This document shows positions 1 through 64,000 of a DNA stretch of 64,000 nucleotides, in pieces; position 1 is the stretch's first letter, and every line of letters starts with the position of its first letter. Made by a program: the position numbers and the translations under genes. This stretch comes from Pirellulales bacterium (GTDB lineage: Bacteria > Planctomycetota > Planctomycetia > Pirellulales > JAEUIK01). The stretch is taken from contig JAIBBZ010000014.1 of NCBI GenBank assembly GCA_019694435.1, positions 62,001-126,000 of the forward strand. The letters run 5' to 3'. The notes beneath the pieces are model-generated. The model did no database searches. It was not told where the DNA came from and saw only the letters and a program-made list of their open reading frames with translations.

Positions 1-313
1 GCAAGCCGCCCGGCGCGTCACGGTCGAAGAAACGGTCCAGGAATACCTGCTCGATATCGTCGAGGCGACGCGCAACAGCGACGAGCTGCACGTCGGTGTG
101 AGCACGCGCGGCGCGTTGGCGCTGCACCGCGCGTCGCAGGCCTTGGCGCTGGCCGAGGGGCGCGAATTCGTCGTGCCGGACGACATCAAACGCCTGGCCG
201 TGCCGGTGCTGGCGCACCGGGTGATCGGCAAGGGGTACCTGCATGGCGGCCAGCGCGAGGTGATCGAAGCGATCGTCAAGCGGCTGGTCGACGAAGTGCC
301 GGTCCCGCGCTAG
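1..313 (+). CDS. MoxR-family AAA+ ATPase, C-terminal part (5' end outside window)
   Basis: The reading frame is open from base 2 and ends at the TAG at 311-313, so only about 103 C-terminal residues are present. The visible part contains the lid-domain pattern of MoxR ATPases: a helical segment around VTVEETVQEYLLDIV, then STRGALALHRASQALAL and FVVPDDIKRLAVPVLAHR. The Walker motifs lie upstream and cannot be seen. MoxR proteins are cytoplasmic AAA+ chaperones thought to act on partner proteins encoded next to them. The next two genes are the usual partners, a DUF58 protein and a TgpA-like transglutaminase, on the same strand with small gaps, which supports the call strongly. There is no start codon to assess. 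Confidence 0.9.
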   Translation, partial: QAARRVTVEETVQEYLLDIVEATRNSDELHVGVSTRGALALHRASQALALAEGREFVVPDDIKRLAVPVLAHRVIGKGYLHGGQREVIEAIVKRLVDEVPVPR

Positions 314-358
314 GTACCCGGCACACGGCAACTCAAACGCGAGACCGCAATCCAAGCC

Positions 359-1546
359 ATGGCTCGTCGCCGCACGCTGCGCATCACGCTGGCCGGGGTC
401 TATTATCTCGTCGTGCTGGCTTTTTTGCTGACCGGCGCGGTGCTCCGCGAGATCAACCTGCTCGTGGCGCTGTTCAGCCTGTTGGCGGCACCCCTGTTGC
501 TCGGACTTTGGCAAGTCGTCTCGACGTTGCGACGGTTGGAGGTCGAACGGCAGTTGCCCGCGCAGATTGCCGCTGGCCAGTTGCTCGTGGTCGACCTGCA
601 ATTGCGCAACCACAAGCGCTGGCGGAGCAGTTGGGCGGTTACGGCCGTCGACCAGATTCAACGCGAGGATGGCGAAACTTTCGGGGAGTCGGCCAGCAGG
701 TCGGCCAGCGTTTTTGCCCCCTGCATCAAGGCCGGTGGCACCGTCCGCCGCAGTTACGAGGGGCGGCTCGGGCAACGCGGCCGCTATCGCTTTGGCCCGC
801 TGCAGGTAGGCAGTCGCTTTCCTTGGGGATTGTGGTACGCCGCGCGTCGGCACGACTCGTTCGACACATTGCTGGTGGTCCCGCGCACCGGCCGATTGAC
901 GGCCCGGTGGCGCAACGTGCATCAGCAAACCGCCCAGGGAAGCCGCGAAGTCCGCGGCCGGCAGGGCCTCGTCGAAGGCGACTTTCACGGCCTCCGCGAG
1001 TGGCGATCGGGCGACAGTCAGCGCTGGATTCACTGGCGCACGACGGCCCGGGCAGGCGCGGTCATGGTACGGCAGTTCGAGCAACAGCGCAACGAAGACC
1101 TCGCCGTGATTCTCGATCTGTGGGAGCCCGTGGCACCCACGCCTGAACAGCGCGAAAACGTCGAGCTCGCGGTAAGCTTTGTCGCCACGATCGTGGCCGA
1201 TCTCTGTCGCCGCGGCGGCAGCCACCTCGTGCTGGCCGTGACCGGGCAGCCGCTGCACGATGCCACGGGGCCTGCATCGATGGGGCTCTTGAGCGACGTG
1301 ATGGAGCACCTGGCCCTGGCCAGCAGCGATGTCTGCGATCGGTTGCCGCCGACGCTGCCCCGCGTGTTGCGCGAAGTTCGCCCGGGCACACAGGTGGTGC
1401 TGGTCAGCACGCGTGCAGTCGATTTGACCGATACCGATCGGTTCGTCGAGCTGTGGCAAGACCCTCGTCTGCGGCGGTGGGTCAATCGTGTCGCGTGCTT
1501 CGACACGAGCAACCCGGAGTTGAGTAGCTACTACCAAGTTGATTGA
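359..1546 (+). CDS. DUF58 domain-containing protein
   Basis: A protein of 395 residues with two N-terminal hydrophobic segments (roughly residues 10-60), followed by a beta-rich region and the DUF58 block. The DUF58 signature is visible as EGDFHGLREWRSGDSQRWIHW followed by RTTARAGAVMVRQFE. After this comes a vWA-like half with LAVILDLWEP. Proteins of this family accompany MoxR ATPases; their biochemical role is not settled. Start at ATG 359, 45 bases after the MoxR stop, with no strong ribosome-binding site. Its 3' end runs into the start region of the transglutaminase gene, as expected for one operon. Confidence 0.9.
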   Translation: MARRRTLRITLAGVYYLVVLAFLLTGAVLREINLLVALFSLLAAPLLLGLWQVVSTLRRLEVERQLPAQIAAGQLLVVDLQLRNHKRWRSSWAVTAVDQIQREDGETFGESASRSASVFAPCIKAGGTVRRSYEGRLGQRGRYRFGPLQVGSRFPWGLWYAARRHDSFDTLLVVPRTGRLTARWRNVHQQTAQGSREVRGRQGLVEGDFHGLREWRSGDSQRWIHWRTTARAGAVMVRQFEQQRNEDLAVILDLWEPVAPTPEQRENVELAVSFVATIVADLCRRGGSHLVLAVTGQPLHDATGPASMGLLSDVMEHLALASSDVCDRLPPTLPRVLREVRPGTQVVLVSTRAVDLTDTDRFVELWQDPRLRRWVNRVACFDTSNPELSSYYQVD

Positions 1547-1580
1547 GCGGGCGCGATCCGCGGCGCGCAGGTGGGCGATC

Positions 1581-3944
1581 GTGAAAGTCGAACGGACACT
1601 TCAGATCGGCATGGCGGCGCTGGCGGCGCTGGGTACGCTGATGCTGGGTATGGGCGAGCGCAATTCCACGCTGCCCGTGCTGGCCGTGATCGTCTCGGCG
1701 AGCAGCGTCTACCTCACGGACGTCCGCGGCTGGCTGAATCTGCGTGGCAGGTTGGGCGACCTGCTGGGACTCGCGGCGCTGCTGTATACGGCCTGGGAAC
1801 TGTTCCACGCGGCGGCCGAGGCACAACTACTGGCCGTCGCGAACTTGATGGTCTATTTGCAGTTCATCCTGCAGTACCAGCAGAAATCCGTGCGCACTTA
1901 TTGGCTCTTGGCCCTGATCAGCTTGATGCAGGCCGCGGTATCGACCGCGTTGAACCTGGAGCTGCGCTACGGCGTGTTGCTAGTGGCCTATGCCTTCGTC
2001 GGCATGACCACGATTGCCTTGTTGGTGGTCCACCGCGAACGGCTGCGTTTCGAGAGCGGACGGCTCGCGCCGCTGGCCGCCGCGCAGGCGCGCATCGTTC
2101 CCCCTCGACGCTGGCCCCTGGCCGATTTGCAGCCTGTGTTCGGATCGCGGCTCGTTGGCGATGCGACCGCCGAGACCATCGACTGGCGTTTCTTCTGGCA
2201 TCTGTCGCGGATGGGACTCCTGTCGCTCCTGGCGGGCGCGGCGTTGTTCTTGTGCATCCCGCGCCAGGGACGCACGGAATGGCGGCCCCAGGCCGGATTT
2301 GAGCAGCACGAAACGGGCTTTACCGAACGCGTAGAACTCGGTTCGCTCGGCGAGATCATCGAGAGCCCTGCCAGCGTGATGCGGGTGCGCTTCACCCACT
2401 ACCCTTCGCAAGAAGTCTACCAAATTCACGACGAGCTGCTGCTACGCGGCGTGCTGCTCAATTACTACCAAGACGGCTCGTGGCAGTTGGAACAGACCAC
2501 CGATAGCGAGCGCTGGAACAATCCGTCGCTGGGCCGCGAGCTGGTGCAACAAGAAATCACGCTCGAACCGTCCGAGACGGAGGTTGCGTTCAGCGTTTAT
2601 CCGATCGCTGAGATCATCGACCGGGACCTGATCGAATTCGACCGCTCCAACCGGCGGTTGATTCGTACCGACAAACAGGAGCTCGGCTCGCGTGTCACGT
2701 ATCGCGTGATTACCGCGGGATTGCTCGGCGGCTATCAACTGAAGTGCGTCCCGGAGCCGCAGTACCAGAACCGCTTTGAGCTGCTGCAGATGCCGACGCG
2801 CAATGGCGAAGACCCCTTGCCCGGCCTGCGCCGCATTGCCGGTGAAGTGCTGGCGGAGAGCGGTCTCACCGGCGAACAGAGCCGCTACCGCAAGTCCAAG
2901 GCCTTGGAACGCTACTTCCGGGCCTCGACCGAGTTCACCTACTCGCTCGCGCCCAAGCGCGCAAATCCGCAGCTCGATCCGATCGAGGATTTTCTGGTCA
3001 ACACGCATCAGGGCCATTGCGAGTATTACGCCAGTGCCTTGGTGCTGATGTTGCGCAGCGCAGGCATACCGGCCCGAATGGTCGTGGGATACAAGGGCGG
3101 CGATTGGAACGATTTGGGCGGCTATTTGCTCGTTCGGCGGCTACATGCCCATGCTTGGGTCGAGGCCTACGTGCCCACGGGCGAGATCCCCAAGGACGTC
3201 CAGGCCGGCCAGGTGTTGGGCTCAGGTTCTTGGATCTTGCTCGACCCGACGCCCGGTGCCGGCACCGGGGAACTGACCGGCTACGCCAAGGCGTACTGGC
3301 CGCTGCTGCAGCAGATGAGCGACTACGCGCAATTCCTGTGGTCGCATTACGTCATGGGGATGGACGCTGACCGCCAGCAGGAGGCGATCTACCTGCCGCT
3401 GATGAATGCCTGGTCCTGGGCGATCAAAGCGGTCCAGGACCGAGGCACCTGGGAAGCGATCTATGTGGCCTGCGTGGGCTTCCCTCGAGCGCTGCGCGAA
3501 GAAATCGCCAACGGGCACTATTTCAACTGGCGGTTGATTCTCCTACTCTTCGTCGCGCCGATCTTGTTGATCGTCGGCGCGTGGCTGGGACGCAAGGCGC
3601 TGCGCCGCGCGCAGCATTGGTGGCGGCGCGCGGCATTGGCCGTACGGCGCGACGATCGTGTCGCCGTCGACTTCTACCGGCGGCTGGAACAATTGCTCGC
3701 GCGGTACCGCTGGGAACGCTCGCCGGCGGAAACTCAACGCGAATTCGCGCTGCAGGTCGGCCGTCAACTCGATGCCGCAGGCCTGGCCAGCGACATCGCG
3801 CGGGTGCCACGGCAGGTGGCCGAGACGTTCTACCGCGTGCGATTCGGCCAACGGTCGCTAGACAGGATCGAAGTCGAAGCGGTAGAAAACGCCCTGGCCG
3901 AATTGGACCGCGCATTGGCGGCGGCCCCGCCCTTGGTGCGTTGA
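1581..3944 (+). CDS. TgpA-like membrane transglutaminase (DUF3488 / transglutaminase core / DUF4129)
   Basis: From GTG 1581 the protein has 787 residues. It has several N-terminal membrane segments (DUF3488-like), a large extracytoplasmic domain, a transglutaminase core and a membrane segment followed by a C-terminal tail (DUF4129-like, with ETFYRVRFG). The core shows the catalytic triad pattern: Cys480 in GHCEYYAS, His in HAHAWVEAY and Asp in LLDPTPGAG. A longer frame opens at TTG 1539 and overlaps the DUF58 gene, but AGGTGG lies a few bases before GTG 1581 and the protein then begins MKVERTLQIG, so I prefer 1581. MoxR-DUF58-transglutaminase is a recurrent bacterial module. Its substrate is unknown. 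Confidence 0.9.
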   Translation: MKVERTLQIGMAALAALGTLMLGMGERNSTLPVLAVIVSASSVYLTDVRGWLNLRGRLGDLLGLAALLYTAWELFHAAAEAQLLAVANLMVYLQFILQYQQKSVRTYWLLALISLMQAAVSTALNLELRYGVLLVAYAFVGMTTIALLVVHRERLRFESGRLAPLAAAQARIVPPRRWPLADLQPVFGSRLVGDATAETIDWRFFWHLSRMGLLSLLAGAALFLCIPRQGRTEWRPQAGFEQHETGFTERVELGSLGEIIESPASVMRVRFTHYPSQEVYQIHDELLLRGVLLNYYQDGSWQLEQTTDSERWNNPSLGRELVQQEITLEPSETEVAFSVYPIAEIIDRDLIEFDRSNRRLIRTDKQELGSRVTYRVITAGLLGGYQLKCVPEPQYQNRFELLQMPTRNGEDPLPGLRRIAGEVLAESGLTGEQSRYRKSKALERYFRASTEFTYSLAPKRANPQLDPIEDFLVNTHQGHCEYYASALVLMLRSAGIPARMVVGYKGGDWNDLGGYLLVRRLHAHAWVEAYVPTGEIPKDVQAGQVLGSGSWILLDPTPGAGTGELTGYAKAYWPLLQQMSDYAQFLWSHYVMGMDADRQQEAIYLPLMNAWSWAIKAVQDRGTWEAIYVACVGFPRALREEIANGHYFNWRLILLLFVAPILLIVGAWLGRKALRRAQHWWRRAALAVRRDDRVAVDFYRRLEQLLARYRWERSPAETQREFALQVGRQLDAAGLASDIARVPRQVAETFYRVRFGQRSLDRIEVEAVENALAELDRALAAAPPLVR

Positions 3945-4059
3945 CGATGCTCCCATGCGCCGGCGGCCCTTCCGAGAGCTCGACTGGAAGTCGTTTCCCA
4001 CCCTACGGTTCGGCCGATTGAAACGGACCGTTCCCTCCTGAGATATTGAGTTGCACGGC

Positions 4060-5088
4060 ATGAAAATTGGCCTGGTCGGTTATCAAGGCGCGGGCAAGTC
4101 GACCTTGTTTCAATGGCTGACTGGGGTGGCGCCCGACCTGGCCCTGGCCCATGTCGGGCAAAGTGCGATGGCCGCCGTGCCGGACGACCGCGTCGAACCG
4201 TTGTGCGCCATCTACAGTCCCAAGAAGATCACGCTCGCTTCGCTCGAATTGGTCGACACGCCGGGCCTGGCCCGTTCGCACGAAGGCAACGCACAACGGC
4301 TGGCCGTGCTCCGCGAGGCGGGCTGCCTGGTGCTCGTGGTGGCCGGATTTGCCGCGTCCGATCCACTGGCAGACCTGCAAACCTTCGAGGAAGACCTGCT
4401 GCTGGCCGACTTGGAGATTGTCTCGGGCAGGGTCGCGCGGCTGCGCGAATCGACGCGCAAGCCACGGCCCAACCGCGAACAGGAGCAGGCCGAGCTGGCG
4501 GCGCTCGAACCGCTGTTGGCCGAGATGGAAGCCGGCACGGCGCTGCGCGATGTGAAGCTCACCGAGGAACAGCTCCGGGCGACGCGGTCGTTTCGCCTGC
4601 TCACCGAAAAGCCCAAGTTGATCGTCGTCAACGCGGCCGACGACGACATGGATCTCGAGCGCTGGCAGGCGCGGGTCGGCGGCAGCACGCCGGTCTTCGC
4701 CGCGCGGCTAGGGCTCGAAGTGGAGCTCGCGCGGATGTCGCCCGAGGATCGGGCCGAGTTCGAGGGCGAGATGGGGCTGACCGGCTCGCGCCGCGACGAT
4801 CTGTTGCGAATGATCCTCGATACGTCGGGGCACTTCCTCTACTTCACCGCCGGCGAAAAGGAAGTCCGCACGTGGATGCTGCACAAAGGCGGCACGGCGC
4901 TCGAAGCTGCCGCCAATATCCACACCGATCTGGCCCGGGGATTTATCCGTGCCGAGGTGATGACGTGTGCCGACCTGATCCGGCTGGGCAGCGAGCGCGA
5001 GATCAAGGCTCACCACCTGATCCGGCAGGAGCCCAAGGACTACGTCGTGCAGGACGGCGATATCCTGCATGTGCGGTTCAGCGTCTGA
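4060..5088 (+). CDS. YchF/Obg-like P-loop GTPase with C-terminal TGS domain
   Basis: A 342-residue protein beginning MKIGLVGYQG with the Walker A loop GYQGAGKST at residues 7-15 and a switch II motif DTPGL. The C-terminal region (ARGFIRAEVMTCADL to YVVQDGDILHVRFSV) is the TGS/DUF933 domain of YchF proteins. A helical coiled insertion follows the G3 motif, as in YchF. The G4 position reads VVNAADDD, so it has neither the NKxD of GTPases nor the NMKE usual in YchF. The Walker A loop also differs from the GLPNVGKST of true YchF, so this is probably a divergent paralogue. ATG 4060 is preferred over TTG 4051. It may bind ATP or GTP and act near the ribosome; that is inference from the family. Confidence 0.8.
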   Translation: MKIGLVGYQGAGKSTLFQWLTGVAPDLALAHVGQSAMAAVPDDRVEPLCAIYSPKKITLASLELVDTPGLARSHEGNAQRLAVLREAGCLVLVVAGFAASDPLADLQTFEEDLLLADLEIVSGRVARLRESTRKPRPNREQEQAELAALEPLLAEMEAGTALRDVKLTEEQLRATRSFRLLTEKPKLIVVNAADDDMDLERWQARVGGSTPVFAARLGLEVELARMSPEDRAEFEGEMGLTGSRRDDLLRMILDTSGHFLYFTAGEKEVRTWMLHKGGTALEAAANIHTDLARGFIRAEVMTCADLIRLGSEREIKAHHLIRQEPKDYVVQDGDILHVRFSV

Positions 5089-5104
5089 CGACGGCCCCGG
5101 CAGC

Positions 5105-6133
5105 CTACAGCGCCTCGTAGCGCAGGGCCGGGTTCTCTTCCTGCTCGACTTCGTCAAGATTGACGACGGCCAGATAGCCGCGCTGGTAGAGATACTCGAT
5201 GTGCGCACCGACTTCTTCGAGAGCCAGCAGAATATTGAAGCCGTGCACGTTCGGGTACATGGCCTTTGAGATATCGGAGACCGTGACCGGCGCCGGCGCC
5301 TCGCGGATGATGGACAGCATCCGTTCGAGTTTGCGTTCGTGGCTCGCGCGAATTTGATCGATCCGCTTGTAGACGTCGCGGATGGGCGATTCGTGGCCAC
5401 CAAGCGCCAGGTCGAAGCCGCCGCGCTCGCGGACCTTGGCCAGTGCATCGAGGTAATGGCCCAGTCCGGTGTAGGCCGTGATACTCTCCGGTGCCTGGTG
5501 CGGCGTGGTTTCGGCCAGGATGTGATCGGCACTGAGCAGCACGTCGCCGATCTGGATGCACACCTGGCCGGGACAATGCCCTGGCGTGTGCAAGAAGTGC
5601 ATCCCGTCGATCACCTGCCCGTCCTTGAGCGTGACGTCGACGTCAACCGAACTGGTGTGCTTCTTCGAGAAGCCGTACATCTGCATCAGGTCGCGCTGAA
5701 ACTCGTCGCCTACGCCGGCCCATTGCAGAAACACCCGCAAGGCCTTGGTGGCGACGATGACGCGTTCTTCGTAGGCCGTGAGCACGCGGCGGTCGAGCTC
5801 ATGAATGGCCACTTCCGGCTCGATCTCGCGCACCAGGCTCGACAGGCCGCCGAAGTGGTCGATGTGACCGTGGGTGATGATCACCCGGCGAATGTCGGTC
5901 AGCGCCAGCGCCTCGCCGAACTCCGGCTTGAGCCGTGCGATGCCGGCCCGCAGGTGATCGTTGCTGAAGCCGTAGCCGCTGCCCGTGTCGACCAGGGTCG
6001 GCACGCCGGCTTCGAGCACCACGTAGATATAGGCAATGAACTGCGGAAAGGCCTCGCACGGAATGCGGTAGATCCGCGCGCCGGTATTCGACTCGAACCG
6101 CTCCACGGGAGGCAGTTCGCTGAACGTGTTCAT
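5105..6133 (-). CDS. MBL-fold metallo-hydrolase
   Basis: A 342-residue cytoplasmic protein of the metallo-beta-lactamase superfamily. The metal-binding motif THGHIDHFGG gives His88, His90, Asp92 and His93. Further ligands follow in HTPGHCPGQ and SADHIL. The C-terminal third (about residues 260-340) is a helical winged-helix-like extension seen in the LACTB2/ribonuclease-type and glyoxalase II-like members. It converges on the TGS GTPase gene with a 16-base gap. No substrate can be deduced from sequence; a general hydrolase or thioesterase role is the safest statement. The ATG has no clear ribosome-binding site upstream. Confidence 0.85.
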   Translation of the reverse strand: MNTFSELPPVERFESNTGARIYRIPCEAFPQFIAYIYVVLEAGVPTLVDTGSGYGFSNDHLRAGIARLKPEFGEALALTDIRRVIITHGHIDHFGGLSSLVREIEPEVAIHELDRRVLTAYEERVIVATKALRVFLQWAGVGDEFQRDLMQMYGFSKKHTSSVDVDVTLKDGQVIDGMHFLHTPGHCPGQVCIQIGDVLLSADHILAETTPHQAPESITAYTGLGHYLDALAKVRERGGFDLALGGHESPIRDVYKRIDQIRASHERKLERMLSIIREAPAPVTVSDISKAMYPNVHGFNILLALEEVGAHIEYLYQRGYLAVVNLDEVEQEENPALRYEAL

Positions 6134-6263
6134 AGATCGCTAGGGGGAACCGGTGGCAAGACACACCCGACGGCTCCCCACGGGAACCGCGCCGCCTGAG
6201 GGTGTTCTAGCAAGCAACCGCCGGACTCACAACCGGACGGCAGAAACTGCGACGAAGCGCCAG

Positions 6264-6926
6264 CTAGTGGGGCACTTTGCGCAGGGCCGAGAGCAATTGC
6301 TCGATCTTTTCGTGCACGTCGCCTTGTGCGGCGACGATCAGCGCGCCGTGGAAAAACATGATCGAACTGGGACCGCCCGCCACGTCCCAGGCCGTCGGGG
6401 AAATCGTCGAGGTAATCGCGTCGACCAGGCACGTTTCGTCGGTCTGGCCGTCTTCATTTTCCGTCAGCAAGTCGGAAATCGGATAGACACGGACCAAGCG
6501 GTACTCCTGCGCTTTGTCCTCGGTGGTCACGAGCAACACTTCATCTTCGATCACAAAGGTCAGGTTCAGCGGCGCAAGGATCAGCCGCAGCGCGGAGCGC
6601 AACGAAACGCCCTCGACCGACATCGTGACGGCAACCTCGTCACTCACGCCCTGATCGTCCAGCGCAGGTTGATCGGTCTTCACCGGAATGCCGTGCCGAT
6701 CGCTCAGGTAAGCGAACACGTCGGACAAGGGCGTTTCAACAAAATTGAGCTCGGCCGGCGAAGCGAGGGCCGCTTGGATGCGCGCATAGGCGGCCGATTC
6801 CTCGGGGCTGTTGATGGCAATCGTTGCGTGGACGGAGTCCTGGGCCGAGACGATCGCACCGTGGGTGAGAACGAGGCACAAAACCAACAGACCAAGCAAG
6901 CAACAAAGTTGACGCGCGCAAGACAT
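6264..6926 (-). CDS. exported STN/secretin-N-like protein
   Basis: A 220-residue protein starting at ATG 6926, preceded by GGGGAG at good spacing. The frame stays open upstream to 7157 but the longer version has no signal. Residues 1-28 form a signal peptide (MSCARQLCCLLGLLVLCLVL, cleavage near VSAQD). The mature part has the pattern of a secretin/TonB short N-terminal domain: LSDVFAYLSDRHGIPVKTD, then EGVSLRSALRLILAPLNLTF and EVLLVTTEDKAQE, then an RVYPISDLL segment like the N0/N1 domains of secretins. There is no secretin pore domain. Small proteins of this kind are frequent in planctomycetes; the role is unknown, likely a periplasmic binding module. Confidence 0.7.
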   Translation of the reverse strand: MSCARQLCCLLGLLVLCLVLTHGAIVSAQDSVHATIAINSPEESAAYARIQAALASPAELNFVETPLSDVFAYLSDRHGIPVKTDQPALDDQGVSDEVAVTMSVEGVSLRSALRLILAPLNLTFVIEDEVLLVTTEDKAQEYRLVRVYPISDLLTENEDGQTDETCLVDAITSTISPTAWDVAGGPSSIMFFHGALIVAAQGDVHEKIEQLLSALRKVPH

Positions 6927-7158
6927 GACACTCCCCTTCTCGACTGGCGGATGAAACAAACCTGCCCGACGTGCCAGTGCCACGAAATGCGCCGTCAGAA
7001 CGACGCCGGGCTCCTTTGGCCAACCAAGCGGGCGATGGTTCCGAGCATCGCTCGCCGCCGCGCAGAATAGCGATAGCGGGGGCCATTGGTCAACAAAAAT
7101 CTCCACAGATTGCCGGCACCACGGCGTGGAGTGCAGTGCAGGACCAACTCCCGGCAAC
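6927..7158. other. intergenic region, nothing recognised
   Basis: Between the STN-like gene start and the DUF4404 gene end. Apart from the ribosome-binding site next to 6926 I see no promoter close to consensus, no hairpin with a T-run and no convincing small gene. Confidence 0.4.
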
Positions 7159-7461
7159 TCAAATTCCCAACTGACTGAGGGCGTTGGAGAGCGTTTCGAT
7201 CATGCCGGCCAAAGTCGGGTGACTGACCTCGAAATGCCGGGCTGCGTCGGCCAGGCGTTCTTCGAGCGAGGCCTGCCCGGACGCCTCGGTGCCGGCCGGG
7301 GCGGTCGCCGACGCTGCTCCCGCTTGCAGCTTGCCTTCAATCTCGGCCGCCGCACGGGCCAGCAGTTCTTTCACGTCGACGTCGAGCTGGTCGACGTGGG
7401 CCAGCTCGGCATGCAGCTCGGCCAGGGTCCGGCGGATCTTGTCGCTCGGTTCGGTGCTCAT
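7159..7461 (-). CDS. DUF4404 family protein
   Basis: A 100-residue, acidic, mostly helical protein. The pattern MSTEPSDKIRRTLAELHAEL with a C-terminal HPTLAGMIETLSNALSQLGI resembles the DUF4404 family, small proteins with two helical segments joined by an Ala/Gly-rich linker. Its start at ATG 7461 is well supported by AGGAG seven bases upstream. It lies 47 bases downstream of the methyltransferase gene on the same strand, so the two may be co-transcribed. Function unknown. Confidence 0.75.
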   Translation of the reverse strand: MSTEPSDKIRRTLAELHAELAHVDQLDVDVKELLARAAAEIEGKLQAGAASATAPAGTEASGQASLEERLADAARHFEVSHPTLAGMIETLSNALSQLGI

Positions 7462-7508
7462 CGGGCAACTCCTCCCATCGATCGTCCTACTATATGGCCG
7501 CGCCCGCC

Positions 7509-8288
7509 CTATTCACAAACGACGATCCAGCCGTTGGCGCGCAGCCGGCCCAACCACCACGGCGCCGGCAGGGGTTGATGCCGCGTGGTATCGAGCGACA
7601 GGAACTCCCGGGGGCGAAATCCGGCTCTCCGCAGGTCGCTGGCCAGCTCGCCGCGCGTCCAGACATGCAGTTTCATCTGGCGGATGCCGCGATAGTCGTA
7701 GACCTTGTCGCCCGGCTCGGTGGAGCGCAGCAGATGTGACTGGACGAGGTTCTGCGCCACCCAGCGGCGGCCTTGGGGATCGTACAAGTTGTACCAACGA
7801 TTGTGTACGTGGATGGCGAACAAGCCGCCGGGCTTGAGGAGCCGGCGCACGTGGGTGAGGGCCCGGTGACGCTGCCTGCGGCCCTCGATCATGCCCAGCG
7901 TGCTGAACATACAGATGCAGTAATCGGCCGATTGCTCGGCGATGCAATCGAGCTCGACCAGATTGGCCAGCAGGCAATCGATCGGCAGGCATTCGGCCAG
8001 GGCCTTGTGCCTGACGACCTCGAGCATGTGGGGCGAGAGATCGACGCCCAGGCCGCGAAATCCGCGGCGGGCAAAGGCCACGAGCAACCGTCCGGTGCCG
8101 CAGCCCAGGTCGACCAGCAAGCCCGGCTGCTTGAAGTGCCGAGCCAGGACGGCCTCGTCGAACTGAAACAAGCTGTTGTAGGCGAAATACTCGTCGTAAT
8201 CGGTGGCGATGTGCTCGGCCTGGATGTAATCCCAAAGGCCACGGTTTACACCGGCCGGCAAGCGCCAAGGAGGGAGCGGAGAAGCCAT
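7509..8288 (-). CDS. class I SAM-dependent methyltransferase
   Basis: A 259-residue protein with a Rossmann methyltransferase core. Motif I is LLVDLGCGTGRLL (about residues 57-69), followed by the acidic end of strand 2 in LGVDLSPHML and by a motif near DYCICMFSTLGMIEG. It is a cytoplasmic enzyme using S-adenosylmethionine; the acceptor is not predictable. The DYDEYFAYNSLFQFDEAVL segment before motif I is typical of small-molecule methyltransferases. It is divergent from the GAPDH gene, with 381 bases between the two starts. Confidence 0.85.
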   Translation of the reverse strand: MASPLPPWRLPAGVNRGLWDYIQAEHIATDYDEYFAYNSLFQFDEAVLARHFKQPGLLVDLGCGTGRLLVAFARRGFRGLGVDLSPHMLEVVRHKALAECLPIDCLLANLVELDCIAEQSADYCICMFSTLGMIEGRRQRHRALTHVRRLLKPGGLFAIHVHNRWYNLYDPQGRRWVAQNLVQSHLLRSTEPGDKVYDYRGIRQMKLHVWTRGELASDLRRAGFRPREFLSLDTTRHQPLPAPWWLGRLRANGWIVVCE

Positions 8289-8320
8289 GATTGGTGCAGC
8301 AGCGCGGTGATTCCGGCCCG

Positions 8321-8349
8321 TTGTCCAGCGGGAAAACGACCAGTATAAT
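8321..8349 (+). promoter_or_regulatory. sigma70-type promoter, probably for gap
   Basis: A -35 hexamer TTGTCC (8321-8326), a 17-base spacer and a perfect -10 TATAAT (8344-8349). It points towards the GAPDH gene and would give a leader of about 315 bases. The leader (8355-8640) is GC-rich. I checked it against SRP, RNase P and 6S RNA signatures and found no match; it contains no recognised riboswitch. The methyltransferase on the other strand starts at 8288, just outside this promoter. Confidence 0.5.
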
Positions 8350-8654
8350 TCCGGCCACGCCTTAGGCCCCGAGGGTCAGGAAGCCCCGCACCTTCCCGGC
8401 GCCGCGCTCCGCGCGGCGTCCGACTCGTCCTGGGCGTCGCTTGTTTGAAATGGTGCAATACGCGACCGAAATACCTGGTCCACGGATTGGCCGCGGTCGG
8501 CGCCCAATTGAGACTCGCTCGCAGGGCGCAGCCGTCGCAGCACGGCAACGCGCAGTCAACCCAGGCACGGCCTGGCTGGCTCGGCAACTGCTCCGTGATG
8601 TGAGCTTCATGACCGTAACCGTGGCACCCGCGGACCAGAGCGACATTTTTTTAG

Positions 8655-9692
<1,038 letters not shown>

Positions 9693-9721
9693 CCACGAGC
9701 GCGCGATTCGCGGGTGACCGT

Positions 9722-10978
9722 CTACATCCGGTCCGGCGACCACTGCGGTTTGCGCCGCGATGGCGCCGCGTCGGCGGGCGTTTCACCTTCGTGGTCGAGT
9801 TCGCCCTCGTGCACCACCTCGCCATCGACGGCGTGATCGCCCTCGATGTGTTCTTCCACGATGAACTCTTGGTCGGCGCCCGCGCCGATCGGGTAGGGCA
9901 CGCGTTCGACACGCGCAGTTCGCGCGGTCGGCGGTTCGCTCCGCGGCTGGCCTAGCGCAGGCTGGCCGGTCACGACCTGTGGCGCCCGTCCGCGCAGGGC
10001 GCCCCACGCTTCGCCGTAGCGCTGCGCGGCGCGGCCGGTCGGCGCGGTGTGCGGCCGTGAGGGGTCGCGAACGGCTTGTTGCGGCGGCAGGGGATCGATT
10101 TGAATCTGCCGCTCGGCGAGCAGCTTGCGGCCGTCGTCCGTCTGATAACGGACATACAGGTTCAACGTGCGACCCACGGGCGGCTCAGCGGGCCAGGGCA
10201 GCTCGACGTGAATGCCCTTGCCGACGATCGATTGCCGGAAGCGGTCGGCCGTCTCGCTCATCGTAAAATCCCACCGCGCGACGCGCGACGCGGGACCGCT
10301 CCGCGAGGGGTCGGTCAAGACGACGCTCACCTCGCCGGGAACTTCGAGAATCTGACCGGCTTTGTTGCGCGGCTCGATGACGACCATGATCCCCTCGTCG
10401 CCCGGATGGCCGTCGCGATTGTGCCCGCCGGTCAGCTGCCGGTTCAGCGTGATCTCGTGCACCTGCCAGTCGGTGATCTCGGCTTCGTCCTGCCGCGGTG
10501 TCAGGCTGACCTGCGGGGCGCGCACGCCCCCCCTGGGGGATCGCTGATGGTGCCTTGCCGACGGCGGGTCGGGCAGCCGCTCGTCCGGTGCTCCCGGCGG
10601 GACATAGGGCGGAGCATCTTCGGTCCCGTTCGGCGGATAAGTCTCGCTGGGGACGCTGGGTGGGCTCAACGATGGCGCGGACCCCTGGGGAATCTCGATG
10701 CTGGGCGGTGCGCCGCCGGGGGCAGAGTCGTCCGCGGGAACCGCCTCGTCGCCGCCGCGCGTACCGAGCTGCTGGCGCAGCGCTGCATTCTCGCGGCGGC
10801 ACGATTCGAGCCTCGCCTCGGATTCCGACAGCTCGTCTTCGAGCATGCCGACTTCGTCTTCCCACATCCGCAGCTCGCTGTAGAGCTGATCGTGGACGGC
10901 CGTCTGGGCCCGGTTGTTACGGCAACCGGTTGCCAGCGCCAGCAGCACGAGGACCAACAGGCCGCTTGTCTTGTTCAT
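9722..10978 (-). CDS. predicted lipoprotein with coiled coil
   Basis: A 418-residue protein beginning MNKTSGLLVLVLLALATGC: a lipoprotein signal peptide with lipobox LATGC (Cys19). The frame continues upstream to 11140 but that extension is Ala/Arg-rich and lacks a signal. Residues 27-60 form a short coiled coil (YSELRMWEDEVGMLEDELSE, then ESCRRENAALRQQ), followed by a Pro/Ser-rich linker. A beta-rich middle domain has VVIEPRNKAGQILEVPGEV and a matching LNLYVRYQTDDGRKLLAERQ. The tail is basic then acidic. I do not recognise the family. The lipid anchor and coiled coil suggest an envelope structural or scaffold role. Confidence 0.7.
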   Translation of the reverse strand: MNKTSGLLVLVLLALATGCRNNRAQTAVHDQLYSELRMWEDEVGMLEDELSESEARLESCRRENAALRQQLGTRGGDEAVPADDSAPGGAPPSIEIPQGSAPSLSPPSVPSETYPPNGTEDAPPYVPPGAPDERLPDPPSARHHQRSPRGGVRAPQVSLTPRQDEAEITDWQVHEITLNRQLTGGHNRDGHPGDEGIMVVIEPRNKAGQILEVPGEVSVVLTDPSRSGPASRVARWDFTMSETADRFRQSIVGKGIHVELPWPAEPPVGRTLNLYVRYQTDDGRKLLAERQIQIDPLPPQQAVRDPSRPHTAPTGRAAQRYGEAWGALRGRAPQVVTGQPALGQPRSEPPTARTARVERVPYPIGAGADQEFIVEEHIEGDHAVDGEVVHEGELDHEGETPADAAPSRRKPQWSPDRM

Positions 10979-11310
10979 CGCCGCCTCGCAGGCGTCGAAC
11001 GCCAGCCACCGCGCGCACGCGCTTGCGAGCGCAGCGGGCTGCCATCGACGCGATCGGGATTTTGCCAGTGGGACATGACCGCTGGGCAAGGCTGCGGCGC
11101 GCTGGGCACCGCGCGGCCGAGTCGTGTGCGAGCCGCACACTTCGCGAGCGCTTCCTTGCTCTGTTGCTACCGAGGGGTCTCGGGGGCTTCCGTGCTGTCT
11201 GGGAGCGAACGAACGTTCGCGTTTTAGGGACGAGCTACTGACTTATCTGCGCCGCATGCATCCTGCACGCGGGCTGCTAGCGGTGGTCATCGCGCCGAGC
11301 CGCGGCTCGC
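10979..11310. other. intergenic region, 332 bases, no gene
   Basis: Lies between the 3' end of a ClpP gene and the start of the lipoprotein gene, all on the minus strand. It must contain the promoter of the lipoprotein, but I see no consensus pair. A 6-bp hairpin GCGAAC/GTTCGC with a 4-base loop lies at 11205-11220 and is followed by GTTTT on the plus strand; no plus-strand gene ends there, so it is not called a terminator. Confidence 0.4.
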
Positions 11311-11913
11311 TCAGCCGGCGGCGGGCTTGGTTTCGATGTGGTCGATCACTCGGTCGATCAGGCCATACTCTAGCGCTTCCTCCGCCTCCATAAACCGGTC
11401 GCGATCGGTATCTTCCTCGATCTTCGACAGCGACTGGCCCGTATGCTTGAGCAGGATGTTGTTGAGCCGCTGCTTGACCTTCTTGAATTCCTTGGCGTGA
11501 ATCATGATCTCTTCGGCAGTGCCTTCCATGCCGGCCAGCGGCTGATGGATCATGATCCGCGAGCTGGGCAGGGCGTGACGCTTGCCGCGGCTGCCGGCGG
11601 CCAAGAGCACGGCCCCCATCGAAGCGCACTGCCCGATGCAATAGGTGGCCACGTCGCAATTGATGAACTGCATCGTGTCGTAAATTGCCAACCCGGCGGT
11701 GACGCTGCCACCCGGCGAGTTGATGTACAGGTGGACGTCCGCCTTGGCGTCCTCGGCCTGCAGAAACAACAACTGCGCCACGATCAGGTTGGCGATCTCG
11801 TCGTTGATCGCCGTGCCCAGGAAGATGATGCGGTCTTTCAGCAGCCGGCTGTAGATGTCCATGGCCCGCTCTTCGCGGCCAGTCTTCTCGATCACAAAGG
11901 GGATCAGAGCCAT
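11311..11913 (-). CDS. clpP: ATP-dependent Clp protease proteolytic subunit
   Basis: A 200-residue serine protease subunit of normal ClpP length. The catalytic triad is complete: Ser98 in [12 protein letters not shown], His123 in MIHQPLAG and Asp172 in DTDRDRFM. The oligomerisation and substrate-binding motif YINSPGGSV is present. It would form tetradecamers working with ClpX or ClpA/C, neither of which is encoded in this window. It is the second of two adjacent clpP genes, 70 bases after the other, in the order tig, clpP, clpP. The paralogues differ clearly at the N-terminus and around the active serine, so they may form a mixed ClpP1P2 complex as in some other bacteria; that is inference. 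Confidence 0.95.
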
Positions 11914-11983
11914 CGCGCTGCTAACTCCGCGTCTGTCGGGAAAAGTTGCTGGGGTGCTGCCGCCGGTTCGCCGGTGCGAAGGA

Positions 11984-12637
11984 TTATTCTTCCTCTTCGC
12001 TGCCCGGCGGGCGCGTGATGATTTCGTCGACGAGGCCGTATTCCTTCGCTTCGGCGGCGTTCATGTAGCGGTCGCGGTCGGTGTCCCGGGCGATCCGCTC
12101 CTTGGGTTGGCCCGTATGGTTGGCCAGGATCGTGTTCAGCACGTCGCGGGTCTTGAGAATCTCGTCGGCCTGAATTTCGATGTCCGACACCTGCCCGCCG
12201 ACCTGGCCGTAGGGCTGGTGGATCATGACCTTCGAATGGGGCAGGGCGTAGCGTTTGCCCTTGGTGCCGCCGGCCAGCAGGACGGCGCCTCCGCTGGCCG
12301 CGAGGCCCACGCAGTAGGTCGCCACAGGGCAGCTGACCATTTGCATGGTGTCGTAGATGGCCAGCGTCGCCGTGACGCTACCGCCGGGCGAGTTGATGTA
12401 GAAATGGATGTCCTTGCGGCGGTTTTCGCTTTGCAAGTAGAGCAGCTTCATCACGACCTCGTTGGCCGTGAGATCGTGGATTTCGCTCTGCAGGAAGACG
12501 ATGCGGTTTTCCAGCAGCAGGTCGCCGAGCGTCATCGTCCGCTGCCGCTGATAATCGCGGTAAGCGGCCGAAGGACTCATCGCGCGCGGATCAATCAATC
12601 CCCGGCGCTCGAACCACGCGTCTGACGCGTTCCCCAT
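11984..12637 (-). CDS. clpP: ATP-dependent Clp protease proteolytic subunit, second paralogue
   Basis: A 217-residue ClpP with a longer N-terminus (about 35 residues before the core) than its neighbour. The triad is present: Ser115 in [14 protein letters not shown], His140 in MIHQPYG and Asp189 in DTDRDRYM. The residue after the active Ser is Gly where most ClpPs have Met (ASMG). The C-terminus is acidic (PPGSEEEE). ATG 12637 is preceded by AAGGATT at good distance. The upstream trigger factor gene is on the same strand, matching the common tig-clpP arrangement that couples folding and degradation of nascent or misfolded proteins. Confidence 0.95.
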
Positions 12638-12826
12638 ACCGAATCCTTCTCTCGCAAGGGCAGAATGATCGTCCGTGGGTAGTGATCTTCGCCGGTCGTT
12701 TCCGTGGCCGGCTGTTCGTCCGTGTGTGGCGGCCAGCCTGGTTCGCTGACCGATCTTGTGGAGCGGGCCATCGCGCTGATCGACCCGCCCCCATGCACTC
12801 CAAGCTTGTTCGTGCGCTCCAGCCTA

Positions 12827-14362
12827 TTATTCGCGTTCCGGACGTGTCCGGAGCGGCTCGGCTATGCCGCTTTCCTGGGCCTCGGGAATGACTTCCTCGT
12901 CCCCCCCGCCTGCCGACTGGTCCAAGGCCTCGGAATCGGCCGTGGGCAGCTCGAAAGGCACGTCCTTGAAAGCGGCCTCCTGCAGGATCATCTCGATGAC
13001 TTTGCGCTCGATGATCTGATTCCGCAAAATGTCCATCATGCCCCGCTTCTCGAGCTGAGCACGCGTCCGCCGGGGGCTTTCGCCGCTCTGGCTGGCGATC
13101 ATTTCGATTTCGCGGTCGTAATCGCCCGGCACGTCTTCGACCTGCTCTTCTTCGGCAATCCGTTCGAGGATGAAGTGCTCTTTGAGCATCTTGGCCGTGC
13201 GCTGCAGGCTGTTCTGCCGCAATTCGTTCTGATGCGCCTGGATCTCGCGGTCGGTGAACCCGTTGCGACGCAATTCGAGCACCATCCGCTGCATTTCGCG
13301 TTCGGTCTGCCGCTTGAGCAACTCGGGGGGCAATTCCCAGTCGGCCGCCACGGTCAACGCGGCGAGCACTTGTTCGCGGGCACGCTGTTGCTGGGCATAT
13401 TCGATTTGCCGCTGGAGATCCTGGCCGATCCGGCCGCGGAACTCCTCCTCGGTCGAACAATCGAACGTGTCGAGCAGGGCCGGCGTGATCTCCGGCAGTT
13501 CCAGCGACTTGACCTCGAGGACGTCGAACACGGCCGTGACTTTTTCGCCACGCAGCTTTTCGTTGGGGGCGTCCTGCGCGATCGGCATTTCGGCCGTACG
13601 CGTTTCGCCGGCCTGCACGCCCTTCATCAGCTTGTCGAATTTTTCGATCCGGCCGTCACGGAAACTGAGCACCGGCCGAATGCGGATAACTTCCTCGTCG
13701 CTCGACGACAAGACTTCGTCGCCGTGCTTGAAAGTGAGCCGCGTGGCGATGTAGTCGCCCACGGCCGCCGCACCGTCCTTGGGCACCAGCCGAGCGCGGG
13801 AGGTGAGCACCTCCTGCATCCGCCGGTCGATGTCGGCATCGCTGATCTCGCGCACCGGGCGCTCAATCTTCAGCCCCTTCCAGTTCGGCACGGTGAACTC
13901 GGGACGGACTTCGAGATCGAATTCGAAGGTCATCGGACCTTCTTCCGGGATCTCGATCACCAGGGGGTCGAAGTCGGGCTCGCTGATCGCGGCCAGATTG
14001 TGTTCCTCGGTCACCTGGCCGAGGCTGTCCATCAACAGCGAACCCTTGACCTGATCGGCGACGTCCTTGCGGAAGCGCTGCTCGACCAGCCTGCGCGGCG
14101 CGCGGCCGGCGCGGAAGCCGGGCACCAGCGCCGTTTGACGCAACTCGCCAAAAGCGCGATCGAGATAGCGATCGACGTCTTCGCGCGACACCGTCACGGT
14201 AATATGACGCTGGCACGCCCCGCGGGCGTCGATCTTTACGTCGAGCGACAGCTTTTCCGGTTCGGCGTTTTCCGATTCGGCGCCATCTTCTGACTGAGCG
14301 CTGTCGGCCAGATCTTCGAGATCGTTTTCGCGGTCGTCGTTGTCTTCGTCACTGCGGGCCAT
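12827..14362 (-). CDS. tig: trigger factor
   Basis: A ribosome-associated chaperone and peptidyl-prolyl isomerase of 511 residues, somewhat longer than the usual 430-450. The first about 37 residues are a very acidic extension (MARSDEDNDDRENDLEDLAD). The ribosome-docking signature GFRAGRAPRRLV follows at residues 82-93. The FKBP-like domain is recognisable near AAAVGDYIATRLTF, and the helical C-terminal arms continue to an acidic tail. The open frame extends to 14587, through the tRNA-Gly gene, and so cannot be real there. ATG 14362 is chosen because the protein then begins directly before the acidic segment. It heads the tig-clpP-clpP group. Confidence 0.93.
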   Translation of the reverse strand: MARSDEDNDDRENDLEDLADSAQSEDGAESENAEPEKLSLDVKIDARGACQRHITVTVSREDVDRYLDRAFGELRQTALVPGFRAGRAPRRLVEQRFRKDVADQVKGSLLMDSLGQVTEEHNLAAISEPDFDPLVIEIPEEGPMTFEFDLEVRPEFTVPNWKGLKIERPVREISDADIDRRMQEVLTSRARLVPKDGAAAVGDYIATRLTFKHGDEVLSSSDEEVIRIRPVLSFRDGRIEKFDKLMKGVQAGETRTAEMPIAQDAPNEKLRGEKVTAVFDVLEVKSLELPEITPALLDTFDCSTEEEFRGRIGQDLQRQIEYAQQQRAREQVLAALTVAADWELPPELLKRQTEREMQRMVLELRRNGFTDREIQAHQNELRQNSLQRTAKMLKEHFILERIAEEEQVEDVPGDYDREIEMIASQSGESPRRTRAQLEKRGMMDILRNQIIERKVIEMILQEAAFKDVPFELPTADSEALDQSAGGGDEEVIPEAQESGIAEPLRTRPERE

Positions 14363-14545
14363 GGCCGTCTCGATCCTGAGCAAACTAGTCCTGGAAGTGA
14401 TGAAACCGGCCACGGCGTCCTGCGCCGCGTACGAACGTGCATTCCATGCGAGTGCCTGGGCAGGTGAGTCGCTGGACGCACAGCGCGTTTTGGCGGCCGT
14501 GACGGTCTCCCGACGTCCGGACCCTCCCTGGTCGTACGACGTGAA

Positions 14546-14618
14546 AGCGGGTGATGGGATTCGAACCCACGACAACGACGTTGGCAACGTCGTGCTCTAC
14601 CAACTGAGCTACACCCGC
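14546..14618 (-). tRNA. tRNA-Gly (anticodon GCC)
   Basis: Read on the minus strand it folds into a complete cloverleaf: acceptor GCGGGTG/CACCCGC, D arm GCTC...GAGC, anticodon stem CGACG/CGTCG with loop TTGCCAA (anticodon GCC), a 5-base variable loop and T arm GTGGG-TTCGAAT-CCCAT. The discriminator is U, as expected for glycine tRNA. The 3' CCA is not encoded. It lies about 180 bases upstream of trigger factor on the same strand. Confidence 0.97.
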
Positions 14619-14721
14619 AGTTGCCTTCGCCGGACGCCTTTGGACTGCGTTTCGGCGAGTAGCAGGTCGGCAGCCAGACAGGACTTACGCATCTGCCAAG
14701 CGGGCCGCATGGAATCTTCGG

Positions 14722-14749
14722 ATTATAGGATCGCACTGCTGGCTTGCAA
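14722..14749 (-). promoter_or_regulatory. promoter for tRNA-Gly
   Basis: On the minus strand: -35 TTGCAA (14744-14749), 16-base spacer, perfect -10 TATAAT (14722-14727). It lies about 100 bases before the tRNA 5' end and may also read through into tig and the clpP genes. The rest of 14619-15033, the gap between the tRNA and the FHA gene, contains no gene that I can support. Confidence 0.6.
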
Positions 14750-15033
14750 GGGCAGTTAAACCCCGTTGGCAACCGGGGAAACGGCGTCGCTGGCACTGCG
14801 AGCCACGAGCTGCTGCGCTGGTGCTGAAGTCGAAATCGCGAACAACCGCGGGCGGCTTGGGGTGCGGTTCGTAACGGTTGTATGGCGGTTGTTTGCTGGC
14901 GTCTGCAAAGCGGAATAAGATCAGGTGTTGCGCGGCGTCGGTACTGTCTTTGCTGCCGCGAGTTGCGCGTTTCAGTCGCCGCACCGCCTGCGGCCCCATC
15001 TCGTCCCTGCTGCTACCCGTCGGGAAGCGTCCG

Positions 15034-18000
15034 ATGGATGTGAAACTCCTGCTGATCGAAGGTCGCGCAAGCCGCAAGCAGATCAAGCTGCGGCTGCCCG
15101 CCAGCGTGGGCCGTGCTGCCGACCAATGGCTGCGGATCGACCATCGCAGCGTAAGCCGCCAGCATTGCGAGCTGTTCGAGCGCGACGGCACGCTGTTCGT
15201 CCGCGATTGCGGTTCGGCCAACGGCACGCTGGTCGACGACCGCCCCGTCCAAGAGGAGGCGATCGAACCAGGCCAGCGTCTGACGGTGGGTCCCCTGGTG
15301 TTCGAGGTGATGTACGAGCGTGTCAACGGGGTGGACAACCACCCCCTGCCTGCGGCCGACGCCGCGGCCACGCTCGCTGTTGAGGCCGCGCCCACAGTTG
15401 CCGCCGACGAGCCTTCCGAGGCCGAAGCGGCCATGGTCGTGTCCGACGAAGATTCGCTCGACTTCGACCTGGCGCCAGCCGAACACGCCGAACTGGAAAT
15501 CACTCCGGACGCTCCCGGATCGTTGCCGGGAGACGATGAACCGCTGGACTTCGAGCACGACGAGCCCGTCGCTATGGCCGCGGCCGCGGAGCCGACCGTA
15601 GACGAGCCAATGTTCGCGGCCGAGCCGGTTGGCGAATTCGAGTCAATCGAGTTGGCGGAAGTTCCGCTGGCCGAACCGGCGGGCGAGCTCGACTTTGACT
15701 TGCAGGAAGAGCTGCAAGCGAGCGATCTAGAACCGCCGGCCCCCGCAGCGCCGGCTGCGGAAGAAGTCGATCTAGTCGACTCGGTGGGCGAGCTGTTGGC
15801 GCCGGCTGTCGACGAGCCCTCGGAAGAAGAGTTCGAGCCGCTCGAACTGCTCGACGAGGCGGCCAGCGCTGGATTTGCCGTCGCAGAGGGCGAGCTTGCG
15901 CCCGAGGCTCCGGAAGCAGCCGACGTGATCGACTTCGGCTTCGAGGATGCGGCCCCGGCCAAGGTTGCCGCGCCGGAGTCAGAAGCGCCGGTTGCATTCG
16001 AGCCGGCGGCCGAGATGGACGACGACGACGCTCAGGCAGCTTCGGCCGACGCACCCCTCGAAGATTTGGTCTCGGACGAGGACCGGATGTTCTCGTTCGA
16101 TGCCTCCGAGGAATTGGACCGAGGCGACGAGCCGCGCGACGCACGCGACTGGGACGAGCCGTCGGCCGAGATCTTTCCGCTCGCCGACGATCAGCCGGCG
16201 GTACCGGCCAGCGCCGTCAACGATTTCGATGAAGCCCCCACGCCGCTTTCAGACGTTCTGGACGAGCCGCTGCTGGAGGTAGCGTCGGAGCCCGAAGCGG
16301 CCTCGGCCAACGATGCGCTGGCGGATGCCGGGCTCACCGTCAAAGACTCCGCGCCGACCGAGATTGGACCCGAAGCGAAGTACATTTCGATCGACGATCA
16401 TGCCCCGGTCACGGACGAAGACGATTTCATCTTCGAAGGCATCGATCTTGAAGAGCCGAGCGACGGACCTGCAACGCGCGCCGATGAAGGCGTCGACGAA
16501 TTGGCCGTCGCAGATATCAGTTTCGAAGATGAGCCGGCCACCGAACAGCCGGTAGCCGATGAACTCGGCGCCGATTGGGGCCGCACCGAACCCTGGACTG
16601 GCGACGCGACCGTCGCCAGCGGGCCGGTGGAATCGACCGGCGGTACCGTGCCGGTCGACACGCTCGACGACGACCTCTCGTTCGAGTCGCTCGGTGCCGA
16701 CGTGGTTCAACGCGCCGAGGCTGACGAACCACCTGCCTCGGCACCGACCCCGGCGAACATTTCCGAGGACGATGCCCTCGCGTTTCTCGACGATGATGCC
16801 CCGGCCGCCGCACCGGCGTCTGCCGAGGCGGTCGACGAGTCTGCGCCGGCTGCGGACGAGGATGAGTCGTTCTTCGTCGATCTCGATCCGCCGGCCGCGA
16901 CGGCCGAAGAGGTCGAGGTAGAGCCGGGCGAGTTCGAGGCCTTCGACGCAGAGCCCGCGCCGCTCGACATCCCGGCTGCGGCGGCCGACGAAGCGGCCGA
17001 ACTTGATTTTCAAGACCTGTCCTTCGACGAGACGTCGGCGACGCCTGCCCCGGCGGAGATGGCCCTACCCGGCGAGGAACTCTTCGATCCGAGCGCAGGG
17101 GCCGTCGCCGATGCCAACGTCATCGAGGCGGATGCCAAGACGCAAGGAGCCGCGCGGCGCGGTTGGTGGCCATTCGGGCGCAGCACCAAACCGTCCAAAC
17201 CAACGAAACCAGCCAAGCCGGCGGCGAAAAAACCGCCCGCGAAAGCCAAGTCTCCCCAGCCCGCGCCAACGGCGAAAAAGTCGAGTTTCTGGGGACGTGG
17301 CAAGGCCACAGCGAACGAAGCCAAGGCCGAAGTCGAATTGCCGGTTGAACCGTCGGTCGAAGCGATCGACGATTCGCCCGCCGTCGAGACCGGCAATCCG
17401 TTTGCGACGGGCCATGTGCTCGAGCCGCTCGAACTGCAACAGCCCGACGAGGCTGTGCTCGAATTCATCGCCGACGAGCCGGTGCCCGACGGCGTGACCG
17501 AGCTGGCACCCTCGCAGGAGACCGTGCGCGCAGCGGACGACTTCGTACTGGGCTCCGGCCCGGACGCGAACGCGAAAGCCGAAGAGATCGATTTCGATTT
17601 CGATGCCATCGACGATGCACCCACGGCGCTGGCCAGCGAATCCGAGCTGGCGTTGCCGGAGCCCGAAGCGGAACTCTCCGCGGTAGAATTCGACGCCGAC
17701 AGCGCGCCGCTCGAAGAGCACTTCGAGCTGAGCGAGTCGCCGACGCGTCCGGTTGCCTCGGCCGAAGTCGAGTTTGCCGCCGACGATGACGCAGTCGAAG
17801 CGATCGATGCCTCGTCGGGTTCCTTGCCGGAGCTTGCTGCGGCACCCGGCGCAGATGCGACCGACATCGAACTCGATTTCAGCGACGACTACTCTATGGT
17901 CGGCTCGCCCGACGAGCTGGCCGTCTCGCCGCCGCCTGCCGAGGCCGCAGAGGCACCCGCAGGCAAGTCGGGAAAGAAGGTTAAAAAGGTCAAGGCCACC

Positions 18001-18381
18001 AAGCCACCGAAGCCTGCCAAGGCACCTAAAGCACCGAAGCCCGCCCAGCCGAAGCGAAGCTGGTGGCCCTTTGGACGCAAAGCGAAGCCCAGTGAGGCCG
18101 CGGCCGGTGCAGCGGCTGTACCGTCGCCCGAGGCGGATCTCCCGCAAGTCGATCCGATCGACCAGTCAGGATTCGATCGTGAGGTGAGCTTCGAGGCGGC
18201 GGAAATGCCCGACGCGATTGAAATGCCCGCGGAACTCGACGCCGCCGAGCCAGGCTTCGAGCTACCGATCGAATTCGAAGAGCAGCCCGATGCCACGTCG
18301 GCTCCCAAAGCCGCCGAGGCGGCCGCGTCCGATGAAGATGAGGACGAGGACCTGCAGGAGTTTCTACGCGGGTTGCGGTAG
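15034..18381 (+). CDS. FHA-domain protein with a very long acidic disordered region
   Basis: A 1115-residue protein. Residues 1-95 form an FHA phosphothreonine-binding domain: GR at 26-27, SRQH at 41-44 and NGT at 63-65, the canonical contact residues. The remaining about 1000 residues are low-complexity, rich in Asp, Glu, Ala and Pro, with recurring short units such as DELD, FDFDA and DLSFE. Two basic Lys/Pro-rich islands interrupt the acid, each associated with an aromatic motif: WWPFGR at 711-716 (with SFWGRG at 751-756) and WWPFGR at 1010-1015. The C-terminus is DEDEDEDLQEFLRGLR. ATG 15034 starts directly before the FHA domain; the frame stays open upstream to 14878 without support. Probably a phospho-dependent scaffold; partners are unknown. 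Confidence 0.8.
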   Translation: MDVKLLLIEGRASRKQIKLRLPASVGRAADQWLRIDHRSVSRQHCELFERDGTLFVRDCGSANGTLVDDRPVQEEAIEPGQRLTVGPLVFEVMYERVNGVDNHPLPAADAAATLAVEAAPTVAADEPSEAEAAMVVSDEDSLDFDLAPAEHAELEITPDAPGSLPGDDEPLDFEHDEPVAMAAAAEPTVDEPMFAAEPVGEFESIELAEVPLAEPAGELDFDLQEELQASDLEPPAPAAPAAEEVDLVDSVGELLAPAVDEPSEEEFEPLELLDEAASAGFAVAEGELAPEAPEAADVIDFGFEDAAPAKVAAPESEAPVAFEPAAEMDDDDAQAASADAPLEDLVSDEDRMFSFDASEELDRGDEPRDARDWDEPSAEIFPLADDQPAVPASAVNDFDEAPTPLSDVLDEPLLEVASEPEAASANDALADAGLTVKDSAPTEIGPEAKYISIDDHAPVTDEDDFIFEGIDLEEPSDGPATRADEGVDELAVADISFEDEPATEQPVADELGADWGRTEPWTGDATVASGPVESTGGTVPVDTLDDDLSFESLGADVVQRAEADEPPASAPTPANISEDDALAFLDDDAPAAAPASAEAVDESAPAADEDESFFVDLDPPAATAEEVEVEPGEFEAFDAEPAPLDIPAAAADEAAELDFQDLSFDETSATPAPAEMALPGEELFDPSAGAVADANVIEADAKTQGAARRGWWPFGRSTKPSKPTKPAKPAAKKPPAKAKSPQPAPTAKKSSFWGRGKATANEAKAEVELPVEPSVEAIDDSPAVETGNPFATGHVLEPLELQQPDEAVLEFIADEPVPDGVTELAPSQETVRAADDFVLGSGPDANAKAEEIDFDFDAIDDAPTALASESELALPEPEAELSAVEFDADSAPLEEHFELSESPTRPVASAEVEFAADDDAVEAIDASSGSLPELAAAPGADATDIELDFSDDYSMVGSPDELAVSPPPAEAAEAPAGKSGKKVKKVKATKPPKPAKAPKAPKPAQPKRSWWPFGRKAKPSEAAAGAAAVPSPEADLPQVDPIDQSGFDREVSFEAAEMPDAIEMPAELDAAEPGFELPIEFEEQPDATSAPKAAEAAASDEDEDEDLQEFLRGLR

Positions 18382-18470
18382 AGCTGCGATCACCAGGCAC
18401 GGCTTGCGCCACATGATGTGGGATGCCTGCGTCCGAACACTACATCCCTAACGCATGTGCCAGGGGTCCG

Positions 18471-20384
18471 TTAGCGCAGCTCAATCAGGCGATAGCGGCG
18501 CGCCAGGCCGTCGCCGTCGCGCCGCTGGTAGTCGTGCAGCGTGGCCAGGCTGGGATTCGAGCATCCGCGTTCGCGTTCGATCTGAGACTCGACGAGGCGC
18601 CACAATTCGTCGTCGAACATCTGCGGCGCTTCGGGCGCGGCGACCAAGAGCAGGTGCGAAAACCCTTCGGCGCGCAAAATTCGGCTCAGGTCGTCGGGAG
18701 CCACTCGCTGCCAGGGATTGCCGCGGCGCAGACGGTAGAGCTTCTCCCACGTGAACGGGCCCGCGAAATAGAAGCCGCGGTAGTCCTGGCTTAGAACGTG
18801 AGCGTGGCCGCCGCCGTACTGGTTCAACAAAGTTGCCGCCGGGTAGCTGGGCTCATGCGCGAGCAGGTAGTCGTCGCGGGCTTGCAGCCCGCAGGCCACT
18901 TGGACACGATCACCGTTCCACTTGAGCGCGGCCGCCGGCGTCAACAGCCCAACAAGCGCGACGCTGCCCCAGACGATCTCGCGCGGACCGCGCCTGAGTC
19001 GCGGAGATTCCGCGAGCACCCAGACGATGGCCGTCGCGGCCAACGGTACGACGGGCAATAAGAAGCGCACGTTTTGACGCAGCGCATACCACAGCAGGAA
19101 ATAGATCGCCGCGATCGCCAACAATTCGCCCAAACCCTGGAGCCGCCGCGCAACGACTAGGCCCGGCAGCAGCGCGAGCAGCAGCACGCCGAGCTGATGA
19201 CCGCGTCCGCCAAAGCGCTCGGGATGCATAGTGATCTGCCACGGCGCAGTGGCCAGCGCCGTAACGTGCAAGGGCAGGGGGGTCTTGCGGTCGGGCAAGG
19301 CCTCGGCAGCGGGTTCGCCCAGGTGAGCCGCAAAAAACGGATAGACCGGGTTCCCGCGATGCCAGGCGGCGCGCGCATACCACGGCGCGGCGACGACCAA
19401 TGCAGCACAAGCGGCGATCCAGCCCAACCGCAGGGCCGCTTGATGCGCCGCCGAGCCTTGGAGGGCACGCCAAACAACGACCGACACCAGCGCTACGATG
19501 GCCAACGCGGCGAGGTATTTGGTTGCCAGCGCCGCGCCCAAGGTCAGCCCACATGCCAGGGCCCACGCGCCGGCTTGTTGCCCGTCGAGCACGCGCCGGT
19601 ACGCCGCCACGGCCAGCGCGACATAGGCCGCGGCCGCCAGGTCGTTCATGGGTACCGACATCTGGTTCGCCACGCCGGGCACCAGCAGCACGGCCGCGCC
19701 GGCGATCCGCGACCAGCGCGCACCCAGCAGGGGCTCGGCCACGGCCATCGTCGCCAAACCGAGCAGCAGCCCCGCTAGCCAGTGAACCAGCGTCGCGGCT
19801 GGTGCATCGGCCAAGGCGAGCGCCCACAGGTACCACATTTCGGCGAGCAGCGGAAACGTGCACTTGTCGTGATCAGGCAGGTACAGCAATCGGTGCTCGG
19901 CAAGAAAACGTTTTGGCAATTCGAGATGGTAATAGAGCGCGTCGCCCGCGGTGGGCGGCGCCAACGATCCCAACCACGTAATCGAGACGACCAAGGCGGC
20001 CAGGCCCATGGCGCCGTACCAGACCCAGCGCGGCGGTTCGGCCACGGCGGGCTCGTGGTTCGCGACGGCGTCGATCCGCTGATTACCGGTGGTGACGACG
20101 GCTTGCCGGGCGGCCAGTACGAAGACGGCGCCCTCGACCAGCCCCCACAACGCCGCGATCAAAGTCGCCAGGGCGAGAATCGGGACATAGAGCAGGCCGA
20201 GCAGACCCAACATCGCGACCGTCGATCCGGCCGCGGCCAGACCGAGGCCCCAGGTCCAGGCAGCAAGTGTCGCCCCAGACAGGCCGCGATCGATCTGGAG
20301 CCACCGCACCAGCGCGCGGCCCGCTCCCCCGGCGGCGAGGGCGATCAACCCCAGCGCGGTAAGCGATGCGAGGCTCGCGAGCAT
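18471..20384 (-). CDS. GT-C-type glycosyltransferase, membrane protein
   Basis: A 637-residue polytopic inner-membrane protein with about 12 hydrophobic segments. After three N-terminal segments it shows the catalytic first-loop signature of GT-C enzymes in PPTAGDALYYHLELPKRF, and further on PMNDLAAAAYVALAV and YARAAWHRGNPVYPFF, which resemble GT39-like proteins. The C-terminal about 130 residues are a soluble domain. ATG 20384 has CGGGAG upstream. It is the last gene of the minus-strand glycan cluster. It should transfer a sugar from a polyprenyl-phosphate donor on the outer face of the membrane; the sugar and acceptor cannot be told. Confidence 0.75.
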   Translation of the reverse strand: MLASLASLTALGLIALAAGGAGRALVRWLQIDRGLSGATLAAWTWGLGLAAAGSTVAMLGLLGLLYVPILALATLIAALWGLVEGAVFVLAARQAVVTTGNQRIDAVANHEPAVAEPPRWVWYGAMGLAALVVSITWLGSLAPPTAGDALYYHLELPKRFLAEHRLLYLPDHDKCTFPLLAEMWYLWALALADAPAATLVHWLAGLLLGLATMAVAEPLLGARWSRIAGAAVLLVPGVANQMSVPMNDLAAAAYVALAVAAYRRVLDGQQAGAWALACGLTLGAALATKYLAALAIVALVSVVVWRALQGSAAHQAALRLGWIAACAALVVAAPWYARAAWHRGNPVYPFFAAHLGEPAAEALPDRKTPLPLHVTALATAPWQITMHPERFGGRGHQLGVLLLALLPGLVVARRLQGLGELLAIAAIYFLLWYALRQNVRFLLPVVPLAATAIVWVLAESPRLRRGPREIVWGSVALVGLLTPAAALKWNGDRVQVACGLQARDDYLLAHEPSYPAATLLNQYGGGHAHVLSQDYRGFYFAGPFTWEKLYRLRRGNPWQRVAPDDLSRILRAEGFSHLLLVAAPEAPQMFDDELWRLVESQIERERGCSNPSLATLHDYQRRDGDGLARRYRLIELR

Positions 20385-20402
20385 GGCGACTCCCGGCGGA
20401 CG

Positions 20403-20615
20403 TTAGCGGACAAGCATGATCCACAGGTAAACGGCAGCGGTCATTGCGACCCAGCCGGCCAGCAACCAGGCTTGCCAGGCAGGCACCGGCTCGAACGGCG
20501 TCGGGCGGCGCGTCTCGCCGCGCAACAGCGCCTCGCCCGCGATGCGCCGTGCGCGGCGCCAACGCTGCAACTCAGCCAGCCGCCGGCCATCGTCCTGTTT
20601 CAACGGGGCAATCAT
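20403..20615 (-). CDS. small single-span membrane protein
   Basis: A 70-residue protein with a basic N-terminal half (RRLAELQRWRRARRIAGEAL) and one membrane segment near the C-terminus (AWQAWLLAGWVAMTAAVYLW). ATG 20615 is preceded by AAAGGATT at ideal spacing, and the gene fits between its neighbours with gaps of 34 and 18 bases, so it looks real. No family recognised. Possibly an accessory subunit of the following GT-C enzyme. Confidence 0.6.
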   Translation of the reverse strand: MIAPLKQDDGRRLAELQRWRRARRIAGEALLRGETRRPTPFEPVPAWQAWLLAGWVAMTAAVYLWIMLVR

Positions 20616-20649
20616 GGTGCGAATCCTTTCGCCACAAGACGGTCATCGC

Positions 20650-21966
20650 CTAGAGAAACCGTAGTCCGCGGCCAGACCTGAGCTGCGCGGTGATCGAGCT
20701 GGAGCCGAGTTCCGCTTCGCGCCGCCGCGCGAGCAGATGTTCGATCCGCCGGCACACCAGCTCGGGCTGCAACTCGCTCATGCACGGATGCTCAGCCCAA
20801 AGACAAGTCGTGCGATGGCACGGGCTGCACCCTGGTTCCGTGCGGAGCACAGCCACGTGTGCACCTTGGGGGCGCCACTGAAGCACATGATTCGTGCCGC
20901 TGAACAAGACGATCGTGGGCACTCCCAACAAACCCGCTAGATGGGCTGGTCCCGAGTCGGCGCCGACGAACAGCTCGGCACGTTCCAGCAAGGCAATCAG
21001 TTCGAGCAGGCTCAAGCGCCCCAGCAGGTTTTCCACGTTGGGCCAGCGCGCCGCGCCCAGGATGCGGTCGGCCAGCGGCTGCTCGTCGGCCGTACCGATC
21101 AGCAGGATGCGTGCATCGTGGGCCAAGATCAGCCTTCCCAGCAGTTCCTGCCAGTGTGGGGCGGGCCATCGCTTAGCCTCGGTGCCCGCTCCCAAGTGAA
21201 CGACAAACACGGGACGGCGCGGCCGCGTGTCGGTCTGCAATCGTGCGGCAACGGCGCGACGCGATTTCAGATCGGGAGCCAGGTTGATCCGCCGTTGCCA
21301 AGGCTCGTCCACCTGGATTCCGAGCTGCTCGAGCAACGCCACGCGCGAGCGCCATTCAGGTCGGCCGGCGACATAGGGCGCGCTGTGCGTCAGCCAACAG
21401 CCACCGCCGCCGGCACTGAAACCTACGCGCCGCGGAATTCCTGCCAGCCACATGAGCAGGACGTGCGGCAGCTCGCCGCGGACGTCGATCGCCGCGTCGT
21501 AGCCCTCGCTGCGCAGCCGCAGGGCCCAGGAAACGAGCGACCAGGGCCAAAACCACGAGCGTGGACGCGAAAAGCGATTCACGCGCGAAACATAGACCCG
21601 GTTCACCTCACCGCAGGCGGCGAACAGTTCTGCCGTCCAGGCGCCGGCCAGGACGTCGATCTCCGCCTCGGGAAACTGCTTGCGCAGTGGACCAAACATC
21701 CCGAGCGAAATCACCGCGTCGCCCAGGTGATCGAGCTGAATGACCAACAGCCGGCGAATCGGGCGCGGCTCCTGCGCGCTTGGCGCCTGGTCGGCCACGC
21801 TGCGCCGGAGTGCGCCGTGCATGCGCATCAAGATTCGGGCAAGCGCATCGACCAGGCCCATGACCAGATGCCAGCGCCACCGCACGAACCGATAACGGCC
21901 CTGCTTCAGTTCGCGCCGCACTCGGCCACGCGCCGACCAGGATGCCGCGTTATAGGATCGCTTCAT
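20650..21966 (-). CDS. glycosyltransferase family 9 (heptosyltransferase-like)
   Basis: A 438-residue GT-B enzyme. Family 9 features are RRLLVIQLDHLGDAVISLGM near residue 70, FVVHLGAGTEAKRWP before the C-terminal domain and FVGADSGPAHLAGLLG with IVLFSGTNHVLQW, the nucleotide-sugar site. A Cys-containing segment GCSPCHRTTC near the C-terminus matches the pattern of many GT9 proteins. Such enzymes add heptose or related sugars to lipopolysaccharide core on the cytoplasmic side. The N-terminal about 65 residues are a basic extension. It overlaps the preceding GT4 gene by 17 bases, indicating translational coupling. Confidence 0.88.
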   Translation of the reverse strand: MKRSYNAASWSARGRVRRELKQGRYRFVRWRWHLVMGLVDALARILMRMHGALRRSVADQAPSAQEPRPIRRLLVIQLDHLGDAVISLGMFGPLRKQFPEAEIDVLAGAWTAELFAACGEVNRVYVSRVNRFSRPRSWFWPWSLVSWALRLRSEGYDAAIDVRGELPHVLLMWLAGIPRRVGFSAGGGGCWLTHSAPYVAGRPEWRSRVALLEQLGIQVDEPWQRRINLAPDLKSRRAVAARLQTDTRPRRPVFVVHLGAGTEAKRWPAPHWQELLGRLILAHDARILLIGTADEQPLADRILGAARWPNVENLLGRLSLLELIALLERAELFVGADSGPAHLAGLLGVPTIVLFSGTNHVLQWRPQGAHVAVLRTEPGCSPCHRTTCLWAEHPCMSELQPELVCRRIEHLLARRREAELGSSSITAQLRSGRGLRFL

Positions 21967-23086
21967 AAACCGCTTTCGTCGCTTGCGCCACGGCCCGCCA
22001 GGTGTAGCTCTGCCGGACGTGCTCGCTCAATTCCGGGCAGCGCGCGGCAGCGACCGCGCACTCGACAGCTCGGCGGATCGCCGCCGGATCGTCGGGCTGC
22101 ACGTAGTGCGCCCTGGTCCCGAAATACTCGCGGGCACAGCCCCGTTCGGTGATCACCAGCGGCGTGCCGGTCAGTGCCGCCTCGAGCGCGGCGAGGCCCG
22201 GCGTCTCGAACCAACTCGCCAGCACCAGGCACCGACAAGCGGCATAGGCACTTGCCAGGAGCGGGTCGTCGTGCGCCAGCGCGGGCAAGAAGGTGACGTG
22301 TTCGCCGGCGGCTGCCTTACATGCCGCCAGGTAACGCTCCGCGCCGGGCACCGCATCACCTAGCAACACGAGCGGCAACGCACGGCCGGCCAATGCGCGA
22401 ATCAGAGCGAGTTGATTCTTGCGAGGCTCGATGCGACCGCAGCAAAGCACGAAATCGCGTAAACCAAAGCGCTCGTAGAATGCCTCGGGCGTCGCCGTGG
22501 CGAACCGCAAGTCGGTGCCGTTCGGCACGACCGCGATCCGGGCCCGGTCAATCTGGAATAGGCGCTGGAGCTGCGCGGACTCGGCGTGCGAGTTGGGCAG
22601 CAGTCGATCGGCGGCCCGATAGATTTCCCCGCGCCAACCGTTCGGCGCCCAGCCCAGCTCGCGGAGGCCAAGCGCGGCGCAACCCGCCACACGGCGTGCC
22701 AAGGGACGTTCTTCGCGCCACACGGCCTGCCGGTCGAACCAGGCGACCGGCGAGACAACCACGCGGACTCCGGCCGCCTGCGCCGCCGCGATCACCGGCC
22801 GATACTCGCGATGCGTGCCAACGAGATGCAGCACGTCGAGCCCCTGAAAACCATCTTCCCAGGGACGCCACGGTCGGGCATCGACCCCCAGCTCAGCGAG
22901 CGCCGCCGTCGTCGATGTCAATTGGACCTCGCCGCCGCCAGGCGCCGCGAACGCACCGAGACCACCCGCGAGGCGCACGCGCAAGGCGCGCCGCACCGGC
23001 GCCAGCGCTGTGGCGGCCAATGTCCGTGCGCGGCCGCCTGGTTTGCCTGCGCGGCGCTTGCGTGCCAGTGGCGTCATCCCTGCCAT
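21950..23086 (-). CDS. glycosyltransferase family 4
   Basis: A 378-residue GT-B enzyme. An N-terminal domain starts after a basic leader with AFAAPGGGEVQL, which resembles the donor-domain loop of GT4. The C-terminal domain carries DRLLPNSHAESAQLQRLF, IAVVPNGTDLRFA, VLCCGRIEPRKNQ and the EALLTGTPLVITERGC-like segment ALEAALTGTPLVITE. Cytoplasmic, retaining-type sugar transfer is expected. ATG 23086 has AAAGGATT upstream. It sits between a deacetylase gene and a GT9 gene on the same strand. Confidence 0.88.
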   Translation of the reverse strand: MAGMTPLARKRRAGKPGGRARTLAATALAPVRRALRVRLAGGLGAFAAPGGGEVQLTSTTAALAELGVDARPWRPWEDGFQGLDVLHLVGTHREYRPVIAAAQAAGVRVVVSPVAWFDRQAVWREERPLARRVAGCAALGLRELGWAPNGWRGEIYRAADRLLPNSHAESAQLQRLFQIDRARIAVVPNGTDLRFATATPEAFYERFGLRDFVLCCGRIEPRKNQLALIRALAGRALPLVLLGDAVPGAERYLAACKAAAGEHVTFLPALAHDDPLLASAYAACRCLVLASWFETPGLAALEAALTGTPLVITERGCAREYFGTRAHYVQPDDPAAIRRAVECAVAAARCPELSEHVRQSYTWRAVAQATKAVYEAIL

Positions 23087-23107
23087 GCGCGGAATCCTTT
23101 ACGCGGG

Positions 23108-24562
23108 TCAACTGCGCACGCGGCGCAGCGTCTTTTTCATCCAGCCACGAAGGCTCGTCGTATCGATCTCGTCGATCGGCGTTTCGCGCTCCCAATCGAG
23201 CGCTCGGCGCAGCCAGCCGCGCAGCCCTTCACGGCGATCGAGGCGCAGCGGGCGCGGCGTCGCGTCGCGCGCGCGGCGTTCGAACACTAGGGCATCCCAC
23301 GGCAACAGAAGCTCGCTCTCGTCCAGCGGCACTCGCGCGACGAGCTCGCCGCGCCAAAGTTCGCCGGACAGCCGGTAGTCGGCAGGCCGCGACTCGCAGG
23401 TCACGCGCAAACCATCCTCACACGCCCACGCGGACAACCGGACGCGACCACGCTGCCGCCACCAGGCGGCGAAATCAGTAAGCGTCGTCGGCCAGACCGA
23501 CGCCATCTCGTCGACCGTCTGCAACAGCCGCCGCAGCACATGCGGATACCGTCCGAGCCGGCCCGTGGGATGCCCGTAGAAGAAGATCGGCTCGCCGGCC
23601 AGGTAGCGTGCCCGGGCGACGCGTTCAAAATAGGCCGCTGCGAGATCGGCTGCCGCCGCCGGCGAGATCGCGGTGCCTGCGTCTTGCGGTGCCCGGTTGG
23701 CCGCTTCGAGAAACAGGCCCAGACACACCGGATGGACGGGAATCTGCAACACGCTCCGGCCGCCGGGAAAATAGGGAAACGCGTCGTAGGCCAGGCCGAA
23801 CTCGGAGCTGTGCGTGATTCCCAGCGATTCGAGCGCCGCCAGCAGGCCCGGATTGAATCGCCCATGCGGGGCGACGAAGCCGGAGACCTTGAGCCCCGCG
23901 CGGAGCAGTACGTCGATGCCGCGGCGGATGTTTTGCACGTTGAGGTCGCGCTCACGATAGGTGTGATGCCGGTAGCCGTGCGCGCCGACGTCACAGCCGC
24001 GCAGCGATTGCAGCGCATAGGGAAACCGCTCGAAATCGGCGGCGCAGACAAAATGGCTGGCCGCTTGCTCGTAGCCGCCCAAAGCGTGCAACGTGGTGCG
24101 AAAGTCGGCCGGGTCGTAATCGTCGTGGTCGACGCGGAAATTGAAGGCGCTGCGATAGGGAAATGGAAACGCGGCCAACCGCAGCCACACCCCGCCCGCC
24201 GCTTCGACCCGTTCACGCAGCCACGCCGCAATGCGCCGCGCCACGAGCCGCTTGTCGACGCGGGCAATCTCTTCGGTCAGTTCCAGGCCGCCCACCGCCC
24301 AAGACCCGCGCACCGTGTTCTCGTCGCACAGCGCGGCGAACGGGTCCTCCGCGAACTCGGCACGCAAGGGGTCGACGTCGATCGGCGTCTGGCCATTGCC
24401 GCAGCACGGCACCGACACGGCACGCGAGTCGTACAGGACAAAGCGCCCCAGGTCGTGGCCGGACTGGGCGTCGACCGTGGCGATGCCTTCCTGAGCCAGG
24501 ACTTGAGGCAGCGCGTCGGGCACGCGATCGAGCACCAGCGGCAGCAACGGCAAAGCGTTCAT
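23108..24562 (-). CDS. polysaccharide deacetylase-like protein
   Basis: A 484-residue protein. The NodB-type features are NFRVDHDDYD at residues 141-150 (catalytic and metal-binding Asp), GAHGYRHH at 193-200 (metal-binding His pair) and GFVAPHGRFNP. Residues 1-110 form a separate N-terminal domain and residues after about 400 a beta-rich C-terminal domain. Such enzymes remove acetyl groups from N-acetylated sugars. No signal peptide is seen, so it may act on cytoplasmic lipid-linked intermediates. ATG 24562 has a perfect AGGAGG and overlaps the stop of the upstream GT2 gene in the ATGA style. Confidence 0.8.
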   Translation of the reverse strand: MNALPLLPLVLDRVPDALPQVLAQEGIATVDAQSGHDLGRFVLYDSRAVSVPCCGNGQTPIDVDPLRAEFAEDPFAALCDENTVRGSWAVGGLELTEEIARVDKRLVARRIAAWLRERVEAAGGVWLRLAAFPFPYRSAFNFRVDHDDYDPADFRTTLHALGGYEQAASHFVCAADFERFPYALQSLRGCDVGAHGYRHHTYRERDLNVQNIRRGIDVLLRAGLKVSGFVAPHGRFNPGLLAALESLGITHSSEFGLAYDAFPYFPGGRSVLQIPVHPVCLGLFLEAANRAPQDAGTAISPAAAADLAAAYFERVARARYLAGEPIFFYGHPTGRLGRYPHVLRRLLQTVDEMASVWPTTLTDFAAWWRQRGRVRLSAWACEDGLRVTCESRPADYRLSGELWRGELVARVPLDESELLLPWDALVFERRARDATPRPLRLDRREGLRGWLRRALDWERETPIDEIDTTSLRGWMKKTLRRVRS

Positions 24563-25383
24563 CCACCTGCCTCCTGAACGACGAGGCGGTGCCAGGCGCG
24601 GCGCAGCGCCAGGCGCATCCCGGCGCCGCTGCCCGGCGCCCGCAGCGTGCGGTGGACAGTGGCAATCTCCGTGTAGGTCGACAACCCGCTCAGCAGGCAA
24701 AACAGCCACCCCTGCGGACCGTCGAGCAGGCCGAGCTTCAGGACCAGCCGGCGATACACCTCCCAAGCAGGTGCGATCCATTGTTCGCCGGCGCGCGGCG
24801 ACGCGCCCGCCTCGATCCGGGCAGCCGCGGACAGCGCGGTGTAGCGGCGCATCTTGGCAAGAAACATCGGCACATCGGCCAGCGTGTCGTGTTCCAACCA
24901 GCCGCCGAGCGAGCCCACTGAACCGCTCGGGCGAAGCTGCTCGTGGACGTCGCCCTCCCAGCGCGCGGTGTCGCGGCGAAACAACCGTAACGGTCGGTCG
25001 TCCTGAGTACCGCTGTAACGGAACGCGCGGCCGAAAATACGGCTGCGGATCGGCACGCGATAGGCCGCATGGCGTGGCGCGGCCAGCGTTCGGGCCAGCT
25101 CGTGCACCAGCGCCGGCGAGGGCGTTTCATCGGCATCGAGCGACAAGACCCAGGTGCCGCGAGCCTGGTCGATCGCAAAATTGCGCTGGGCCGCAAAACG
25201 ATCGAATCGCCGTTCGACTACCCGCGCGCCGTAGCGCCGGGCAATTGCGATCGAGTCGTCGCGCGAGCCGCCGTCGACGACCAGCACTTCCCCCGCCCAC
25301 GCGAGCCGGGGAAGCAGCCGTACCAAGCGCGGGCCTTCGTCGAGCACGATCATCGCGATGGACAACGCGGGAAGGCGGTTCAA
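24559..25383 (-). CDS. glycosyltransferase family 2 (WaaE/KdtX-like)
   Basis: A 274-residue GT-A enzyme. It begins MNRLPALSIAMIVLDEGPRL from a TTG start whose bases overlap the TGA of the upstream gene (TTGA). This overlap and the immediate start of the first beta strand support TTG 25383; the open frame runs upstream to 25686 without similarity. The donor-binding VLVVDGGSRDDS and the metal-binding LSLDADET motifs are present. The short length and ARYGARVVERRF-like segment resemble the lipopolysaccharide-core GT2 subgroup. Membrane-embedded segments are absent apart from a weak one near the C-terminus. Confidence 0.85.
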   Translation of the reverse strand: MNRLPALSIAMIVLDEGPRLVRLLPRLAWAGEVLVVDGGSRDDSIAIARRYGARVVERRFDRFAAQRNFAIDQARGTWVLSLDADETPSPALVHELARTLAAPRHAAYRVPIRSRIFGRAFRYSGTQDDRPLRLFRRDTARWEGDVHEQLRPSGSVGSLGGWLEHDTLADVPMFLAKMRRYTALSAAARIEAGASPRAGEQWIAPAWEVYRRLVLKLGLLDGPQGWLFCLLSGLSTYTEIATVHRTLRAPGSGAGMRLALRRAWHRLVVQEAGG

Positions 25384-26060
25384 GGCGCACCTCCGCACAG
25401 TCGCCGCGCGACGAGCACATACCGAACCATCCAGCGCAGGTTGTAATAGGAAGCCACGAAGATTAGTTCGGGCAGCCAGGCACGACAGACCAGGGCCGCC
25501 AACAGCAAATGCAAGCGCAAGTCGGCGTCGCCGAGTTCGTGATACAGGCGCCGCGCGCGGCTCGCCGCGCCCGGTGCCGCGCGGGCTCCGAGCGGCGCGG
25601 TCGAAGCCGCTACGACCTGCTCCTCGAAGCGCAACCCGGCGACCAAGAGATACTTGCCGACCACGAACGCCGCAAACAGCGCCCATACGGCCGATGAGAT
25701 TTCGGTCGCGAAGGCTGCCGCGATCCCGGCATGAATCGCGACGTCGCCCAGTTCGTCGACGTTGGCGTCGAGCCAGCCGCCCCAGGCCGTGGCGGTCGAC
25801 TGGCGCCGGGCCAGCGCGCCGTCAAGCCGGTCGCAGAGCCATGCCGCCCAGACCAGCGCGGCTGCGGCGAGGTGCCACGTCGGTGCGACGCACAGCATCG
25901 CTGCCGCCGCCAGCGTGCAAACCAGCCCTGCGCACGTAACTTGCCAGGGGCGCAACGAGGAGTGGGCCAGGCGATCGGCCAGCCACGCGGCCAGCGGCAC
26001 GGCGTGCCAACGGCTCCAGCGATGGCGGTCGTTCACGGCGATCGTCGCGCCCACGCTCAT
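25380..26060 (-). CDS. CDP-alcohol phosphatidyltransferase family protein
   Basis: A 226-residue integral membrane enzyme. The family motif is complete: D77, D80-G81, A84-R85, G94, D98 and D102. These enzymes displace CMP from a CDP-alcohol by an alcohol acceptor, making phosphodiesters such as phospholipids or inositol phosphates. ATG 26060 is preceded by GGAAGGA. It is linked by a 4-base TTGA overlap to the following GT2 gene, which argues for a role in glycolipid or surface polymer synthesis and not in bulk phospholipid synthesis. Substrate unknown. Confidence 0.85.
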   Translation of the reverse strand: MSVGATIAVNDRHRWSRWHAVPLAAWLADRLAHSSLRPWQVTCAGLVCTLAAAAMLCVAPTWHLAAAALVWAAWLCDRLDGALARRQSTATAWGGWLDANVDELGDVAIHAGIAAAFATEISSAVWALFAAFVVGKYLLVAGLRFEEQVVAASTAPLGARAAPGAASRARRLYHELGDADLRLHLLLAALVCRAWLPELIFVASYYNLRWMVRYVLVARRLCGGAP

Positions 26061-26088
26061 GCAGGTTCCTTCCTCGAGTCGCCGCGGC

Positions 26089-27234
26089 CTAGACGGTCGC
26101 GGCATGCGTGCCGACGTCCTGGTCGGCAGCTTCGTGCAAACGGGGTGGCGAGGCTTCCTCGAGCCCCAGGAGGCGCCGGTAGCCGGGCACCGTGGCCTGG
26201 TGCAACTGGCCTCCCATCTGATCGGGCGAAAAACGGTGGAAAAACTGCGACTCGCGGCGGACATGACGCCACCACTCGCGACTGAACAAATACCGGGTAG
26301 GCACAGGATGCCGCTCGCCCGATGTCTCGTTCGCTTCGCGCAGGCGCAACCACGCCTGCGGCAGCGCGCGCCACAGCGCAAACCGCTCGCCCGGCGCTAG
26401 CCACGGAGCCCGCAGGACTTCGCGAACCAGGCGGACGGCGATCCCGGTCCACATGCGCAGGCGATGTTCGGGATGCAGCAGGTTCTTGAACTGGAACAAC
26501 AGCGTGTTGCGCAACGCGAGCCGCTCGCAGCCGCGCTGACCAAACTCGTGCTTGAACGTCGCGGCGCCAATGTGCGTGGCCTTCGACTCGGGCACATACC
26601 AGCCGACGTAGCCCGCCTGGTACGCGCGATACGACAGGTCGAGATCCTCGAGGCGCCCTGGCAGGTAGAGCGGGTCGTACCCGCCCAGCTTGAGGAACAG
26701 CTCGCGATCGACGGCCAGCGCGGCGCCGGCCGAGGCGGTCAACCCGGGGCGATCGATCCCCTCTTCGTAGCCGATGAAATCCCAGGTGGCTTGTACTAGT
26801 CCCCACGACCAGCGCACGGCCGTGCGAAAGCCTTCGTAGCCCTGGTCGTCCAACTGCCAGCATTGGCCGGCGGTGAAGAACAATCGGTGACGGCCGCTGA
26901 TCGTCGGGTCGAGCAGCGGCTCGACCAACGGATCGATCGCGTCCGGGTCGAGCTGCACGTCGTTGTTCAACAGCACGGCCACCTGGCCATCGAGTTCGCC
27001 GAGCACGGTGTTGTACGAGCACAGTCCGCGGTTGTCGCGCTCGAACACGCGCACCTGCTTGAAATGCGCCGAGAGCAACTTTCGCGAGTCGTCCTGCGAA
27101 TGATTGTCGATCACCACGACGCGGCACTCATAGCGCGAGTTTGCCGCGGCGCGCACGACGCTCGGCAGACACTGCTCGAGCAGGTGGCGCCCGTTGTAAT
27201 TCAAGACGACGATTTGGATCGGCATGGCGGCCAT
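26089..27234 (-). CDS. glycosyltransferase family 2
   Basis: About 381 residues. The GT-A core begins with PIQIVVLNYNGRHLL, followed by VVVIDNHSQDDS and VAVLLNNDVQLDPDA, the metal-binding region, and later YLPGRLEDLDLSYRAYQAG, the ED motif of rhamnosyl- and related GT2 enzymes. The segment after residue 250 is helical and may pack on the membrane. The start is either ATG 27234 (MAAMPIQ) or ATG 27225 (MPIQ); there is no decisive ribosome-binding site. It lies 28 bases before the CDP-alcohol phosphotransferase gene. Confidence 0.87.
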   Translation of the reverse strand: MAAMPIQIVVLNYNGRHLLEQCLPSVVRAAANSRYECRVVVIDNHSQDDSRKLLSAHFKQVRVFERDNRGLCSYNTVLGELDGQVAVLLNNDVQLDPDAIDPLVEPLLDPTISGRHRLFFTAGQCWQLDDQGYEGFRTAVRWSWGLVQATWDFIGYEEGIDRPGLTASAGAALAVDRELFLKLGGYDPLYLPGRLEDLDLSYRAYQAGYVGWYVPESKATHIGAATFKHEFGQRGCERLALRNTLLFQFKNLLHPEHRLRMWTGIAVRLVREVLRAPWLAPGERFALWRALPQAWLRLREANETSGERHPVPTRYLFSREWWRHVRRESQFFHRFSPDQMGGQLHQATVPGYRRLLGLEEASPPRLHEAADQDVGTHAATV

Positions 27235-27354
27235 CCGTTGCCGGCACATGACTGGAATGGACGCTCGGGGTGCTAGCACCGCGTGCGCAATGGCAAACGG
27301 GCCGCAAGGTAGGTGAGCCGCTGCGACGGGGTCAAGACGAACGGCCGCGTGCTA

Positions 27355-29784
27355 TCACACCCGGCTCGCACCGCGCGTGCTGGCGCGTTTTGGCGGAGGG
27401 GTCGCGGTGGGCGCATCGACGCGCCAGCGACTGCCATCCTGACGCAAGGTGCTCCCCGCGGGGGGGCCATACCAGTCGGCGAACTCGCGTTCGGCGTGGC
27501 CGGAGACCAGGTCGCGAACAACGACCGCGACGGCCAGCAACGCGGCAACCGGAGCGAGGCAGCCCAGCAAGACCCGCGAACCCAGCAAAGCCCGGTCACC
27601 CGTCGCCCAGGTGAGCAACGCCACCAGGCCCAGGACCAGCATGAGCACGTGCATTTCGCAGAGCTTGCGCACGAGGTGACCCGGCCATCGATGCGGTTCG
27701 CGCGGCCACGCGGCCGGCGGTTGCGGCGCGCAGCCGCCGGCCCCGCGAACGATCAGTTCGCCCTCGACCCATTTGAGCCGCTGGACGAACGCCTTGTAGC
27801 GCGCATCGTGCCAGAGGCCCAGGCACAGCAATCCCAAACCCCAGAGCAGACCGGCCGCCATCCACACGGGGTTCAGCGTCGTGCGAAACACACCCCAGCC
27901 CAGTCCTAGCGGTACGAGCAGATGCACGACGTGATGCATGAGATAGTCGAGTTGCACACCGTCGAGCGAGGCCGTCCGACGAAACCGTGCCAATTGACCG
28001 TCCACGTGATCGAGCACATACCAAAGCTGCAAGAGCACCGCACCCGCGAGCAACGCCGAGGGCGTACCGACTGCAAGGCAACCGGCCGCCGCGATGGCTA
28101 CGACCAACGCCAGGCCCGTGGCCTGATGGGCCGTAAGTCCCCAAGGCGCCACGAGGCGCGTCACCTGCAAGGCAACGGGCCGCGCGACCCAGCGCGCGTA
28201 CGAGTTGCCGAGGTGGTCGGCGCCCGGCTTATGACACCGCGCGCGCCATTCTTCATTCGACTGCGGAAATTCCTCGTCTGCCGCGCGACGCGGGCGCCAG
28301 GCCAGCCCCAACACGCCCGCGGCAACGGCTATCATCACCACCGATCGCCAGGCGACGCTCAACCAGGCGATTGGCGCCGTGAGCTCGACTTGCAGTGCCC
28401 AGGCGGCAGCGAACAACACCACGGCCGGCAGGATGACGCGCTCGAGATAGTGCCGCCGCTCGACGGCCGCCAGCTCGACCCAAAACGAATAGCGTACGAC
28501 AAGCACGGCGTAGAGCGTCTGCCCGAGGCCCACGGCCAGGGCCAGGGCCGCGATGCCGTGGCCGGAGAAGATCGCGACCAGGTTGAGTCCCGCTCCGACG
28601 ACGACCGATGCCAGCACGATTCTCAACAGCGCGCGTTGGCGATCGATCGTGATCAGATACTGGCTCGCCGGCAGCGCGATCCCGAGCGCGATCGTCCCGC
28701 CGACGAGCCAAGGCAAGCCGAGCAGGCCGGTCCGATACTCCGGCAAGACCAGGCCGAGCAACGGCGCGCCGAGCACGATCGCCATCGCGCCGATGACTGC
28801 CAGGAGAGCGGTCTGCTGACCGCTGGCCAACGCGGCCAGAGCCGCCACGCTGCGCGTGTGGCCGGTGCGCCCCAGGATCTCGCCATAGCGTGGTCCCATC
28901 ACGGTGGCCAGCGCATTGGCGACGCCGAACATCTGCCCGGTGGCCAACAGGGCCGCGCTATAGAGCCCCAACTGCAACTCGCGATCGGGCATGAACATCA
29001 AAATGGTCAGTCGGTCGAGCGAGCGAAACAACTGATTGGCCAGGGCCGCGAGTAGGATCGGAAAACCCACGGCCAACAGCCGTCGCATCTCAACTCGATC
29101 CCAGGCCAGCATGGGCCGCGAACCCGTTCCGAGCGTCACATACGCCGCGCAGATCAGGCCCACGACCAGGCTGCCCAGGTACAGGCCCGTCAGCCCCCCG
29201 AGCGCCGCGGCCACACCGCAGATCAACAGCGTCAAAGCCGCTTCGAGGACCGTGACCGTGGCCGTCGTCGCGAAGCGTTGATGCGCACGCAACACCGTGA
29301 CCTGATAGGTGAGGAACCGCTGCACGACGCACAGCAGACCCGCCACGACCAGGGCCGCGCCCCATGCCCGGCCCGAGGCGCTCGTACTCGTGAAGGCGAG
29401 CGCGCTCCCGCAGCACAGCAAAGCGGCGCCACAAACCGCGCTGCTGATCGTGTTGACGGTAAACGCCAGGTTGGCCGAGCGTGCGGCCGCCGGCGCGTCG
29501 CCGCGCCCTAACGCAATGGTCATCTCGCGGCTCGCGCCGCGGCTGACTCCCAGGTTGCTCAGGTTGCCGTAGTTGACCACCAAACGTACGCCTTGCCATA
29601 GCCCGATCTGCGCGGGATCGAGCAGCACCCGCAGGAGCAGGCTCGTGACGGCGCCGAAGGCCTGCCCGACGAGGGTCGAGCCGCTGACCCATGCCGTGTC
29701 GCGCCAGATGCGCCGCCACGGAGAGCCGGTTTTCTCGGCGATCGGGTGCTTGGCTGTTGCGGCCGATGCGTGCACGCAGTTCAC
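27355..29784 (-). CDS. fusion of polysaccharide flippase and CDP-alcohol phosphotransferase
   Basis: An 809-residue membrane protein with two parts. Residues about 25-495 have 12-14 hydrophobic segments in the pattern of Wzx-type lipid-linked oligosaccharide flippases (opening WRDTAWVSGSTLVGQAFGAV). Residues about 520-740 form a CDP-alcohol phosphotransferase domain with D592, D595-G596, A599-R600, G609 and D613; the fourth conserved Asp is replaced by His617 (LDYLMHH). A soluble, partly basic tail follows. The start is GTG 29784, overlapping the upstream stop as GTGA. I do not know this fusion from established pathways. It would place a phosphodiester-forming enzyme and its transporter in one polypeptide. 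Confidence 0.8.
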   Translation of the reverse strand: MNCVHASAATAKHPIAEKTGSPWRRIWRDTAWVSGSTLVGQAFGAVTSLLLRVLLDPAQIGLWQGVRLVVNYGNLSNLGVSRGASREMTIALGRGDAPAAARSANLAFTVNTISSAVCGAALLCCGSALAFTSTSASGRAWGAALVVAGLLCVVQRFLTYQVTVLRAHQRFATTATVTVLEAALTLLICGVAAALGGLTGLYLGSLVVGLICAAYVTLGTGSRPMLAWDRVEMRRLLAVGFPILLAALANQLFRSLDRLTILMFMPDRELQLGLYSAALLATGQMFGVANALATVMGPRYGEILGRTGHTRSVAALAALASGQQTALLAVIGAMAIVLGAPLLGLVLPEYRTGLLGLPWLVGGTIALGIALPASQYLITIDRQRALLRIVLASVVVGAGLNLVAIFSGHGIAALALAVGLGQTLYAVLVVRYSFWVELAAVERRHYLERVILPAVVLFAAAWALQVELTAPIAWLSVAWRSVVMIAVAAGVLGLAWRPRRAADEEFPQSNEEWRARCHKPGADHLGNSYARWVARPVALQVTRLVAPWGLTAHQATGLALVVAIAAAGCLAVGTPSALLAGAVLLQLWYVLDHVDGQLARFRRTASLDGVQLDYLMHHVVHLLVPLGLGWGVFRTTLNPVWMAAGLLWGLGLLCLGLWHDARYKAFVQRLKWVEGELIVRGAGGCAPQPPAAWPREPHRWPGHLVRKLCEMHVLMLVLGLVALLTWATGDRALLGSRVLLGCLAPVAALLAVAVVVRDLVSGHAEREFADWYGPPAGSTLRQDGSRWRVDAPTATPPPKRASTRGASRV

Positions 29785-31511
29785 CGTGGTTTGGCTACGC
29801 CTGAGACCGGCGACGGGACCTGGCGGCGCGGCTCCGCGCGCGATTCGGACAGCAACAGATCGGCAATCTGCATCGACGCAGGGCGAGCGAGATGAGCAAA
29901 CACTTCGCGGCTGGGCGGTTCGGTGCGCCCCGTGCCGAGCGCACGGCAGAGCAACACCTGCAATTCATCTCGACTCCGCGCCGTGCCAAGCATGCCCCAC
30001 ATCTTGGCCGGCAACAGATCGGCCGAACCCGACGGCATGACCTGCACGACGGGCACTTGTGCCAACGTGGCCTCGATCCCTGCGCTGCTTCCCATGCTGA
30101 CGACGGCGTCGCTCGCGGCAAACAATTCCCACAACGGGCGCTGCGCAACGAATGTCACTTCCAGCCCCGGCTTCGACGCGGCCAGCGCGCGAAACGGCTC
30201 GCCGGTGGCAGCGCGCGGGTGCAGCTTGACGGTGAGCGTCGCGCCCAGCGTCTGCGCGACGTCGTAACACCACTCGATCATCGCGCGGTACGACTGGGGC
30301 GTCTTGTGATACGCGACCAGGTCAGGCCGCTCCGACTTCGGCGGCGGCGTGGCCAGCAACAGCAGCCGCGCCTGGCCGCATGGCTGCCGGTTTCGCTGAG
30401 CGGCGATCTGCGCCGACAGCTCGTCGTGCCAGGGCGACCCGGTCACGGCGATTCGCTGCGGTGGAATTCCCCAATCGACCAATTGCAGACGTGCCACGTT
30501 TCCCCAGGCCAAGAGCCGGTCGGCAGCCAGGGGAGCAAACGCAAAACGAATTCCCGGCGCGGCATTCTGCACGACGCTGCTGGTCACGCCGGCGCTGCGC
30601 GCGGCCGCGACCGCTGCGCGGGCCAGGGGGGTGGCATCTTCGTCGAGCACCAGATGGTCGGGCCGCAGCCGGTGAAGATGCGCGGAAACCTGGCCGAGAA
30701 TTCTTGCTTGTTGCGCGCCCGATGCCTGGACCAGGCGTTCGAGCCGCTCGTCCAGCAGCGGCGCCAGATCGAGACCCTCGAACACCAGCGCCGCGTCGCG
30801 CCGCCGCTTGGGGAGCGAGCCCGCGTCGGCCAGGCTGCCGTTGCAGACGATTTGCTCCACACCGCGGCCTTGCCAGTGCCACCAATTGCCGACCGCGAAG
30901 CGATCGTAGAGCCAGGCCACGCGACACCTGCGGGCGAGCAACTCGGCGCATAGCGGATTGAGCAGCCGGGGATTACCGCACAACACGACCAGCGGCGTGG
31001 CCCCGCGCGCACTGCCCACGGGGCGTGCCAGCCATGCGCCCGCCGCGCGTCGCCACCATCGATTCGGCGGGGCGCTCGCGCATGGCGCGCGACGCGCTTC
31101 GTGCCAGACCAAGTCGATGGGGACCTCGCGCGCCGCGCCCCAGGCGCGGGCCAAGGCGGCCACGTCCTCATCGCGGCCGCGCTCGACGTGGCAGACCAGC
31201 GGCACTTCCAACTCGGCCTGATGGCGATCGAGCCAGGTGACGATCCGCAGCAACTTGACAAACCAATAGCGCAGGACAAGGGCATTCAAGCCGCAGACCG
31301 TCGCCAGCGTCTCCGGATCGCCCTCGGGACCGGCCGCTTCGCTCGCCAGGTCGCTGGCGGCGGCATCGAGCCAGCGGTAGCGCGAGTCGAGTTCTTCGTC
31401 GAGGGTCGTCCGCGTGGGCGCCGCCGCCGGCCAAGTGCCTTCGAGCAACAGCGCGGCCCGCGGCCCTACGGCGTCGGTCGGCGCCAACCCGAGATGGGAG
31501 TAGATGTCCAT
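29781..31511 (-). CDS. GT-B-fold transferase of CDP-glycerol glycerophosphotransferase / surface-glycan type
   Basis: About 576 residues from ATG 31511 (MDIYSHLGLAPTD); GTG 31550 would add 13 residues. The C-terminal half has the signatures of the teichoic-acid/capsule GT-B group: VKLHPRAATGEPF, with KLHP, then AASDAVVSMGSSAGIEATLA and a short PVVQVMPSG. A middle segment, LAWGNVARLQLVDWG followed by VTGSPWHDEL, matches the same group. The N-terminal half is poorly conserved. It could transfer glycerol- or ribitol-phosphate or a sugar to a lipid-linked chain. It overlaps the flippase fusion by 4 bases. Confidence 0.75.
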   Translation of the reverse strand: MDIYSHLGLAPTDAVGPRAALLLEGTWPAAAPTRTTLDEELDSRYRWLDAAASDLASEAAGPEGDPETLATVCGLNALVLRYWFVKLLRIVTWLDRHQAELEVPLVCHVERGRDEDVAALARAWGAAREVPIDLVWHEARRAPCASAPPNRWWRRAAGAWLARPVGSARGATPLVVLCGNPRLLNPLCAELLARRCRVAWLYDRFAVGNWWHWQGRGVEQIVCNGSLADAGSLPKRRRDAALVFEGLDLAPLLDERLERLVQASGAQQARILGQVSAHLHRLRPDHLVLDEDATPLARAAVAAARSAGVTSSVVQNAAPGIRFAFAPLAADRLLAWGNVARLQLVDWGIPPQRIAVTGSPWHDELSAQIAAQRNRQPCGQARLLLLATPPPKSERPDLVAYHKTPQSYRAMIEWCYDVAQTLGATLTVKLHPRAATGEPFRALAASKPGLEVTFVAQRPLWELFAASDAVVSMGSSAGIEATLAQVPVVQVMPSGSADLLPAKMWGMLGTARSRDELQVLLCRALGTGRTEPPSREVFAHLARPASMQIADLLLSESRAEPRRQVPSPVSGVAKPR

Positions 31512-31610
31512 CGCGCCGCATGCTCCTTCGAGCGCGATCGAGCTGGCCACGACGCGCTCGCGCCGCCGCGCGTTCCGGAAGGGGATCGCGGCGCCGTTCG
31601 ATTGCCCTGG

Positions 31611-32357
31611 TTACGCGGCGTGGTCGCGATTCAAAACAGCCATCCGCTGCCGCAATTCCGGCTGATGCTGCAGCAGCTCGGCAATTCGCTGCCAATCAAG
31701 CTGCTCGGGACCCAGCGCCTCGTAAATCTCCAGCGCGTGTTCCCAATCCTCGACGTGGTCGAGCTTCAGCCGCAGGTCTTCGCGATCCATCTCGGCCGGC
31801 AACGGAACCAGCCGGACCTGGAAACGCTCGGGATGCGAGTAGAGAAAACGGGTCATCTGCGCGCGTTCGGCAGGCGAGGTTGCCAATCGATTGGCCGTTT
31901 GCAGCGCCTCGGCCCGGCACCACTCGGCCACCAACCCCAGCGACGACATCACGGCCGACCGCCCCGAGCGCGAGCTATAGGTGATGTAATCGCATTCGGC
32001 GTGTTGTTCGCCCGTGCTTACCAAGCGATCGATCAAGGCCGGATCGACGAAGGGATTCTCGGCCTGCAACCGCACGACTGCGGCCGGGCGATAGGCGTCG
32101 AGCGCCTCGCAAGCCCGGGCCAGGGCGTCGCGGGCGTGCGAGTGAAACACCTCAACGTCGGGCGGCGTCAGCCGGGCGAGTTGTTCCCAGTCTTCGCCGC
32201 GGCCGAGCACGACGACGACGTGCGACAACCGCGTGCAATCGGTCACGCGGCGTACGACCCATTCCAGCAAGGTCTTGCCGGCAATGCATCGTTCGGCGTA
32301 ACGGCGCCACCACGGCGCCAGGGGATTGGCTTCGATAATGCCCAGTGTGCGCTGCAT
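31611..32357 (-). CDS. SpsF-like cytidylyltransferase family protein
   Basis: A 248-residue nucleotidyltransferase-like protein resembling the CMP-NeuAc synthetase/SpsF group: the GT-A-like fold with VVVRLQAENPFVDPALIDRL (PxxxP...D motif) and the C-terminal LRLKLDHVEDWEHALEIYEAL block that is typical of SpsF. The canonical N-terminal signature with the CTP-binding Arg and Lys is only partly seen (GIIEANPLAPWWRRYAERCI). Such enzymes activate a sugar or alcohol phosphate with CTP. Downstream genes encode two CDP-alcohol phosphotransferases, so it could supply their CDP-activated substrate. ATG 32357. Confidence 0.78.
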   Translation of the reverse strand: MQRTLGIIEANPLAPWWRRYAERCIAGKTLLEWVVRRVTDCTRLSHVVVVLGRGEDWEQLARLTPPDVEVFHSHARDALARACEALDAYRPAAVVRLQAENPFVDPALIDRLVSTGEQHAECDYITYSSRSGRSAVMSSLGLVAEWCRAEALQTANRLATSPAERAQMTRFLYSHPERFQVRLVPLPAEMDREDLRLKLDHVEDWEHALEIYEALGPEQLDWQRIAELLQHQPELRQRMAVLNRDHAA

Positions 32358-32424
32358 CCTTGCTCTCCATCCATGTTGGCGCGGGGTGCCTCCCCCGGGG
32401 TATGCACCGACTGCGCGCGGCGCG

Positions 32425-32454
32425 AGTCTAATGCCCCGGGCGAAAGACGGTCAA
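32425..32454 (-). promoter_or_regulatory. promoter for the glycan operon
   Basis: On the minus strand: -35 TTGACC (32449-32454), 18-base spacer, -10 TAGACT (32425-32430). It lies about 70 bases upstream of the SpsF-like gene, in the only clear gap (142 bases) between the HAD gene and the rest of the cluster. The -10 matches consensus at four of six positions. Confidence 0.45.
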
Positions 32455-32499
32455 GCCGACGCCAGCGAGGTGGCCGCGCCAGCGTGCTGCCGCCGAGTG

Positions 32500-33189
32500 C
32501 TAGCACGCTTCCTTGCGTGCCGGAAACGCCGGCCGTTCGAGCCCCAATACGGCGTACAGCCGCGGATCGCAGAGCGTTTCGAGCCGCAGGTGCGCCCCCG
32601 AAAAGTCGTGATCGGCGCTGTGCTCGCCCGGCACTGCCAGGGCCAGGGTGCCAGCCGCCACGGCCGCCCGACAACCGTTGGCGCTGTCTTCGAGCACCAG
32701 CACGTCGGCCGGTTCACGCCCCAACCGGGAGGCAGCCTTGAGGTAAATCTCCGGGTGGGGCTTGCCCTGCACGACGTCTTCGGCGGTCAACAGAAACTCA
32801 AACCGTGGCTCCCAGGAAAACCGCCCCAACACGTCGACGACAAACGCGCGGCCGCTGCTCGTGGCCACGGCCTTCGGGATGCCCGCCGCTTCGAGCGCCG
32901 CGAGCAACTCCACGACGCCCGGCATGGGCGCGAGCCGCGTGTCGAGCAGTTCGACGAAGATCTCAGCGCTCTCGGCATTCAACTGCTCGACCGTCGCATC
33001 CAACTGGTGCCGGTCGATCATCAATTGCAGCGACACGCGCGCCGGCCGGCCCATCATCTCGTCGAGCAATTGCTTGGTGATCTGGCAGCCGCGCCGCCGC
33101 AGCAACTCCTCACCGACAATCGGGTACAACAGTTCGGTATTGAACAACAGGCCATCGAGGTCGAACACGACGGCGCGCGGTCGTCGCAT
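32500..33189 (-). CDS. HAD-superfamily phosphatase (beta-phosphoglucomutase-like)
   Basis: A 229-residue HAD-IA hydrolase. Motif I is VVFDLDGLLFNTE (Asp10, Asp12), motif II KAVATSSGRAF, motif III around QGKPHPEIYLKAA and motif IV DVLVLEDSANGCRAA. The helical cap between motifs I and II fits the beta-phosphoglucomutase/phosphatase subgroup. ATG 33189 is supported by GGGAG upstream; the frame extends to 33222. It should hydrolyse or transfer phosphate on a small sugar or polyol phosphate, and the neighbouring cytidylyltransferase suggests glycan precursors. The stop lies 142 bases before the next gene, which has its own candidate promoter. Confidence 0.87.
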   Translation of the reverse strand: MRRPRAVVFDLDGLLFNTELLYPIVGEELLRRRGCQITKQLLDEMMGRPARVSLQLMIDRHQLDATVEQLNAESAEIFVELLDTRLAPMPGVVELLAALEAAGIPKAVATSSGRAFVVDVLGRFSWEPRFEFLLTAEDVVQGKPHPEIYLKAASRLGREPADVLVLEDSANGCRAAVAAGTLALAVPGEHSADHDFSGAHLRLETLCDPRLYAVLGLERPAFPARKEAC

Positions 33190-33256
33190 CGGGTTCTCCC
33201 GGGCAGAATCTGCAACGCTCACCAGGTACTTCCCTCCCTGCGGACGTAACGAGGAA

Positions 33257-34267
33257 TTACTTCTGCGGCGGACCGGCCAGCCGCTCCAACAACAATCCCT
33301 TGAACTCTGGATGCGGCCGGAAGCAATAGGTCACCCGCCGCGCGTCGCCCCGTGGAGGCTCGACGATCAGGAACGATTTATTCGGCACCTTGTCCGGCGG
33401 GGTGTTGGCGGCGGCGCGATCGTCCGGTCCTTCAACAATCCGCGTGCTGAGCTGTTCGGCGTCGATCAACTCGGGATGCGTCAACCAGCCCACGGCCAGC
33501 GTGTCGAACGGGTTACAACCCTGGGCTTTGAAGACCTGTTCCCAAAGATCGAGCCAGGTCTGCGTGGCCTCGGCCAGGTAGCGGCCCGCGGCGCTTTGCT
33601 TGCCGAGCGCGGCAAAGTCGTCCCGCGTCAACCAGACCTGCGACGACACCTCCCAGGGGGCATAGACCAGCGGCACCTGTGTGTCGAGCAGCGCCTGCAT
33701 ACCTTCGACGTCATGCTCGAAATTGGCGTCGCGGAGCCGGACGTGATTGACTTCGAAGCGTTGGCCTTCGCGGCGCCCCGCGACGACGACGATCGCCGTG
33801 ATCCGCTCGCGGAGCTGTGGGTAGAGCTGTACCAGCGAGGCTACGTTCGTCACCGGCCCCACGGCCAGAATGGTCAGTGGCCGCTCGGTCAGGGCTTTCG
33901 CCAGCGCCGTGACGGCCGGCGTTTCCTCGCCCAATTGCTCGGCCTTCGCCGCACCCGGGAATACCTGCAGTCCTTGTGGGCCATAATCGGCAACGAGTTT
34001 CTGGGCAATCGGATAGCCCTTTTCCAGGCTCGTATTGCCGAAGACGACGCTTACACCGTGAATCCGCAGCTCGGGCGAATGAAACGCCTGAATCAGGGCT
34101 AAGCCATCGTCGACTTCTCCACGCGGGAGACCGATCGAGGGATCGACGTCGAGCCAGATATCGATCGGCCCTCGGGCAGCGGCGACCGCTGGCATGAAAA
34201 AGCACAGCCAGACCGCAGCAGCAAACGACTGAAGGCAACGCCGATGGGCGAAGCGAGTTGGCGACAT
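33257..34267 (-). CDS. exported nucleoside hydrolase
   Basis: A 336-residue protein of the inosine-uridine-preferring nucleoside hydrolase family, which cleaves the N-glycosidic bond of ribonucleosides. It starts MSPTRFAHRRCLQSFAAAVW, a signal peptide cleaved near VAAARG, so it acts outside the cytoplasm. The calcium-binding region is partly as expected: WLDVDPSIGLPRGEVDDGLA has Asp40, Asp42, Asp53 and Asp54 (normally DxDxGxDDA). Further family features are LAVGPVTNVASL and NPFDTLAVGWL. The Gly of DPGxDD is replaced by an insertion, so activity should not be assumed. ATG 34267 is preceded by AGGGA; upstream promoter signals are described separately. Confidence 0.8.
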   Translation of the reverse strand: MSPTRFAHRRCLQSFAAAVWLCFFMPAVAAARGPIDIWLDVDPSIGLPRGEVDDGLALIQAFHSPELRIHGVSVVFGNTSLEKGYPIAQKLVADYGPQGLQVFPGAAKAEQLGEETPAVTALAKALTERPLTILAVGPVTNVASLVQLYPQLRERITAIVVVAGRREGQRFEVNHVRLRDANFEHDVEGMQALLDTQVPLVYAPWEVSSQVWLTRDDFAALGKQSAAGRYLAEATQTWLDLWEQVFKAQGCNPFDTLAVGWLTHPELIDAEQLSTRIVEGPDDRAAANTPPDKVPNKSFLIVEPPRGDARRVTYCFRPHPEFKGLLLERLAGPPQK

Positions 34268-34282
34268 AAACTGTATCCCTTT

Positions 34283-34329
34283 CGCACAGTGTGCGGTGCG
34301 ATTGTCGCCCGTTGTGCTGCAGCACGCAA
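34283..34329 (-). promoter_or_regulatory. promoter with two embedded dyads, for the nucleoside hydrolase
   Basis: On the minus strand: -35 TTGCGT (34324-34329), 17-base spacer, -10 GACAAT (34301-34306). The perfect palindrome GTGCTGCAGCAC (34314-34325) fills the spacer and touches the -35 element. A second perfect dyad, CGCACA-G-TGTGCG (34283-34295), lies just past the -10, about where transcription would start. This placement is what repressor operators look like. The divergent gene at 34414 could share the control. Confidence 0.4.
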
Positions 34330-34413
34330 TGTGCCATTTGCCGTCGGCGATGAGACGACGCACAATAGTCAGGGGGTTCCATCTGTCTCGATCGCGCCGG
34401 ACGTTGACATTCT

Positions 34414-36066
34414 ATGCGTGCCGACAAGGCGTTCTTTCCCGCGATCGCGTGGCTGCTGCTCGGCTGGCTGGCTGCGGCGCCGGCACGCGGCGAATCGCCG
34501 TCGTTTGCCCAGTGGCTCCCGCCGACTGTTTCCTGGTACGTCGAGACGGGGCGCGAGCCGTTCGAGCTGCGCACCGATGACGGATTGCCCGGCTGGTTCG
34601 AACGGTTTGCATCCGTGCCGCGACGTTTGGATGCTGTCGCCTGGGACGACGAACACGGGGCCCTGGCCGCCCGATTGAATTGCCAGCCTGGCGACGAGCA
34701 GGAGCTGTCTGCAGCACAGTCGGCAGATCGCGAAGTGCGCGGTTTCACGCCCCTGTATTGGTCGCGCCAAGGCGACTGGCTGGTGATCAGCTCCAGCCGC
34801 GGGCTGCTCGACGAAATCCTTGACCGCCGTAGCGATCCCAACCGCGCCCCGCTTGCTGCGGACCGGCAATTCGCTGCCGCCTGGACTCAGTTGCCCGCCG
34901 AGCAGACGCGACGCATGTTCTTGCGGCTCGATCGCACGAGCCATCGTGCCGCTCGGAGCTGGTCGCGCGCCACGCGGTTGGTTTGCCGCGGCCTCGACTT
35001 GGCGCCAGACCAACGGGCGTTTGCCGAGGTGGCCTTGGCCAATTTTGGCGCCACGCTCGAAGAGAACACCTACCTGGCCGTATCGTCGCGGCCCCAGGTG
35101 CAACCGCGCGAGGCGACCATCGTCACGCCCGCCGCGGCGAAAGAAGCCCGGTTGTTCTGGGAATTCGTCGCAGCGCTCCCCAATCGAGGTCCGACGTTCG
35201 CGCCGCTGCTGCCCGAGAGCACCATTTTGTCGCTCAGCACCTTTGTCGATCGCGAATTGGCCGCATTGACGGCCCAAACGCTGCTCGACCCCGAGCGATT
35301 GGCCCGTCTGGGTGAAAACAGCCCCGAGCTGCGGGTGTTGTTGGAAGCATTGTCGTTCAGTGTGCAGACACTGGACCAGATCGAACCGAGCGTGCAGGTG
35401 GTGCTGGCCCGTCAAGAGTTTCCCGACGCGGTGCGACGGCCAAGTTTTCCGCTGCCGGGTCTGGCGGCGGTGGTCGTGCCGCGCGATCCAGAGCGCATCA
35501 AGCCGGCCTTTGTGCTGGCCTTTGTAACGGCGGTCCGCCAGGCGAACGAAGTGGCCACGAATGCCGGACGGCCGCGATACGTGATGCGCAACCGGCGGAT
35601 CGGTAGCGCCATGATCACGGCCGGCATCTACCCCCAGGCGGCGATTGCCGATGGGATCAGCCCGAACCTGACACCGACGATCGCCACGGTCGGTCCCCGG
35701 TTCATCGTCAGCACGAGTGAAGAGTTGGCCGAACAACTCGTCCGCGCGGCGCTGGCCGAACCGACACCGCGCGCGCTCCAGCAAAGCGCGCGGCTCGATT
35801 TCGGCCCTGCTGCCGCCGCGCGGCTCGGCTGGGAACAACTACAGGCAGGCGTCGCGGGGATGTCGCAGCGCGGCAGCAGTCTGTTGGCGCCGCTCACGGA
35901 CCGGCTGCGCGGCGCCGTCCAGGCCACCTCGCGGCTCGGCGATGATCTGGCCGCGCGACTGCCGAAGACGACCTGGGAGATTCCCCTGCCCGACTTCCGG
36001 GGCCGCTATCGCCTGCACGTGTTGACTAGCGACGCGCCGAGTGCAGATCGGGTGTCGCGGAATTGA
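34414..36066 (+). CDS. exported protein of unknown function
   Basis: A 550-residue protein with a signal peptide (MRADKAFFPAIAWLLLGWLA, cleavage near ARGES). The mature protein has alternating alpha/beta segments with no metal or catalytic motif that I recognise. LVISSSRGLLDEILDRRSD and a later FIVSTSEELAEQLVRAAL are two similar repeats, about 290 residues apart, which resembles the duplicated arrangement of DUF3352-like exported proteins of planctomycetes. It is divergent from the nucleoside hydrolase and its 3' end overlaps the convergent NUDIX gene by 41 bases. Function unknown. Confidence 0.65.
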   Translation: MRADKAFFPAIAWLLLGWLAAAPARGESPSFAQWLPPTVSWYVETGREPFELRTDDGLPGWFERFASVPRRLDAVAWDDEHGALAARLNCQPGDEQELSAAQSADREVRGFTPLYWSRQGDWLVISSSRGLLDEILDRRSDPNRAPLAADRQFAAAWTQLPAEQTRRMFLRLDRTSHRAARSWSRATRLVCRGLDLAPDQRAFAEVALANFGATLEENTYLAVSSRPQVQPREATIVTPAAAKEARLFWEFVAALPNRGPTFAPLLPESTILSLSTFVDRELAALTAQTLLDPERLARLGENSPELRVLLEALSFSVQTLDQIEPSVQVVLARQEFPDAVRRPSFPLPGLAAVVVPRDPERIKPAFVLAFVTAVRQANEVATNAGRPRYVMRNRRIGSAMITAGIYPQAAIADGISPNLTPTIATVGPRFIVSTSEELAEQLVRAALAEPTPRALQQSARLDFGPAAAARLGWEQLQAGVAGMSQRGSSLLAPLTDRLRGAVQATSRLGDDLAARLPKTTWEIPLPDFRGRYRLHVLTSDAPSADRVSRN

Positions 36067-36694
36067 ACTCGCCGATCAGGGCCATCAGTTCGGCCAGCAT
36101 CATGCTGGTCGCGCCCCAGATCTGGTGCGACTGCCATTGGTAGTGCGGCGCACGGAATTCCAACCCGCGATGCTTGCGGCGATGGGCCCCCGAGTTGGCC
36201 GGATCGAGCAGGTGGGCCAACGGCACCTCGAGCACCTCGGCCACTTCGTCGGCGTTGGGGGTGAAGTCAGGGCGGCGCTCGAACATCGCCACGTACGGTA
36301 GCACCTGGAAATTGCTGACGAAGAGGTGCAAGGGAGTCAGTGCCCCCAACCGCACGATACCCTGCTCGCGCACGCCCAGCTCTTCGCGCAGCTCGCGGAC
36401 GGCCGCCTCGTAGCTGTCTTCGCCCTCCTCGATCATGCCTCCAGGGAAACTCACCTGATTGGCGTGGTCGATCATCGTCCCGGGACGCAGCATCAAGGGC
36501 AGGTGCCATTGACCTTGGTGCCAGTACAACAGAGCGAGCACGGCCGCGCTGCGGGCATCGGGCGGCGGTGGCGAATAATGTCGTCCAAAGCTCAACTCGG
36601 GCTCGAACAACGATTGCGCGGCCCGGCCCGGCAGCGGCTCGGCGAGCCGCCGGACGAGATATTCGGTCAGGTCCGGTTCGTTCATCAGCGACAT
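36026..36694 (-). CDS. NUDIX hydrolase (CoA pyrophosphatase-like)
   Basis: A 222-residue NUDIX enzyme, which cleaves nucleoside diphosphates linked to another moiety. The Nudix box is complete at residues 86-108, with Gly86, Glu92, Arg100, Glu101, Glu104, Glu105 and Gly107. The preceding DHANQVSFPGG resembles the CoA pyrophosphatase signature (LxxHxGQVSFPGG). ATG 36694 (MSLMNEP) or ATG 36685 (MNEP) can start it. The 3' end overlaps the exported protein gene by 41 bases. The acyl-CoA synthetase gene is directly upstream on the same strand, consistent with CoA metabolism. Confidence 0.88.
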   Translation of the reverse strand: MSLMNEPDLTEYLVRRLAEPLPGRAAQSLFEPELSFGRHYSPPPPDARSAAVLALLYWHQGQWHLPLMLRPGTMIDHANQVSFPGGMIEEGEDSYEAAVRELREELGVREQGIVRLGALTPLHLFVSNFQVLPYVAMFERRPDFTPNADEVAEVLEVPLAHLLDPANSGAHRRKHRGLEFRAPHYQWQSHQIWGATSMMLAELMALIGEFNSATPDLHSARR

Positions 36695-36721
36695 GGCAAG
36701 TGCTACGGCATGGGTTCGATG

Positions 36722-38386
36722 TCAGGTGCCCGCGCGGCGACGCTCGATCTCCAGGTCGCGTAGCAATCGGCGCTTGACCTTGCCGCTTTGCGTCTTGGGT
36801 AATTCGGCGACGAATTCGACGCGTCGGGGATACTTATAGGGTGCGGCCCGCGCCTTCACCCAATCTTGCAACTGTTCGGCCAGCGTGTCCGATGGCGCCG
36901 TCCCAGGTCGCAACACGACGAAAGCTTTGACCACGTCGCCGCGCAGCTCGTCGGGACACGCCACGGCGGCTGCCTCGAGCACGGCCGGATGCTCGGCCAG
37001 GCAGCTCTCGACCTCGAAGGGAGAGATGCGATAGCCGCTGGCCTTGATCAAGTCGTCGGCCCGCCCGCGGAACCAGAACCGGCCCTCGGCATCGCGCACC
37101 AGCACGTCGCCCGAGTAGTACCAGTCGCCGCGAAACACCTCGGCCGTCTGAGCCGGTTTGTTCAAATACTCGCGCATCATGCCCGGATGCGTGCCGCGGC
37201 GTACGCAGAGCACGCCCTCGGTGCCGTCGGGCACTTCGTTTAGATCCTCGTCGAGCACGCGGATTTCGACGCCAGGCGAAGGCCGGCCGCAACTGCCCGG
37301 CACGATCTCGAAGCCCTGCATGGCGTGGCAATAGACCATGCACTCGCTCATCCCGATGCCGTCGAGGGGGCTGAAGCCCAAGTGCTCGCGCACGGCGTGA
37401 AACGTGTCGGGCGGCAGCGGCTCGCCGGCGCTGGTCCCGTGGCGCAGGCTGCTCAGATCGGCCCCGGCCAGGCCCGGATCGTTCACCAGCATGCGATACA
37501 TCGTGGGCGTGCCGACAAAATTGGTCACCCGATACTTGGCGAACAAGCGAAACCAGGCCGCCGGCGAAAATCGCCCGTCGAGCGCGTGATAGAGCACGAC
37601 CGACACTCCGCTCCGCATGGCGTAGAGGAACGTCGACGCGACCGGCAGCAGCCATCCCATTTCGGCAGGGCAGGTCACCACGTCGTCGTCGCGGAAGGCA
37701 TGCCAATAGCGAACGAGCGTTTCGTAGGAAATCGGGTAGCGATGCTCGTGCACCACGCCCTTGGGGTCGCCCGTCGTACCCGACGTGTAGGCGACGAAGG
37801 CCACGTCGTCGTGAGCCGTGTCGGCCGCGGCGAAATCGGGCGCGCCGTCGTGCAGCAATTGATTGAAGTCCAGTTGCCCGGCCTTCAAGGGTTCCCCGGC
37901 GTACGGAACCGCGATCAGGTGCGGCCGCCGCGGCAGATCGCGCATGGCCATTTCAACCTCGCCCGCCAGGCCGGTCGTGGTCACGACCGCGACCACTTCA
38001 GCATCGCGAAGACGATAGGCAATCTCGGCCGCGCGAAACAAGGTGCTCGAAGGAATGAACACGGCGCCCAGCTTCGCCGCACCCAGCGCCGCGATATAGA
38101 ACTCGGGCAGGTTTGGCAGCCGCAGCAGCACGCGCTCGCCGCGCCGCACGCCGAGCGCCGCCAGGGCCAAGGCCCAGCGATTGCTCGCCTCGTCGAGCTG
38201 GGCATAGGTCAGTTGCCGCGCGTCGCCCGCGGAGTTTTCCCAGTACAGGCACACGCGTTCGCCGCGCCCGGCGGCCACGTTGCCCGCCGTCAGGGCGTGA
38301 CCCAGGTTGTAGCGCGGCGGAATCCCGGCCCAGGGGTCGGTCGCGCGCCACAGGCGTTCGTAGTCGTCACGAGTCAGCAGGCTCAT
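36722..38386 (-). CDS. AMP-dependent acyl-CoA synthetase
   Basis: A 554-residue ANL-superfamily ligase: acyl acid + ATP + CoA to acyl-CoA + AMP + PPi. The P-loop is AYTSGTTGDPKGVVHEH (about residues 199-215), followed by YYSGDVLVRDAEGRFWFRGR, the hinge region, and the catalytic lysine in KTQSGKVKRRLLRDL. The sequence around GTPTMYRMLVND and GIGMSECMVYC fits the medium-chain or acetyl-CoA synthetase-like branch. The substrate cannot be fixed. It lies 8 bases after the membrane-protein gene and 27 bases before the NUDIX gene, suggesting one transcript. Confidence 0.9.
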   Translation of the reverse strand: MSLLTRDDYERLWRATDPWAGIPPRYNLGHALTAGNVAAGRGERVCLYWENSAGDARQLTYAQLDEASNRWALALAALGVRRGERVLLRLPNLPEFYIAALGAAKLGAVFIPSSTLFRAAEIAYRLRDAEVVAVVTTTGLAGEVEMAMRDLPRRPHLIAVPYAGEPLKAGQLDFNQLLHDGAPDFAAADTAHDDVAFVAYTSGTTGDPKGVVHEHRYPISYETLVRYWHAFRDDDVVTCPAEMGWLLPVASTFLYAMRSGVSVVLYHALDGRFSPAAWFRLFAKYRVTNFVGTPTMYRMLVNDPGLAGADLSSLRHGTSAGEPLPPDTFHAVREHLGFSPLDGIGMSECMVYCHAMQGFEIVPGSCGRPSPGVEIRVLDEDLNEVPDGTEGVLCVRRGTHPGMMREYLNKPAQTAEVFRGDWYYSGDVLVRDAEGRFWFRGRADDLIKASGYRISPFEVESCLAEHPAVLEAAAVACPDELRGDVVKAFVVLRPGTAPSDTLAEQLQDWVKARAAPYKYPRRVEFVAELPKTQSGKVKRRLLRDLEIERRRAGT

Positions 38387-38394
38387 CGGCAGGG

Positions 38395-39936
38395 TTACTC
38401 GCGCGGCTCGAACAGGTACACGGCATAGCGCTCGTTGCGATAGGCGCAGGGCAAATTAAGTCGCGGCTCGGCGCTCGTCAACAAATGCGTCGCGCGGTAG
38501 TGTACAGCCAGCTTCCGCAGCTCGTCCGGCGTACGCTCGGTCAGCGAGGCTCGCCAGCCGGGCGTCTTGGTGATCATTCCCGGCGGCGCGCCGTACAAGG
38601 CTTGCAGCCGCTGCCACCAGTCGACGATCGATCGCGCATCCTGAGGAGTTTCTTTCCAGTTGGCCACCTCGGCGCGCGACGCATACCACTTGAACGTCTG
38701 GCTCGAGCGCGGCGTCAGGAAACGCGCCGTCGCCGGGGTGTGTTCGCGCGCCCAAATACACGCCGCGCGCCAGGGCTCAGGATACCGCGCCTCTTCGCCG
38801 GGAGGAGCCTTACGCGTGAGCTGGCCGTGGATCGAGACGCCGAAATGTACGCCCACCGCCAGCAGCGCCGCGAGCAAGACCAAGGGCACGCCGCGTCGCA
38901 CGCCGCAGCCCAAGGCCAGCGCCGCGCCGCCGACGCCAACTCCGAGCGGCACAAAGAAATCGGCCGCACGAAACCAATAGTAGCGCAACAGGGCAGCCTT
39001 CCAGTCGGGATGCGCCTGCGTGCCGAAGCTGATCAGCGTACCGACCAGCGCCGCGAACAGCGCGGCGGCCGCGATTCCCTGCAATAGCCGCCAGGCCGGA
39101 TCGCGGCGGAGCAGCGCGGCCTGCGCGACCCACACACCGACCAGCGCCGCGAAACGAGCCCAATTCCCCGGGCCGAACGCCTCGGGCAACAGATGATGCG
39201 GCAGCCGGGCGAACACGTAGATGCGGTGGGCCTCGCGGACGACGTCACTCGACGCGCCACGATTCATCGCGGCCGCCGGCCACACGCCCAACGCTGCGAG
39301 CAGCGCGGCGACAACTAGGCACGCGAGCGTCAGCGAAACAGGTTCCTGCCGCTGCGGCAGCGGGCACAGCACCTGGGCGCAGAGCAACAACAGCGCCGCC
39401 CAGCCGCCGACCAGCGGATGCCAGGCCATGGCAAAACCCAGCGCCAGTACAACGACCGCAAGGCGCCCGCCGATCCAAGCGGCTATGGCCGCCAGCAACG
39501 CCGCATAGGCAAAGCCCTTGGCTTCGCAGCCGCCGATGACCCATTCTCCCGAGACGTTGGCCGCTTGATTTGTGGCGACAAACAGTGCGGCCGCAAGCAG
39601 GGTCCCCCCGCGTCGCAGGCCCATAGCGCGCCCCAGGGCGATCCACCCCAGCGCCATGGCAGACCAGATCACCAGGCGCAGGATCTGCGCCACGGTGGCC
39701 AGGTCGACAAGCTGCGTTAGCCAGCCGGTCGCCATGCAGAACAGCCAATGCGCGTCGGCCGAGTCGAGATACACGTCTCCGGCGGCCCATTGCGGATCCC
39801 AGAAGTGCCGCGCCTTGGCCAGATAGTTGGGCTCGTTCTCTTCCGGCGGAACCAGGCCCGTCGTGGCCACGAAAACCAACACGACGGCGCAGGCCTCGAG
39901 CCAGGCGGCTGCCGGCCAGCGGTTGGTTTCATTCAC
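38395..39936 (-). CDS. polytopic membrane protein (planctomycete DUF6798/GT-C-like)
   Basis: A 513-residue protein with about 10 hydrophobic segments. The first extracytoplasmic loop carries EPNYLAKARHFWDPQWAAGD followed by SADAHWLF, where the acidic residues occupy the position of the GT-C catalytic loop. The C-terminal part has a soluble domain with TPRSSQTFKWYASRAEVANW and a final beta region. Proteins with this loop are familiar from planctomycetes; the function is unproven and I would only infer sugar transfer. It starts at GTG 39936 and overlaps the TPR protein gene by 8 bases. Confidence 0.7.
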   Translation of the reverse strand: MNETNRWPAAAWLEACAVVLVFVATTGLVPPEENEPNYLAKARHFWDPQWAAGDVYLDSADAHWLFCMATGWLTQLVDLATVAQILRLVIWSAMALGWIALGRAMGLRRGGTLLAAALFVATNQAANVSGEWVIGGCEAKGFAYAALLAAIAAWIGGRLAVVVLALGFAMAWHPLVGGWAALLLLCAQVLCPLPQRQEPVSLTLACLVVAALLAALGVWPAAAMNRGASSDVVREAHRIYVFARLPHHLLPEAFGPGNWARFAALVGVWVAQAALLRRDPAWRLLQGIAAAALFAALVGTLISFGTQAHPDWKAALLRYYWFRAADFFVPLGVGVGGAALALGCGVRRGVPLVLLAALLAVGVHFGVSIHGQLTRKAPPGEEARYPEPWRAACIWAREHTPATARFLTPRSSQTFKWYASRAEVANWKETPQDARSIVDWWQRLQALYGAPPGMITKTPGWRASLTERTPDELRKLAVHYRATHLLTSAEPRLNLPCAYRNERYAVYLFEPRE

Positions 39937-41788
39937 CGGACGATGCTCCCGCCAGTGCGCTCAGCCTGGCTTGCACGGCCTGCGAATTCGGATTGATCGT
40001 CAAGGCCTGACGATACTCGGCGAGCGCCTCGGCCTTGCGCCCCAGGCCTTCGTACAGCACCCCGGCGCGATAGTGCGCCTCGAAGAACCGGGGCAACAGC
40101 TTTGCGGCCAACTGGTACTCGGCGACGGCTGCCGCCGGTTCGCCCAATTCGGCCATTGCAAAAGCCAGGTTGAAATGCGTGCGCGGGTCGTTGCGAAACC
40201 TGAGGCTGACGGCGAGCGCTTGGCGATAGGCATCGCGGGCCGCGGCGAAATCGCCGCTCTTGGAATACGAATTCCCCAAGTTGAACCACCCCTGACCATG
40301 ACGGGGATCAACTTCAATCAACCGGCGATAGGCCTCGATCGCCGGCACGAAATCTTGACGGTCGTAGTAGATATTGCCCAGGTTCAGCAGGGCATCGCCA
40401 TATTGCGGCCGCAAGGCAATTGCTTCGCGAAACAACCGCTCGGCCTCGACGGTTTCACCGCGCTCCTGCAGGCAGAACCCCACGTTATTGCGAGCCACGA
40501 AGCTCCGCGGATTGACCGCTTCGAGGACGTGGCGAAACAACGCGACGTCGTCGCGCCAGTAGCCGGTTTGCCGAAAGCTCTGCACGGCCAACAGCGCCAA
40601 AACGAACACCGCCAAGGCGCCTGCAAGCAGCTGCCGGCGCGCGGAGCTCAACAATATCGCCAGCGCGAGCGCCGGCCCCAACATGCCCAGATACAGGTAG
40701 CGATCGGCAACCGTCGAATAGAGCTGAAAGCCGAACGGCACCAGTCCGAGCACCGGCGATACGGCCAAGGCCACGAGCAGCAACGCCAGCCACCAAGCGC
40801 GCCGCTGGCGCGACAGCCCCGCCAGAACGACCGCTCCGACCGGGACGAGCCACGTCCACCAGAGCCAGCCTTGACTCAACACCAGGCGGGGCGAGCGGCC
40901 GTAATCGGCGCCCAGTCCGAGCGGCAGCGCCAGTTTGTAGGCGTAGAACGCCAAGGCGTCGGCGGCAATCAACGGACGAGACCACCCGGGCGCGACGTCG
41001 AGCACGATGTCGTCCTGCTGTTGGTCCTTGTTCACCTGTGTGGCCAGGCCCGCGAGTATCAGCCAGATGGCCAAGACGCCCAGCCCTTGATGCCAGGGGC
41101 GGCGCATGCCGGCCATCTGGATCACCCAAGCGATCGCCGGCAGGGTGACCACGCTAGGTTTCGCGGCCAGTGCCAGGATGTAGAGCAGCGTCGCGATCGT
41201 GCGCTGGACGAGCTGGCGACGTGTGGCCTGCATCTGCGGCTCTTCGTCGAAGTCGATGCTCGCCAGGTAAAGCAACAGCGCCGCAAGCGCCAACGCGCCG
41301 GAAAACACGTCCTTGATGCCGGTGACCCAGGCGACCGGCTCGACCTGCACCGGGTGAATGGCAAACAGCGCCGCCCCAGCGGCCGCCCCCCAGGCGCTGC
41401 CCGAGACGCGCCACGCGAGCAAGAACACCAGCCACGTACAGATGCCGTGGAGCGCCAGGTTGGTCGCATGAAACCAGGCGGGGTTCAAGCCCGTCGGGTT
41501 GGCCTTCGTGATCGGCTCGCCGGCAAAATGGGCAACCACGGCGAGAACGTTGTAGGTGACCGGAATGCGCAGGCCGGCATACGGTTTGCGCCAGAAATAC
41601 AGCAACGAATCGGCACCGAGCGGCCGCAACCGCACATTCTTGGAAACATTGATCTCGTCGTCCCACTTGAGGAATCCGTAGCTCAAGGGGCGGTAGTACA
41701 CCGCGACGACGAGCACGCCAAGCAAGACGGCGCAGCCGCCTGCGATCGCAACGCGGTGCGAAGAATTCAGAGCCGACGATTCTGCCAC
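39929..41788 (-). CDS. GT-C/TMTC-like membrane protein with C-terminal TPR repeats
   Basis: A 619-residue protein. Its N-terminal half has about 9-11 membrane segments, with the first-loop pair FLKWDDEINVSKN (Asp-Asp-Glu) typical of TMTC-type O-mannosyltransferases and HPVQVEPVAWVTGIKDV. The C-terminal third (about residues 440-600) is made of five to six tetratricopeptide repeats, each beginning like ALLNLGNIYYDRQDFVPAI. TPRs bind proteins, so an acceptor-protein glycosylation role is inferred. It starts at GTG 41788 with GAGGAGG just upstream. The 3' end overlaps the next gene by 8 bases. Confidence 0.8.
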   Translation of the reverse strand: MAESSALNSSHRVAIAGGCAVLLGVLVVAVYYRPLSYGFLKWDDEINVSKNVRLRPLGADSLLYFWRKPYAGLRIPVTYNVLAVVAHFAGEPITKANPTGLNPAWFHATNLALHGICTWLVFLLAWRVSGSAWGAAAGAALFAIHPVQVEPVAWVTGIKDVFSGALALAALLLYLASIDFDEEPQMQATRRQLVQRTIATLLYILALAAKPSVVTLPAIAWVIQMAGMRRPWHQGLGVLAIWLILAGLATQVNKDQQQDDIVLDVAPGWSRPLIAADALAFYAYKLALPLGLGADYGRSPRLVLSQGWLWWTWLVPVGAVVLAGLSRQRRAWWLALLLVALAVSPVLGLVPFGFQLYSTVADRYLYLGMLGPALALAILLSSARRQLLAGALAVFVLALLAVQSFRQTGYWRDDVALFRHVLEAVNPRSFVARNNVGFCLQERGETVEAERLFREAIALRPQYGDALLNLGNIYYDRQDFVPAIEAYRRLIEVDPRHGQGWFNLGNSYSKSGDFAAARDAYRQALAVSLRFRNDPRTHFNLAFAMAELGEPAAAVAEYQLAAKLLPRFFEAHYRAGVLYEGLGRKAEALAEYRQALTINPNSQAVQARLSALAGASSGE

Positions 41789-41951
41789 GGGTCCTCCTCG
41801 GTAAAGGAGTCGTTCAGGATACGCAAGAACCGCGCGCGGGGGAACTTGCCAGGCGACGGCCTGGTGGTTGGCGCCCCCTCGGCGACTTGCCGATCGTCGC
41901 GCGGTGGATTATCACTGCCGCCGTCCTGAATGCACTCCCGGCAAGTCCCCC

Positions 41952-43886
41952 ATGGCCCGATCGCGAACCGCTCCTGCCCCTGCGGCTGTTGATCCGCCCG
42001 CTGCCCCGACGGCGAGTTGGTCGTGGCGCGATGTGGGCATCGTGGTCGGCGCGTCGCTCGCGATGCTGTTGCCGTTTCTCACGAAGCCCGTGCACATGGA
42101 CGACCCGCTGTTCGTCTGGTGTGCCCAGCACCTGCAGTCCGATCCGCTGGACTTCTACAACTACCTGATCAACTGGTACGGCCACGAAGAGCTGATGTAC
42201 CAGGTGACGCAGAACCCGCCGCTGGCCTGTTATTGGCTGGCCGCGGCGGGGGCGTTGTTCGGATTTCGCGAAGCGGTCCTGCACGGAGCGATGCTCGTGC
42301 CGGCCGTGTTGGCGGCGATCGGCGCCTATGGGCTGGCCGCGCGGATGTGTGCGCGGCCTCTGCTGGCAACCCTGATCGGGATCATCACGCCGGCCTTTTG
42401 GGTTTCGAGCACGACGCTGATGTGCGATGTGCTGATGCTGGCGCTCTGGACGTGGGCCGCGCTAGCCTGGTTGGTTGCCTGCGACGAGCGGAGACCTGCG
42501 TTGTTCTACGTTGCGGCGTTGTTGATCGCCGCGGCAGCATTGACCAAGTATTACGCCGTTTGCCTGGTCCCCTTGCTGCTGGCCTACAGCCTGGCCCGCG
42601 CGCGGCTCGTGCCCCGCGCAGCCGGCGGACGTCGCCCGGAGCCGCCCGCGCCGCTGCCCTGGCTCCATGTCGGGCTGGCGCTGGCCCTGGCCGTCGCGCC
42701 ACTCGTGGCCTTCGACGTGATCACGCACTGGTGGTACGGCTCGGCGCTGCTCTCGCGGGCAATGTTCTACGCCTCGAGCAAGAGCGCGCAGGACCGCGAG
42801 CCGCTACGGCAGACTTTACTTGGGCTATGCATGCTGGGAGGCTGCCTCGTCGGCGTGCTCGGCTACTTGCACCTGCTCTGGTCGCGCTGGGTCGTCGCCG
42901 GCATCGCCGCGGCAATCGTACTGCTCACGGCGTTGCTGTCAGCGGGATCGGGCCTGCAGGAAATGCTCCTCCCGTCGGCGGCCGGGGCACTCGATGCGCC
43001 GCAGGTCATCGACCTCAAACCCAATACTCTGGTCTTGCATTTTGTCGTGTTCCTGGCCGCCGGCGTGTTGATCGTCGCGCTGGCGGTGCACGAATTCTGG
43101 CAGGACCGCAGCGCCGCGGCCGCGCTGTTGGCGCTGTGGTTGTTAGGCACCTACGCCTTTGCCGGCTTTGTGAATTGGACCACCAACGCCCGCAGCGTGC
43201 TGCCCGCGGCGCCGGTCATGGGCATCCTGATCGCGCGCCAGATCGAACGCCGTGCCGCGCCGCAGCGCCAGCGCGGCGCGGGCCAGGCCCGATCTACGTT
43301 GCCCGCCTGGCAACTCTATGTGCCGTTGGTGCCCGCCGCGTTGGTCGCGCTGGGCGTGGCAGTGGCCGATGATCTGCACGCCCGCTCGGCCAGGAACATG
43401 GTCACCCGGCTCGGCACGAAGTATGCCAACCCGCCGATCCTCTGGTACCAGGGCCACTGGGGTTTCCAGTACTACATGTGGGACTTTCCGGCCAATCCGT
43501 TCGACTTGCGCTATACTCCGCTGCGCACCGGCGATCGAGTCATCATTCCTTCGAACAACACCAACCCGTATGCCGATCCGGCATTCATCCGCTTGCTGGA
43601 ACTCGTCGATACGCAAGACGACGACTATTGCCCTTGGGCCTCGACGATGCACGGACGCGTCTCAGGCTTTTACAGCAGCGCCTGGGGTCCTCTGCCCTAT
43701 TGTTTTGGCGACGTGGGTCCCGAACACTACTGGGTCTATCGCTACCCCGGCGCCCGGACGCTCGTCATCCAGCCGAAGACCACCGCCGATCAACGCCTGC
43801 CGCCCGACTCGCCGGCCTTGCGCAAGCATCAACGGCTCCACGACGGCAAGCCGGTGATTTCACGGTCCGGCGCCGCGCCGAGTTGA
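41952..43886 (+). CDS. GT-C/ArnT-like membrane glycosyltransferase, first of a tandem pair
   Basis: A 644-residue protein with about 12 hydrophobic segments. The catalytic loop MDDPLFVWCAQHLQSDPLDF corresponds to the Asp-containing first loop of PMT/ArnT enzymes. TQNPPLACYWLAA, SSTTLMCDVLMLALW and VNWTTNARSVLPA are shared almost unchanged with the following gene, so the two are paralogues. Late in the protein ILWYQGHWGFQYYMW and IIPSNNTNPYADP form a soluble C-terminal domain. Start ATG 41952 is chosen over 41868 because the protein then begins MARSRTAPAP. Substrates are unknown. Confidence 0.75.
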   Translation: MARSRTAPAPAAVDPPAAPTASWSWRDVGIVVGASLAMLLPFLTKPVHMDDPLFVWCAQHLQSDPLDFYNYLINWYGHEELMYQVTQNPPLACYWLAAAGALFGFREAVLHGAMLVPAVLAAIGAYGLAARMCARPLLATLIGIITPAFWVSSTTLMCDVLMLALWTWAALAWLVACDERRPALFYVAALLIAAAALTKYYAVCLVPLLLAYSLARARLVPRAAGGRRPEPPAPLPWLHVGLALALAVAPLVAFDVITHWWYGSALLSRAMFYASSKSAQDREPLRQTLLGLCMLGGCLVGVLGYLHLLWSRWVVAGIAAAIVLLTALLSAGSGLQEMLLPSAAGALDAPQVIDLKPNTLVLHFVVFLAAGVLIVALAVHEFWQDRSAAAALLALWLLGTYAFAGFVNWTTNARSVLPAAPVMGILIARQIERRAAPQRQRGAGQARSTLPAWQLYVPLVPAALVALGVAVADDLHARSARNMVTRLGTKYANPPILWYQGHWGFQYYMWDFPANPFDLRYTPLRTGDRVIIPSNNTNPYADPAFIRLLELVDTQDDDYCPWASTMHGRVSGFYSSAWGPLPYCFGDVGPEHYWVYRYPGARTLVIQPKTTADQRLPPDSPALRKHQRLHDGKPVISRSGAAPS

Positions 43887-43902
43887 CTGAGGGCCGTCGC
43901 CT

Positions 43903-45654
43903 GTGGCCGAACCTCCTTCCATGGCCGTCGCCGGTACAGCCACCGGTAGCGAAGCGGTGGCGCGGCGCCGCCGGGAGCTGGCGTTTCTGGCCGCCATACA
44001 AGTGCTGCTGCTCGGGGCCTGGCTCGATCGCCCGTTGCACGTCGACGATCCGCTGTTCGTCTGGACTGCGCAGCACCTGCTGCGCGATCCACTCGATTTC
44101 TACGGCTTCGACGTCAACTGGTATGGGCAAGCCGAGCCGATGTACCAGGTCACACAGAACCCGCCCTTGGCGTGCTATTGGCTGGCGGCGTTTGGCGCGT
44201 GCTTCGGCTGGGGCGAACGGGTGCTGCACCTGGCGATGTGGATCCCGGCGTTGGCCGCCACGGCCGGCGCGTATCGACTGGCCGAGCGCTGGTGCCGCAC
44301 GCCGCTCGCGGCAGCGCTCGGCGCGCTGCTCACGCCCGCGATGCTCGTCTCGAGCACGACGCTGATGTGCGACCTACCGCTGTTGGCCCTGTGGACGTGG
44401 GCCATCTATTTCTGGGTCGTCGGGTGCGACACCGGAAGCACCTGGCGGTTGATCCTCGCGGCGCTGTTGGGGGCGCTCGCGTCGCTCACCAAGTACTTCG
44501 GCATTTGCCTGCTGCCGTTGATGCTGGTCTATGCGTGCTGGCCGGCGGCCGAAAAACGGCACCTTGCGAGTCGATCGCTCGCGCTGGCAATGTTCGTCGC
44601 GCCGCTAGTCGTTTACCAGCTAACCACGCGACAGTGGTACGGCGTCGGGCTGCTGAGCGAGGCAGGGCAATACGCGGCCGACTGGTCGGGCCATGCACGC
44701 TCGCTGCCCGCCCAGACGATCGTGGCGCTGGCCATGCTGGGCGGCTGCCTGCCCAGCGCCGCGTTTTTGGCCTGGTTTCTGCTTTCGCGGACGCAGTTGC
44801 TCGCAGCCGCACTAGGATGCCTTGCGGCTGCGCTGGTGGGGGCCATGTTTGCCGGCAGGTTCTGGCCCGATGCGCGGGACCTGCCCCTCGCGCCGGCCCT
44901 CTTGGGCGTTCAGTTGGGGACCTTTGCCGCACTGGGGCTGGGCACGCTCGCACTGGCGCTGGCCGAGTTCCGTGCGAGTCGCGACCGCCAGACGCTGTTG
45001 CTGCTGCTGTGGGTCCTCGGCACCTTCGTCTTCGCCGGATTCGTTAATTGGACCAGCAATGCCCGCAGCTTGTTGCCGCTAGCGCCGGCATTGGGCATTC
45101 TGCTGGCGCGGCGGCTCGAGCGGCGCTCGCTTGCGACGTTACCATGGGCGCCCTGGATCGCCGCGGCCGCGCTCGCGCTGCTGGTGACCTGGGCCGACTA
45201 CGAGCAGGCCAAGTCGGCCCGCACGGCCGCCACGGCGTTGGCCTCGCGGTTCGGGCGCAGCGGCACCCTCTGGTACCAGGGACATTGGGGCTTTCAGTAC
45301 TACCTCGACCGGCGCGGTGCCCGGCACACCGACCGCCACGGCGTGACCATCGCGCGGGGAGACGTCTTGTTCATCCCCACGAATAACACGAACGTCGAGG
45401 CCGGTCTGCCCTTCGACACGACCTTCGAGACGCTGGCGCGCTTCGACGCGCCGGTGGCCCCTGCCGCAGCCGCGATGTGGATGAACGTGTGCGGCTTTTA
45501 CAGCAGCGATTATGGCCCGCTGCCCTATGTCCTAGGCGACGTCGGTCCCGATGCGTATTTTGTCGTCCGCGCGAAAGCAGACTATCGCTTCGAGCTTCCG
45601 GTCCGCGGCGGGCTCAGGCGGGCGGCGACGACGACTCCTCGTCGGTCGCAATGA
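43903..45654 (+). CDS. GT-C/ArnT-like membrane glycosyltransferase, second of a tandem pair
   Basis: A 583-residue protein closely similar to the one 17 bases upstream: HVDDPLFVWTAQHLLRDPLDF, TQNPPLACYWLAAFG, SSTTLMCDLPLLALW, VNWTSNARSLLPL, LWYQGHWGFQYYLDR and FIPTNNTN are all retained. It is about 60 residues shorter, mainly at both ends. The duplication kept the catalytic Asp pair. The start is GTG 43903 or ATG 43921; neither has a strong ribosome-binding site. Its 3' end overlaps the convergent lipoyl-like gene by 41 bases. Confidence 0.75.
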   Translation: MAEPPSMAVAGTATGSEAVARRRRELAFLAAIQVLLLGAWLDRPLHVDDPLFVWTAQHLLRDPLDFYGFDVNWYGQAEPMYQVTQNPPLACYWLAAFGACFGWGERVLHLAMWIPALAATAGAYRLAERWCRTPLAAALGALLTPAMLVSSTTLMCDLPLLALWTWAIYFWVVGCDTGSTWRLILAALLGALASLTKYFGICLLPLMLVYACWPAAEKRHLASRSLALAMFVAPLVVYQLTTRQWYGVGLLSEAGQYAADWSGHARSLPAQTIVALAMLGGCLPSAAFLAWFLLSRTQLLAAALGCLAAALVGAMFAGRFWPDARDLPLAPALLGVQLGTFAALGLGTLALALAEFRASRDRQTLLLLLWVLGTFVFAGFVNWTSNARSLLPLAPALGILLARRLERRSLATLPWAPWIAAAALALLVTWADYEQAKSARTAATALASRFGRSGTLWYQGHWGFQYYLDRRGARHTDRHGVTIARGDVLFIPTNNTNVEAGLPFDTTFETLARFDAPVAPAAAAMWMNVCGFYSSDYGPLPYVLGDVGPDAYFVVRAKADYRFELPVRGGLRRAATTTPRRSQ

Positions 45655-45886
45655 AACCGAGGATCTGGCCGGCGTGCAGCGGGTCGTCCGCTTCGACGAG
45701 CATCTCGCTCAACCGCCCACGCGCCGGCGCCGGCAAATCGACCGTGACGCTTTCGCCCAGCACCTCGAGCAGACGGTCGCCCTCGTGGACCAACTGGCCG
45801 AGTTCGACCAGCCAGACGCTGGCCGTGACGGGCTCATGACCCAACCCCAGATCGGGCATCACCACCGGGCAGCGCATCGCGTTCAA
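45614..45886 (-). CDS. lipoyl/biotinyl-domain-like small protein lacking the acceptor lysine
   Basis: A 90-residue protein whose length and pattern match a single lipoyl domain: PVVMPDLGLG at the start, GQLVHEGDRLLEVLGE, VTVDLPAPARGRLSEMLV and HAGQILGFIA at the end. In lipoyl domains the hairpin turn reads E(T/S)DKA with the modified lysine; here the aligned residues are G44-E45-S46-V47, so Ser46 occupies the lysine position. There is no lysine at all in the protein. It overlaps lipA by 4 bases (ATGA) and follows lipB-lipA in one operon. A scaffold or regulatory domain without modification is more likely than a carrier. Confidence 0.8.
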   Translation of the reverse strand: MNAMRCPVVMPDLGLGHEPVTASVWLVELGQLVHEGDRLLEVLGESVTVDLPAPARGRLSEMLVEADDPLHAGQILGFIATDEESSSPPA

Positions 45887-46791
45887 CTCGCCGGCGGCGC
45901 CTGGGCCATGTCCCGGGCATGATAACTCGAGCGCACGAACGGTCCGCTGGCCACCTGGGCAAATCCCATCCGGCGCGCCAACTGGCCGAGCACCTCGAAT
46001 TCTTCCGGCGTCACATAACGCACCACGGGCAGATGCTCGGGCGAAGGCTGCAGGTACTGCCCGAGCGTCAGCAGCTCGCAGCCGACCGCCAACAGATCGG
46101 CCAGCGTGTCGAGCAGTTCGTCGCGCGTCTCGCCGAGCCCCAGCATCAGGCCGCTCTTCGTGCGAATGGCCGGGTTGAGCCGCTTCACTTCGGCCAGCAA
46201 TTCGAGGGTCCAGCGGTAGTTCGCCTTGCGGCCGCGCACGGCGCGGTAGAGCCGCGGCACGGTCTCGGTATTGTGATTGAACACCTCGGGCGCCGCCTCG
46301 ACGACGCGTCCCAGCGCCGCTCGGTTGCCGGCGAAATCGGGCGTGAGCACCTCGACCGACATGGCGCCGCGCTCGCGGACCGCTCGCACGCAGCGAAAGA
46401 AGTGTTCGGCGCCGCCGTCCGCCAGGTCGTCGCGCGTCACCGAGGTGATCACGACGTGCTCAAGCCCCAGCCGCGCGGCCGCTTCAGCCAGGCGTTGTGG
46501 CTCGTCGTCTTCGACCGCCTGCGTCTTGCCCTTGGCGACCGAGCAGAACCCGCAGGGCCGCGTGCAGACTTCGCCCAGGATCATGAACGTGGCCGTCTTC
46601 TGCGACCAGCATTCCATCCGGTTGGGACACCGCGCATGCTCGCACACCGTCGCCAGGTGCAGCTCGTCGAGCAGCCGCGAGGTGTAGTGGTTCGCATTCC
46701 CCTTGGGCACGTTGCGCTTCAGCCAACGCGGCAGCCGCGGGGCGGGCTCGGGATCGGGCTCGGCAGAAATGACCGGCAGGTTAAGAAGCAT
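45883..46791 (-). CDS. lipA: lipoyl synthase
   Basis: A 302-residue radical SAM enzyme that inserts two sulfurs into protein-bound octanoyl groups to form lipoyl. Both clusters are present: the auxiliary cluster cysteines Cys50, Cys55 and Cys61 (Cx4Cx5C), and the radical SAM cysteines Cys76, Cys80 and Cys83 in CTRPCGFC. The C-terminal serine ligand lies in VRSSYHA. ATG 46791 overlaps the end of lipB by 11 bases. The upstream frame continues to 46884 but this part lies inside lipB. The enzyme looks fully functional by sequence. Confidence 0.96.
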   Translation of the reverse strand: MLLNLPVISAEPDPEPAPRLPRWLKRNVPKGNANHYTSRLLDELHLATVCEHARCPNRMECWSQKTATFMILGEVCTRPCGFCSVAKGKTQAVEDDEPQRLAEAAARLGLEHVVITSVTRDDLADGGAEHFFRCVRAVRERGAMSVEVLTPDFAGNRAALGRVVEAAPEVFNHNTETVPRLYRAVRGRKANYRWTLELLAEVKRLNPAIRTKSGLMLGLGETRDELLDTLADLLAVGCELLTLGQYLQPSPEHLPVVRYVTPEEFEVLGQLARRMGFAQVASGPFVRSSYHARDMAQAPPAS

Positions 46792-47548
46792 GGGCCACGT
46801 GGGCGGCAGGCACTGGCCGCGGGGCGCGCAGCAGCGGGTGACCGGTGTAAAGATGGACCCGTTCGATGCCCATCGCTCGGGCAAATTGATCGATCACGGC
46901 CGACCGCAGGGCCGCCATTTTGACCGCCTGCTGCCGCTCGGCCACGAGCGAACTCATCCGCAGATTCGATTGGGGGTCGGCTTGAATGCCGCGCCAGGCG
47001 GCCGCCGTGGGCCCGACATTGATGATGGCCCCGTGATAGGTCGTCCAGTATTTGACGCTCGCGCCGACGGCCACGAGTTGCCCGGTTCGCCCCCAAATGC
47101 CGCGGCGGCCGCGCAACGACAACGTGCCCATCTTCAACTGCAACAGCGCCTCGTAGAGGCTGCCCAGGAATCGATCGAGATACGCGCCGACCGAAAGCCC
47201 GTAGAACCGTAGCGGCACGATCGGGTAGACGGCCAACTGGCCGGGCCCATGCCACAGGCAGCCTCCGCCGCGATTCACCCAGCGGATCGGCAGGCCTTGG
47301 GCGCGCAATTCGTCGTCACGGTAACGGATGTGGGCCCGGGACCCGTGGCGACCGATGGTCACGATCGGCTCGTGCTCGCACAGCAACAGGGCGATCTGCC
47401 CGTCGTCGCGGCCGGTACATTCATAGACCAGGCGATGCTGCAGCGCGAGGGCCGATTCGTATTCGACCGCGCCCAAGGTGTACGCCTCAACCGCCGGCGC
47501 CGGGTCGGCCGGGGAAGCAGCATCGATATTGACGAGCACTCTGGACAT
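46781..47548 (-). CDS. lipB: LipB-family octanoyltransferase homologue with atypical active site
   Basis: A 255-residue protein from ATG 47548. The overall LipB pattern is clear: IVTIGRHG, HGPGQLAVYPI (residues 100-110), YHGAIINV and SSLVAER. LipB enzymes move octanoyl from acyl carrier protein to lipoyl domains using a catalytic Cys and Lys. Counting without gaps from the conserved HG, the Lys position (KIAAIG in other LipBs) is Gln158 and the PCGI cysteine is Asp191, so both are missing. Cys97 is found in RGGGCLWHGPGQ, where typical sequences have a hydrophobic residue. The activity is therefore uncertain, with a shifted nucleophile possible. The gene precedes lipA with overlap. Confidence 0.85.
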   Translation of the reverse strand: MSRVLVNIDAASPADPAPAVEAYTLGAVEYESALALQHRLVYECTGRDDGQIALLLCEHEPIVTIGRHGSRAHIRYRDDELRAQGLPIRWVNRGGGCLWHGPGQLAVYPIVPLRFYGLSVGAYLDRFLGSLYEALLQLKMGTLSLRGRRGIWGRTGQLVAVGASVKYWTTYHGAIINVGPTAAAWRGIQADPQSNLRMSSLVAERQQAVKMAALRSAVIDQFARAMGIERVHLYTGHPLLRAPRPVPAAHVAHAS

Positions 47549-47775
47549 CGTTCGACTCGCATGCACGTCTGCCTGACGCGCAAATCCCCGAACCGCGGCG
47601 GCGTGCAGTCGCCTGCGCACGGCTCGCTCGTCCGACGGGGCACGTTATGGTTCACGCCTGGTTCCTTCCCTGCAGGCCACGTCACAAGGTACTCTAACAA
47701 GAGCCGCTGCGCCGGAAAAGCGCGATTGGCGGCCGTGGCCGGCCCGTTGGGACGATTGCAGACAGGAGACGAATT
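47549..47775. other. divergent intergenic region between lipB and smpB
   Basis: 227 bases holding the promoters of both genes. I see no consensus pair of hexamers on either strand. The AGGAG at 47764-47768 near its right end is the ribosome-binding site of smpB. Confidence 0.4.
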
Positions 47776-48267
47776 ACGGCCAAGTCCTCGAAAAAAAGCG
47801 ATCGCAACCAGGCCAGCGACAACGAACGATTGATCGCCCAGAACCGCCGCGCGCGCCACGAGTACGAGGTGCTCGACACCTTGGAATGCGGCATCGTGCT
47901 GGTGGGGAGCGAGGTCAAGAGTCTGCGCAACGGTCGGATCTCGCTCGACGAGGCCCATGCCCGCATGAAAGCCGACGAAGTTTGGCTGGTGGGCTGCGAC
48001 ATTGCCGAGTACGTCCAGGCCAATCGCTTCAACCACGACCCGCGCCGCCCGCGCAAGCTGCTGCTGCACCGCCGCGAAATCAACAAATTTGCCAGCCGGG
48101 CCTACGAAAAAGGGCTCACGCTCGTGCCGCTGAAGATGTACTTCAAAGACGGCAAGGCCAAGGTGCTGCTGGGCATCTGTCGCGGCAAGCAACTGCACGA
48201 CAAGCGCGAGACGATGAAGCAGGCCGACGCCAAACGCGAGATGGCCCGCGCCTTGCGCCGCCGCTAG
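47776..48267 (+). CDS. smpB: SsrA-binding protein SmpB, likely starting at ACG
   Basis: SmpB binds tmRNA and helps rescue stalled ribosomes. The core is unmistakable: NRRARHEYEVLDTLECGIVL, VGSEVKSLRNGRISL, FNHDPRRPRKLLLHR and the C-terminal basic tail KRETMKQADAKREMAR. The core is in frame from 47830 with TTG as the first standard start, but no ribosome-binding site precedes it. Upstream the frame stays open and reads TAKSSKKSDRNQASDNERL, a typical SmpB N-terminus. The codon at the right place is ACG 47776, followed by GCC AAG, with AGGAG seven bases upstream; ATT 47773 is the alternative. I place the start at ACG (163 residues, MAKSSKK-). Confidence 0.9.
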   Translation, partial: TAKSSKKSDRNQASDNERLIAQNRRARHEYEVLDTLECGIVLVGSEVKSLRNGRISLDEAHARMKADEVWLVGCDIAEYVQANRFNHDPRRPRKLLLHRREINKFASRAYEKGLTLVPLKMYFKDGKAKVLLGICRGKQLHDKRETMKQADAKREMARALRRR

Positions 48268-48340
48268 CCACACTTACCAGGGCCCTTGGCGAACCGCCCC
48301 CGTGGCAGGTAAGCTGATCGGACTGTAATCCAATAGCTCC

Positions 48341-48361
48341 TGTAATTGATTTGCATTAACA
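48341..48361. promoter_or_regulatory. candidate operator dyad upstream of the ABC locus
   Basis: A 21-base AT-rich dyad with half-sites TGTnAnTG and CAnTnACA around a 5-base centre. It lies 10 bases before the ATG of the ABC transporter ATPase, inside a 40-base AT-rich patch (48321-48361) unusual for this GC-rich region. A related TGTAATCCAAT lies at 48324-48334, 17 bases to the left of TGTAATTGAT. The symmetry resembles Fur/Zur-family operators in size, but no exact consensus is matched. Confidence 0.35.
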
Positions 48362-48371
48362 ACTGCCGCCC

Positions 48372-49043
48372 ATGCTTCAGTTGCGCGACGTGGTCAAGAC
48401 GTTCCTGCTGCCCGACGGCTCGGCGCTGCGCATCTTGGAAGTGCGCAATTTCCAGGTCGCCGCGGGCGAGCAGCTCGCGCTGGTCGGGCGCAGCGGCAGC
48501 GGCAAGACCACGCTGCTGCACATCATCGCCGGCATCAGCCGCCCCGATAGTGGCGCGGTCGAAATCAACGGCACCGATATCACGCAGCTGCCGGAAGCGG
48601 CCCGCGACCGGTTTCGCGCACTGCGCATCGGCTACGTGTTTCAGACGTTCAACCTGCTGCCGGGCTTCTCGGCGTTGGAGAACGTGCTGTTGTCGATGGC
48701 CTTCACCGGCGAGCGCACCGACCCGGAACGGGCCCGATCGCTGCTCCAACGCGTGGGCCTGGGGCATCGGCTCGGCCATCGGCCGCCGATGATGTCGGTC
48801 GGCGAGCAGCAGCGCGTGGCCGTGGCCCGGGCCCTGGCGAACAAGCCGCGTCTGGTGCTGGCCGACGAGCCAACGGCCAACGTCGACTCAAAGCATCAAC
48901 AACAGGTCGTCGACCTGTTGCGGCAGACCTGCCGTGACGAGGGCGCGGCCCTGATCGTAGTCACACACTCCGACGACGTTTCGACGCAGTTCGATCGCCT
49001 CGAGCGACTCGACGACATCAACCTGGTGGCACGCGAGTCATGA
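48372..49043 (+). CDS. ABC transporter ATP-binding protein (LolD/MacB type)
   Basis: A 223-residue ATPase. Walker A is GRSGSGKTT at residues 39-47, signature MSVGEQQRVA at 141-150, Walker B LVLADEPT at 161-168 and the H-loop VVTHS follows. Length and signature place it in the LolD/MacB/FtsE group, which works with FtsX-type permeases in the inner membrane. It is translationally coupled to the permease gene by ATGA (49040-49043). The dyad described upstream may control it. No ribosome-binding site close to consensus is seen, so a leaderless or dyad-regulated transcript is possible. Confidence 0.9.
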   Translation: MLQLRDVVKTFLLPDGSALRILEVRNFQVAAGEQLALVGRSGSGKTTLLHIIAGISRPDSGAVEINGTDITQLPEAARDRFRALRIGYVFQTFNLLPGFSALENVLLSMAFTGERTDPERARSLLQRVGLGHRLGHRPPMMSVGEQQRVAVARALANKPRLVLADEPTANVDSKHQQQVVDLLRQTCRDEGAALIVVTHSDDVSTQFDRLERLDDINLVARES

Positions 49044-50569
49044 GCCTGTGGAAAATTGCCTGGCGTAGCCTGGCCCAGCGGCGGCTGGCCTCGATCCTGA
49101 CGGCCTTTTCGATGGCCCTCGGCGTGGCCCTGGTCATCGCTGTGCTGGTCATCCATTCGGTGGTCGAACGCCAGTTCACCCAGACGGCCACGGGTTACGA
49201 CCTGATCGTCGGGGCCAAGGGTGGCCGCCTGCAATTGGTGCTCAACACCGTTTATCACCTCAGCACGCCGATCGAAAACGTCCCTTGGAAGTATTACGAG
49301 GAATTCTTGCCCGGCGGAAAGTACGCCAGCCAGGTCTCCGTGGCGATCCCGTATTGCCTGGGCGACAACTACCAGGGTTACCGCGTCGTCGGCACCGTGC
49401 CGGCCATGTTCGAGCAGCTCGAGTATGCGCCGGGGGATCGTTACCAATTTCGCGAAGGCAAGAATTTTCACCAGGATGATTTCTTCGCGGCGGTGGTCGG
49501 CGACCAGGTGGCGCGGCGTACCGGTCTCAAGGTGGGCGATGAGTTCCAGCCCACCCACGGCGTGACCTCGGACGATGGCCATAAGCACGACGCCTTCCAT
49601 GTCGTGGGCATCCTGGCCCCCACTGGTACGCCGAACGATCGGGCCCTGTTCGTGAACATGGAAGGCTTCTACCTGCTCGATGGCCACGCCAAGGAAGCCC
49701 CCAAGAAGCCGAAGCCGGCCGAGGCGCCGAAGGACGAGCATGTCGAGGGCGAACACTCCGACGCCGAGCACGGCGACCACGAACATGGTGACCACGAGCA
49801 GGGCGAGCATGCGGAGCACGAGCACGGCGAAGAACATCCTGCCGAAGGACACGAACACGAAGGCGAGCACGACCATGCACACGAGGGCGAACACGCCGAG
49901 CATGATCATGACCACGATCATGAACATGACCACGCCCACGACGAGCACGGCCATCACCACGAGCCGCTACCGGTCGATCAACGCGAAGTAACGGCCATCC
50001 TGCTGCGGACGAGCACCCCGTTGGCCGCCCTGTCGTTGCCGCGGGCCGTGAACAAGGAACCCTTCGCCCAGGCGGTGCTGCCGGCCCGGGAGATCTTCAG
50101 CCTGTTCGAAGGCATCGTCGCCAACCTGGAGCGGATCCTGTTGCTGCTGGCCTGGCTGATCGTGGTCGTGGCCAGCATCGGCGTGATGGTGTCGATCTAC
50201 AACTCGATGGCCGAGCGGCAGCGAGAAATCGCCGTGATGCGGGCCCTGGGTGCCCGGCGCGGAACCGTGCTAACCATTGTGCTGTTCGAATCCATCCTCC
50301 TGTCTCTATTGGGGGGGCTCTTGGGGGTCGTGCTCGGTCACGGGTTGATCGCCCTGCTCAGCCCGATCATTACAGCCCAAACCGGGGTCTCGATCGGAGC
50401 GTTTCAGTTCGGATTGTCGAGCTATCAGCTTGGGAATTGGCAGATTGATATAATCTGGGAATTGGCCCTGGTGCCGATCCTGATTGTGCTGGCCGCGCTG
50501 GCCGGATTTTTGCCGGCGGTCGCCGCCTATCGGACCGATGTCGCCAAGGCCCTCACTGCAACCCCCTGA
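49040..50569 (+). CDS. FtsX/MacB-type ABC permease with histidine-rich extracytoplasmic loop
   Basis: A 509-residue membrane protein. The N-terminal membrane segment (ILTAFSMALGVALVIAVLVI) is followed by a long periplasmic domain (about residues 45-370), then three C-terminal segments (ILLLLAWLIVVVASIGVMVS, VLTIVLFESILLSLLGGLLG and ELALVPILIVLAALAGFLP), and the FtsX motif MAERQREIAVMRALGARRG. Inserted in the periplasmic domain at residues 231-308 is an acidic, histidine-rich stretch, 27 His in 78 residues. This suggests binding of Zn, Ni, Co or Cu. With the neighbouring exported genes it resembles a metal-handling locus and differs from a lipoprotein-sorting system. Confidence 0.88.
   Translation: MSLWKIAWRSLAQRRLASILTAFSMALGVALVIAVLVIHSVVERQFTQTATGYDLIVGAKGGRLQLVLNTVYHLSTPIENVPWKYYEEFLPGGKYASQVSVAIPYCLGDNYQGYRVVGTVPAMFEQLEYAPGDRYQFREGKNFHQDDFFAAVVGDQVARRTGLKVGDEFQPTHGVTSDDGHKHDAFHVVGILAPTGTPNDRALFVNMEGFYLLDGHAKEAPKKPKPAEAPKDEHVEGEHSDAEHGDHEHGDHEQGEHAEHEHGEEHPAEGHEHEGEHDHAHEGEHAEHDHDHDHEHDHAHDEHGHHHEPLPVDQREVTAILLRTSTPLAALSLPRAVNKEPFAQAVLPAREIFSLFEGIVANLERILLLLAWLIVVVASIGVMVSIYNSMAERQREIAVMRALGARRGTVLTIVLFESILLSLLGGLLGVVLGHGLIALLSPIITAQTGVSIGAFQFGLSSYQLGNWQIDIIWELALVPILIVLAALAGFLPAVAAYRTDVAKALTATP
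49730..49963 (+). repeat. histidine/acidic low-complexity segment inside the permease gene
   Basis: The DNA encodes degenerate repeats built from GEH, AEH, DHE and DHDH units. It is in frame, has no stop and is part of the permease. The high variability of such segments between strains makes repeat-length change likely. Confidence 0.7.
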
Positions 50570-50653
50570 GTTTGCCCTGTGGCGCTCGGCGATGCCCGAA
50601 CCGCTCGCCGTGCCTCGCCGTGTGGTGCGAACGCTTTTTTTGGAGTTGAGGCG

Positions 50654-52291
50654 ATGAATCGTGTTTCGCGCCGCTGGCTGGCCTGCTTGTGTCTCGGATT
50701 GGCCGGGGCGGCGCTGGCCGTGCCCGCGATCGCTTGGGCGTGCCCCTTCTGCAGCGCCGTTTCGCTGACTTTCAGCGAGGAGATGGCGCAAAGCGACATC
50801 GTGGTGATCGCCAAGATCGTCGCCCGCGCGCCGGCTCCCGATCCGAATGCCCCGCTCGACACTCCGGCTCCAATGACCGGGTTCGAGATCCTGCAAGTAC
50901 TCAAGGGCCAGGACTCGCTAGGCGACGTCAAGGAGATCAAGGCGGTTTACTTCGGCCAGGACCCCGACGATGCGCAGTTTCTGCTGATGGGCATTGGCAA
51001 GACCGACACGCAATGGTCTACACCCATCGCCTTGTCGCCGCGTGCCGTGGAGTATCTGGGCAAGCTGCCCGCCCTGCCCGCCAAGGGGCCGGAACGGCTG
51101 GTCTTCTTTGAACAGTACCTCGAAGACGCCGACGACCTGATGGCCCGCGACGCGTACGACGAGTTTGCCCGGGCCCCGTACGCCGAAGTGCTGGGCCTGA
51201 AGCCGCACATGCATCGCGACAAGCTGCTCGGCTGGATCGCCGATCCGAAGATCATGACCAGCCATCGGCGGCTGTACCTGACCATGCTGGGCGTGTGCGG
51301 CCAGCCGGAAGACATCGCGCTGCTGGAGCAAATGATCAAGTCCGAGGACCGCGAGGTAAAAACGGCACTCGATGCGCTGATCGCTTGCTACCTCACGCTT
51401 AAGGGGCCCGACGGATTGCCGCTTGTCGACGACCTGTTTCTTAAGAACACCCAGGCCGAATACACCGACACGTATTCGGCCATCATGGCGCTGCGGTTCC
51501 ACGGGCAGGAAGAAAAGATCTTGCCCATGGACCGGCTGTTGGCCTCGTTGCGGCTGATGCTCGATCGACCCGACCTCGCCGACCTGGTCATTCCGGACCT
51601 GGCGCGGTGGGAAGATTGGTCGGTCGTCGATCGGCTGGTCGAGCTGTTCAAGTCGGCCGACGAGAAGTCGTCCTGGGTCCGTGTGCCGGTGATCAACTAC
51701 CTGCGGGCCTGCCCACTGCCCGCGGCTAAGGACAAGATCGACGAACTGGCGAAGATCGATCCGGATGCCGTGCAACGTGCCAATAGCTTCTTCCCCTTGG
51801 CGCCCGCTGGCGCCGATCCCCAGGTAGCCACGGCGCCGGGATCAACCACCGGCAGCGCTACGGCCGACGCGGCCGAGCCGGGAGATGCCGCGCCGGCGAC
51901 GACTGCTTCGACCACGGAGCCCGCGGGCACCACGGCCGAGTCGCCCGATTCAGCGAACGCGACCGGCTCGCCCGTCGCCGGAACGCCCTCCGACCTCCCC
52001 CCTGCCCCGGTCGCCGAGCCGGAGACGTCGAGCACGCCAACCGACTCGGCCTCGACTCCGCCCGTGGCCCCGGCCGCAGAGACGGCCGCGTCGAGCCAGC
52101 AGCCGGCTGCCGAAGCGCCGGAAGCCGCCGCGCCCGCGGCGACCACCGGGAAGCCCACCCCGAAGGCGGGCGAATCTCAGGGCGCAGGCACCAGCCCTGT
52201 GGTCTATATCGCGCCGTTGCTCGTGGCCGGCGCGTTGTTCATGGCTTTCCAGTTGCTGCTGCGGGCGAACCGGCCGTCATCGGCGGCGTAG
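50654..52291 (+). CDS. exported CPFC-motif protein with helical repeats and C-terminal membrane anchor
   Basis: A 545-residue protein. The signal peptide MNRVSRRWLACLCLGLAGAA ends at AIAWA so that the mature protein starts with Cys30-Pro-Phe-Cys33, a CxxC redox or metal-binding motif. Residues 60-400 are helical repeats (for example SHRRLYLTMLGVCGQPEDIA), akin to HEAT-type proteins. Residues 400-510 form an Ala/Pro/Thr/Ser-rich linker, then one membrane segment (VVYIAPLLVAGALFMAFQLL). ATG 50654 has GGAG and GAGG nearby; the frame opens earlier at 50579. It is paralogous to the gene at 53734. The family is not known to me by name. Confidence 0.8.
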   Translation: MNRVSRRWLACLCLGLAGAALAVPAIAWACPFCSAVSLTFSEEMAQSDIVVIAKIVARAPAPDPNAPLDTPAPMTGFEILQVLKGQDSLGDVKEIKAVYFGQDPDDAQFLLMGIGKTDTQWSTPIALSPRAVEYLGKLPALPAKGPERLVFFEQYLEDADDLMARDAYDEFARAPYAEVLGLKPHMHRDKLLGWIADPKIMTSHRRLYLTMLGVCGQPEDIALLEQMIKSEDREVKTALDALIACYLTLKGPDGLPLVDDLFLKNTQAEYTDTYSAIMALRFHGQEEKILPMDRLLASLRLMLDRPDLADLVIPDLARWEDWSVVDRLVELFKSADEKSSWVRVPVINYLRACPLPAAKDKIDELAKIDPDAVQRANSFFPLAPAGADPQVATAPGSTTGSATADAAEPGDAAPATTASTTEPAGTTAESPDSANATGSPVAGTPSDLPPAPVAEPETSSTPTDSASTPPVAPAAETAASSQQPAAEAPEAAAPAATTGKPTPKAGESQGAGTSPVVYIAPLLVAGALFMAFQLLLRANRPSSAA

Positions 52292-52326
52292 AAACCTCAC
52301 GGCGACTCGTTTCGGCTGGCCTTCGC

Positions 52327-53019
52327 ATGAGTACCACGTTCGACTTCGCCCGCGGCTCCCGGGACGGCTTGCCTCCCGAGGACGAGGTGCTGCGCTATCG
52401 GAGCCTGAGCCCGCTGGCGGTGCTCAGCCTGATCCTCGGGGTGTTGTCGGTCGTGGCCTGGCTCGATCCGGCCTTGGGATTTGTGCCGATCCTGGGCGTC
52501 GTCACGGGCATCATCGCCTGGGTGCGGATCAAGCGGGCCCCCAACGACTTTGCGGGGCTGGGGTTTGCCCGCGCCGGCATCGTGATCTCGGTGTTGCTGG
52601 CAACCACCGGCTGGAGTTGGCTGGCTTACAGCTATGCCACCGAAGTGCCAGATGGGTACCAGCGAATCAGCTACGATCTGCTGCAGCCGCCGGCCGATTC
52701 TCCGCCCGACGACGTACCGCCCTCGGCCACGGCGCTCAACGGCAAGCAAGTGTTCGTCAAAGGCTACGTGTATCCCGGGGCATACGAATCGGACGCCGAG
52801 GGCATCACGAAATTCGTGCTCGTCCGCGACAACGGCCAATGCTGCTTCGGCGGCCAGCCGAAGATCACCGATATGATCCATGTGACCCTTACCGGTGGAC
52901 TGCATTTGAAGTATTCGCCGCGCATGCACCACGTGGCCGGAACCTTTCAAGTCGCGCCTTCGAAGGCCGGCGAACTGGGCGGAGTGGTCTACCAGATGAC
53001 GGCGGACTACTTGCGATGA
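52327..53019 (+). CDS. membrane protein with DUF4190-like region and CCFG domain (DUF3299-like)
   Basis: A 230-residue protein. Residues 28-105 have two or three membrane segments, ILGVLSVVAWLDPALGFVPI and ARAGIVISVLLATTGWSWLA, with the GLGFARAGIVIS pattern of DUF4190. The C-terminal about 100 residues form an extracytoplasmic domain with KFVLVRDNGQCCFGGQP (Cys172-Cys173), shared with the next gene. The domain resembles DUF3299 proteins (FLLVxxxxxC), though the CC pair is a variant; the assignment is tentative. The stop overlaps the next start in ATGA style (53016-53019). Confidence 0.75.
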   Translation: MSTTFDFARGSRDGLPPEDEVLRYRSLSPLAVLSLILGVLSVVAWLDPALGFVPILGVVTGIIAWVRIKRAPNDFAGLGFARAGIVISVLLATTGWSWLAYSYATEVPDGYQRISYDLLQPPADSPPDDVPPSATALNGKQVFVKGYVYPGAYESDAEGITKFVLVRDNGQCCFGGQPKITDMIHVTLTGGLHLKYSPRMHHVAGTFQVAPSKAGELGGVVYQMTADYLR

Positions 53020-53783
53020 GCGGCACCACTCGCGAGCGAACGCCGGAGGCTGGACGCGCGCTTGCCTGCGGCGTTGTTCTCGCACTGCTGGTAGCGAGCG
53101 GTTGCCAAGAGGCGCCGTCCCTCGAAGCCGCCGCCGAGACACCGGCAGTGGCTGCCGCGGCTGGGACCCCTGCGGCTGGGAGTTCTGAGGCTGCGAGCCC
53201 TGCGACGCCAGCAACAGAGGCACCCGCCGGGGATGGGGCTTCCGCGCCGCCCGCCGCGCAGGATGCAACCGCAGCAAGCGGCACGCCGCAGCCCAGCCCG
53301 CAATTGGCGGCCCGCGATCCGGGCCGTCGCTTCAATCGCCCGATTCCCACCGAGGCGCCACTCGCGCCCAAGGTGGTTCGGCCGACCCGCAAGGCCGTGA
53401 GCACGCCTGGCGGCTCCAGCGAAATCACCTTCGATGCGATCAAGTTCGACATCGACAAGGGCGAGGCGTTCGAGCGCTCCATGATCCCCGCGTCGATCGA
53501 AGCGCTGCTCGGCCAGCGGATCAAGATTCGCGGCTACATCCTGCCCAGTTTCCAACAGCGTGACATCAAGCAGTTCGTGTTGGTGCGCGACAACATGGAG
53601 TGCTGCTTTGGCCCCGGCGCGGCGCTGTACGACTGTATCGTGGTCGACATGCTGCCCGGTCGGGCGACCAGCTATACCACGCGACCCATTGCCGTCGAGG
53701 GAAAGTTCACGATCAACGAGGTCCTCGGTGCCGATGGCGAACACCTGGCGATTTTTCATCTCGACGGCGAATCGACCGAATAG
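53016..53783 (+). CDS. lipoprotein with CCFG domain (DUF3299-like)
   Basis: A 255-residue protein. The signal peptide ends in the lipobox VASGC (Cys30), so it is a membrane-anchored lipoprotein. Residues 31-100 are an Ala/Pro/Glu-rich linker. The C-terminal domain (about 140-255) has IKIRGYILPSFQQRDIKQF, FVLVRDNMECCFGPGAALYD (Cys196-Cys197) and LGADGEHLAIFHLDG. The same domain occurs in the preceding gene, so they are tandem paralogues with different membrane anchors. In other bacteria DUF3299-type periplasmic proteins accompany MacB-like metal ABC systems; I recall this from the Vibrio zinc locus and have not checked it. Confidence 0.8.
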   Translation: MSGTTRERTPEAGRALACGVVLALLVASGCQEAPSLEAAAETPAVAAAAGTPAAGSSEAASPATPATEAPAGDGASAPPAAQDATAASGTPQPSPQLAARDPGRRFNRPIPTEAPLAPKVVRPTRKAVSTPGGSSEITFDAIKFDIDKGEAFERSMIPASIEALLGQRIKIRGYILPSFQQRDIKQFVLVRDNMECCFGPGAALYDCIVVDMLPGRATSYTTRPIAVEGKFTINEVLGADGEHLAIFHLDGESTE

Positions 53784-54933
53784 CCTTGGCGCGCGATTCG
53801 GCCGAGCCGTGGCCGTGCTGCTGGTGGCCGTCGCCTCGGCGGGGCCTGGGCAGGTCGCCGCGTGTCCCTTCTGCAATGCCGTGCAGCCGACGCTCGCGCA
53901 GCGCCGCGAGGCCGCAGTCGCCGTGGCGGTCGGCGAAGTGCTCACAGCGACCGGCGATCAACAGCGCTTTCGTTTGCATGCCTTGGTCAAAGGCCGCGAA
54001 CGCTGGGAAACCCCGCCCGATGAGCTGACGTTGGCCGCCGACGTGCCGCGCAAGCCGGGCCAACTGGCAATCCTATTTGGAACCGCGGCCGGGGAGGAGA
54101 TCGCCTGGAAGGCGGTCGACGCCGAGGAAACGCTGCTGAGCTATTTCTACCGTGCTCCGTCGCTGCGCGAGCCTGGCGCCCAGCGATTGCGCTACTTCGC
54201 CCGGTATCTCGAACACCCCCAGCCGGCCATTGCCGAGGACGCATACCTCGAATTCGGACATGCGCCCTACGACGTCGTGGCGCAAGCCAGCGATGGACTG
54301 GCAAGCGCTCGACTGCAAGCCTGGCTGCTCGACGAGCGCGTGCCGCAACACCGCAAGGGGTTTTACGGCGTAGCCCTTGGGCTGCCACGGCCCGAACGCG
54401 AGCGGCAAGCAAACCTCGAGTTCCTGAGGCGGCTGGTCAGCGAACCGAGCGACGATTTTCGTGCTGGCTTCGACGGTATCCTCGGCGGGTTCTTGCTGGC
54501 CGGCGGCGAAGGGGCCCTGGACACGTTGGATCAGCGACTGCTGGCCGTGCCCGATGCGCCCGAGGGCGACCTGCGCCATGCCGTCAAGACGTTGCGATTC
54601 GTCTACGAATTCGGCAAGGACATCCCGCCCGAGCGCGTGGCCAGGTCGATGCGGCAGTTCCTCAAACGTCCTGGCTTCGCGGCAGCGGCCATCGTCGATC
54701 TGGCGCGTTGGCAGGACTGGGACTGCCTGGAACAGGTCGCCGCGCTCTACGACCGGGCGCCGAGCACGCCGGCCGGCACGCGCCGGGCCGTGATTGGATA
54801 CCTGGCGAATTGTCCACGCGCCGAGGCGGCCGTGGAACTGGCCGCGCTCAAGCAGCGCGACCCTCAAGGCGTTGCCGCAGTGCTCGACGAACTCGATCGC
54901 TTGGGCGGGTTCGAAGGATCGGCCGCGCCGTAA
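53734..54933 (+). CDS. exported CPFC-motif protein, second paralogue
   Basis: About 399 residues from ATG 53734, which overlaps the preceding gene by 50 bases; GTG 53809 is an alternative. A signal-like segment AVAVLLVAVASAG is followed by VAACPFCNAVQP, so the CPFC motif again lies at the mature N-terminus, here in a lipobox-like context. The body has helical repeats as in the paralogue at 50654: DAYLEFGHAPYDVVAQ corresponds to DAYDEFARAPYAEVLG. It lacks the long linker and the C-terminal membrane anchor. It closes the five-gene ABC locus in the order ATPase, permease, CPFC, CCFG, CCFG, CPFC. Confidence 0.78.
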   Translation: MANTWRFFISTANRPNSLGARFGRAVAVLLVAVASAGPGQVAACPFCNAVQPTLAQRREAAVAVAVGEVLTATGDQQRFRLHALVKGRERWETPPDELTLAADVPRKPGQLAILFGTAAGEEIAWKAVDAEETLLSYFYRAPSLREPGAQRLRYFARYLEHPQPAIAEDAYLEFGHAPYDVVAQASDGLASARLQAWLLDERVPQHRKGFYGVALGLPRPERERQANLEFLRRLVSEPSDDFRAGFDGILGGFLLAGGEGALDTLDQRLLAVPDAPEGDLRHAVKTLRFVYEFGKDIPPERVARSMRQFLKRPGFAAAAIVDLARWQDWDCLEQVAALYDRAPSTPAGTRRAVIGYLANCPRAEAAVELAALKQRDPQGVAAVLDELDRLGGFEGSAAP

Positions 54934-55014
54934 GCATTGCGCTGGCCGGCACTTTGCGCCGGCGATATACTACCCCGCTTTGCCTTTGCGATTTCCCGGT
55001 CGCCGACTGTCGAT

Positions 55015-55866
55015 ATGCCCCGCTACATCGTCCGTCACGGAGCAACGCGGACGCTCGGCGTGTTCACTACGTCGCGCGGCGATTCGTTTGCGCGCTCGAC
55101 CCGAGTGATCACGCGCACCGACCGCGGCCAGGAAGTCGGCGAGGTGCTGTGCGAGGCCACCGATGCGGCCCTGACCCATCTGCCCGAGTCGCCCCCGCGG
55201 GGCCAGATCCTCCGGTCCATGTCGCCCGACGACGAGCACGATGCGGCGCGTCTGCACGGCGAGGAGCTGCGCGAATTCGAATTGGCCGAGCGACACATCC
55301 GCGAGCTAGGCCTGGAGATGAAGCTCGTCGACGTCGAGCACATCTTCGGGGGTGAGCGGATCGTGTTCTACTTTCTCGCCGAGAACCGCGTCGATTTTCG
55401 CGAGTTGGTCAAACATCTGGCCCAAGAATGCCAGACCCGTATCGAGATGCGACAAATTGGCGTCCGCGACGAGGCGAAGCTGCTGGCCGATTTTGGCGAC
55501 TGCGGCAAGCCGGTCTGCTGCAATACGCACCTGAGCGAGATGCCGCCCGTGTCGATGAAAATGGCCAAGCTGCAAAAAGCCACGCTCGACCCGACGAAAA
55601 TCTCGGGCCGGTGCGGGCGTTTGAAGTGCTGCCTGCGTTACGAGTACGACACGTACGAGGCCTTGCAAAAGGAGCTACCGTCCGTCGGCAGCAGCGTGGT
55701 GACCAAGCAAGGCAAAGCCCGTGTTCTGGCCCAGGAGATCCTCGCCGCCCAGTTGCTCGTCGAAACCGAAGATCACCGCCGGGTGTTGATTCCCGCGAGC
55801 GATGTGCTCACTGTATTAGGCAAGCCGGGCGGCGGCCGCAAAACGGCCGAGCCCGAGCCCGAGTAA
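55015..55866 (+). CDS. ricT: PSP1 / RicT-like regulatory iron-sulfur protein
   Basis: A 283-residue cytoplasmic protein with the PSP1 C-terminal domain: DFGDCGKPVCCNTHL and RCGRLKCCLRYEYDTYEAL, the cysteine clusters of the YaaT/RicT family. In Bacillus, RicT forms a complex with RicA and RicF that affects mRNA processing and carries [4Fe-4S] clusters; the other partners are not encoded here. ATG 55015 starts MPRYIVRHGATRTLGVF; the frame extends to 54937 without support. It is followed by a Minf_1886 gene after 142 bases without identifiable features. Confidence 0.88.
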   Translation: MPRYIVRHGATRTLGVFTTSRGDSFARSTRVITRTDRGQEVGEVLCEATDAALTHLPESPPRGQILRSMSPDDEHDAARLHGEELREFELAERHIRELGLEMKLVDVEHIFGGERIVFYFLAENRVDFRELVKHLAQECQTRIEMRQIGVRDEAKLLADFGDCGKPVCCNTHLSEMPPVSMKMAKLQKATLDPTKISGRCGRLKCCLRYEYDTYEALQKELPSVGSSVVTKQGKARVLAQEILAAQLLVETEDHRRVLIPASDVLTVLGKPGGGRKTAEPEPE

Positions 55867-56008
55867 GACAGCCCGCCGCGCGGTCCGCGACTCGCCGAGA
55901 CGGTCCCCGCCTGCCACAATGCAACACTAACGGCCGCGCGGTGCGGAGTTTGCCCAGCCGGACCGCACCCGCTCACCGCCAGCCTGCCGAAACGACTTTT
56001 TGCCCACC

Positions 56009-56452
56009 ATGCTCGAAGCCACGGGACCGCTCGCCAACCTGCTTAAGCGCGACAAGCGCTACAAGGTCGATGCGTATGTATTCGTATTCGAGGCCCTGAG
56101 CTTCGCGCAGCAGGTGCTCGGGATGGGCACTGAGAAAGCCAGCGAACCGCTCGACCCCGAAGAACCGGAAGAGGAATCGAGCGGCGGCGAGCGCCACCTG
56201 ACGGGCCAGCAGCTCTGCGAGGCCATCCGCATGTACGCCCTGCAGCAGTACGGCTATCTGGCCAAGTGCGTGCTGGAGAGTTGGGGCGTGAGCAACACGG
56301 GCGATTTCGGCGAGATCGTGTTCAATCTGATTCGCATCAAGCAAATGCGCAAGACGCCCGAAGACCGCCGCGAAGACTTCGACAACGTCTACGATTTCGA
56401 AACGGCGTTTAAGCAGAGCTACGAAATCGAAATCCCGCCCGTGAGCAAATGA
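56009..56452 (+). CDS. Minf_1886 family protein
   Basis: A 147-residue cytoplasmic protein. The pattern YKVDAYVFVFEALSFAQQVL, HLTGQQLCEAIRMYALQQYG and VLESWGVSNTGDFGEIVFNL identifies the Minf_1886 family, seen mainly in Planctomycetes and Verrucomicrobia and of unknown function. ATG 56009 is preferred over TTG 56000. It is coupled by ATGA to the following small gene. Confidence 0.85.
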   Translation: MLEATGPLANLLKRDKRYKVDAYVFVFEALSFAQQVLGMGTEKASEPLDPEEPEEESSGGERHLTGQQLCEAIRMYALQQYGYLAKCVLESWGVSNTGDFGEIVFNLIRIKQMRKTPEDRREDFDNVYDFETAFKQSYEIEIPPVSK

Positions 56453-56652
56453 CCCGCGCCACGCGAGGCAAGCACGAGTCGCGCCCAGCAAGCCCGTCCG
56501 ACTCTGGGCGATCGGCGTTCGCCTCGATCCCCCGTCGCTTGCGCGAGGTGCCGCGTCCGACGTCGCGGCAGCGCTGGAGGGCGGCAATCGCCGCGGCGAT
56601 CCTGGCGACCTGGCTCCTGTTGCTGGCCTCCTGGGCCTGGAACGCGGGCTGA
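56449..56652 (+). CDS. small basic single-span membrane protein
   Basis: A 67-residue protein with a long basic, Ser/Arg-rich N-terminal half and one membrane segment (AAIAAAILATWLLLLASWAW) near the C-terminus. It overlaps the Minf_1886 stop by 4 bases (ATGA), the pattern of translational coupling. No family recognised; the coupling is the main evidence that it is real. Confidence 0.55.
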   Translation: MTRATRGKHESRPASPSDSGRSAFASIPRRLREVPRPTSRQRWRAAIAAAILATWLLLLASWAWNAG

Positions 56653-56795
56653 ATCGGTCGGCCTTCAGCGGACCGGCCGATTGATTGTCTCTCCCGCTCG
56701 TGCGAGAATCTGTCCCGGAGCAGGGGAATTCCAGGCAACCTGACTGCGGCGCACATGCCGCATGCTCGATCGATTTCTCAGGTGCGCTACTTGTC

Positions 56796-57083
56796 ATGAA
56801 ATTGGTTCCGCTCGGCGACAATGTCGTCGTCAAGCCGCTGGAGGCCGAAACCCGAACGGCCGCCGGGATCGTCCTCCCCGAGGCGGCGCGCGAAAAATCG
56901 CAACAAGGCCGGGTGTTGTCCGTCGGTGATGGGCGCCTGCTGCTCGGTAAGCGCCGCGTGCCGCTCCAGGTCAACGAAGGCGACCGGGTGTTGTTCTCCG
57001 CCTACGCCGGCAACGAGGTGCAAGTCAACGGCGACACGCTGCTCGTCTTGCGCGAGGCCGACATCCTGGCCGTCCTCGACTAG
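56796..57083 (+). CDS. groES: co-chaperonin GroES
   Basis: A 95-residue GroES: KLVPLGDNVVVKPLEAETR, the mobile-loop segment TAAGIVLPEAA and the C-terminal NGDTLLVLREADILAVLD all match. It caps the GroEL folding chamber. No groEL is next to it, so this is a solitary groES; the partner must be elsewhere. ATG 56796 is chosen because it begins the family sequence exactly; the frame extends to 56685. The 143 bases upstream contain no HrcA-type CIRCE repeat that I can see. Confidence 0.93.
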   Translation: MKLVPLGDNVVVKPLEAETRTAAGIVLPEAAREKSQQGRVLSVGDGRLLLGKRRVPLQVNEGDRVLFSAYAGNEVQVNGDTLLVLREADILAVLD

Positions 57084-57294
57084 GCCATCTCACGGTAACC
57101 GTCCTTGTCGGCAACGGCAGAAGTGCTTGCTGCCAGGCCGATCGATCAACGCCGCCCAAATTCCCCCGGCAGACGGCTTCCCGACCCGCGGCGACGCGGC
57201 AAGAATACGTTCGTAGGCACCCAACCGGCACCCGCGGGCCCGTGGCTTGGCCCGCCGTGATCTTCCAAGTTCGAACAGTAAGCGAGGCACTCCG

Positions 57295-58425
57295 ATGTTG
57301 GCTCGATCGATCGTCGCGGTGGGTGGGATTGTCGTGGGGCTGGGCCTGCAATTCGGCCTGGGCGCAGCGCGGGCGTCAGATCCTGCGCCTTCGCCGGCCA
57401 AGCTGATCGCCGATTGCACGGCGAAGGCCGTTTCGTACTTGAGCACCCAAGGCCAGGCCGCCGATGGGTCGTTTTCGTCCGCGGCGAGCCCCGCGGTGAC
57501 CTCGCTGGTCGTGGCCGGGCTGCTGCGCAACGGCCGCTCGGTCGACGATCCGGTCGTGGCCAAGGGCCTGAAATACATCGAGGGCCTCATCCAACCGGAC
57601 GGCGGCATCTACAACCCCGCCGGCACGAACAAGAACTATGAAACCTGTATCGCCATGGTCTGCCTGGCCGAGGCCAATCGCGACGGGCGCTATGCGAAGC
57701 AGCTCGCCGCGGCCGATGCGTTCATCAAGGGCCTGCAATGGGACGAAGGCGAAGGTAAACAATCGAGCGACATCAACTACGGCGGCGCCGGCTATGGGCG
57801 CAAGAATCGGCCCGACCTCTCGAACACCTCGTTTCTGCTCGACGCTTTGCGTGCGGCGGGCAACGGCCCCGAGGATCCGGCCGTCCAGAAGGCGCTGATC
57901 TTCGTCTCGCGCTGCCAGAACCTCGAATCGGAATTCAACACCAGTGAGTTCGCCGCCAAGAACCCCGACGGCGGCTTTTACTACACCGTGGCCGCGGGCG
58001 GCGAAAGCATGGCCGGCACGACCGACGAAGGCGGCCTGCGCAGCTACGGATCGATGACCTATGCCGGTCTGAAGAGCATGATCTTCGCGGGCGTCGGGCC
58101 CGATGATCCGCGTGTGAAGGCGGCGCTGACCTGGATCCAAAAGCACTATGGCCTCGATCAGAATCCTGGCATGGGCGACGCCGGGCTGTATTACTACTAC
58201 CACACGTTTGCCAAGGCGCTGGCCGCGCTCGACGTGCCCGAGATTGCCGATGCCGACGGCACGAAGCACAACTGGCGTCACGATCTGGCGACGGCGCTGG
58301 CCGAGCGGCAGCGTGCCGACGGCGCATGGGTCAACACGAACAGCCGCTGGCTCGAAGGCGACGCCAACCTGGTCACCGCCTACGCGCTGCTGGCCTTGAG
58401 CTATTGCCGCGAAGCCAAGCCGTAG
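57295..58425 (+). CDS. exported squalene-cyclase/prenyltransferase-repeat protein
   Basis: A 376-residue protein with a signal peptide (MLARSIVAVGGIVVGLGLQF, cleavage near ARASD). The mature part is an alpha/alpha barrel of repeats like those of squalene cyclases, with QGQAADGSFSS, KYIEGLIQPDGGIYNP, KNPDGGFYYTVA and YGSMTYAGLKSMIFAGV as repeat units. The catalytic DxDD motif of terpene cyclases is absent, so it is not likely to be a cyclase. Families like this occur widely in planctomycetes as exported proteins of unknown role. GAGG lies before ATG 57295. The 211 bases between groES and this gene show nothing recognisable. Confidence 0.8.
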   Translation: MLARSIVAVGGIVVGLGLQFGLGAARASDPAPSPAKLIADCTAKAVSYLSTQGQAADGSFSSAASPAVTSLVVAGLLRNGRSVDDPVVAKGLKYIEGLIQPDGGIYNPAGTNKNYETCIAMVCLAEANRDGRYAKQLAAADAFIKGLQWDEGEGKQSSDINYGGAGYGRKNRPDLSNTSFLLDALRAAGNGPEDPAVQKALIFVSRCQNLESEFNTSEFAAKNPDGGFYYTVAAGGESMAGTTDEGGLRSYGSMTYAGLKSMIFAGVGPDDPRVKAALTWIQKHYGLDQNPGMGDAGLYYYYHTFAKALAALDVPEIADADGTKHNWRHDLATALAERQRADGAWVNTNSRWLEGDANLVTAYALLALSYCREAKP

Positions 58426-58440
58426 CCCTTCGCGGCGGCG

Positions 58441-61400
58441 TCAGTGCGAAATCCCCGTGTGGGCGCGCGGCTCGCGGTGTCCGTAATAGCTGTACAGCAC
58501 CGGGACCAGGTTGATCATCGCCAGGCTGATCAACATGCCGCCAACGACGACGATCGCCAACGGACGCTGCGATTGCGAGCCGATCGCGGTCGAAAACGCC
58601 GCCGGCAACAAACCCAACGTCGCCGTCAGCGGAATCATCGTCAGCGGGCGCACGCGCACCTCGACGCAAGCCTCGATCGCCTCGCGAAGCGACATGCCCG
58701 CGAGGCGATTGCCGTTAAAGCCGGAGATCAAGAGCAGCCCGTTCATGATGCCGACGCCGAGGATCGAGATGAAACCGACGCCGGCCGAGATGTTGAAGTT
58801 TTCTCCCGAAAGGAACAGCGCGCCGACGCCGCCGATAAACATCACCACGACGCTGGACATGACGACCAGCGTGTCCATCAGCGACTGCAACGCCACGTAC
58901 AGAATCACCATGATCAGCACCAGCGACAGCGCGCCGACGATGCGCAAGCGGCTGATCGCCGATTGCATTTGCTCGAATTCACCGCTCCAGTCGGTGCGGT
59001 AGGCGCCCGTCACCAACGGGTCGCAGGCGCGCTGCGCCTCGGCCACGGTGCTTGCCAGGTCGCGTCCGCGGACGCTGAATTTGATCGCCACCAGCCGTTC
59101 GCCCTGCTCCCGGGAGATCGTCGACGCCCCCTCGCGCAGGAACGGCGCATGCGGGTCGGGCTCGCCGGTCTCAGATTGCGGCGTCAGCAGGTCGCGCAAG
59201 CGGCGGCGCGGCAGTAGCGCCGTCGCCTCGCCCGCGATTGCCCCACGTACCGATCCCAAGTAACTCGGCTCGGGCAGCGCGGTGCCCGTCGGCGAGACGG
59301 CGTTGTTCTGCGGGCCGCCGTTGGGAGTGACCACGCGGTTGGCGGTGACTTCCACCGGCAAATCGAGGATCGATTCGACGTTGTTGCGCTGCGACTCCGG
59401 AAAGCGGAGCGTGACGTCGAATTTCTTCTCGCCTTGAATCATCTCGGTGAACGCTTTTCCGCCGACGGCCGTCTCGATCAGGTCTTGCACGTTCTGCACG
59501 TCGACGCCCCATTGCGCGCATTTTTCGCGATCGATGCAGAACTCCAGGTTCGACTGCCCCTTGATGCTGAAAATGCCGGCCTCGGCGACACCCGGCACGC
59601 GCACCAGGCGGGCTTTGACCTGTTCGGCCAGATCCTCGAGGCGGTCCAGATCGGGCCCGAAGATCTTGATCGAGTTCTCCCCTTTGACGCCCGACAGCGT
59701 CTCCATGACGTTGTCGCGGATCATCTGCGAAAAGTTCCAGTCGACGCCCGGCACGCTGCGCTGCAGGGCATCGCTCATGGCCGCAACCAGTTCTTCCTTA
59801 GTGCGCGGACGTTTGGCGCCGAACAGCCAGCGGCGCAAGAACCCCTCGTTTTCGGCCAGCAGCGGCCAGTCGTCGCTCAACTTGAGCGGCACGAAGAACT
59901 CGGAATTGAAGAAACCGGTGGGATCAGTGCCGTCGTCCGGGCGTCCGACCTGGCAAAGCACGGCCCGGGCTTCGTCGAACGTCTTCATGACCTGCATGGC
60001 CCGCTCCGATTTGTCGGTCGACTCCTGCAGCGAGATGTTCACGGGAAAAGTCCCGCGCACGTAGACGTTGCCTTCCTCGAGCACGGGCATGAACTCCATG
60101 CCCATGAACGGTAAGATCACGGCCGTCGCGGCGACGAGCAGGCCGAAGAACCCCAACGCGATCCAGCGGTGATCGAGCACGAGGCGCAGCTGCCACATGT
60201 AGAAGTTCTGGATGCTACGCACGAGCCAGTTGTCGCGCTCGCGTCCCAACCGGACAAAAAAGACCCGGCACAACATCGGCGACAGGGTCAGCGAAAGCAG
60301 CAAGGCGCCTCCCAAGGCGAACGCATAGGTATCGGCCATGGGCCCGAAGATCTGCCCCTCGGGACCTTGCATGGTGAACAGCGGCAGCAAGGCCACGACC
60401 ATGATCACGGTGGAAAAGAACAAGCTCGATTCGACCTTGCTGCAAGCCTTGACGATGCGGTCGTTCAGGGGCAGGTCGGCGTTTTCGCCGGCGGCCAGCG
60501 AGCGATAGATCGCCTCCACCATGATTACCGAGGAGTCGACGATAATGCCGAAGTCGACGGCCCCCAACGACAACAGGTTCGCCGATTTACCGCGCAGATA
60601 AAGCATCGCGAACGAGAACATCAGGGCCAGCGGAATGTTGATCGCGACGATCAGGGCGCTCGAGATGTGATTGAGAAACACCAGCAGCACGGCCGTGACC
60701 AGGAACAGCCCGACGACCAGGTTCTCCTGCACCGTGTGGGTGGTCAGCCGGACCAGGTTGGTACGGTCGTCGAAGCGCTCGATGCTCACCCCCGGGGGCA
60801 ATTTGCCCGGGCGTTTCAGTTCGTCGACCTTGTCGTGCACGGCGGCCAATGCCGGCAACGACTGCTCGCCCTTTCGCAGCAAGACGACTCCCTGCACGAC
60901 GTCGTCGTGGTCGATCCAGCGCCGCGGCGCCGCGGGGTCTTGCTCGTCCTTGCGGAGACTGACCATCACGTGGCCCATCGGCGTGTGCTGGCCGACGATC
61001 ACGCCGTGGGGCGATTCTTCATCCGTGCTGGGCGAGGCAGCAACCACGTCGGCCACTCGGATCGGCACGTTGTTCGTAGTCGCCAGCACGATGCGACGGA
61101 TCTCTTCGATGCGGCGCTGATCCTCGATCGCCAATTGCCGGCTGGCGGCCAAAGGGTCTTGCCAGCTCAGCAGCGGAGTGAAGGGGTCCTTGCCGCCGCC
61201 GAGCAAACCCAGCCCGCGAACGGCCAACACCTCGTGCGGCTGAACCAGGTAGTCCGCGCCGGCATTCTGGTTGTTGGCCGCAATCGCCGCTTCCAAACGC
61301 GCGAGCGTGATCCCGTATTGCTTCAGGCGATCCGGATCGGGCTGGATCTCGTAGCGCTTGACCGCGCCGCCGAAGCTGACGACGTCGGCAATTCCCGGCA

Positions 61401-61917
61401 CGCGCCGGAACTCGCGTTCGAGCACGTAGTCCTGAATCGTTTTCAGGTCGCGAATCGAATAGACGGGCTCCCCGTCATCGGTCGCGACGCTGCCGAGGAA
61501 ATAGCGATAAATCTCGCCCGTGGGCGAGGTCGGCGCCAGCTCTGGAGTCACGCCATCGGGCAGATCCAAGGCGTGCAACCGGTTCAGCACTTCCAGCTTT
61601 GCCGTGTTGAAGTCGACGCCATACTTGAACTGGTTGCGCAGGTGCGACAGGCCGAATAGCGATTTCGACCGGGTGTATTGCAGGCCCGGCATGCCGGCCA
61701 GCGCCACTTCCAACGGCACGGTGACCTGCCGCTCGACCTCTTCGGCGGACGCCCCGGGGTACTGGCTGATCACCTCGACGATCGCCGGCGCGGGGTCGGG
61801 ATAGGCCTCGACGTTGACGTGCACGAACGAATAGCCGCCCACCGCGGCCAAGGCGAGTCCCAACAGAAACACGACCAGCCGGTTGTGAATCGCCCAACGA
61901 ATCAGTCGGAGAATCAC
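58441..61917 (-). CDS. RND heavy-metal efflux permease (CzcA-like)
   Basis: A 1158-residue inner-membrane pump with 12 segments and two large periplasmic domains. It starts at GTG 61917, MILRLIRWAIHNRLVVFLLG, and overlaps the adaptor gene as GTGA. The fourth membrane segment carries VDFGIIVDSSVIMVEAIYR with Asp455, Asp461 and Glu468, the DFG...D...E arrangement of heavy-metal (Zn/Co/Cd/Ni) RND pumps. The copper/silver type usually differs here. The protein is about 100 residues longer than typical CzcA because of insertions in the periplasmic parts. No outer-membrane factor is encoded in this window. Confidence 0.92.
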   Translation of the reverse strand: MILRLIRWAIHNRLVVFLLGLALAAVGGYSFVHVNVEAYPDPAPAIVEVISQYPGASAEEVERQVTVPLEVALAGMPGLQYTRSKSLFGLSHLRNQFKYGVDFNTAKLEVLNRLHALDLPDGVTPELAPTSPTGEIYRYFLGSVATDDGEPVYSIRDLKTIQDYVLEREFRRVPGIADVVSFGGAVKRYEIQPDPDRLKQYGITLARLEAAIAANNQNAGADYLVQPHEVLAVRGLGLLGGGKDPFTPLLSWQDPLAASRQLAIEDQRRIEEIRRIVLATTNNVPIRVADVVAASPSTDEESPHGVIVGQHTPMGHVMVSLRKDEQDPAAPRRWIDHDDVVQGVVLLRKGEQSLPALAAVHDKVDELKRPGKLPPGVSIERFDDRTNLVRLTTHTVQENLVVGLFLVTAVLLVFLNHISSALIVAINIPLALMFSFAMLYLRGKSANLLSLGAVDFGIIVDSSVIMVEAIYRSLAAGENADLPLNDRIVKACSKVESSLFFSTVIMVVALLPLFTMQGPEGQIFGPMADTYAFALGGALLLSLTLSPMLCRVFFVRLGRERDNWLVRSIQNFYMWQLRLVLDHRWIALGFFGLLVAATAVILPFMGMEFMPVLEEGNVYVRGTFPVNISLQESTDKSERAMQVMKTFDEARAVLCQVGRPDDGTDPTGFFNSEFFVPLKLSDDWPLLAENEGFLRRWLFGAKRPRTKEELVAAMSDALQRSVPGVDWNFSQMIRDNVMETLSGVKGENSIKIFGPDLDRLEDLAEQVKARLVRVPGVAEAGIFSIKGQSNLEFCIDREKCAQWGVDVQNVQDLIETAVGGKAFTEMIQGEKKFDVTLRFPESQRNNVESILDLPVEVTANRVVTPNGGPQNNAVSPTGTALPEPSYLGSVRGAIAGEATALLPRRRLRDLLTPQSETGEPDPHAPFLREGASTISREQGERLVAIKFSVRGRDLASTVAEAQRACDPLVTGAYRTDWSGEFEQMQSAISRLRIVGALSLVLIMVILYVALQSLMDTLVVMSSVVVMFIGGVGALFLSGENFNISAGVGFISILGVGIMNGLLLISGFNGNRLAGMSLREAIEACVEVRVRPLTMIPLTATLGLLPAAFSTAIGSQSQRPLAIVVVGGMLISLAMINLVPVLYSYYGHREPRAHTGISH

Positions 61918-63338
61918 GGGGGTGAAATCCCTGTCAAACGAGGCTCAGGCGTCGCCTCGGCATCGAGGTCGCTCAGCGTACCGGACAAAGCCAGCACGCC
62001 GGACGAAACTACCCAGGCGCCCGGTTCGAGCGGCTGAGCGCCCGCCTGACGTTGTTGTTCGGATGGATTGGCCTGAATCCAAATCGCATCCGCCGAACGG
62101 TGCACGATCACCACCTTGCGGCGTTCGAACACTGTCGCATCGCGGGCCGGCGACACGAAGATCAATCCCAACGTCCCCTGGTCGATGACCGCCGTGGTCG
62201 GCAGCACCACGACGTCCGACGGCGGCGGTAGATCAATGGTGGCGGTGAGGAACTGCCCCGACCGCAGGCGGCCCTCCGGATTGTCGATCCAGCCGATCAC
62301 GGCGACGGTGTGCTGGTTGGGATCGATCACGTCGCCGATCCGTTCGATCGGCACGACGATTTCCGGACCGGTCGGATCATTCGCCACGCGGACTTTCAGC
62401 CGGCGCAGGGCCGCTTCCAATCGCAGCACTTGCGGGAGTTGATCCTCATACAGATTCACGACGACACCCAAGCGGTGCAGGTCGGCGATCTTGAACAGCA
62501 CGTCGCCCGCGTCGACCACGTCGCCGACAGGTGCGTTGTGCTCGACGATTACGCCGGTCAAAGGAGCGCGGATCTCCACTTCGGCCCAGCGACGTTCAAT
62601 TTCAGAATTCTGTTCTTGAGGTTGGGCATGCAGACGCTCGGCCTCGGCCTTGATCTCGCCGATTTCCTCTTCGGAGAAACGCCACGAGCGCAGCGTTCGC
62701 TCGGCGCGATTGGCCGCAATCAAGTCGGCCTCAAGATTGCGTTGAGCTTCGCGCACGACTCGTTCGGCGACCGCGCCGCTGGGCTCCAGCGACTTGAGAC
62801 GAGCGAGTGTTTGCTCATCGAGCCGCATGCGCGAAGTCGCATCGACCAGGTCGCTCTTTTCGTCGCCGACCTCGCGGCTCCACAGAACCGCCAACAATTC
62901 GCCTTGGGTCACCGAATCGCCAAACCGCAGCCAGTCGTCGGCCGCGCGCGTGACCCGATCTTCGGTGTTCAATCCGTGCCGGCGCAAGGCGACAATTTCG
63001 CCGGAAAAGCGGGCATTGACGCTGACCAGGCGATTCGGATCGATAAACAACTTGCCCGATAGCGAAATCTGCTGGGGACGCTGCACCGGCTCGGCCTGGC
63101 GCCAGGTGATCCCCAGCGATGCCACGGTCGACTTCGCTAAACGGAAGCTGGACGTTTGGCCGGGCAGCAACTCGGCCACAGCCGACGCCGCAGGTCCCTT
63201 AGCGGGCGGCTGCTGCCGCAGATGTTGCACCACAACGGGCATGAACCAATAGCCCGCCACGGTCGCGACAGCAACCGCGAAGACGGGCAAGACCAGTCGG
63301 ACCACCCACGTCGGTCGTGATCGGAGAGTGGACTGCAT
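61914..63338 (-). CDS. RND periplasmic adaptor protein (CusB/CzcB-like)
   Basis: A 474-residue membrane fusion protein. N-terminal membrane anchor VVRLVLPVFAVAVATVAGYW; then a barrel-sandwich lipoyl-like half RFSGEIVALRRHG and IRAPLTGVIVEHNAPVGDVV, separated by a long helical hairpin (about residues 150-260), and a beta-barrel with VVVNLYEDQLPQV. It connects the inner-membrane pump to an outer-membrane channel. ATG 63338 is chosen over GTG 63362. No histidine- or methionine-rich metal loops are seen, so the adaptor does not specify the metal. It is first in the operon before the permease gene. Confidence 0.9.
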   Translation of the reverse strand: MQSTLRSRPTWVVRLVLPVFAVAVATVAGYWFMPVVVQHLRQQPPAKGPAASAVAELLPGQTSSFRLAKSTVASLGITWRQAEPVQRPQQISLSGKLFIDPNRLVSVNARFSGEIVALRRHGLNTEDRVTRAADDWLRFGDSVTQGELLAVLWSREVGDEKSDLVDATSRMRLDEQTLARLKSLEPSGAVAERVVREAQRNLEADLIAANRAERTLRSWRFSEEEIGEIKAEAERLHAQPQEQNSEIERRWAEVEIRAPLTGVIVEHNAPVGDVVDAGDVLFKIADLHRLGVVVNLYEDQLPQVLRLEAALRRLKVRVANDPTGPEIVVPIERIGDVIDPNQHTVAVIGWIDNPEGRLRSGQFLTATIDLPPPSDVVVLPTTAVIDQGTLGLIFVSPARDATVFERRKVVIVHRSADAIWIQANPSEQQRQAGAQPLEPGAWVVSSGVLALSGTLSDLDAEATPEPRLTGISPP

Positions 63339-63417
63339 GCGTGGCCCTTCGTCGCTATACACGAGTTGGCCTTAGCATTCCGAAACGATGCCCTGGTGGG
63401 CCATCGCGATTCTGACA

Positions 63418-63446
63418 ACTCTGCCTCGATTTTAGCGAGGCAGAGT
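63418..63446 (-). terminator. perfect 11-bp hairpin after the LarA-like gene
   Basis: Arms 63418-63428 (ACTCTGCCTCG) and 63436-63446 match perfectly, with loop ATTTTAG. It lies 34 bases past the LarA-like stop codon and about 80 bases before the adaptor start, so it separates two minus-strand units. No T-run follows on either strand; it may be a factor-dependent terminator, an mRNA-end stabiliser or an operator. Confidence 0.4.
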
Positions 63447-63480
63447 CGATCATCGGGTTAAAATTCGCTAAGCCGGATGG

Positions 63481-64000
63481 TCAGGCCGCGAGCTGGGCGA
63501 GAACATAAGGCCCCTTGGGGATCACGGCGATGCGCGCCGTAGGTCCGTGCTGTGCAAGGGCCTCCGCCACGGCGGCCTCGACGCTCGCCGCACCTTCGAC
63601 GAACAATCGATCGAGCGTAACTTTGGGCAAGCCGTCGCTGACAATCTTCACCGCGGCTTTACGCCGCACCTTGGCCAGCTCTTCGAGCTGCCACTGGTCC
63701 ATCACGAAATAATCCTTGCCCAGGATGCGCTGGATGAACCCCTCGAGCGACGCGTGCTCGTCGAATAACTGCGTGAACTCGGGGCTGCCGATTCCTTCGC
63801 TCAGGCTCGCGGCCATGATGATCGTGCCGCCCTGCTTGACGATCGGCAGCGCCGCCGTGAGACCTTTGACCGACTGGTAGAACGTCGTGTCGAGCGGGTA
63901 GCCGGCCGAACTGGTGACGACGATATCGACCTGTTCGGTCACGGTATCGGTGACGATCCCGCGCACAATCTCGACGCCTTGCAGAAAGGCCTGCTCCATG
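63481..64000 (-). CDS. LarA-like nickel-dependent racemase family protein, C-terminal part
   Basis: The frame runs off the right end of the window; about 173 C-terminal residues are visible. [20 protein letters not shown] with [19 protein letters not shown] matches the conserved C-terminal region of LarA/DUF2088 proteins, where a Gly-Tyr-Pro-Leu-Asp segment is highly conserved. LarA uses a nickel-pincer cofactor for lactate racemisation, but many relatives act on other 2-hydroxy acids. The N-terminal pincer-binding Lys and His residues are outside the window, so activity cannot be judged. Confidence 0.85.

Follow-up and report, generated by a model that had tools for sequence, protein, structure and literature searches.

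The FHA-domain gene in a 64,000-nucleotide stretch of DNA from a Pirellulales bacterium (this whole stretch, as analysed here, is called the window) raises the question of what two identical copies of the hexapeptide WWPFGR do in the acidic tail of its product. According to the original prediction, the islands that carry them form a binding or membrane-contact module held on a phospho-binding scaffold. The features of the gene are as follows.

15034..18381, plus strand: gene of the FHA-domain protein, 1115 aa (open reading frame and translation)
15103..15291, plus strand: FHA domain, residues 24-86 (Pfam and a nine-sequence alignment)
15334..18378, plus strand: acidic low-complexity tail, residues 101-1115, net charge -211
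17134..17319, plus strand: basic island 1, residues 701-762, holding WWPFGR and SFWGRG
17164..17181, plus strand: WWPFGR copy 1, residues 711-716 (codon-pattern search, translation)
17284..17301, plus strand: SFWGRG, residues 751-756, with Trp 753 (translation)
17962..18096, plus strand: basic island 2, residues 977-1021 (translation, composition)
18061..18078, plus strand: WWPFGR copy 2, residues 1010-1015 (codon-pattern search, translation)
18352..18378, plus strand: C-terminal motif LQEFLRGLR, residues 1107-1115 (conservation; predicted helix 1103-1114)

The product is an FHA-domain protein by profile and by contact residues. PF00498 matched residues 24-86 with 53 bits (cut-off 20.7; E 4.7e-14), and G26 R27, S41 R42 x H44 and S61 x N63 G64 T65 are present. 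In the nine-sequence alignment, G26, R27, S41, R42, S61, N63, G64 and T65 were invariant, and H44 varied; G26, R27, S41 and N63 are the residues that we take to contact phosphothreonine. The domain would bind phosphothreonine on a kinase or on a kinase substrate. PF16697, the cytoplasmic domain of the type III secretion protein YscD, matched the same stretch with 38 bits (cut-off 33.2). The domain belongs to an inner-membrane protein of type III secretion, and we read this match as the FHA fold. The nearest named models include FhaB, OdhI and GltG, all far under their cut-offs: for the whole protein and for residues 1-99, respectively, the FhaB/FipA model NF049868 gave 44.5 and 50.4 bits (cut-off 125), the GarA/OdhI model NF041660 gave 29 and 34.4 bits (cut-off 200) and the GltG model NF033760 gave 44.1 and 33.3 bits (cut-off 650). 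GarA and TB39.8 were the nearest solved structures.

The surroundings of the gene contain the following features.

11311-11913: second clpP copy (clustering only)
11984..12637, minus strand: clpP, in a tig-clpP-clpP cluster (Pfam)
12827..14587, minus strand: trigger factor (tig), divergent neighbour (Pfam; open reading frame as listed)
14546-14618, minus strand: tRNA-Gly (gcc), between tig and the FHA gene (ARAGORN)

The true start of tig probably lies further in than that of the listed frame. The FHA gene is divergent from tig and both clpP genes, and therefore an operon link is not supported; since trigger factor and ClpP are housekeeping proteins, no function was inferred from these neighbours. 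Genes of the tig type occurred in 21 of 53 stretches compared (the window included; many stretches are short), and in 10 of the 53 the FHA gene adjoined a gene that we take to be DUF255-like. The neighbourhood, whether tig-clpP-clpP or the DUF255-like gene, was thus set aside as a functional clue, as no clear functional link emerged. The gene after clpP (9722-11140, minus strand) has a lipoprotein-like start by eye and belongs to a family found in 11 of the 53 stretches; it had no NCBIfam match. PADLOC gave no match. ARAGORN also called a tRNA-Ala (ggc) at 15766-15852 on the plus strand, inside the FHA coding frame; the call is probably fortuitous, the coding DNA here being GC-rich.

Translation and residue counts bore out the structural part of the original prediction, namely two WWPFGR copies (711-716 and 1010-1015), SFWGRG between them and an acidic chain ending in LQEFLRGLR. 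The tail has a high content of Asp, Glu, Ala and Pro; it contains 140 Glu and 121 Asp against 32 Lys and 18 Arg (net -211, or -210 counted from residue 106), and its charge is strongly blocked. An AlphaFold single-sequence model was poor (mean pLDDT 33.9); in this low-confidence model the tail had neither helix nor strand except at its C-terminal end, where its only helix, residues 1103-1114 at a pLDDT of about 55, is alone of mild interest. Each WWPFGR copy sits inside a Lys/Arg/Pro island, and from the tail composition the hexapeptide is expected 2.4e-7 times. Further, five of the eight Trp residues of the tail fall within the 127 island residues of 1015 (P 0.0012; the borders of the islands were set with the sequence in view). 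Codon choice differs between the two copies for Pro (CCA/CCC), Phe (TTC/TTT) and Gly (GGG/GGA), and their flanking DNA is unlike by eye; a recent duplication is therefore unlikely. When the WWPFGR codon pattern was searched in the genome of this bacterium (6.13 Mb, 90 contigs, 97.9% complete), as the original prediction had proposed, there were two matches, both in the window gene, and none in the control. A literature search for 'WWPFGR' found no paper, and a 31-residue peptide from an island, searched against the PDB with E values up to 10 admitted, gave two matches that were not meaningful (best E 0.28).

Relatives of the window protein appear, from homology searches, to be widespread in Pirellulales. 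The full protein matched in 57 of 57 genomes (its own and 56 relatives) at E 0.001, other FHA proteins included, and a profile of nine N-terminal domains matched in 379 of 396 genomes of the order at E 1e-15, paralogues included. Across the phylum at E 1e-20, 10 of 246 genomes matched (its own, two others of the order and seven from outside it), and one further listed genome of the order had no match at this threshold. A scan of named genomes gave nine loci, mostly in assemblies titled Pirellulales, Pirellulaceae, Thermoguttaceae, Blastopirellula or Rhodopirellula, and one each titled Planctomycetia, Planctomycetaceae and Proteobacteria. Among the literature matches listed that pair the FHA domain with Planctomycetes, as far as the records describe them, none was evidently on this family.

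For comparison we took the best domain from each of 112 stretches picked from the top of the rankings and added the window protein, giving 113 sequences, of which four are cut by a contig or stretch end and 109 are uncut. L060-L065, L077 and L078, which are paralogues or different FHA proteins, were excluded beforehand, as were loci L080-L100. The sample is non-random, with near-duplicates (L112/L113 and L043/L044) and one genome represented twice (L051 and L110); some low-scoring rows may be paralogues, and orthology is not to be read row by row. The linker between the FHA domain and the C-terminal motif ranged from tens to about 1600 residues. The tail of one relative, L110 (G010), ends in SPRKK-type tandem repeats. 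Separately, a paralogous short FHA protein (L060:7196-8125; relatives L061-L064 and L077) closes with a conserved basic motif of the LRKFFNRR type; it occurs in the own genome, where it adjoins glycine-cleavage-like genes by eye, and in five genomes of the same family.

The original prediction regarded homologues with no conserved WWPFGR as evidence against it, and this is in part what we found. A WWPF-type motif, defined as [WFML]WPF or WWK, occurred in 16 of the 113 sequences and was absent from 97, yet five of the six members of family f1 (the window protein included) have one, as do both members of f14 and nine of the 40 of f17. On a tree of poor resolution, at least seven changes are needed to account for this distribution. 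The context was net-positive for all 21 occurrences, often in the form [KR][KR][GS]WWPFG[RK]. A pattern of WWPFG plus K/R, searched in 296 genomes of the order, gave 51 matches in 43 genomes, below the reversed-pattern control (at least 53), and most of the 29 loci read were short or non-coding-looking frames by eye; the counts were therefore taken from FHA relatives only. At L185:307-1950, a protein of another family that by eye is PAS-GGDEF-like contains KKTKKKWWPFGRKASR after the GGDEF-like region, which places the same basic module, WWPFGR, in a signalling protein that is unrelated. By eye, L187 and L198 seem to be secreted proteins; WWPFG lies shortly behind a signal-peptide-like stretch in L187 and at the C-terminus in L198.

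The motif itself recalls the alphaproteobacterial RNase E GWW motif, which docks in a pocket of PNPase: the RNase E peptide EKPRRGWWRR resembles ARRGWWPFGR (PMC3376730), in both cases with Trp flanked by Arg or Lys, and the own genome has PNPase. The islands might thus be sequence-specific protein docking sites, and five f17 sequences (L069, L115, L119, L120 and L140) have the WWPF-type motif plus Arg/Lys as their very C-terminus, as a terminal docking peptide would. However, in copy 2 a Ser takes the place of the Gly that precedes WW, elsewhere this position holds S, M, R or K, and Met, Leu or Phe replaces the first Trp in the motifs of L043, L044, L144 and L042; in Caulobacter, by contrast, replacing either Trp with Ala severely disrupted PNPase binding (PMC3376730). 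Identity with the PNPase-binding motif was rejected because relatives do not preserve this Gly or the first Trp; the RNase E motif is a PNPase ligand, and no homology is claimed. An RGWW-type pattern gave no signal in the own genome (12 matches vs 15 in controls). Sequence-specific docking also has to contend with family f12, which has amphipathic segments in place of the motif, and we consider it unlikely.

What recurs is a broader property. We defined an island by a favourable Wimley-White sum over 13 residues together with a net charge of at least +4 over 31, a criterion set after looking at the sequences, and called the tails of sequences of at least 380 aa long. Such a basic-hydrophobic island was present in 16 of 23 long tails, compared with 0.7% of shuffled tails, and absent by this criterion from the other seven. 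Among uncut shorter sequences it was found in seven of 88 (0.5% of shuffles), all seven of them WWPF-type, and not in the remaining 81. In an earlier, simpler test, the single most interfacial nine-residue window lay in a net-positive context in 11 of the 23 long tails vs 1% of shuffles. G006, the sixth f1 member, in which WWPF is absent, has islands holding LFGFLSLKRK and FWQRLIAALKIKSRPRK, and in six of the seven f12 members the islands are basic amphipathic segments such as KKGFFAKLFGGLGKSK, FIDQLKKLFGLGGKKK or the LFGGSKK type. Thus, in these sequences exact WWPFGR is lineage-limited, and what most long tails have in common is the basic-hydrophobic patch; the islands are therefore likelier to be generic basic-aromatic anchors than sequence-specific sites. 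Accordingly, the idea of a binding or membrane-contact module gains from the recurrence of islands, but the exact hexapeptide proposed for it is not family-wide.

Two further accounts of the islands draw on the composition of the tail. The pattern [LIV]xF[DE] occurs 11 times, compared with a mean of 1.55 and a maximum of seven in 500 shuffles, and the basic-aromatic islands might act as condensate stickers that cross-link these acidic-aromatic segments of the same or other tails, in the manner of a block polyampholyte. Condensate formation by the tail is plausible given this enrichment and the strong charge blocking. As the explanation of the islands, however, it is improbable in our view: by the criterion, islands are missing from seven of the 23 long tails and from 81 of the 88 short ones, and it is compatible with membrane binding and so is not an exclusive alternative. 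The Lys/Pro composition of segments such as KPTKPAKPAAKKPPAKAK resembles that of histone H1 tails, and the islands could bind DNA or RNA in that way with Trp stacking on bases. This is distinctly unlikely, as the element recurring across families is a hydrophobic core beside basic residues and not a Lys/Pro run alone.

The C-terminal end of the window protein is DEDEDEDLQEFLRGLR (translation of 15034-18381, plus strand), and its last nine residues, LQEFLRGLR, mentioned only in passing in the original prediction, belong to the better conserved element. A pattern written after seeing the ends (hydrophobic-x-x-[FYLIW]-hydrophobic-x-x-hydrophobic within the last 16 residues) was present in 80 of the 109 uncut sequences. 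Shuffled ends carried it in 1.3% of cases, and other tail windows in 17 of 1745; DQNLNDFLKNL is the consensus of the profile. The pattern was absent from 29 sequences: five of these finish in the WWPF motif, L040, L043, L044 and L175 end in related sequences that escaped it, and the rest have no such end. In the own genome, the degenerate pattern occurred in three places vs six in controls, and the two outside the gene had no in-frame stop. Internal matches to the motif were found in some long tails, mainly of f12 (17 at score 8; full shuffles gave 2.3 and local ones 5.7). By eye, a few of these matches are unconvincing; the window protein has the terminal match only. Internal LDDFLxDL-type matches within long acidic tails, seen in L102, L103, L104, L105, L106 and L041, suggest multivalency. 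Among the sequences compared, LQEFLRGLR is better conserved than WWPFGR, and the C-terminal helix probably docks a partner protein. Thus, the eye-catching repeat is lineage-limited and the plain C-terminal nonapeptide is the conserved part.

We tentatively favour, at slightly less than an even chance, the reading that the window protein is a membrane-tethered phosphothreonine-binding scaffold, with islands that would act like the membrane-binding motifs of the E. coli FtsY A-domain and a putative docking helix at its end. The FHA domain would bind phosphothreonine of a kinase or its substrate, and the long acidic disordered chain would be a spacer held off the anionic membrane except at the basic islands. 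There, Trp and Phe of WWPFGR would insert at the lipid interface, the flanking Lys and Arg would bind anionic lipid, and two islands would provide avidity. The C-terminal amphipathic helix, LxxFLxxL, would be a docking peptide for a conserved putative partner, so that the FHA domain and the helix form two client-binding ends, and phosphorylated clients and the partner would be held together at the inner face of the membrane. We infer lipid binding, phosphothreonine binding and partner docking from the sequence features and the conservation described above. Against membrane tethering, the most interfacial window lies in an acidic context in 12 of the 23 long tails, and seven of the 23 are islandless. 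Membrane contact is not a universal function of the family, since the WWPF-type motif is missing from 97 of 113 sequences and an island from 81 of 88 short ones; nor is WWPFG specific to the cytosolic face, since in L187, a protein of the order, it follows the signal-peptide-like stretch (by eye). The window protein would be a variant of an FHA scaffold, and the analysis defines a widespread scaffold family with two putative modules, basic-hydrophobic islands that change form and a conserved C-terminal docking motif. Given the reported absence of FtsZ, a conserved, putatively phospho-dependent scaffold may offer a concrete handle on planctomycete cell biology.

The C-terminal motif may be compared with the FtsZ C-terminal tail, DYLDIPAFLRKQAD (PMC4117426). 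Like that tail, it is a short hydrophobic docking peptide, here a putative one, that ends a disordered linker with [LI]xxFL[RK] spacing; unlike the DIPxFLR-type peptide of FtsZ, it has no Pro. The FtsZ tail was a weak match to the C-terminal profile: 64 of 5207 ordinary background windows scored as high or higher, and the likeness is therefore only a lead. It is intriguing because planctomycetes are reported to be without FtsZ (PMC5147048) and because FtsZ_C had no match in the own genome, with matches in 13 of 14 control genomes. FtsA had only a sub-cut-off match there (39.5 vs 175.85 bits). It is a long shot that, in a lineage for which the absence of FtsZ is reported, the family forms a phospho-controlled membrane hub, with a long disordered linker closing in an FtsZ-tail-like docking helix and with basic-aromatic islands as membrane tethers, which would organise division or envelope machinery where other bacteria use interactions of FtsZ-type tails.

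FhaB/FipA, GarA/OdhI and GltG share the FHA domain with the window protein, but GarA and OdhI are short proteins without such a tail, as judged by chain length. Membrane tethering by two islands is favoured because of two other parallels. Tritrpticin, VRRFPWWWPFLRR, is described as a membrane-active peptide with a WWPF core plus Arg (PMC4790384); it shares Trp flanked by Arg or Lys with the islands but is an antimicrobial peptide, and no homology is claimed. For the A-domain of E. coli FtsY, an acidic chain of low conservation, more than one membrane-binding motif is described: one lipid-binding motif occupies the extreme N-terminus (first 14 residues) and another the boundary to the following domain, and the acidity of the A-domain is considered to repel the membrane (PMC5533587). 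When the interfacial score used for the tails was applied to the first 240 residues of E. coli K-12 FtsY, MAKEKKRGFFSWLGF ranked first. FtsY is a GTPase, whereas the window protein has an FHA domain and no SRP GTPase (NG) domain, its Pfam matches being FHA-type only. Both have an acidic, poorly conserved chain with separate motifs, of which the islands would be the counterparts; at the level of sequence, the window protein carries basic-aromatic segments in an acidic disordered chain, as in the FtsY-type motif.

Follow-up and report, generated by a model that had tools for sequence, protein, structure and literature searches.

A planctomycete family of predicted CDP-alcohol phosphotransferases with histidine in place of the fourth aspartate, fused to a putative flippase in one genome

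A fused gene in a predicted surface-glycan cluster

The analysed window, a stretch of 64,000 nucleotides (G000:C14:62001-126000), lies in a 6.1 Mb, 90-contig assembly of planctomycete type. On its minus strand, positions 27355..29784 form a single open frame of 809 codons (809 amino acids) running from GTG to TGA, with the GTG start overlapping the stop codon of the upstream gene as GTGA. The first-pass annotation had described this frame as joining a Wzx-like transporter and a CDP-alcohol phosphotransferase (CDP-AP) domain, and profile matches to both halves bore this out. The N-terminal part (residues 1-497; 28294..29784, minus strand) matched PF13440 (Polysacc_synt_3) over residues 102-302 with 44.8 bits against a cut-off of 23 bits, aligned end to end with stand-alone flippases at 40-46% identity across its whole length (alignment A4), and gave an all-helical AlphaFold2 model (pLDDT 85.7, pTM 0.84). 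Judged from sequence and model, this half is predicted to be an all-helical membrane protein and a complete flippase of the MOP/Wzx type. Residues 498-516 (28237..28293, minus strand) form the junction, which has no in-frame ATG, GTG or TTG near the expected start of the phosphotransferase, and residues 517-796 (27397..28236, minus strand) form the CDP-AP part, hereafter CDPH. This part was delimited by an alignment (A1) and a fold model, both described below, and matched CDP-AP models weakly: NF040950 reached 35.5 bits over residues 540-632, where its equivalog cut-off is 180 bits, and relatives likewise scored far under the cut-offs (NF045883, NF040950). Against PF01066 (cut-off 22 bits), the window's domain scored 25.4 bits and those of two relatives 22.8 (L065) and 20.8 bits (L052).

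A pattern scan placed the signature motif of CDPH, D592-x2-D595-G596-x2-A599-R600-x8-G609-x3-D613-x3-H617, at 27934..28011 (minus strand). It reads DHVDGQLARFRRTASLDGVQLDYLMHH, with Asp at 592, 595 and 613 and His at 617, so that the motif does end in D613 and H617 with exactly the numbering first given. The H617 codon, at the place of the fourth Asp, occupies 27934..27936, and that of a second histidine, H618, occupies 27931..27933 (both minus strand). The DxxxH CDP-AP pattern matched once in the window and in none of 100 shuffles.

The genes on either side lie on the same strand. Upstream are a HAD-family phosphatase-like gene (32500..33222; PF13419, 103.7 bits), a PF02348 cytidylyltransferase-like gene assigned by profile match and cluster comparison (31611..32357) and, directly before the fused gene, a GT-B-like surface-carbohydrate enzyme (29781..31550; PF02350, 31.2 bits; weak TIGR04396). 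Downstream, a GT2 glycosyltransferase (26089..27279; PF00535) separates the fused gene from a second CDP-AP, CDP2 (25380..26060; PF01066, 45.3 bits), whose motif at 25755-25832 reads DRLDGALAR..G..LDANVDE; a second phosphotransferase with a complete DxxxD motif is thus indeed present two genes downstream, as had been pointed out. It is followed by another GT2 glycosyltransferase (24559..25410; profile match and cluster comparison), a polysaccharide-deacetylase-like gene (23108..24592; weak PF10096/PF01522), a GT4 glycosyltransferase (21950..23086; profile match and cluster comparison), a GT9 heptosyltransferase-like gene (20650..21966; PF01075, 114.4 bits) and, at the cluster end, a PMT-like membrane glycosyltransferase (18471..20384; weak PF13231/PF02366). 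On the plus strand, the window also holds a very long acidic, Ala/Glu/Asp-rich ORF (14878-18381) with an FHA-like N-terminus and late basic KKPAK stretches.

Comparison of 30 loci gave the following order on the coding strand: [HAD], cytidylyltransferase, [NeuB or HAD in some], GT-B, flippase, CDPH, GT2, CDP2, GT2, deacetylase-like, GT4, GT9 and PMT-like. Many of the 30 loci are cut by contig ends, and within this limit the cytidylyltransferase was counted in 17, GT-B in 20, the flippase in 21, CDPH in 29, GT2 in 19 and CDP2 in 12. From its gene content, the conserved cluster is predicted to be a surface-glycan assembly cluster. One locus (L063/G064) carries the cluster with the flippase and without CDPH, and three (L054, L061 and L064) carry CDPH without a cluster-type flippase nearby, which indicates that the two genes need not always occur together; the linkage between CDPH and flippase appears strong but not absolute. 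In two loci (L065 and L067) the cluster includes CDPH and lacks CDP2. In most orthologues of the PF02348 cytidylyltransferase, as in the window's own copy, the nucleotide-binding loop is degenerate and poorly conserved, while L052 keeps QARLGSRRLRGK; the cluster's protein may be catalytically inactive or changed in function. A NeuB-type synthase lies in the cluster at L052:13159-14274 and L053:4597-5646; it is absent from the window, and the window's own genome has one on contig C17. One further locus (L036, JABMRB010001388.1) is labelled Candidatus Nealsonbacteria, but its CDPH, GT2 and CDP2 look Pirellulales-like and it is probably misbinned. A phosphonate pathway in the window's genome was considered and rejected, the TIGR02320 match of 117 bits lying far under the cut-off of 319.6. 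Searches for P0001 in plasmids and for CDPH in phages gave no match.

In the relatives, the flippase and CDPH are encoded by two distinct, adjacent genes of the same strand, in many cases with an ATGA overlap or a gap of a few bases. The 196 genomes of the order and the genome_contigs matches yielded no further fusion, and there was none in six other genomes of the family, all of them outside the window's genus. The fusion had been counted as part of the novelty of this locus, with further cases to be looked for; by these comparisons it appears to be private to the window's genome and of minor weight, the conserved unit being two adjacent genes. As a family trait it was ruled out, since relatives have separate genes. 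The histidine being real, the fused frame itself could be an assembly or sequencing artefact of two adjacent genes. It is known from one metagenome-type draft assembly with no same-genus comparison, and 40 of 270 simulated single-base indels leave a nearby ATG for a separate gene, restoring two overlapping genes as in relatives, so that the fusion could reflect a single-base assembly error. Against this, the junction has neither a homopolymer nor an in-frame start near the beginning of CDPH, and GC3 is high on both sides and of coding type throughout. Moreover, in three relatives (L065 in G125, L037 and L055) both genes already share one frame with a single stop codon between them, so that a fusion needs little change. 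A sequencing error, raised at the outset as a possible explanation, could not account for the histidine; for the fusion, a single-base assembly error at the junction is conceivable, but it is not the explanation we prefer, and we consider an artefact improbable.

Conservation of the histidine and predicted fold of CDPH

A search of the 196 genomes of the order and the genome_contigs collection retrieved about 30 homologues of the enzyme half, and all read D-x2-DG-x2-AR-x8-G-x3-D-x3-H. Alignment A1 comprised 28 proteins from separate Pirellulales-type genomes, the others being 34-49% identical to the window's protein. In this alignment D592, D595, G596, A599, R600, G609, D613 and H617 were invariant (28/28), H618 was kept in 27 proteins, and D660, K664, R669 and E710 were conserved in 27-28. 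The codon of H617 was CAC in 23 homologues and CAT in 5; the use of both with the residue unchanged argues that H617 is held by selection. This synonymous change, together with the conservation in all 28 proteins, rules out a point error or a pseudogene as the origin of the histidine. The invariance of the three aspartates D592, D595 and D613 and of the Gly and Arg residues likewise speaks against a dead enzyme. Among the other CDP-APs of the order, the fourth Asp was kept in 29 PgsA-like, 5 PssA-like and 4 CDP2-like proteins by direct match and in 4 of another type by eye, a few fetched loci having no readable motif. With histidine in every member of A1 and Asp in the order's other CDP-APs, H617 is thus a family-wide rule and no mutation, and the sequence comparisons make CDPH a well supported candidate for a lineage-specific CDP-AP subclass. 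All 28 proteins hold the first seven residues of the CDP-AP signature (D1xxD2G1xxAR...G2xxxD3) and depart from the strict eight-residue form by the change of D4 to His, while the fold is shared.

The fold of CDPH was modelled with AlphaFold2 from 16 input sequences, giving six long helices and a small C-terminal hairpin (pLDDT 88.1, pTM 0.83). The top structural matches of the model were all CDP-APs. AF2299 with CDP (4o6n) was the best of them (Z 19.0, rmsd 2.8, 202 residues), followed by IPCT-DIPPS (Z 17.1), MtPgsA1 (Z ~15-16) and CHPT1/CEPT1 (Z ~11-13); the other CDP-AP matches ranged from Z 8.7 to 18.9, consistent with the six-helix membrane fold. A sequence profile again ranked AF2299 first (62.7 bits) and aligned its fourth Asp to H617.

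CDP-alcohol phosphotransferases without the fourth aspartate outside the family

The search for other DxxxH variants that had been suggested was productive, since the histidine of all 28 Pirellulales-type homologues was joined by sporadic cases outside the order. Outside the CDPH family, DxxxH was read in L050 (Patescibacteria), L090/L155, L092 (another planctomycete lineage) and L083/L084 (a virus-labelled contig), and these outside members do not keep H618. Across 246 genomes of the phylum, true DxxxH CDP-APs were present only in the window and in G275 (L092), the other four matches being due to chance, and of 13 pattern matches on viral contigs only L083 was a real CDP-AP. The contig concerned (L083/L084/L157), classed as viral in IMG/VR, carries the DxxxH CDP-AP gene amid phage-like genes. 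Two genomes of the order (G028 and G011; loci L031 and L032, respectively) encode a CDP-AP subfamily that reads DLCDGE.GR and ends in D-x3-H, its second Gly being preceded by a spacer of about 17 residues where CDPH has 8. A literature search, with subscription journals mostly outside its reach, found no paper on a histidine at the fourth-Asp place of CDP-APs.

Other residues also occupy this place. Glycine was found in a protein of Lactiplantibacillus plantarum encoded in the EPS cluster of plasmid pSN35N-3, directly after tagD (L149/L154), and in Parabacteroides (L151), and alanine in Streptomyces and Nonomuraea (L150/L152/L153); where annotated, these are just 'CDP-alcohol phosphatidyltransferase family' proteins. 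Such Gly and Ala variants indicate that a base at the fourth-Asp place is not general. The DxxxH CDP-AP of G670 lies in an apparent phosphonate-glycan cluster (L155:1184-8465) with a PEP mutase fused to a nucleotidyltransferase, a TPP decarboxylase, an Fe-ADH, a second nucleotidyltransferase and a capsule-type glycosyltransferase; other bacteria are known to activate phosphonates by nucleotidylation for use in surface glycans (PMC6697681). In a Streptomyces operon (L172:5312-12367), the CDP-AP lacking the fourth Asp follows a nucleotidyltransferase (cytidylyltransferase) and an Fe-ADH_2 and has a GT2 and an ABC-2 exporter as neighbours. The operon also encodes a second, full-motif CDP-AP, fused to DUF5941, which would make it a striking parallel to the pair of CDPH and CDP2. 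Taken by their gene contents, these neighbourhoods suggest that CDP-APs of this kind may draw on polar donors (CDP- or CMP-alcohols) and have glycans as acceptors.

In a phylogenetic tree, the CDPH clade (98/95) fell within a group without the fourth Asp (84/88), beside AF2299/DIPPS. Omission of the site's own columns dissolved this larger group, so that a single origin of the loss, which had weak tree support to begin with, was not upheld; one or several losses may have taken place.

Proposed role of CDPH and comparison with known enzymes

The fourth Asp of CDP-APs has been called absolutely conserved and regarded as the probable catalytic base (PMC4634129), but opinions differ on what exactly it does (PMC8633023, PMC10182977). 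Its change to Asn nearly abolishes activity in MtPIPS (D93N, PMC4634129), and in PgsA1 it ligates the second Mg2+ (PMC6506517). CEPT1 in which the fourth Asp is replaced (D158A) retains ~15% activity, whereas D136A and D154A leave almost none (PMC10156783). In CHPT1 the proposed base is a different histidine, one residue after the third Asp (PMC10182977), and for PSS, water has been proposed as the route by which the proton departs (PMC8633023).

The reading we favour, to which sequence and model together lend about an even chance, is that CDPH is an active membrane CDP-AP of a lineage-specific subclass, working in a surface-glycan cluster with H617 in a catalytic role. Histidine is a poor ligand of Mg2+. 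D592, D595 and D613 would bind the CDP donor together with one metal or more, and H617 would take over the job of the fourth Asp, either deprotonating the acceptor hydroxyl or binding a second, softer metal. On the cytoplasmic side of the membrane, the acceptor or product would be a glycan carried on a lipid, or the lipid anchor of such a glycan, and the neighbouring flippase, here fused, would move the lipid-linked product across the membrane; the single reading frame would hold enzyme and flippase together. This reading is favoured by the motif present in all 28 proteins, by the CDP-AP fold and by the neighbouring CDPH and flippase genes within the order, as well as by the fourth-Asp-less CDP-APs found beside tagD, phosphonate-glycan genes, or cytidylyltransferase, Fe-ADH, GT2 and ABC exporter genes. 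The residual activity of CEPT1 D158A (PMC10156783) and the proposed histidine base of CHPT1 (PMC10182977) point the same way. It is weakened by the near inactivity of the MtPIPS mutant (PMC4634129) and the role of D4 as second-Mg2+ ligand (PMC6506517), and also by the Gly and Ala relatives, the non-obligatory pairing with the flippase, and the degenerate loop of the cytidylyltransferase, which bears on the source of the donor. The first-pass annotation had offered the histidine as an alternative base or as the mark of a subclass; the subclass stood, while the histidine as base is plausible but unproven. In its favour, H617 aligns with the fourth Asp in a well-folded site and a histidine base has been proposed for CHPT1/CEPT1 (PMC10182977, PMC10156783), but there the histidine is another residue and D4 is kept, and the Gly and Ala relatives make plain that no base need be present at this site.

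The main rival accepts an active enzyme with the histidine present but not as base. The fourth Asp would be dispensable in glycan-type CDP-APs, the proton would pass to water, to another residue (e.g., E710 or D660) or to the substrate, and the histidine would serve as metal ligand or in packing. Consistent with this are the Gly of the Lactiplantibacillus and Parabacteroides proteins, the Ala of the Streptomyces and Nonomuraea ones, the activity left in CEPT1 D158A (PMC10156783), the water thought to take the proton in PSS (PMC8633023), and the conservation of D660, K664, R669 and E710. The retention of H617 through synonymous codon change and its recurrence outside CDPH instead suggest a specific imidazole function there, and we regard the rival as possible, though on the doubtful side. 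Less probable still, and in our view unlikely, is an ordinary CDP-DAG-using phospholipid synthase of the PIP-synthase kind that makes a special lipid anchor and has an indirect link to glycans. The best named models for CDPH are archaetidylinositol phosphate and PIP synthases and AF2299 is its best fold match, but the scores lie far under every curated cut-off (35.5 versus 180 bits), the tree sets CDPH apart from PgsA- and PssA-type enzymes, and its neighbours are glycan genes, not lipid genes. Finally, CDPH is very unlikely to be a pseudo-enzyme that binds a CDP-lipid or glycan-lipid and aids the flippase while CDP2 (25380-26060) does the chemistry: the residue regarded as the base is lost, CDPH is frequently near a flippase, a complete CDP-AP accompanies it in 12 of 30 loci and Streptomyces likewise pairs a full-motif with a fourth-Asp-less CDP-AP, but pseudo-enzymes usually lose several signature residues, the other metal- and CDP-binding ones of CDPH are all invariant, and the two loci without CDP2 still carry CDPH.

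Beyond the planctomycetes we suggest, tentatively and with rather less than even confidence, a multi-phylum CDP-AP subclass that moves phospho- or phosphono-alcohols onto glycan lipids with the histidine as base or soft-metal ligand, one planctomycete copy being tethered to the flippase of its product. If such a histidine subclass exists, the four-Asp, two-metal mechanism would not be universal. A natural family that always has His, set beside Gly and Ala relatives, offers a direct test of whether the fourth residue acts as base, metal ligand or neither. With a known fold and an altered catalytic signature, CDPH allows a rule taken for granted across a large enzyme family to be examined by straightforward mutagenesis. 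The family also suggests that CDP-APs of planctomycetes, a group whose surface glycans are little known, may decorate or anchor glycans in connection with export.

Among solved relatives, AF2299 (PDB 4o6m/4o6n) and the Archaeoglobus IPCT-DIPPS (4mnd) share with CDPH the six-helix core and the same spacing of D1, D2, G, AR, G and D3. They differ in having the fourth Asp, in carrying N-terminal soluble domains and no flippase, and in an identity of only ~18%. The PIP synthases MtPgsA1 and RsPIPS have the CDP-AP fold (Z 15-16) and the first seven signature residues, whereas their fourth Asp is present and needed (D93N, PMC4634129), their donor is CDP-DAG and they stand alone. Eukaryotic CHPT1 and CEPT1 also share the fold (Z ~11-13); they feature a proposed histidine base and a polar CDP-choline donor, with D4 partly dispensable in CEPT1 (PMC10156783), but unlike in CDPH their histidine is the residue next after D3 (G2ExxD3HxxD4), and they retain the fourth Asp (PMC10182977). 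The N-terminal half of the fusion resembles Wzx-type flippases of the MOP superfamily (PF13440) in its over-cut-off match and full alignment, and only the fusion continues into an enzyme at its C-terminus. Finally, the CDP-APs of L. plantarum, of G670 and of the Streptomyces DUF5941 operon resemble CDPH in that the fourth Asp is replaced (by Gly, His and Ala, respectively) and that cytidylyltransferases, glycosyltransferases and exporters adjoin them, but they belong to other phyla and are unfused, and their loss of the fourth Asp need not go back to one ancestor.
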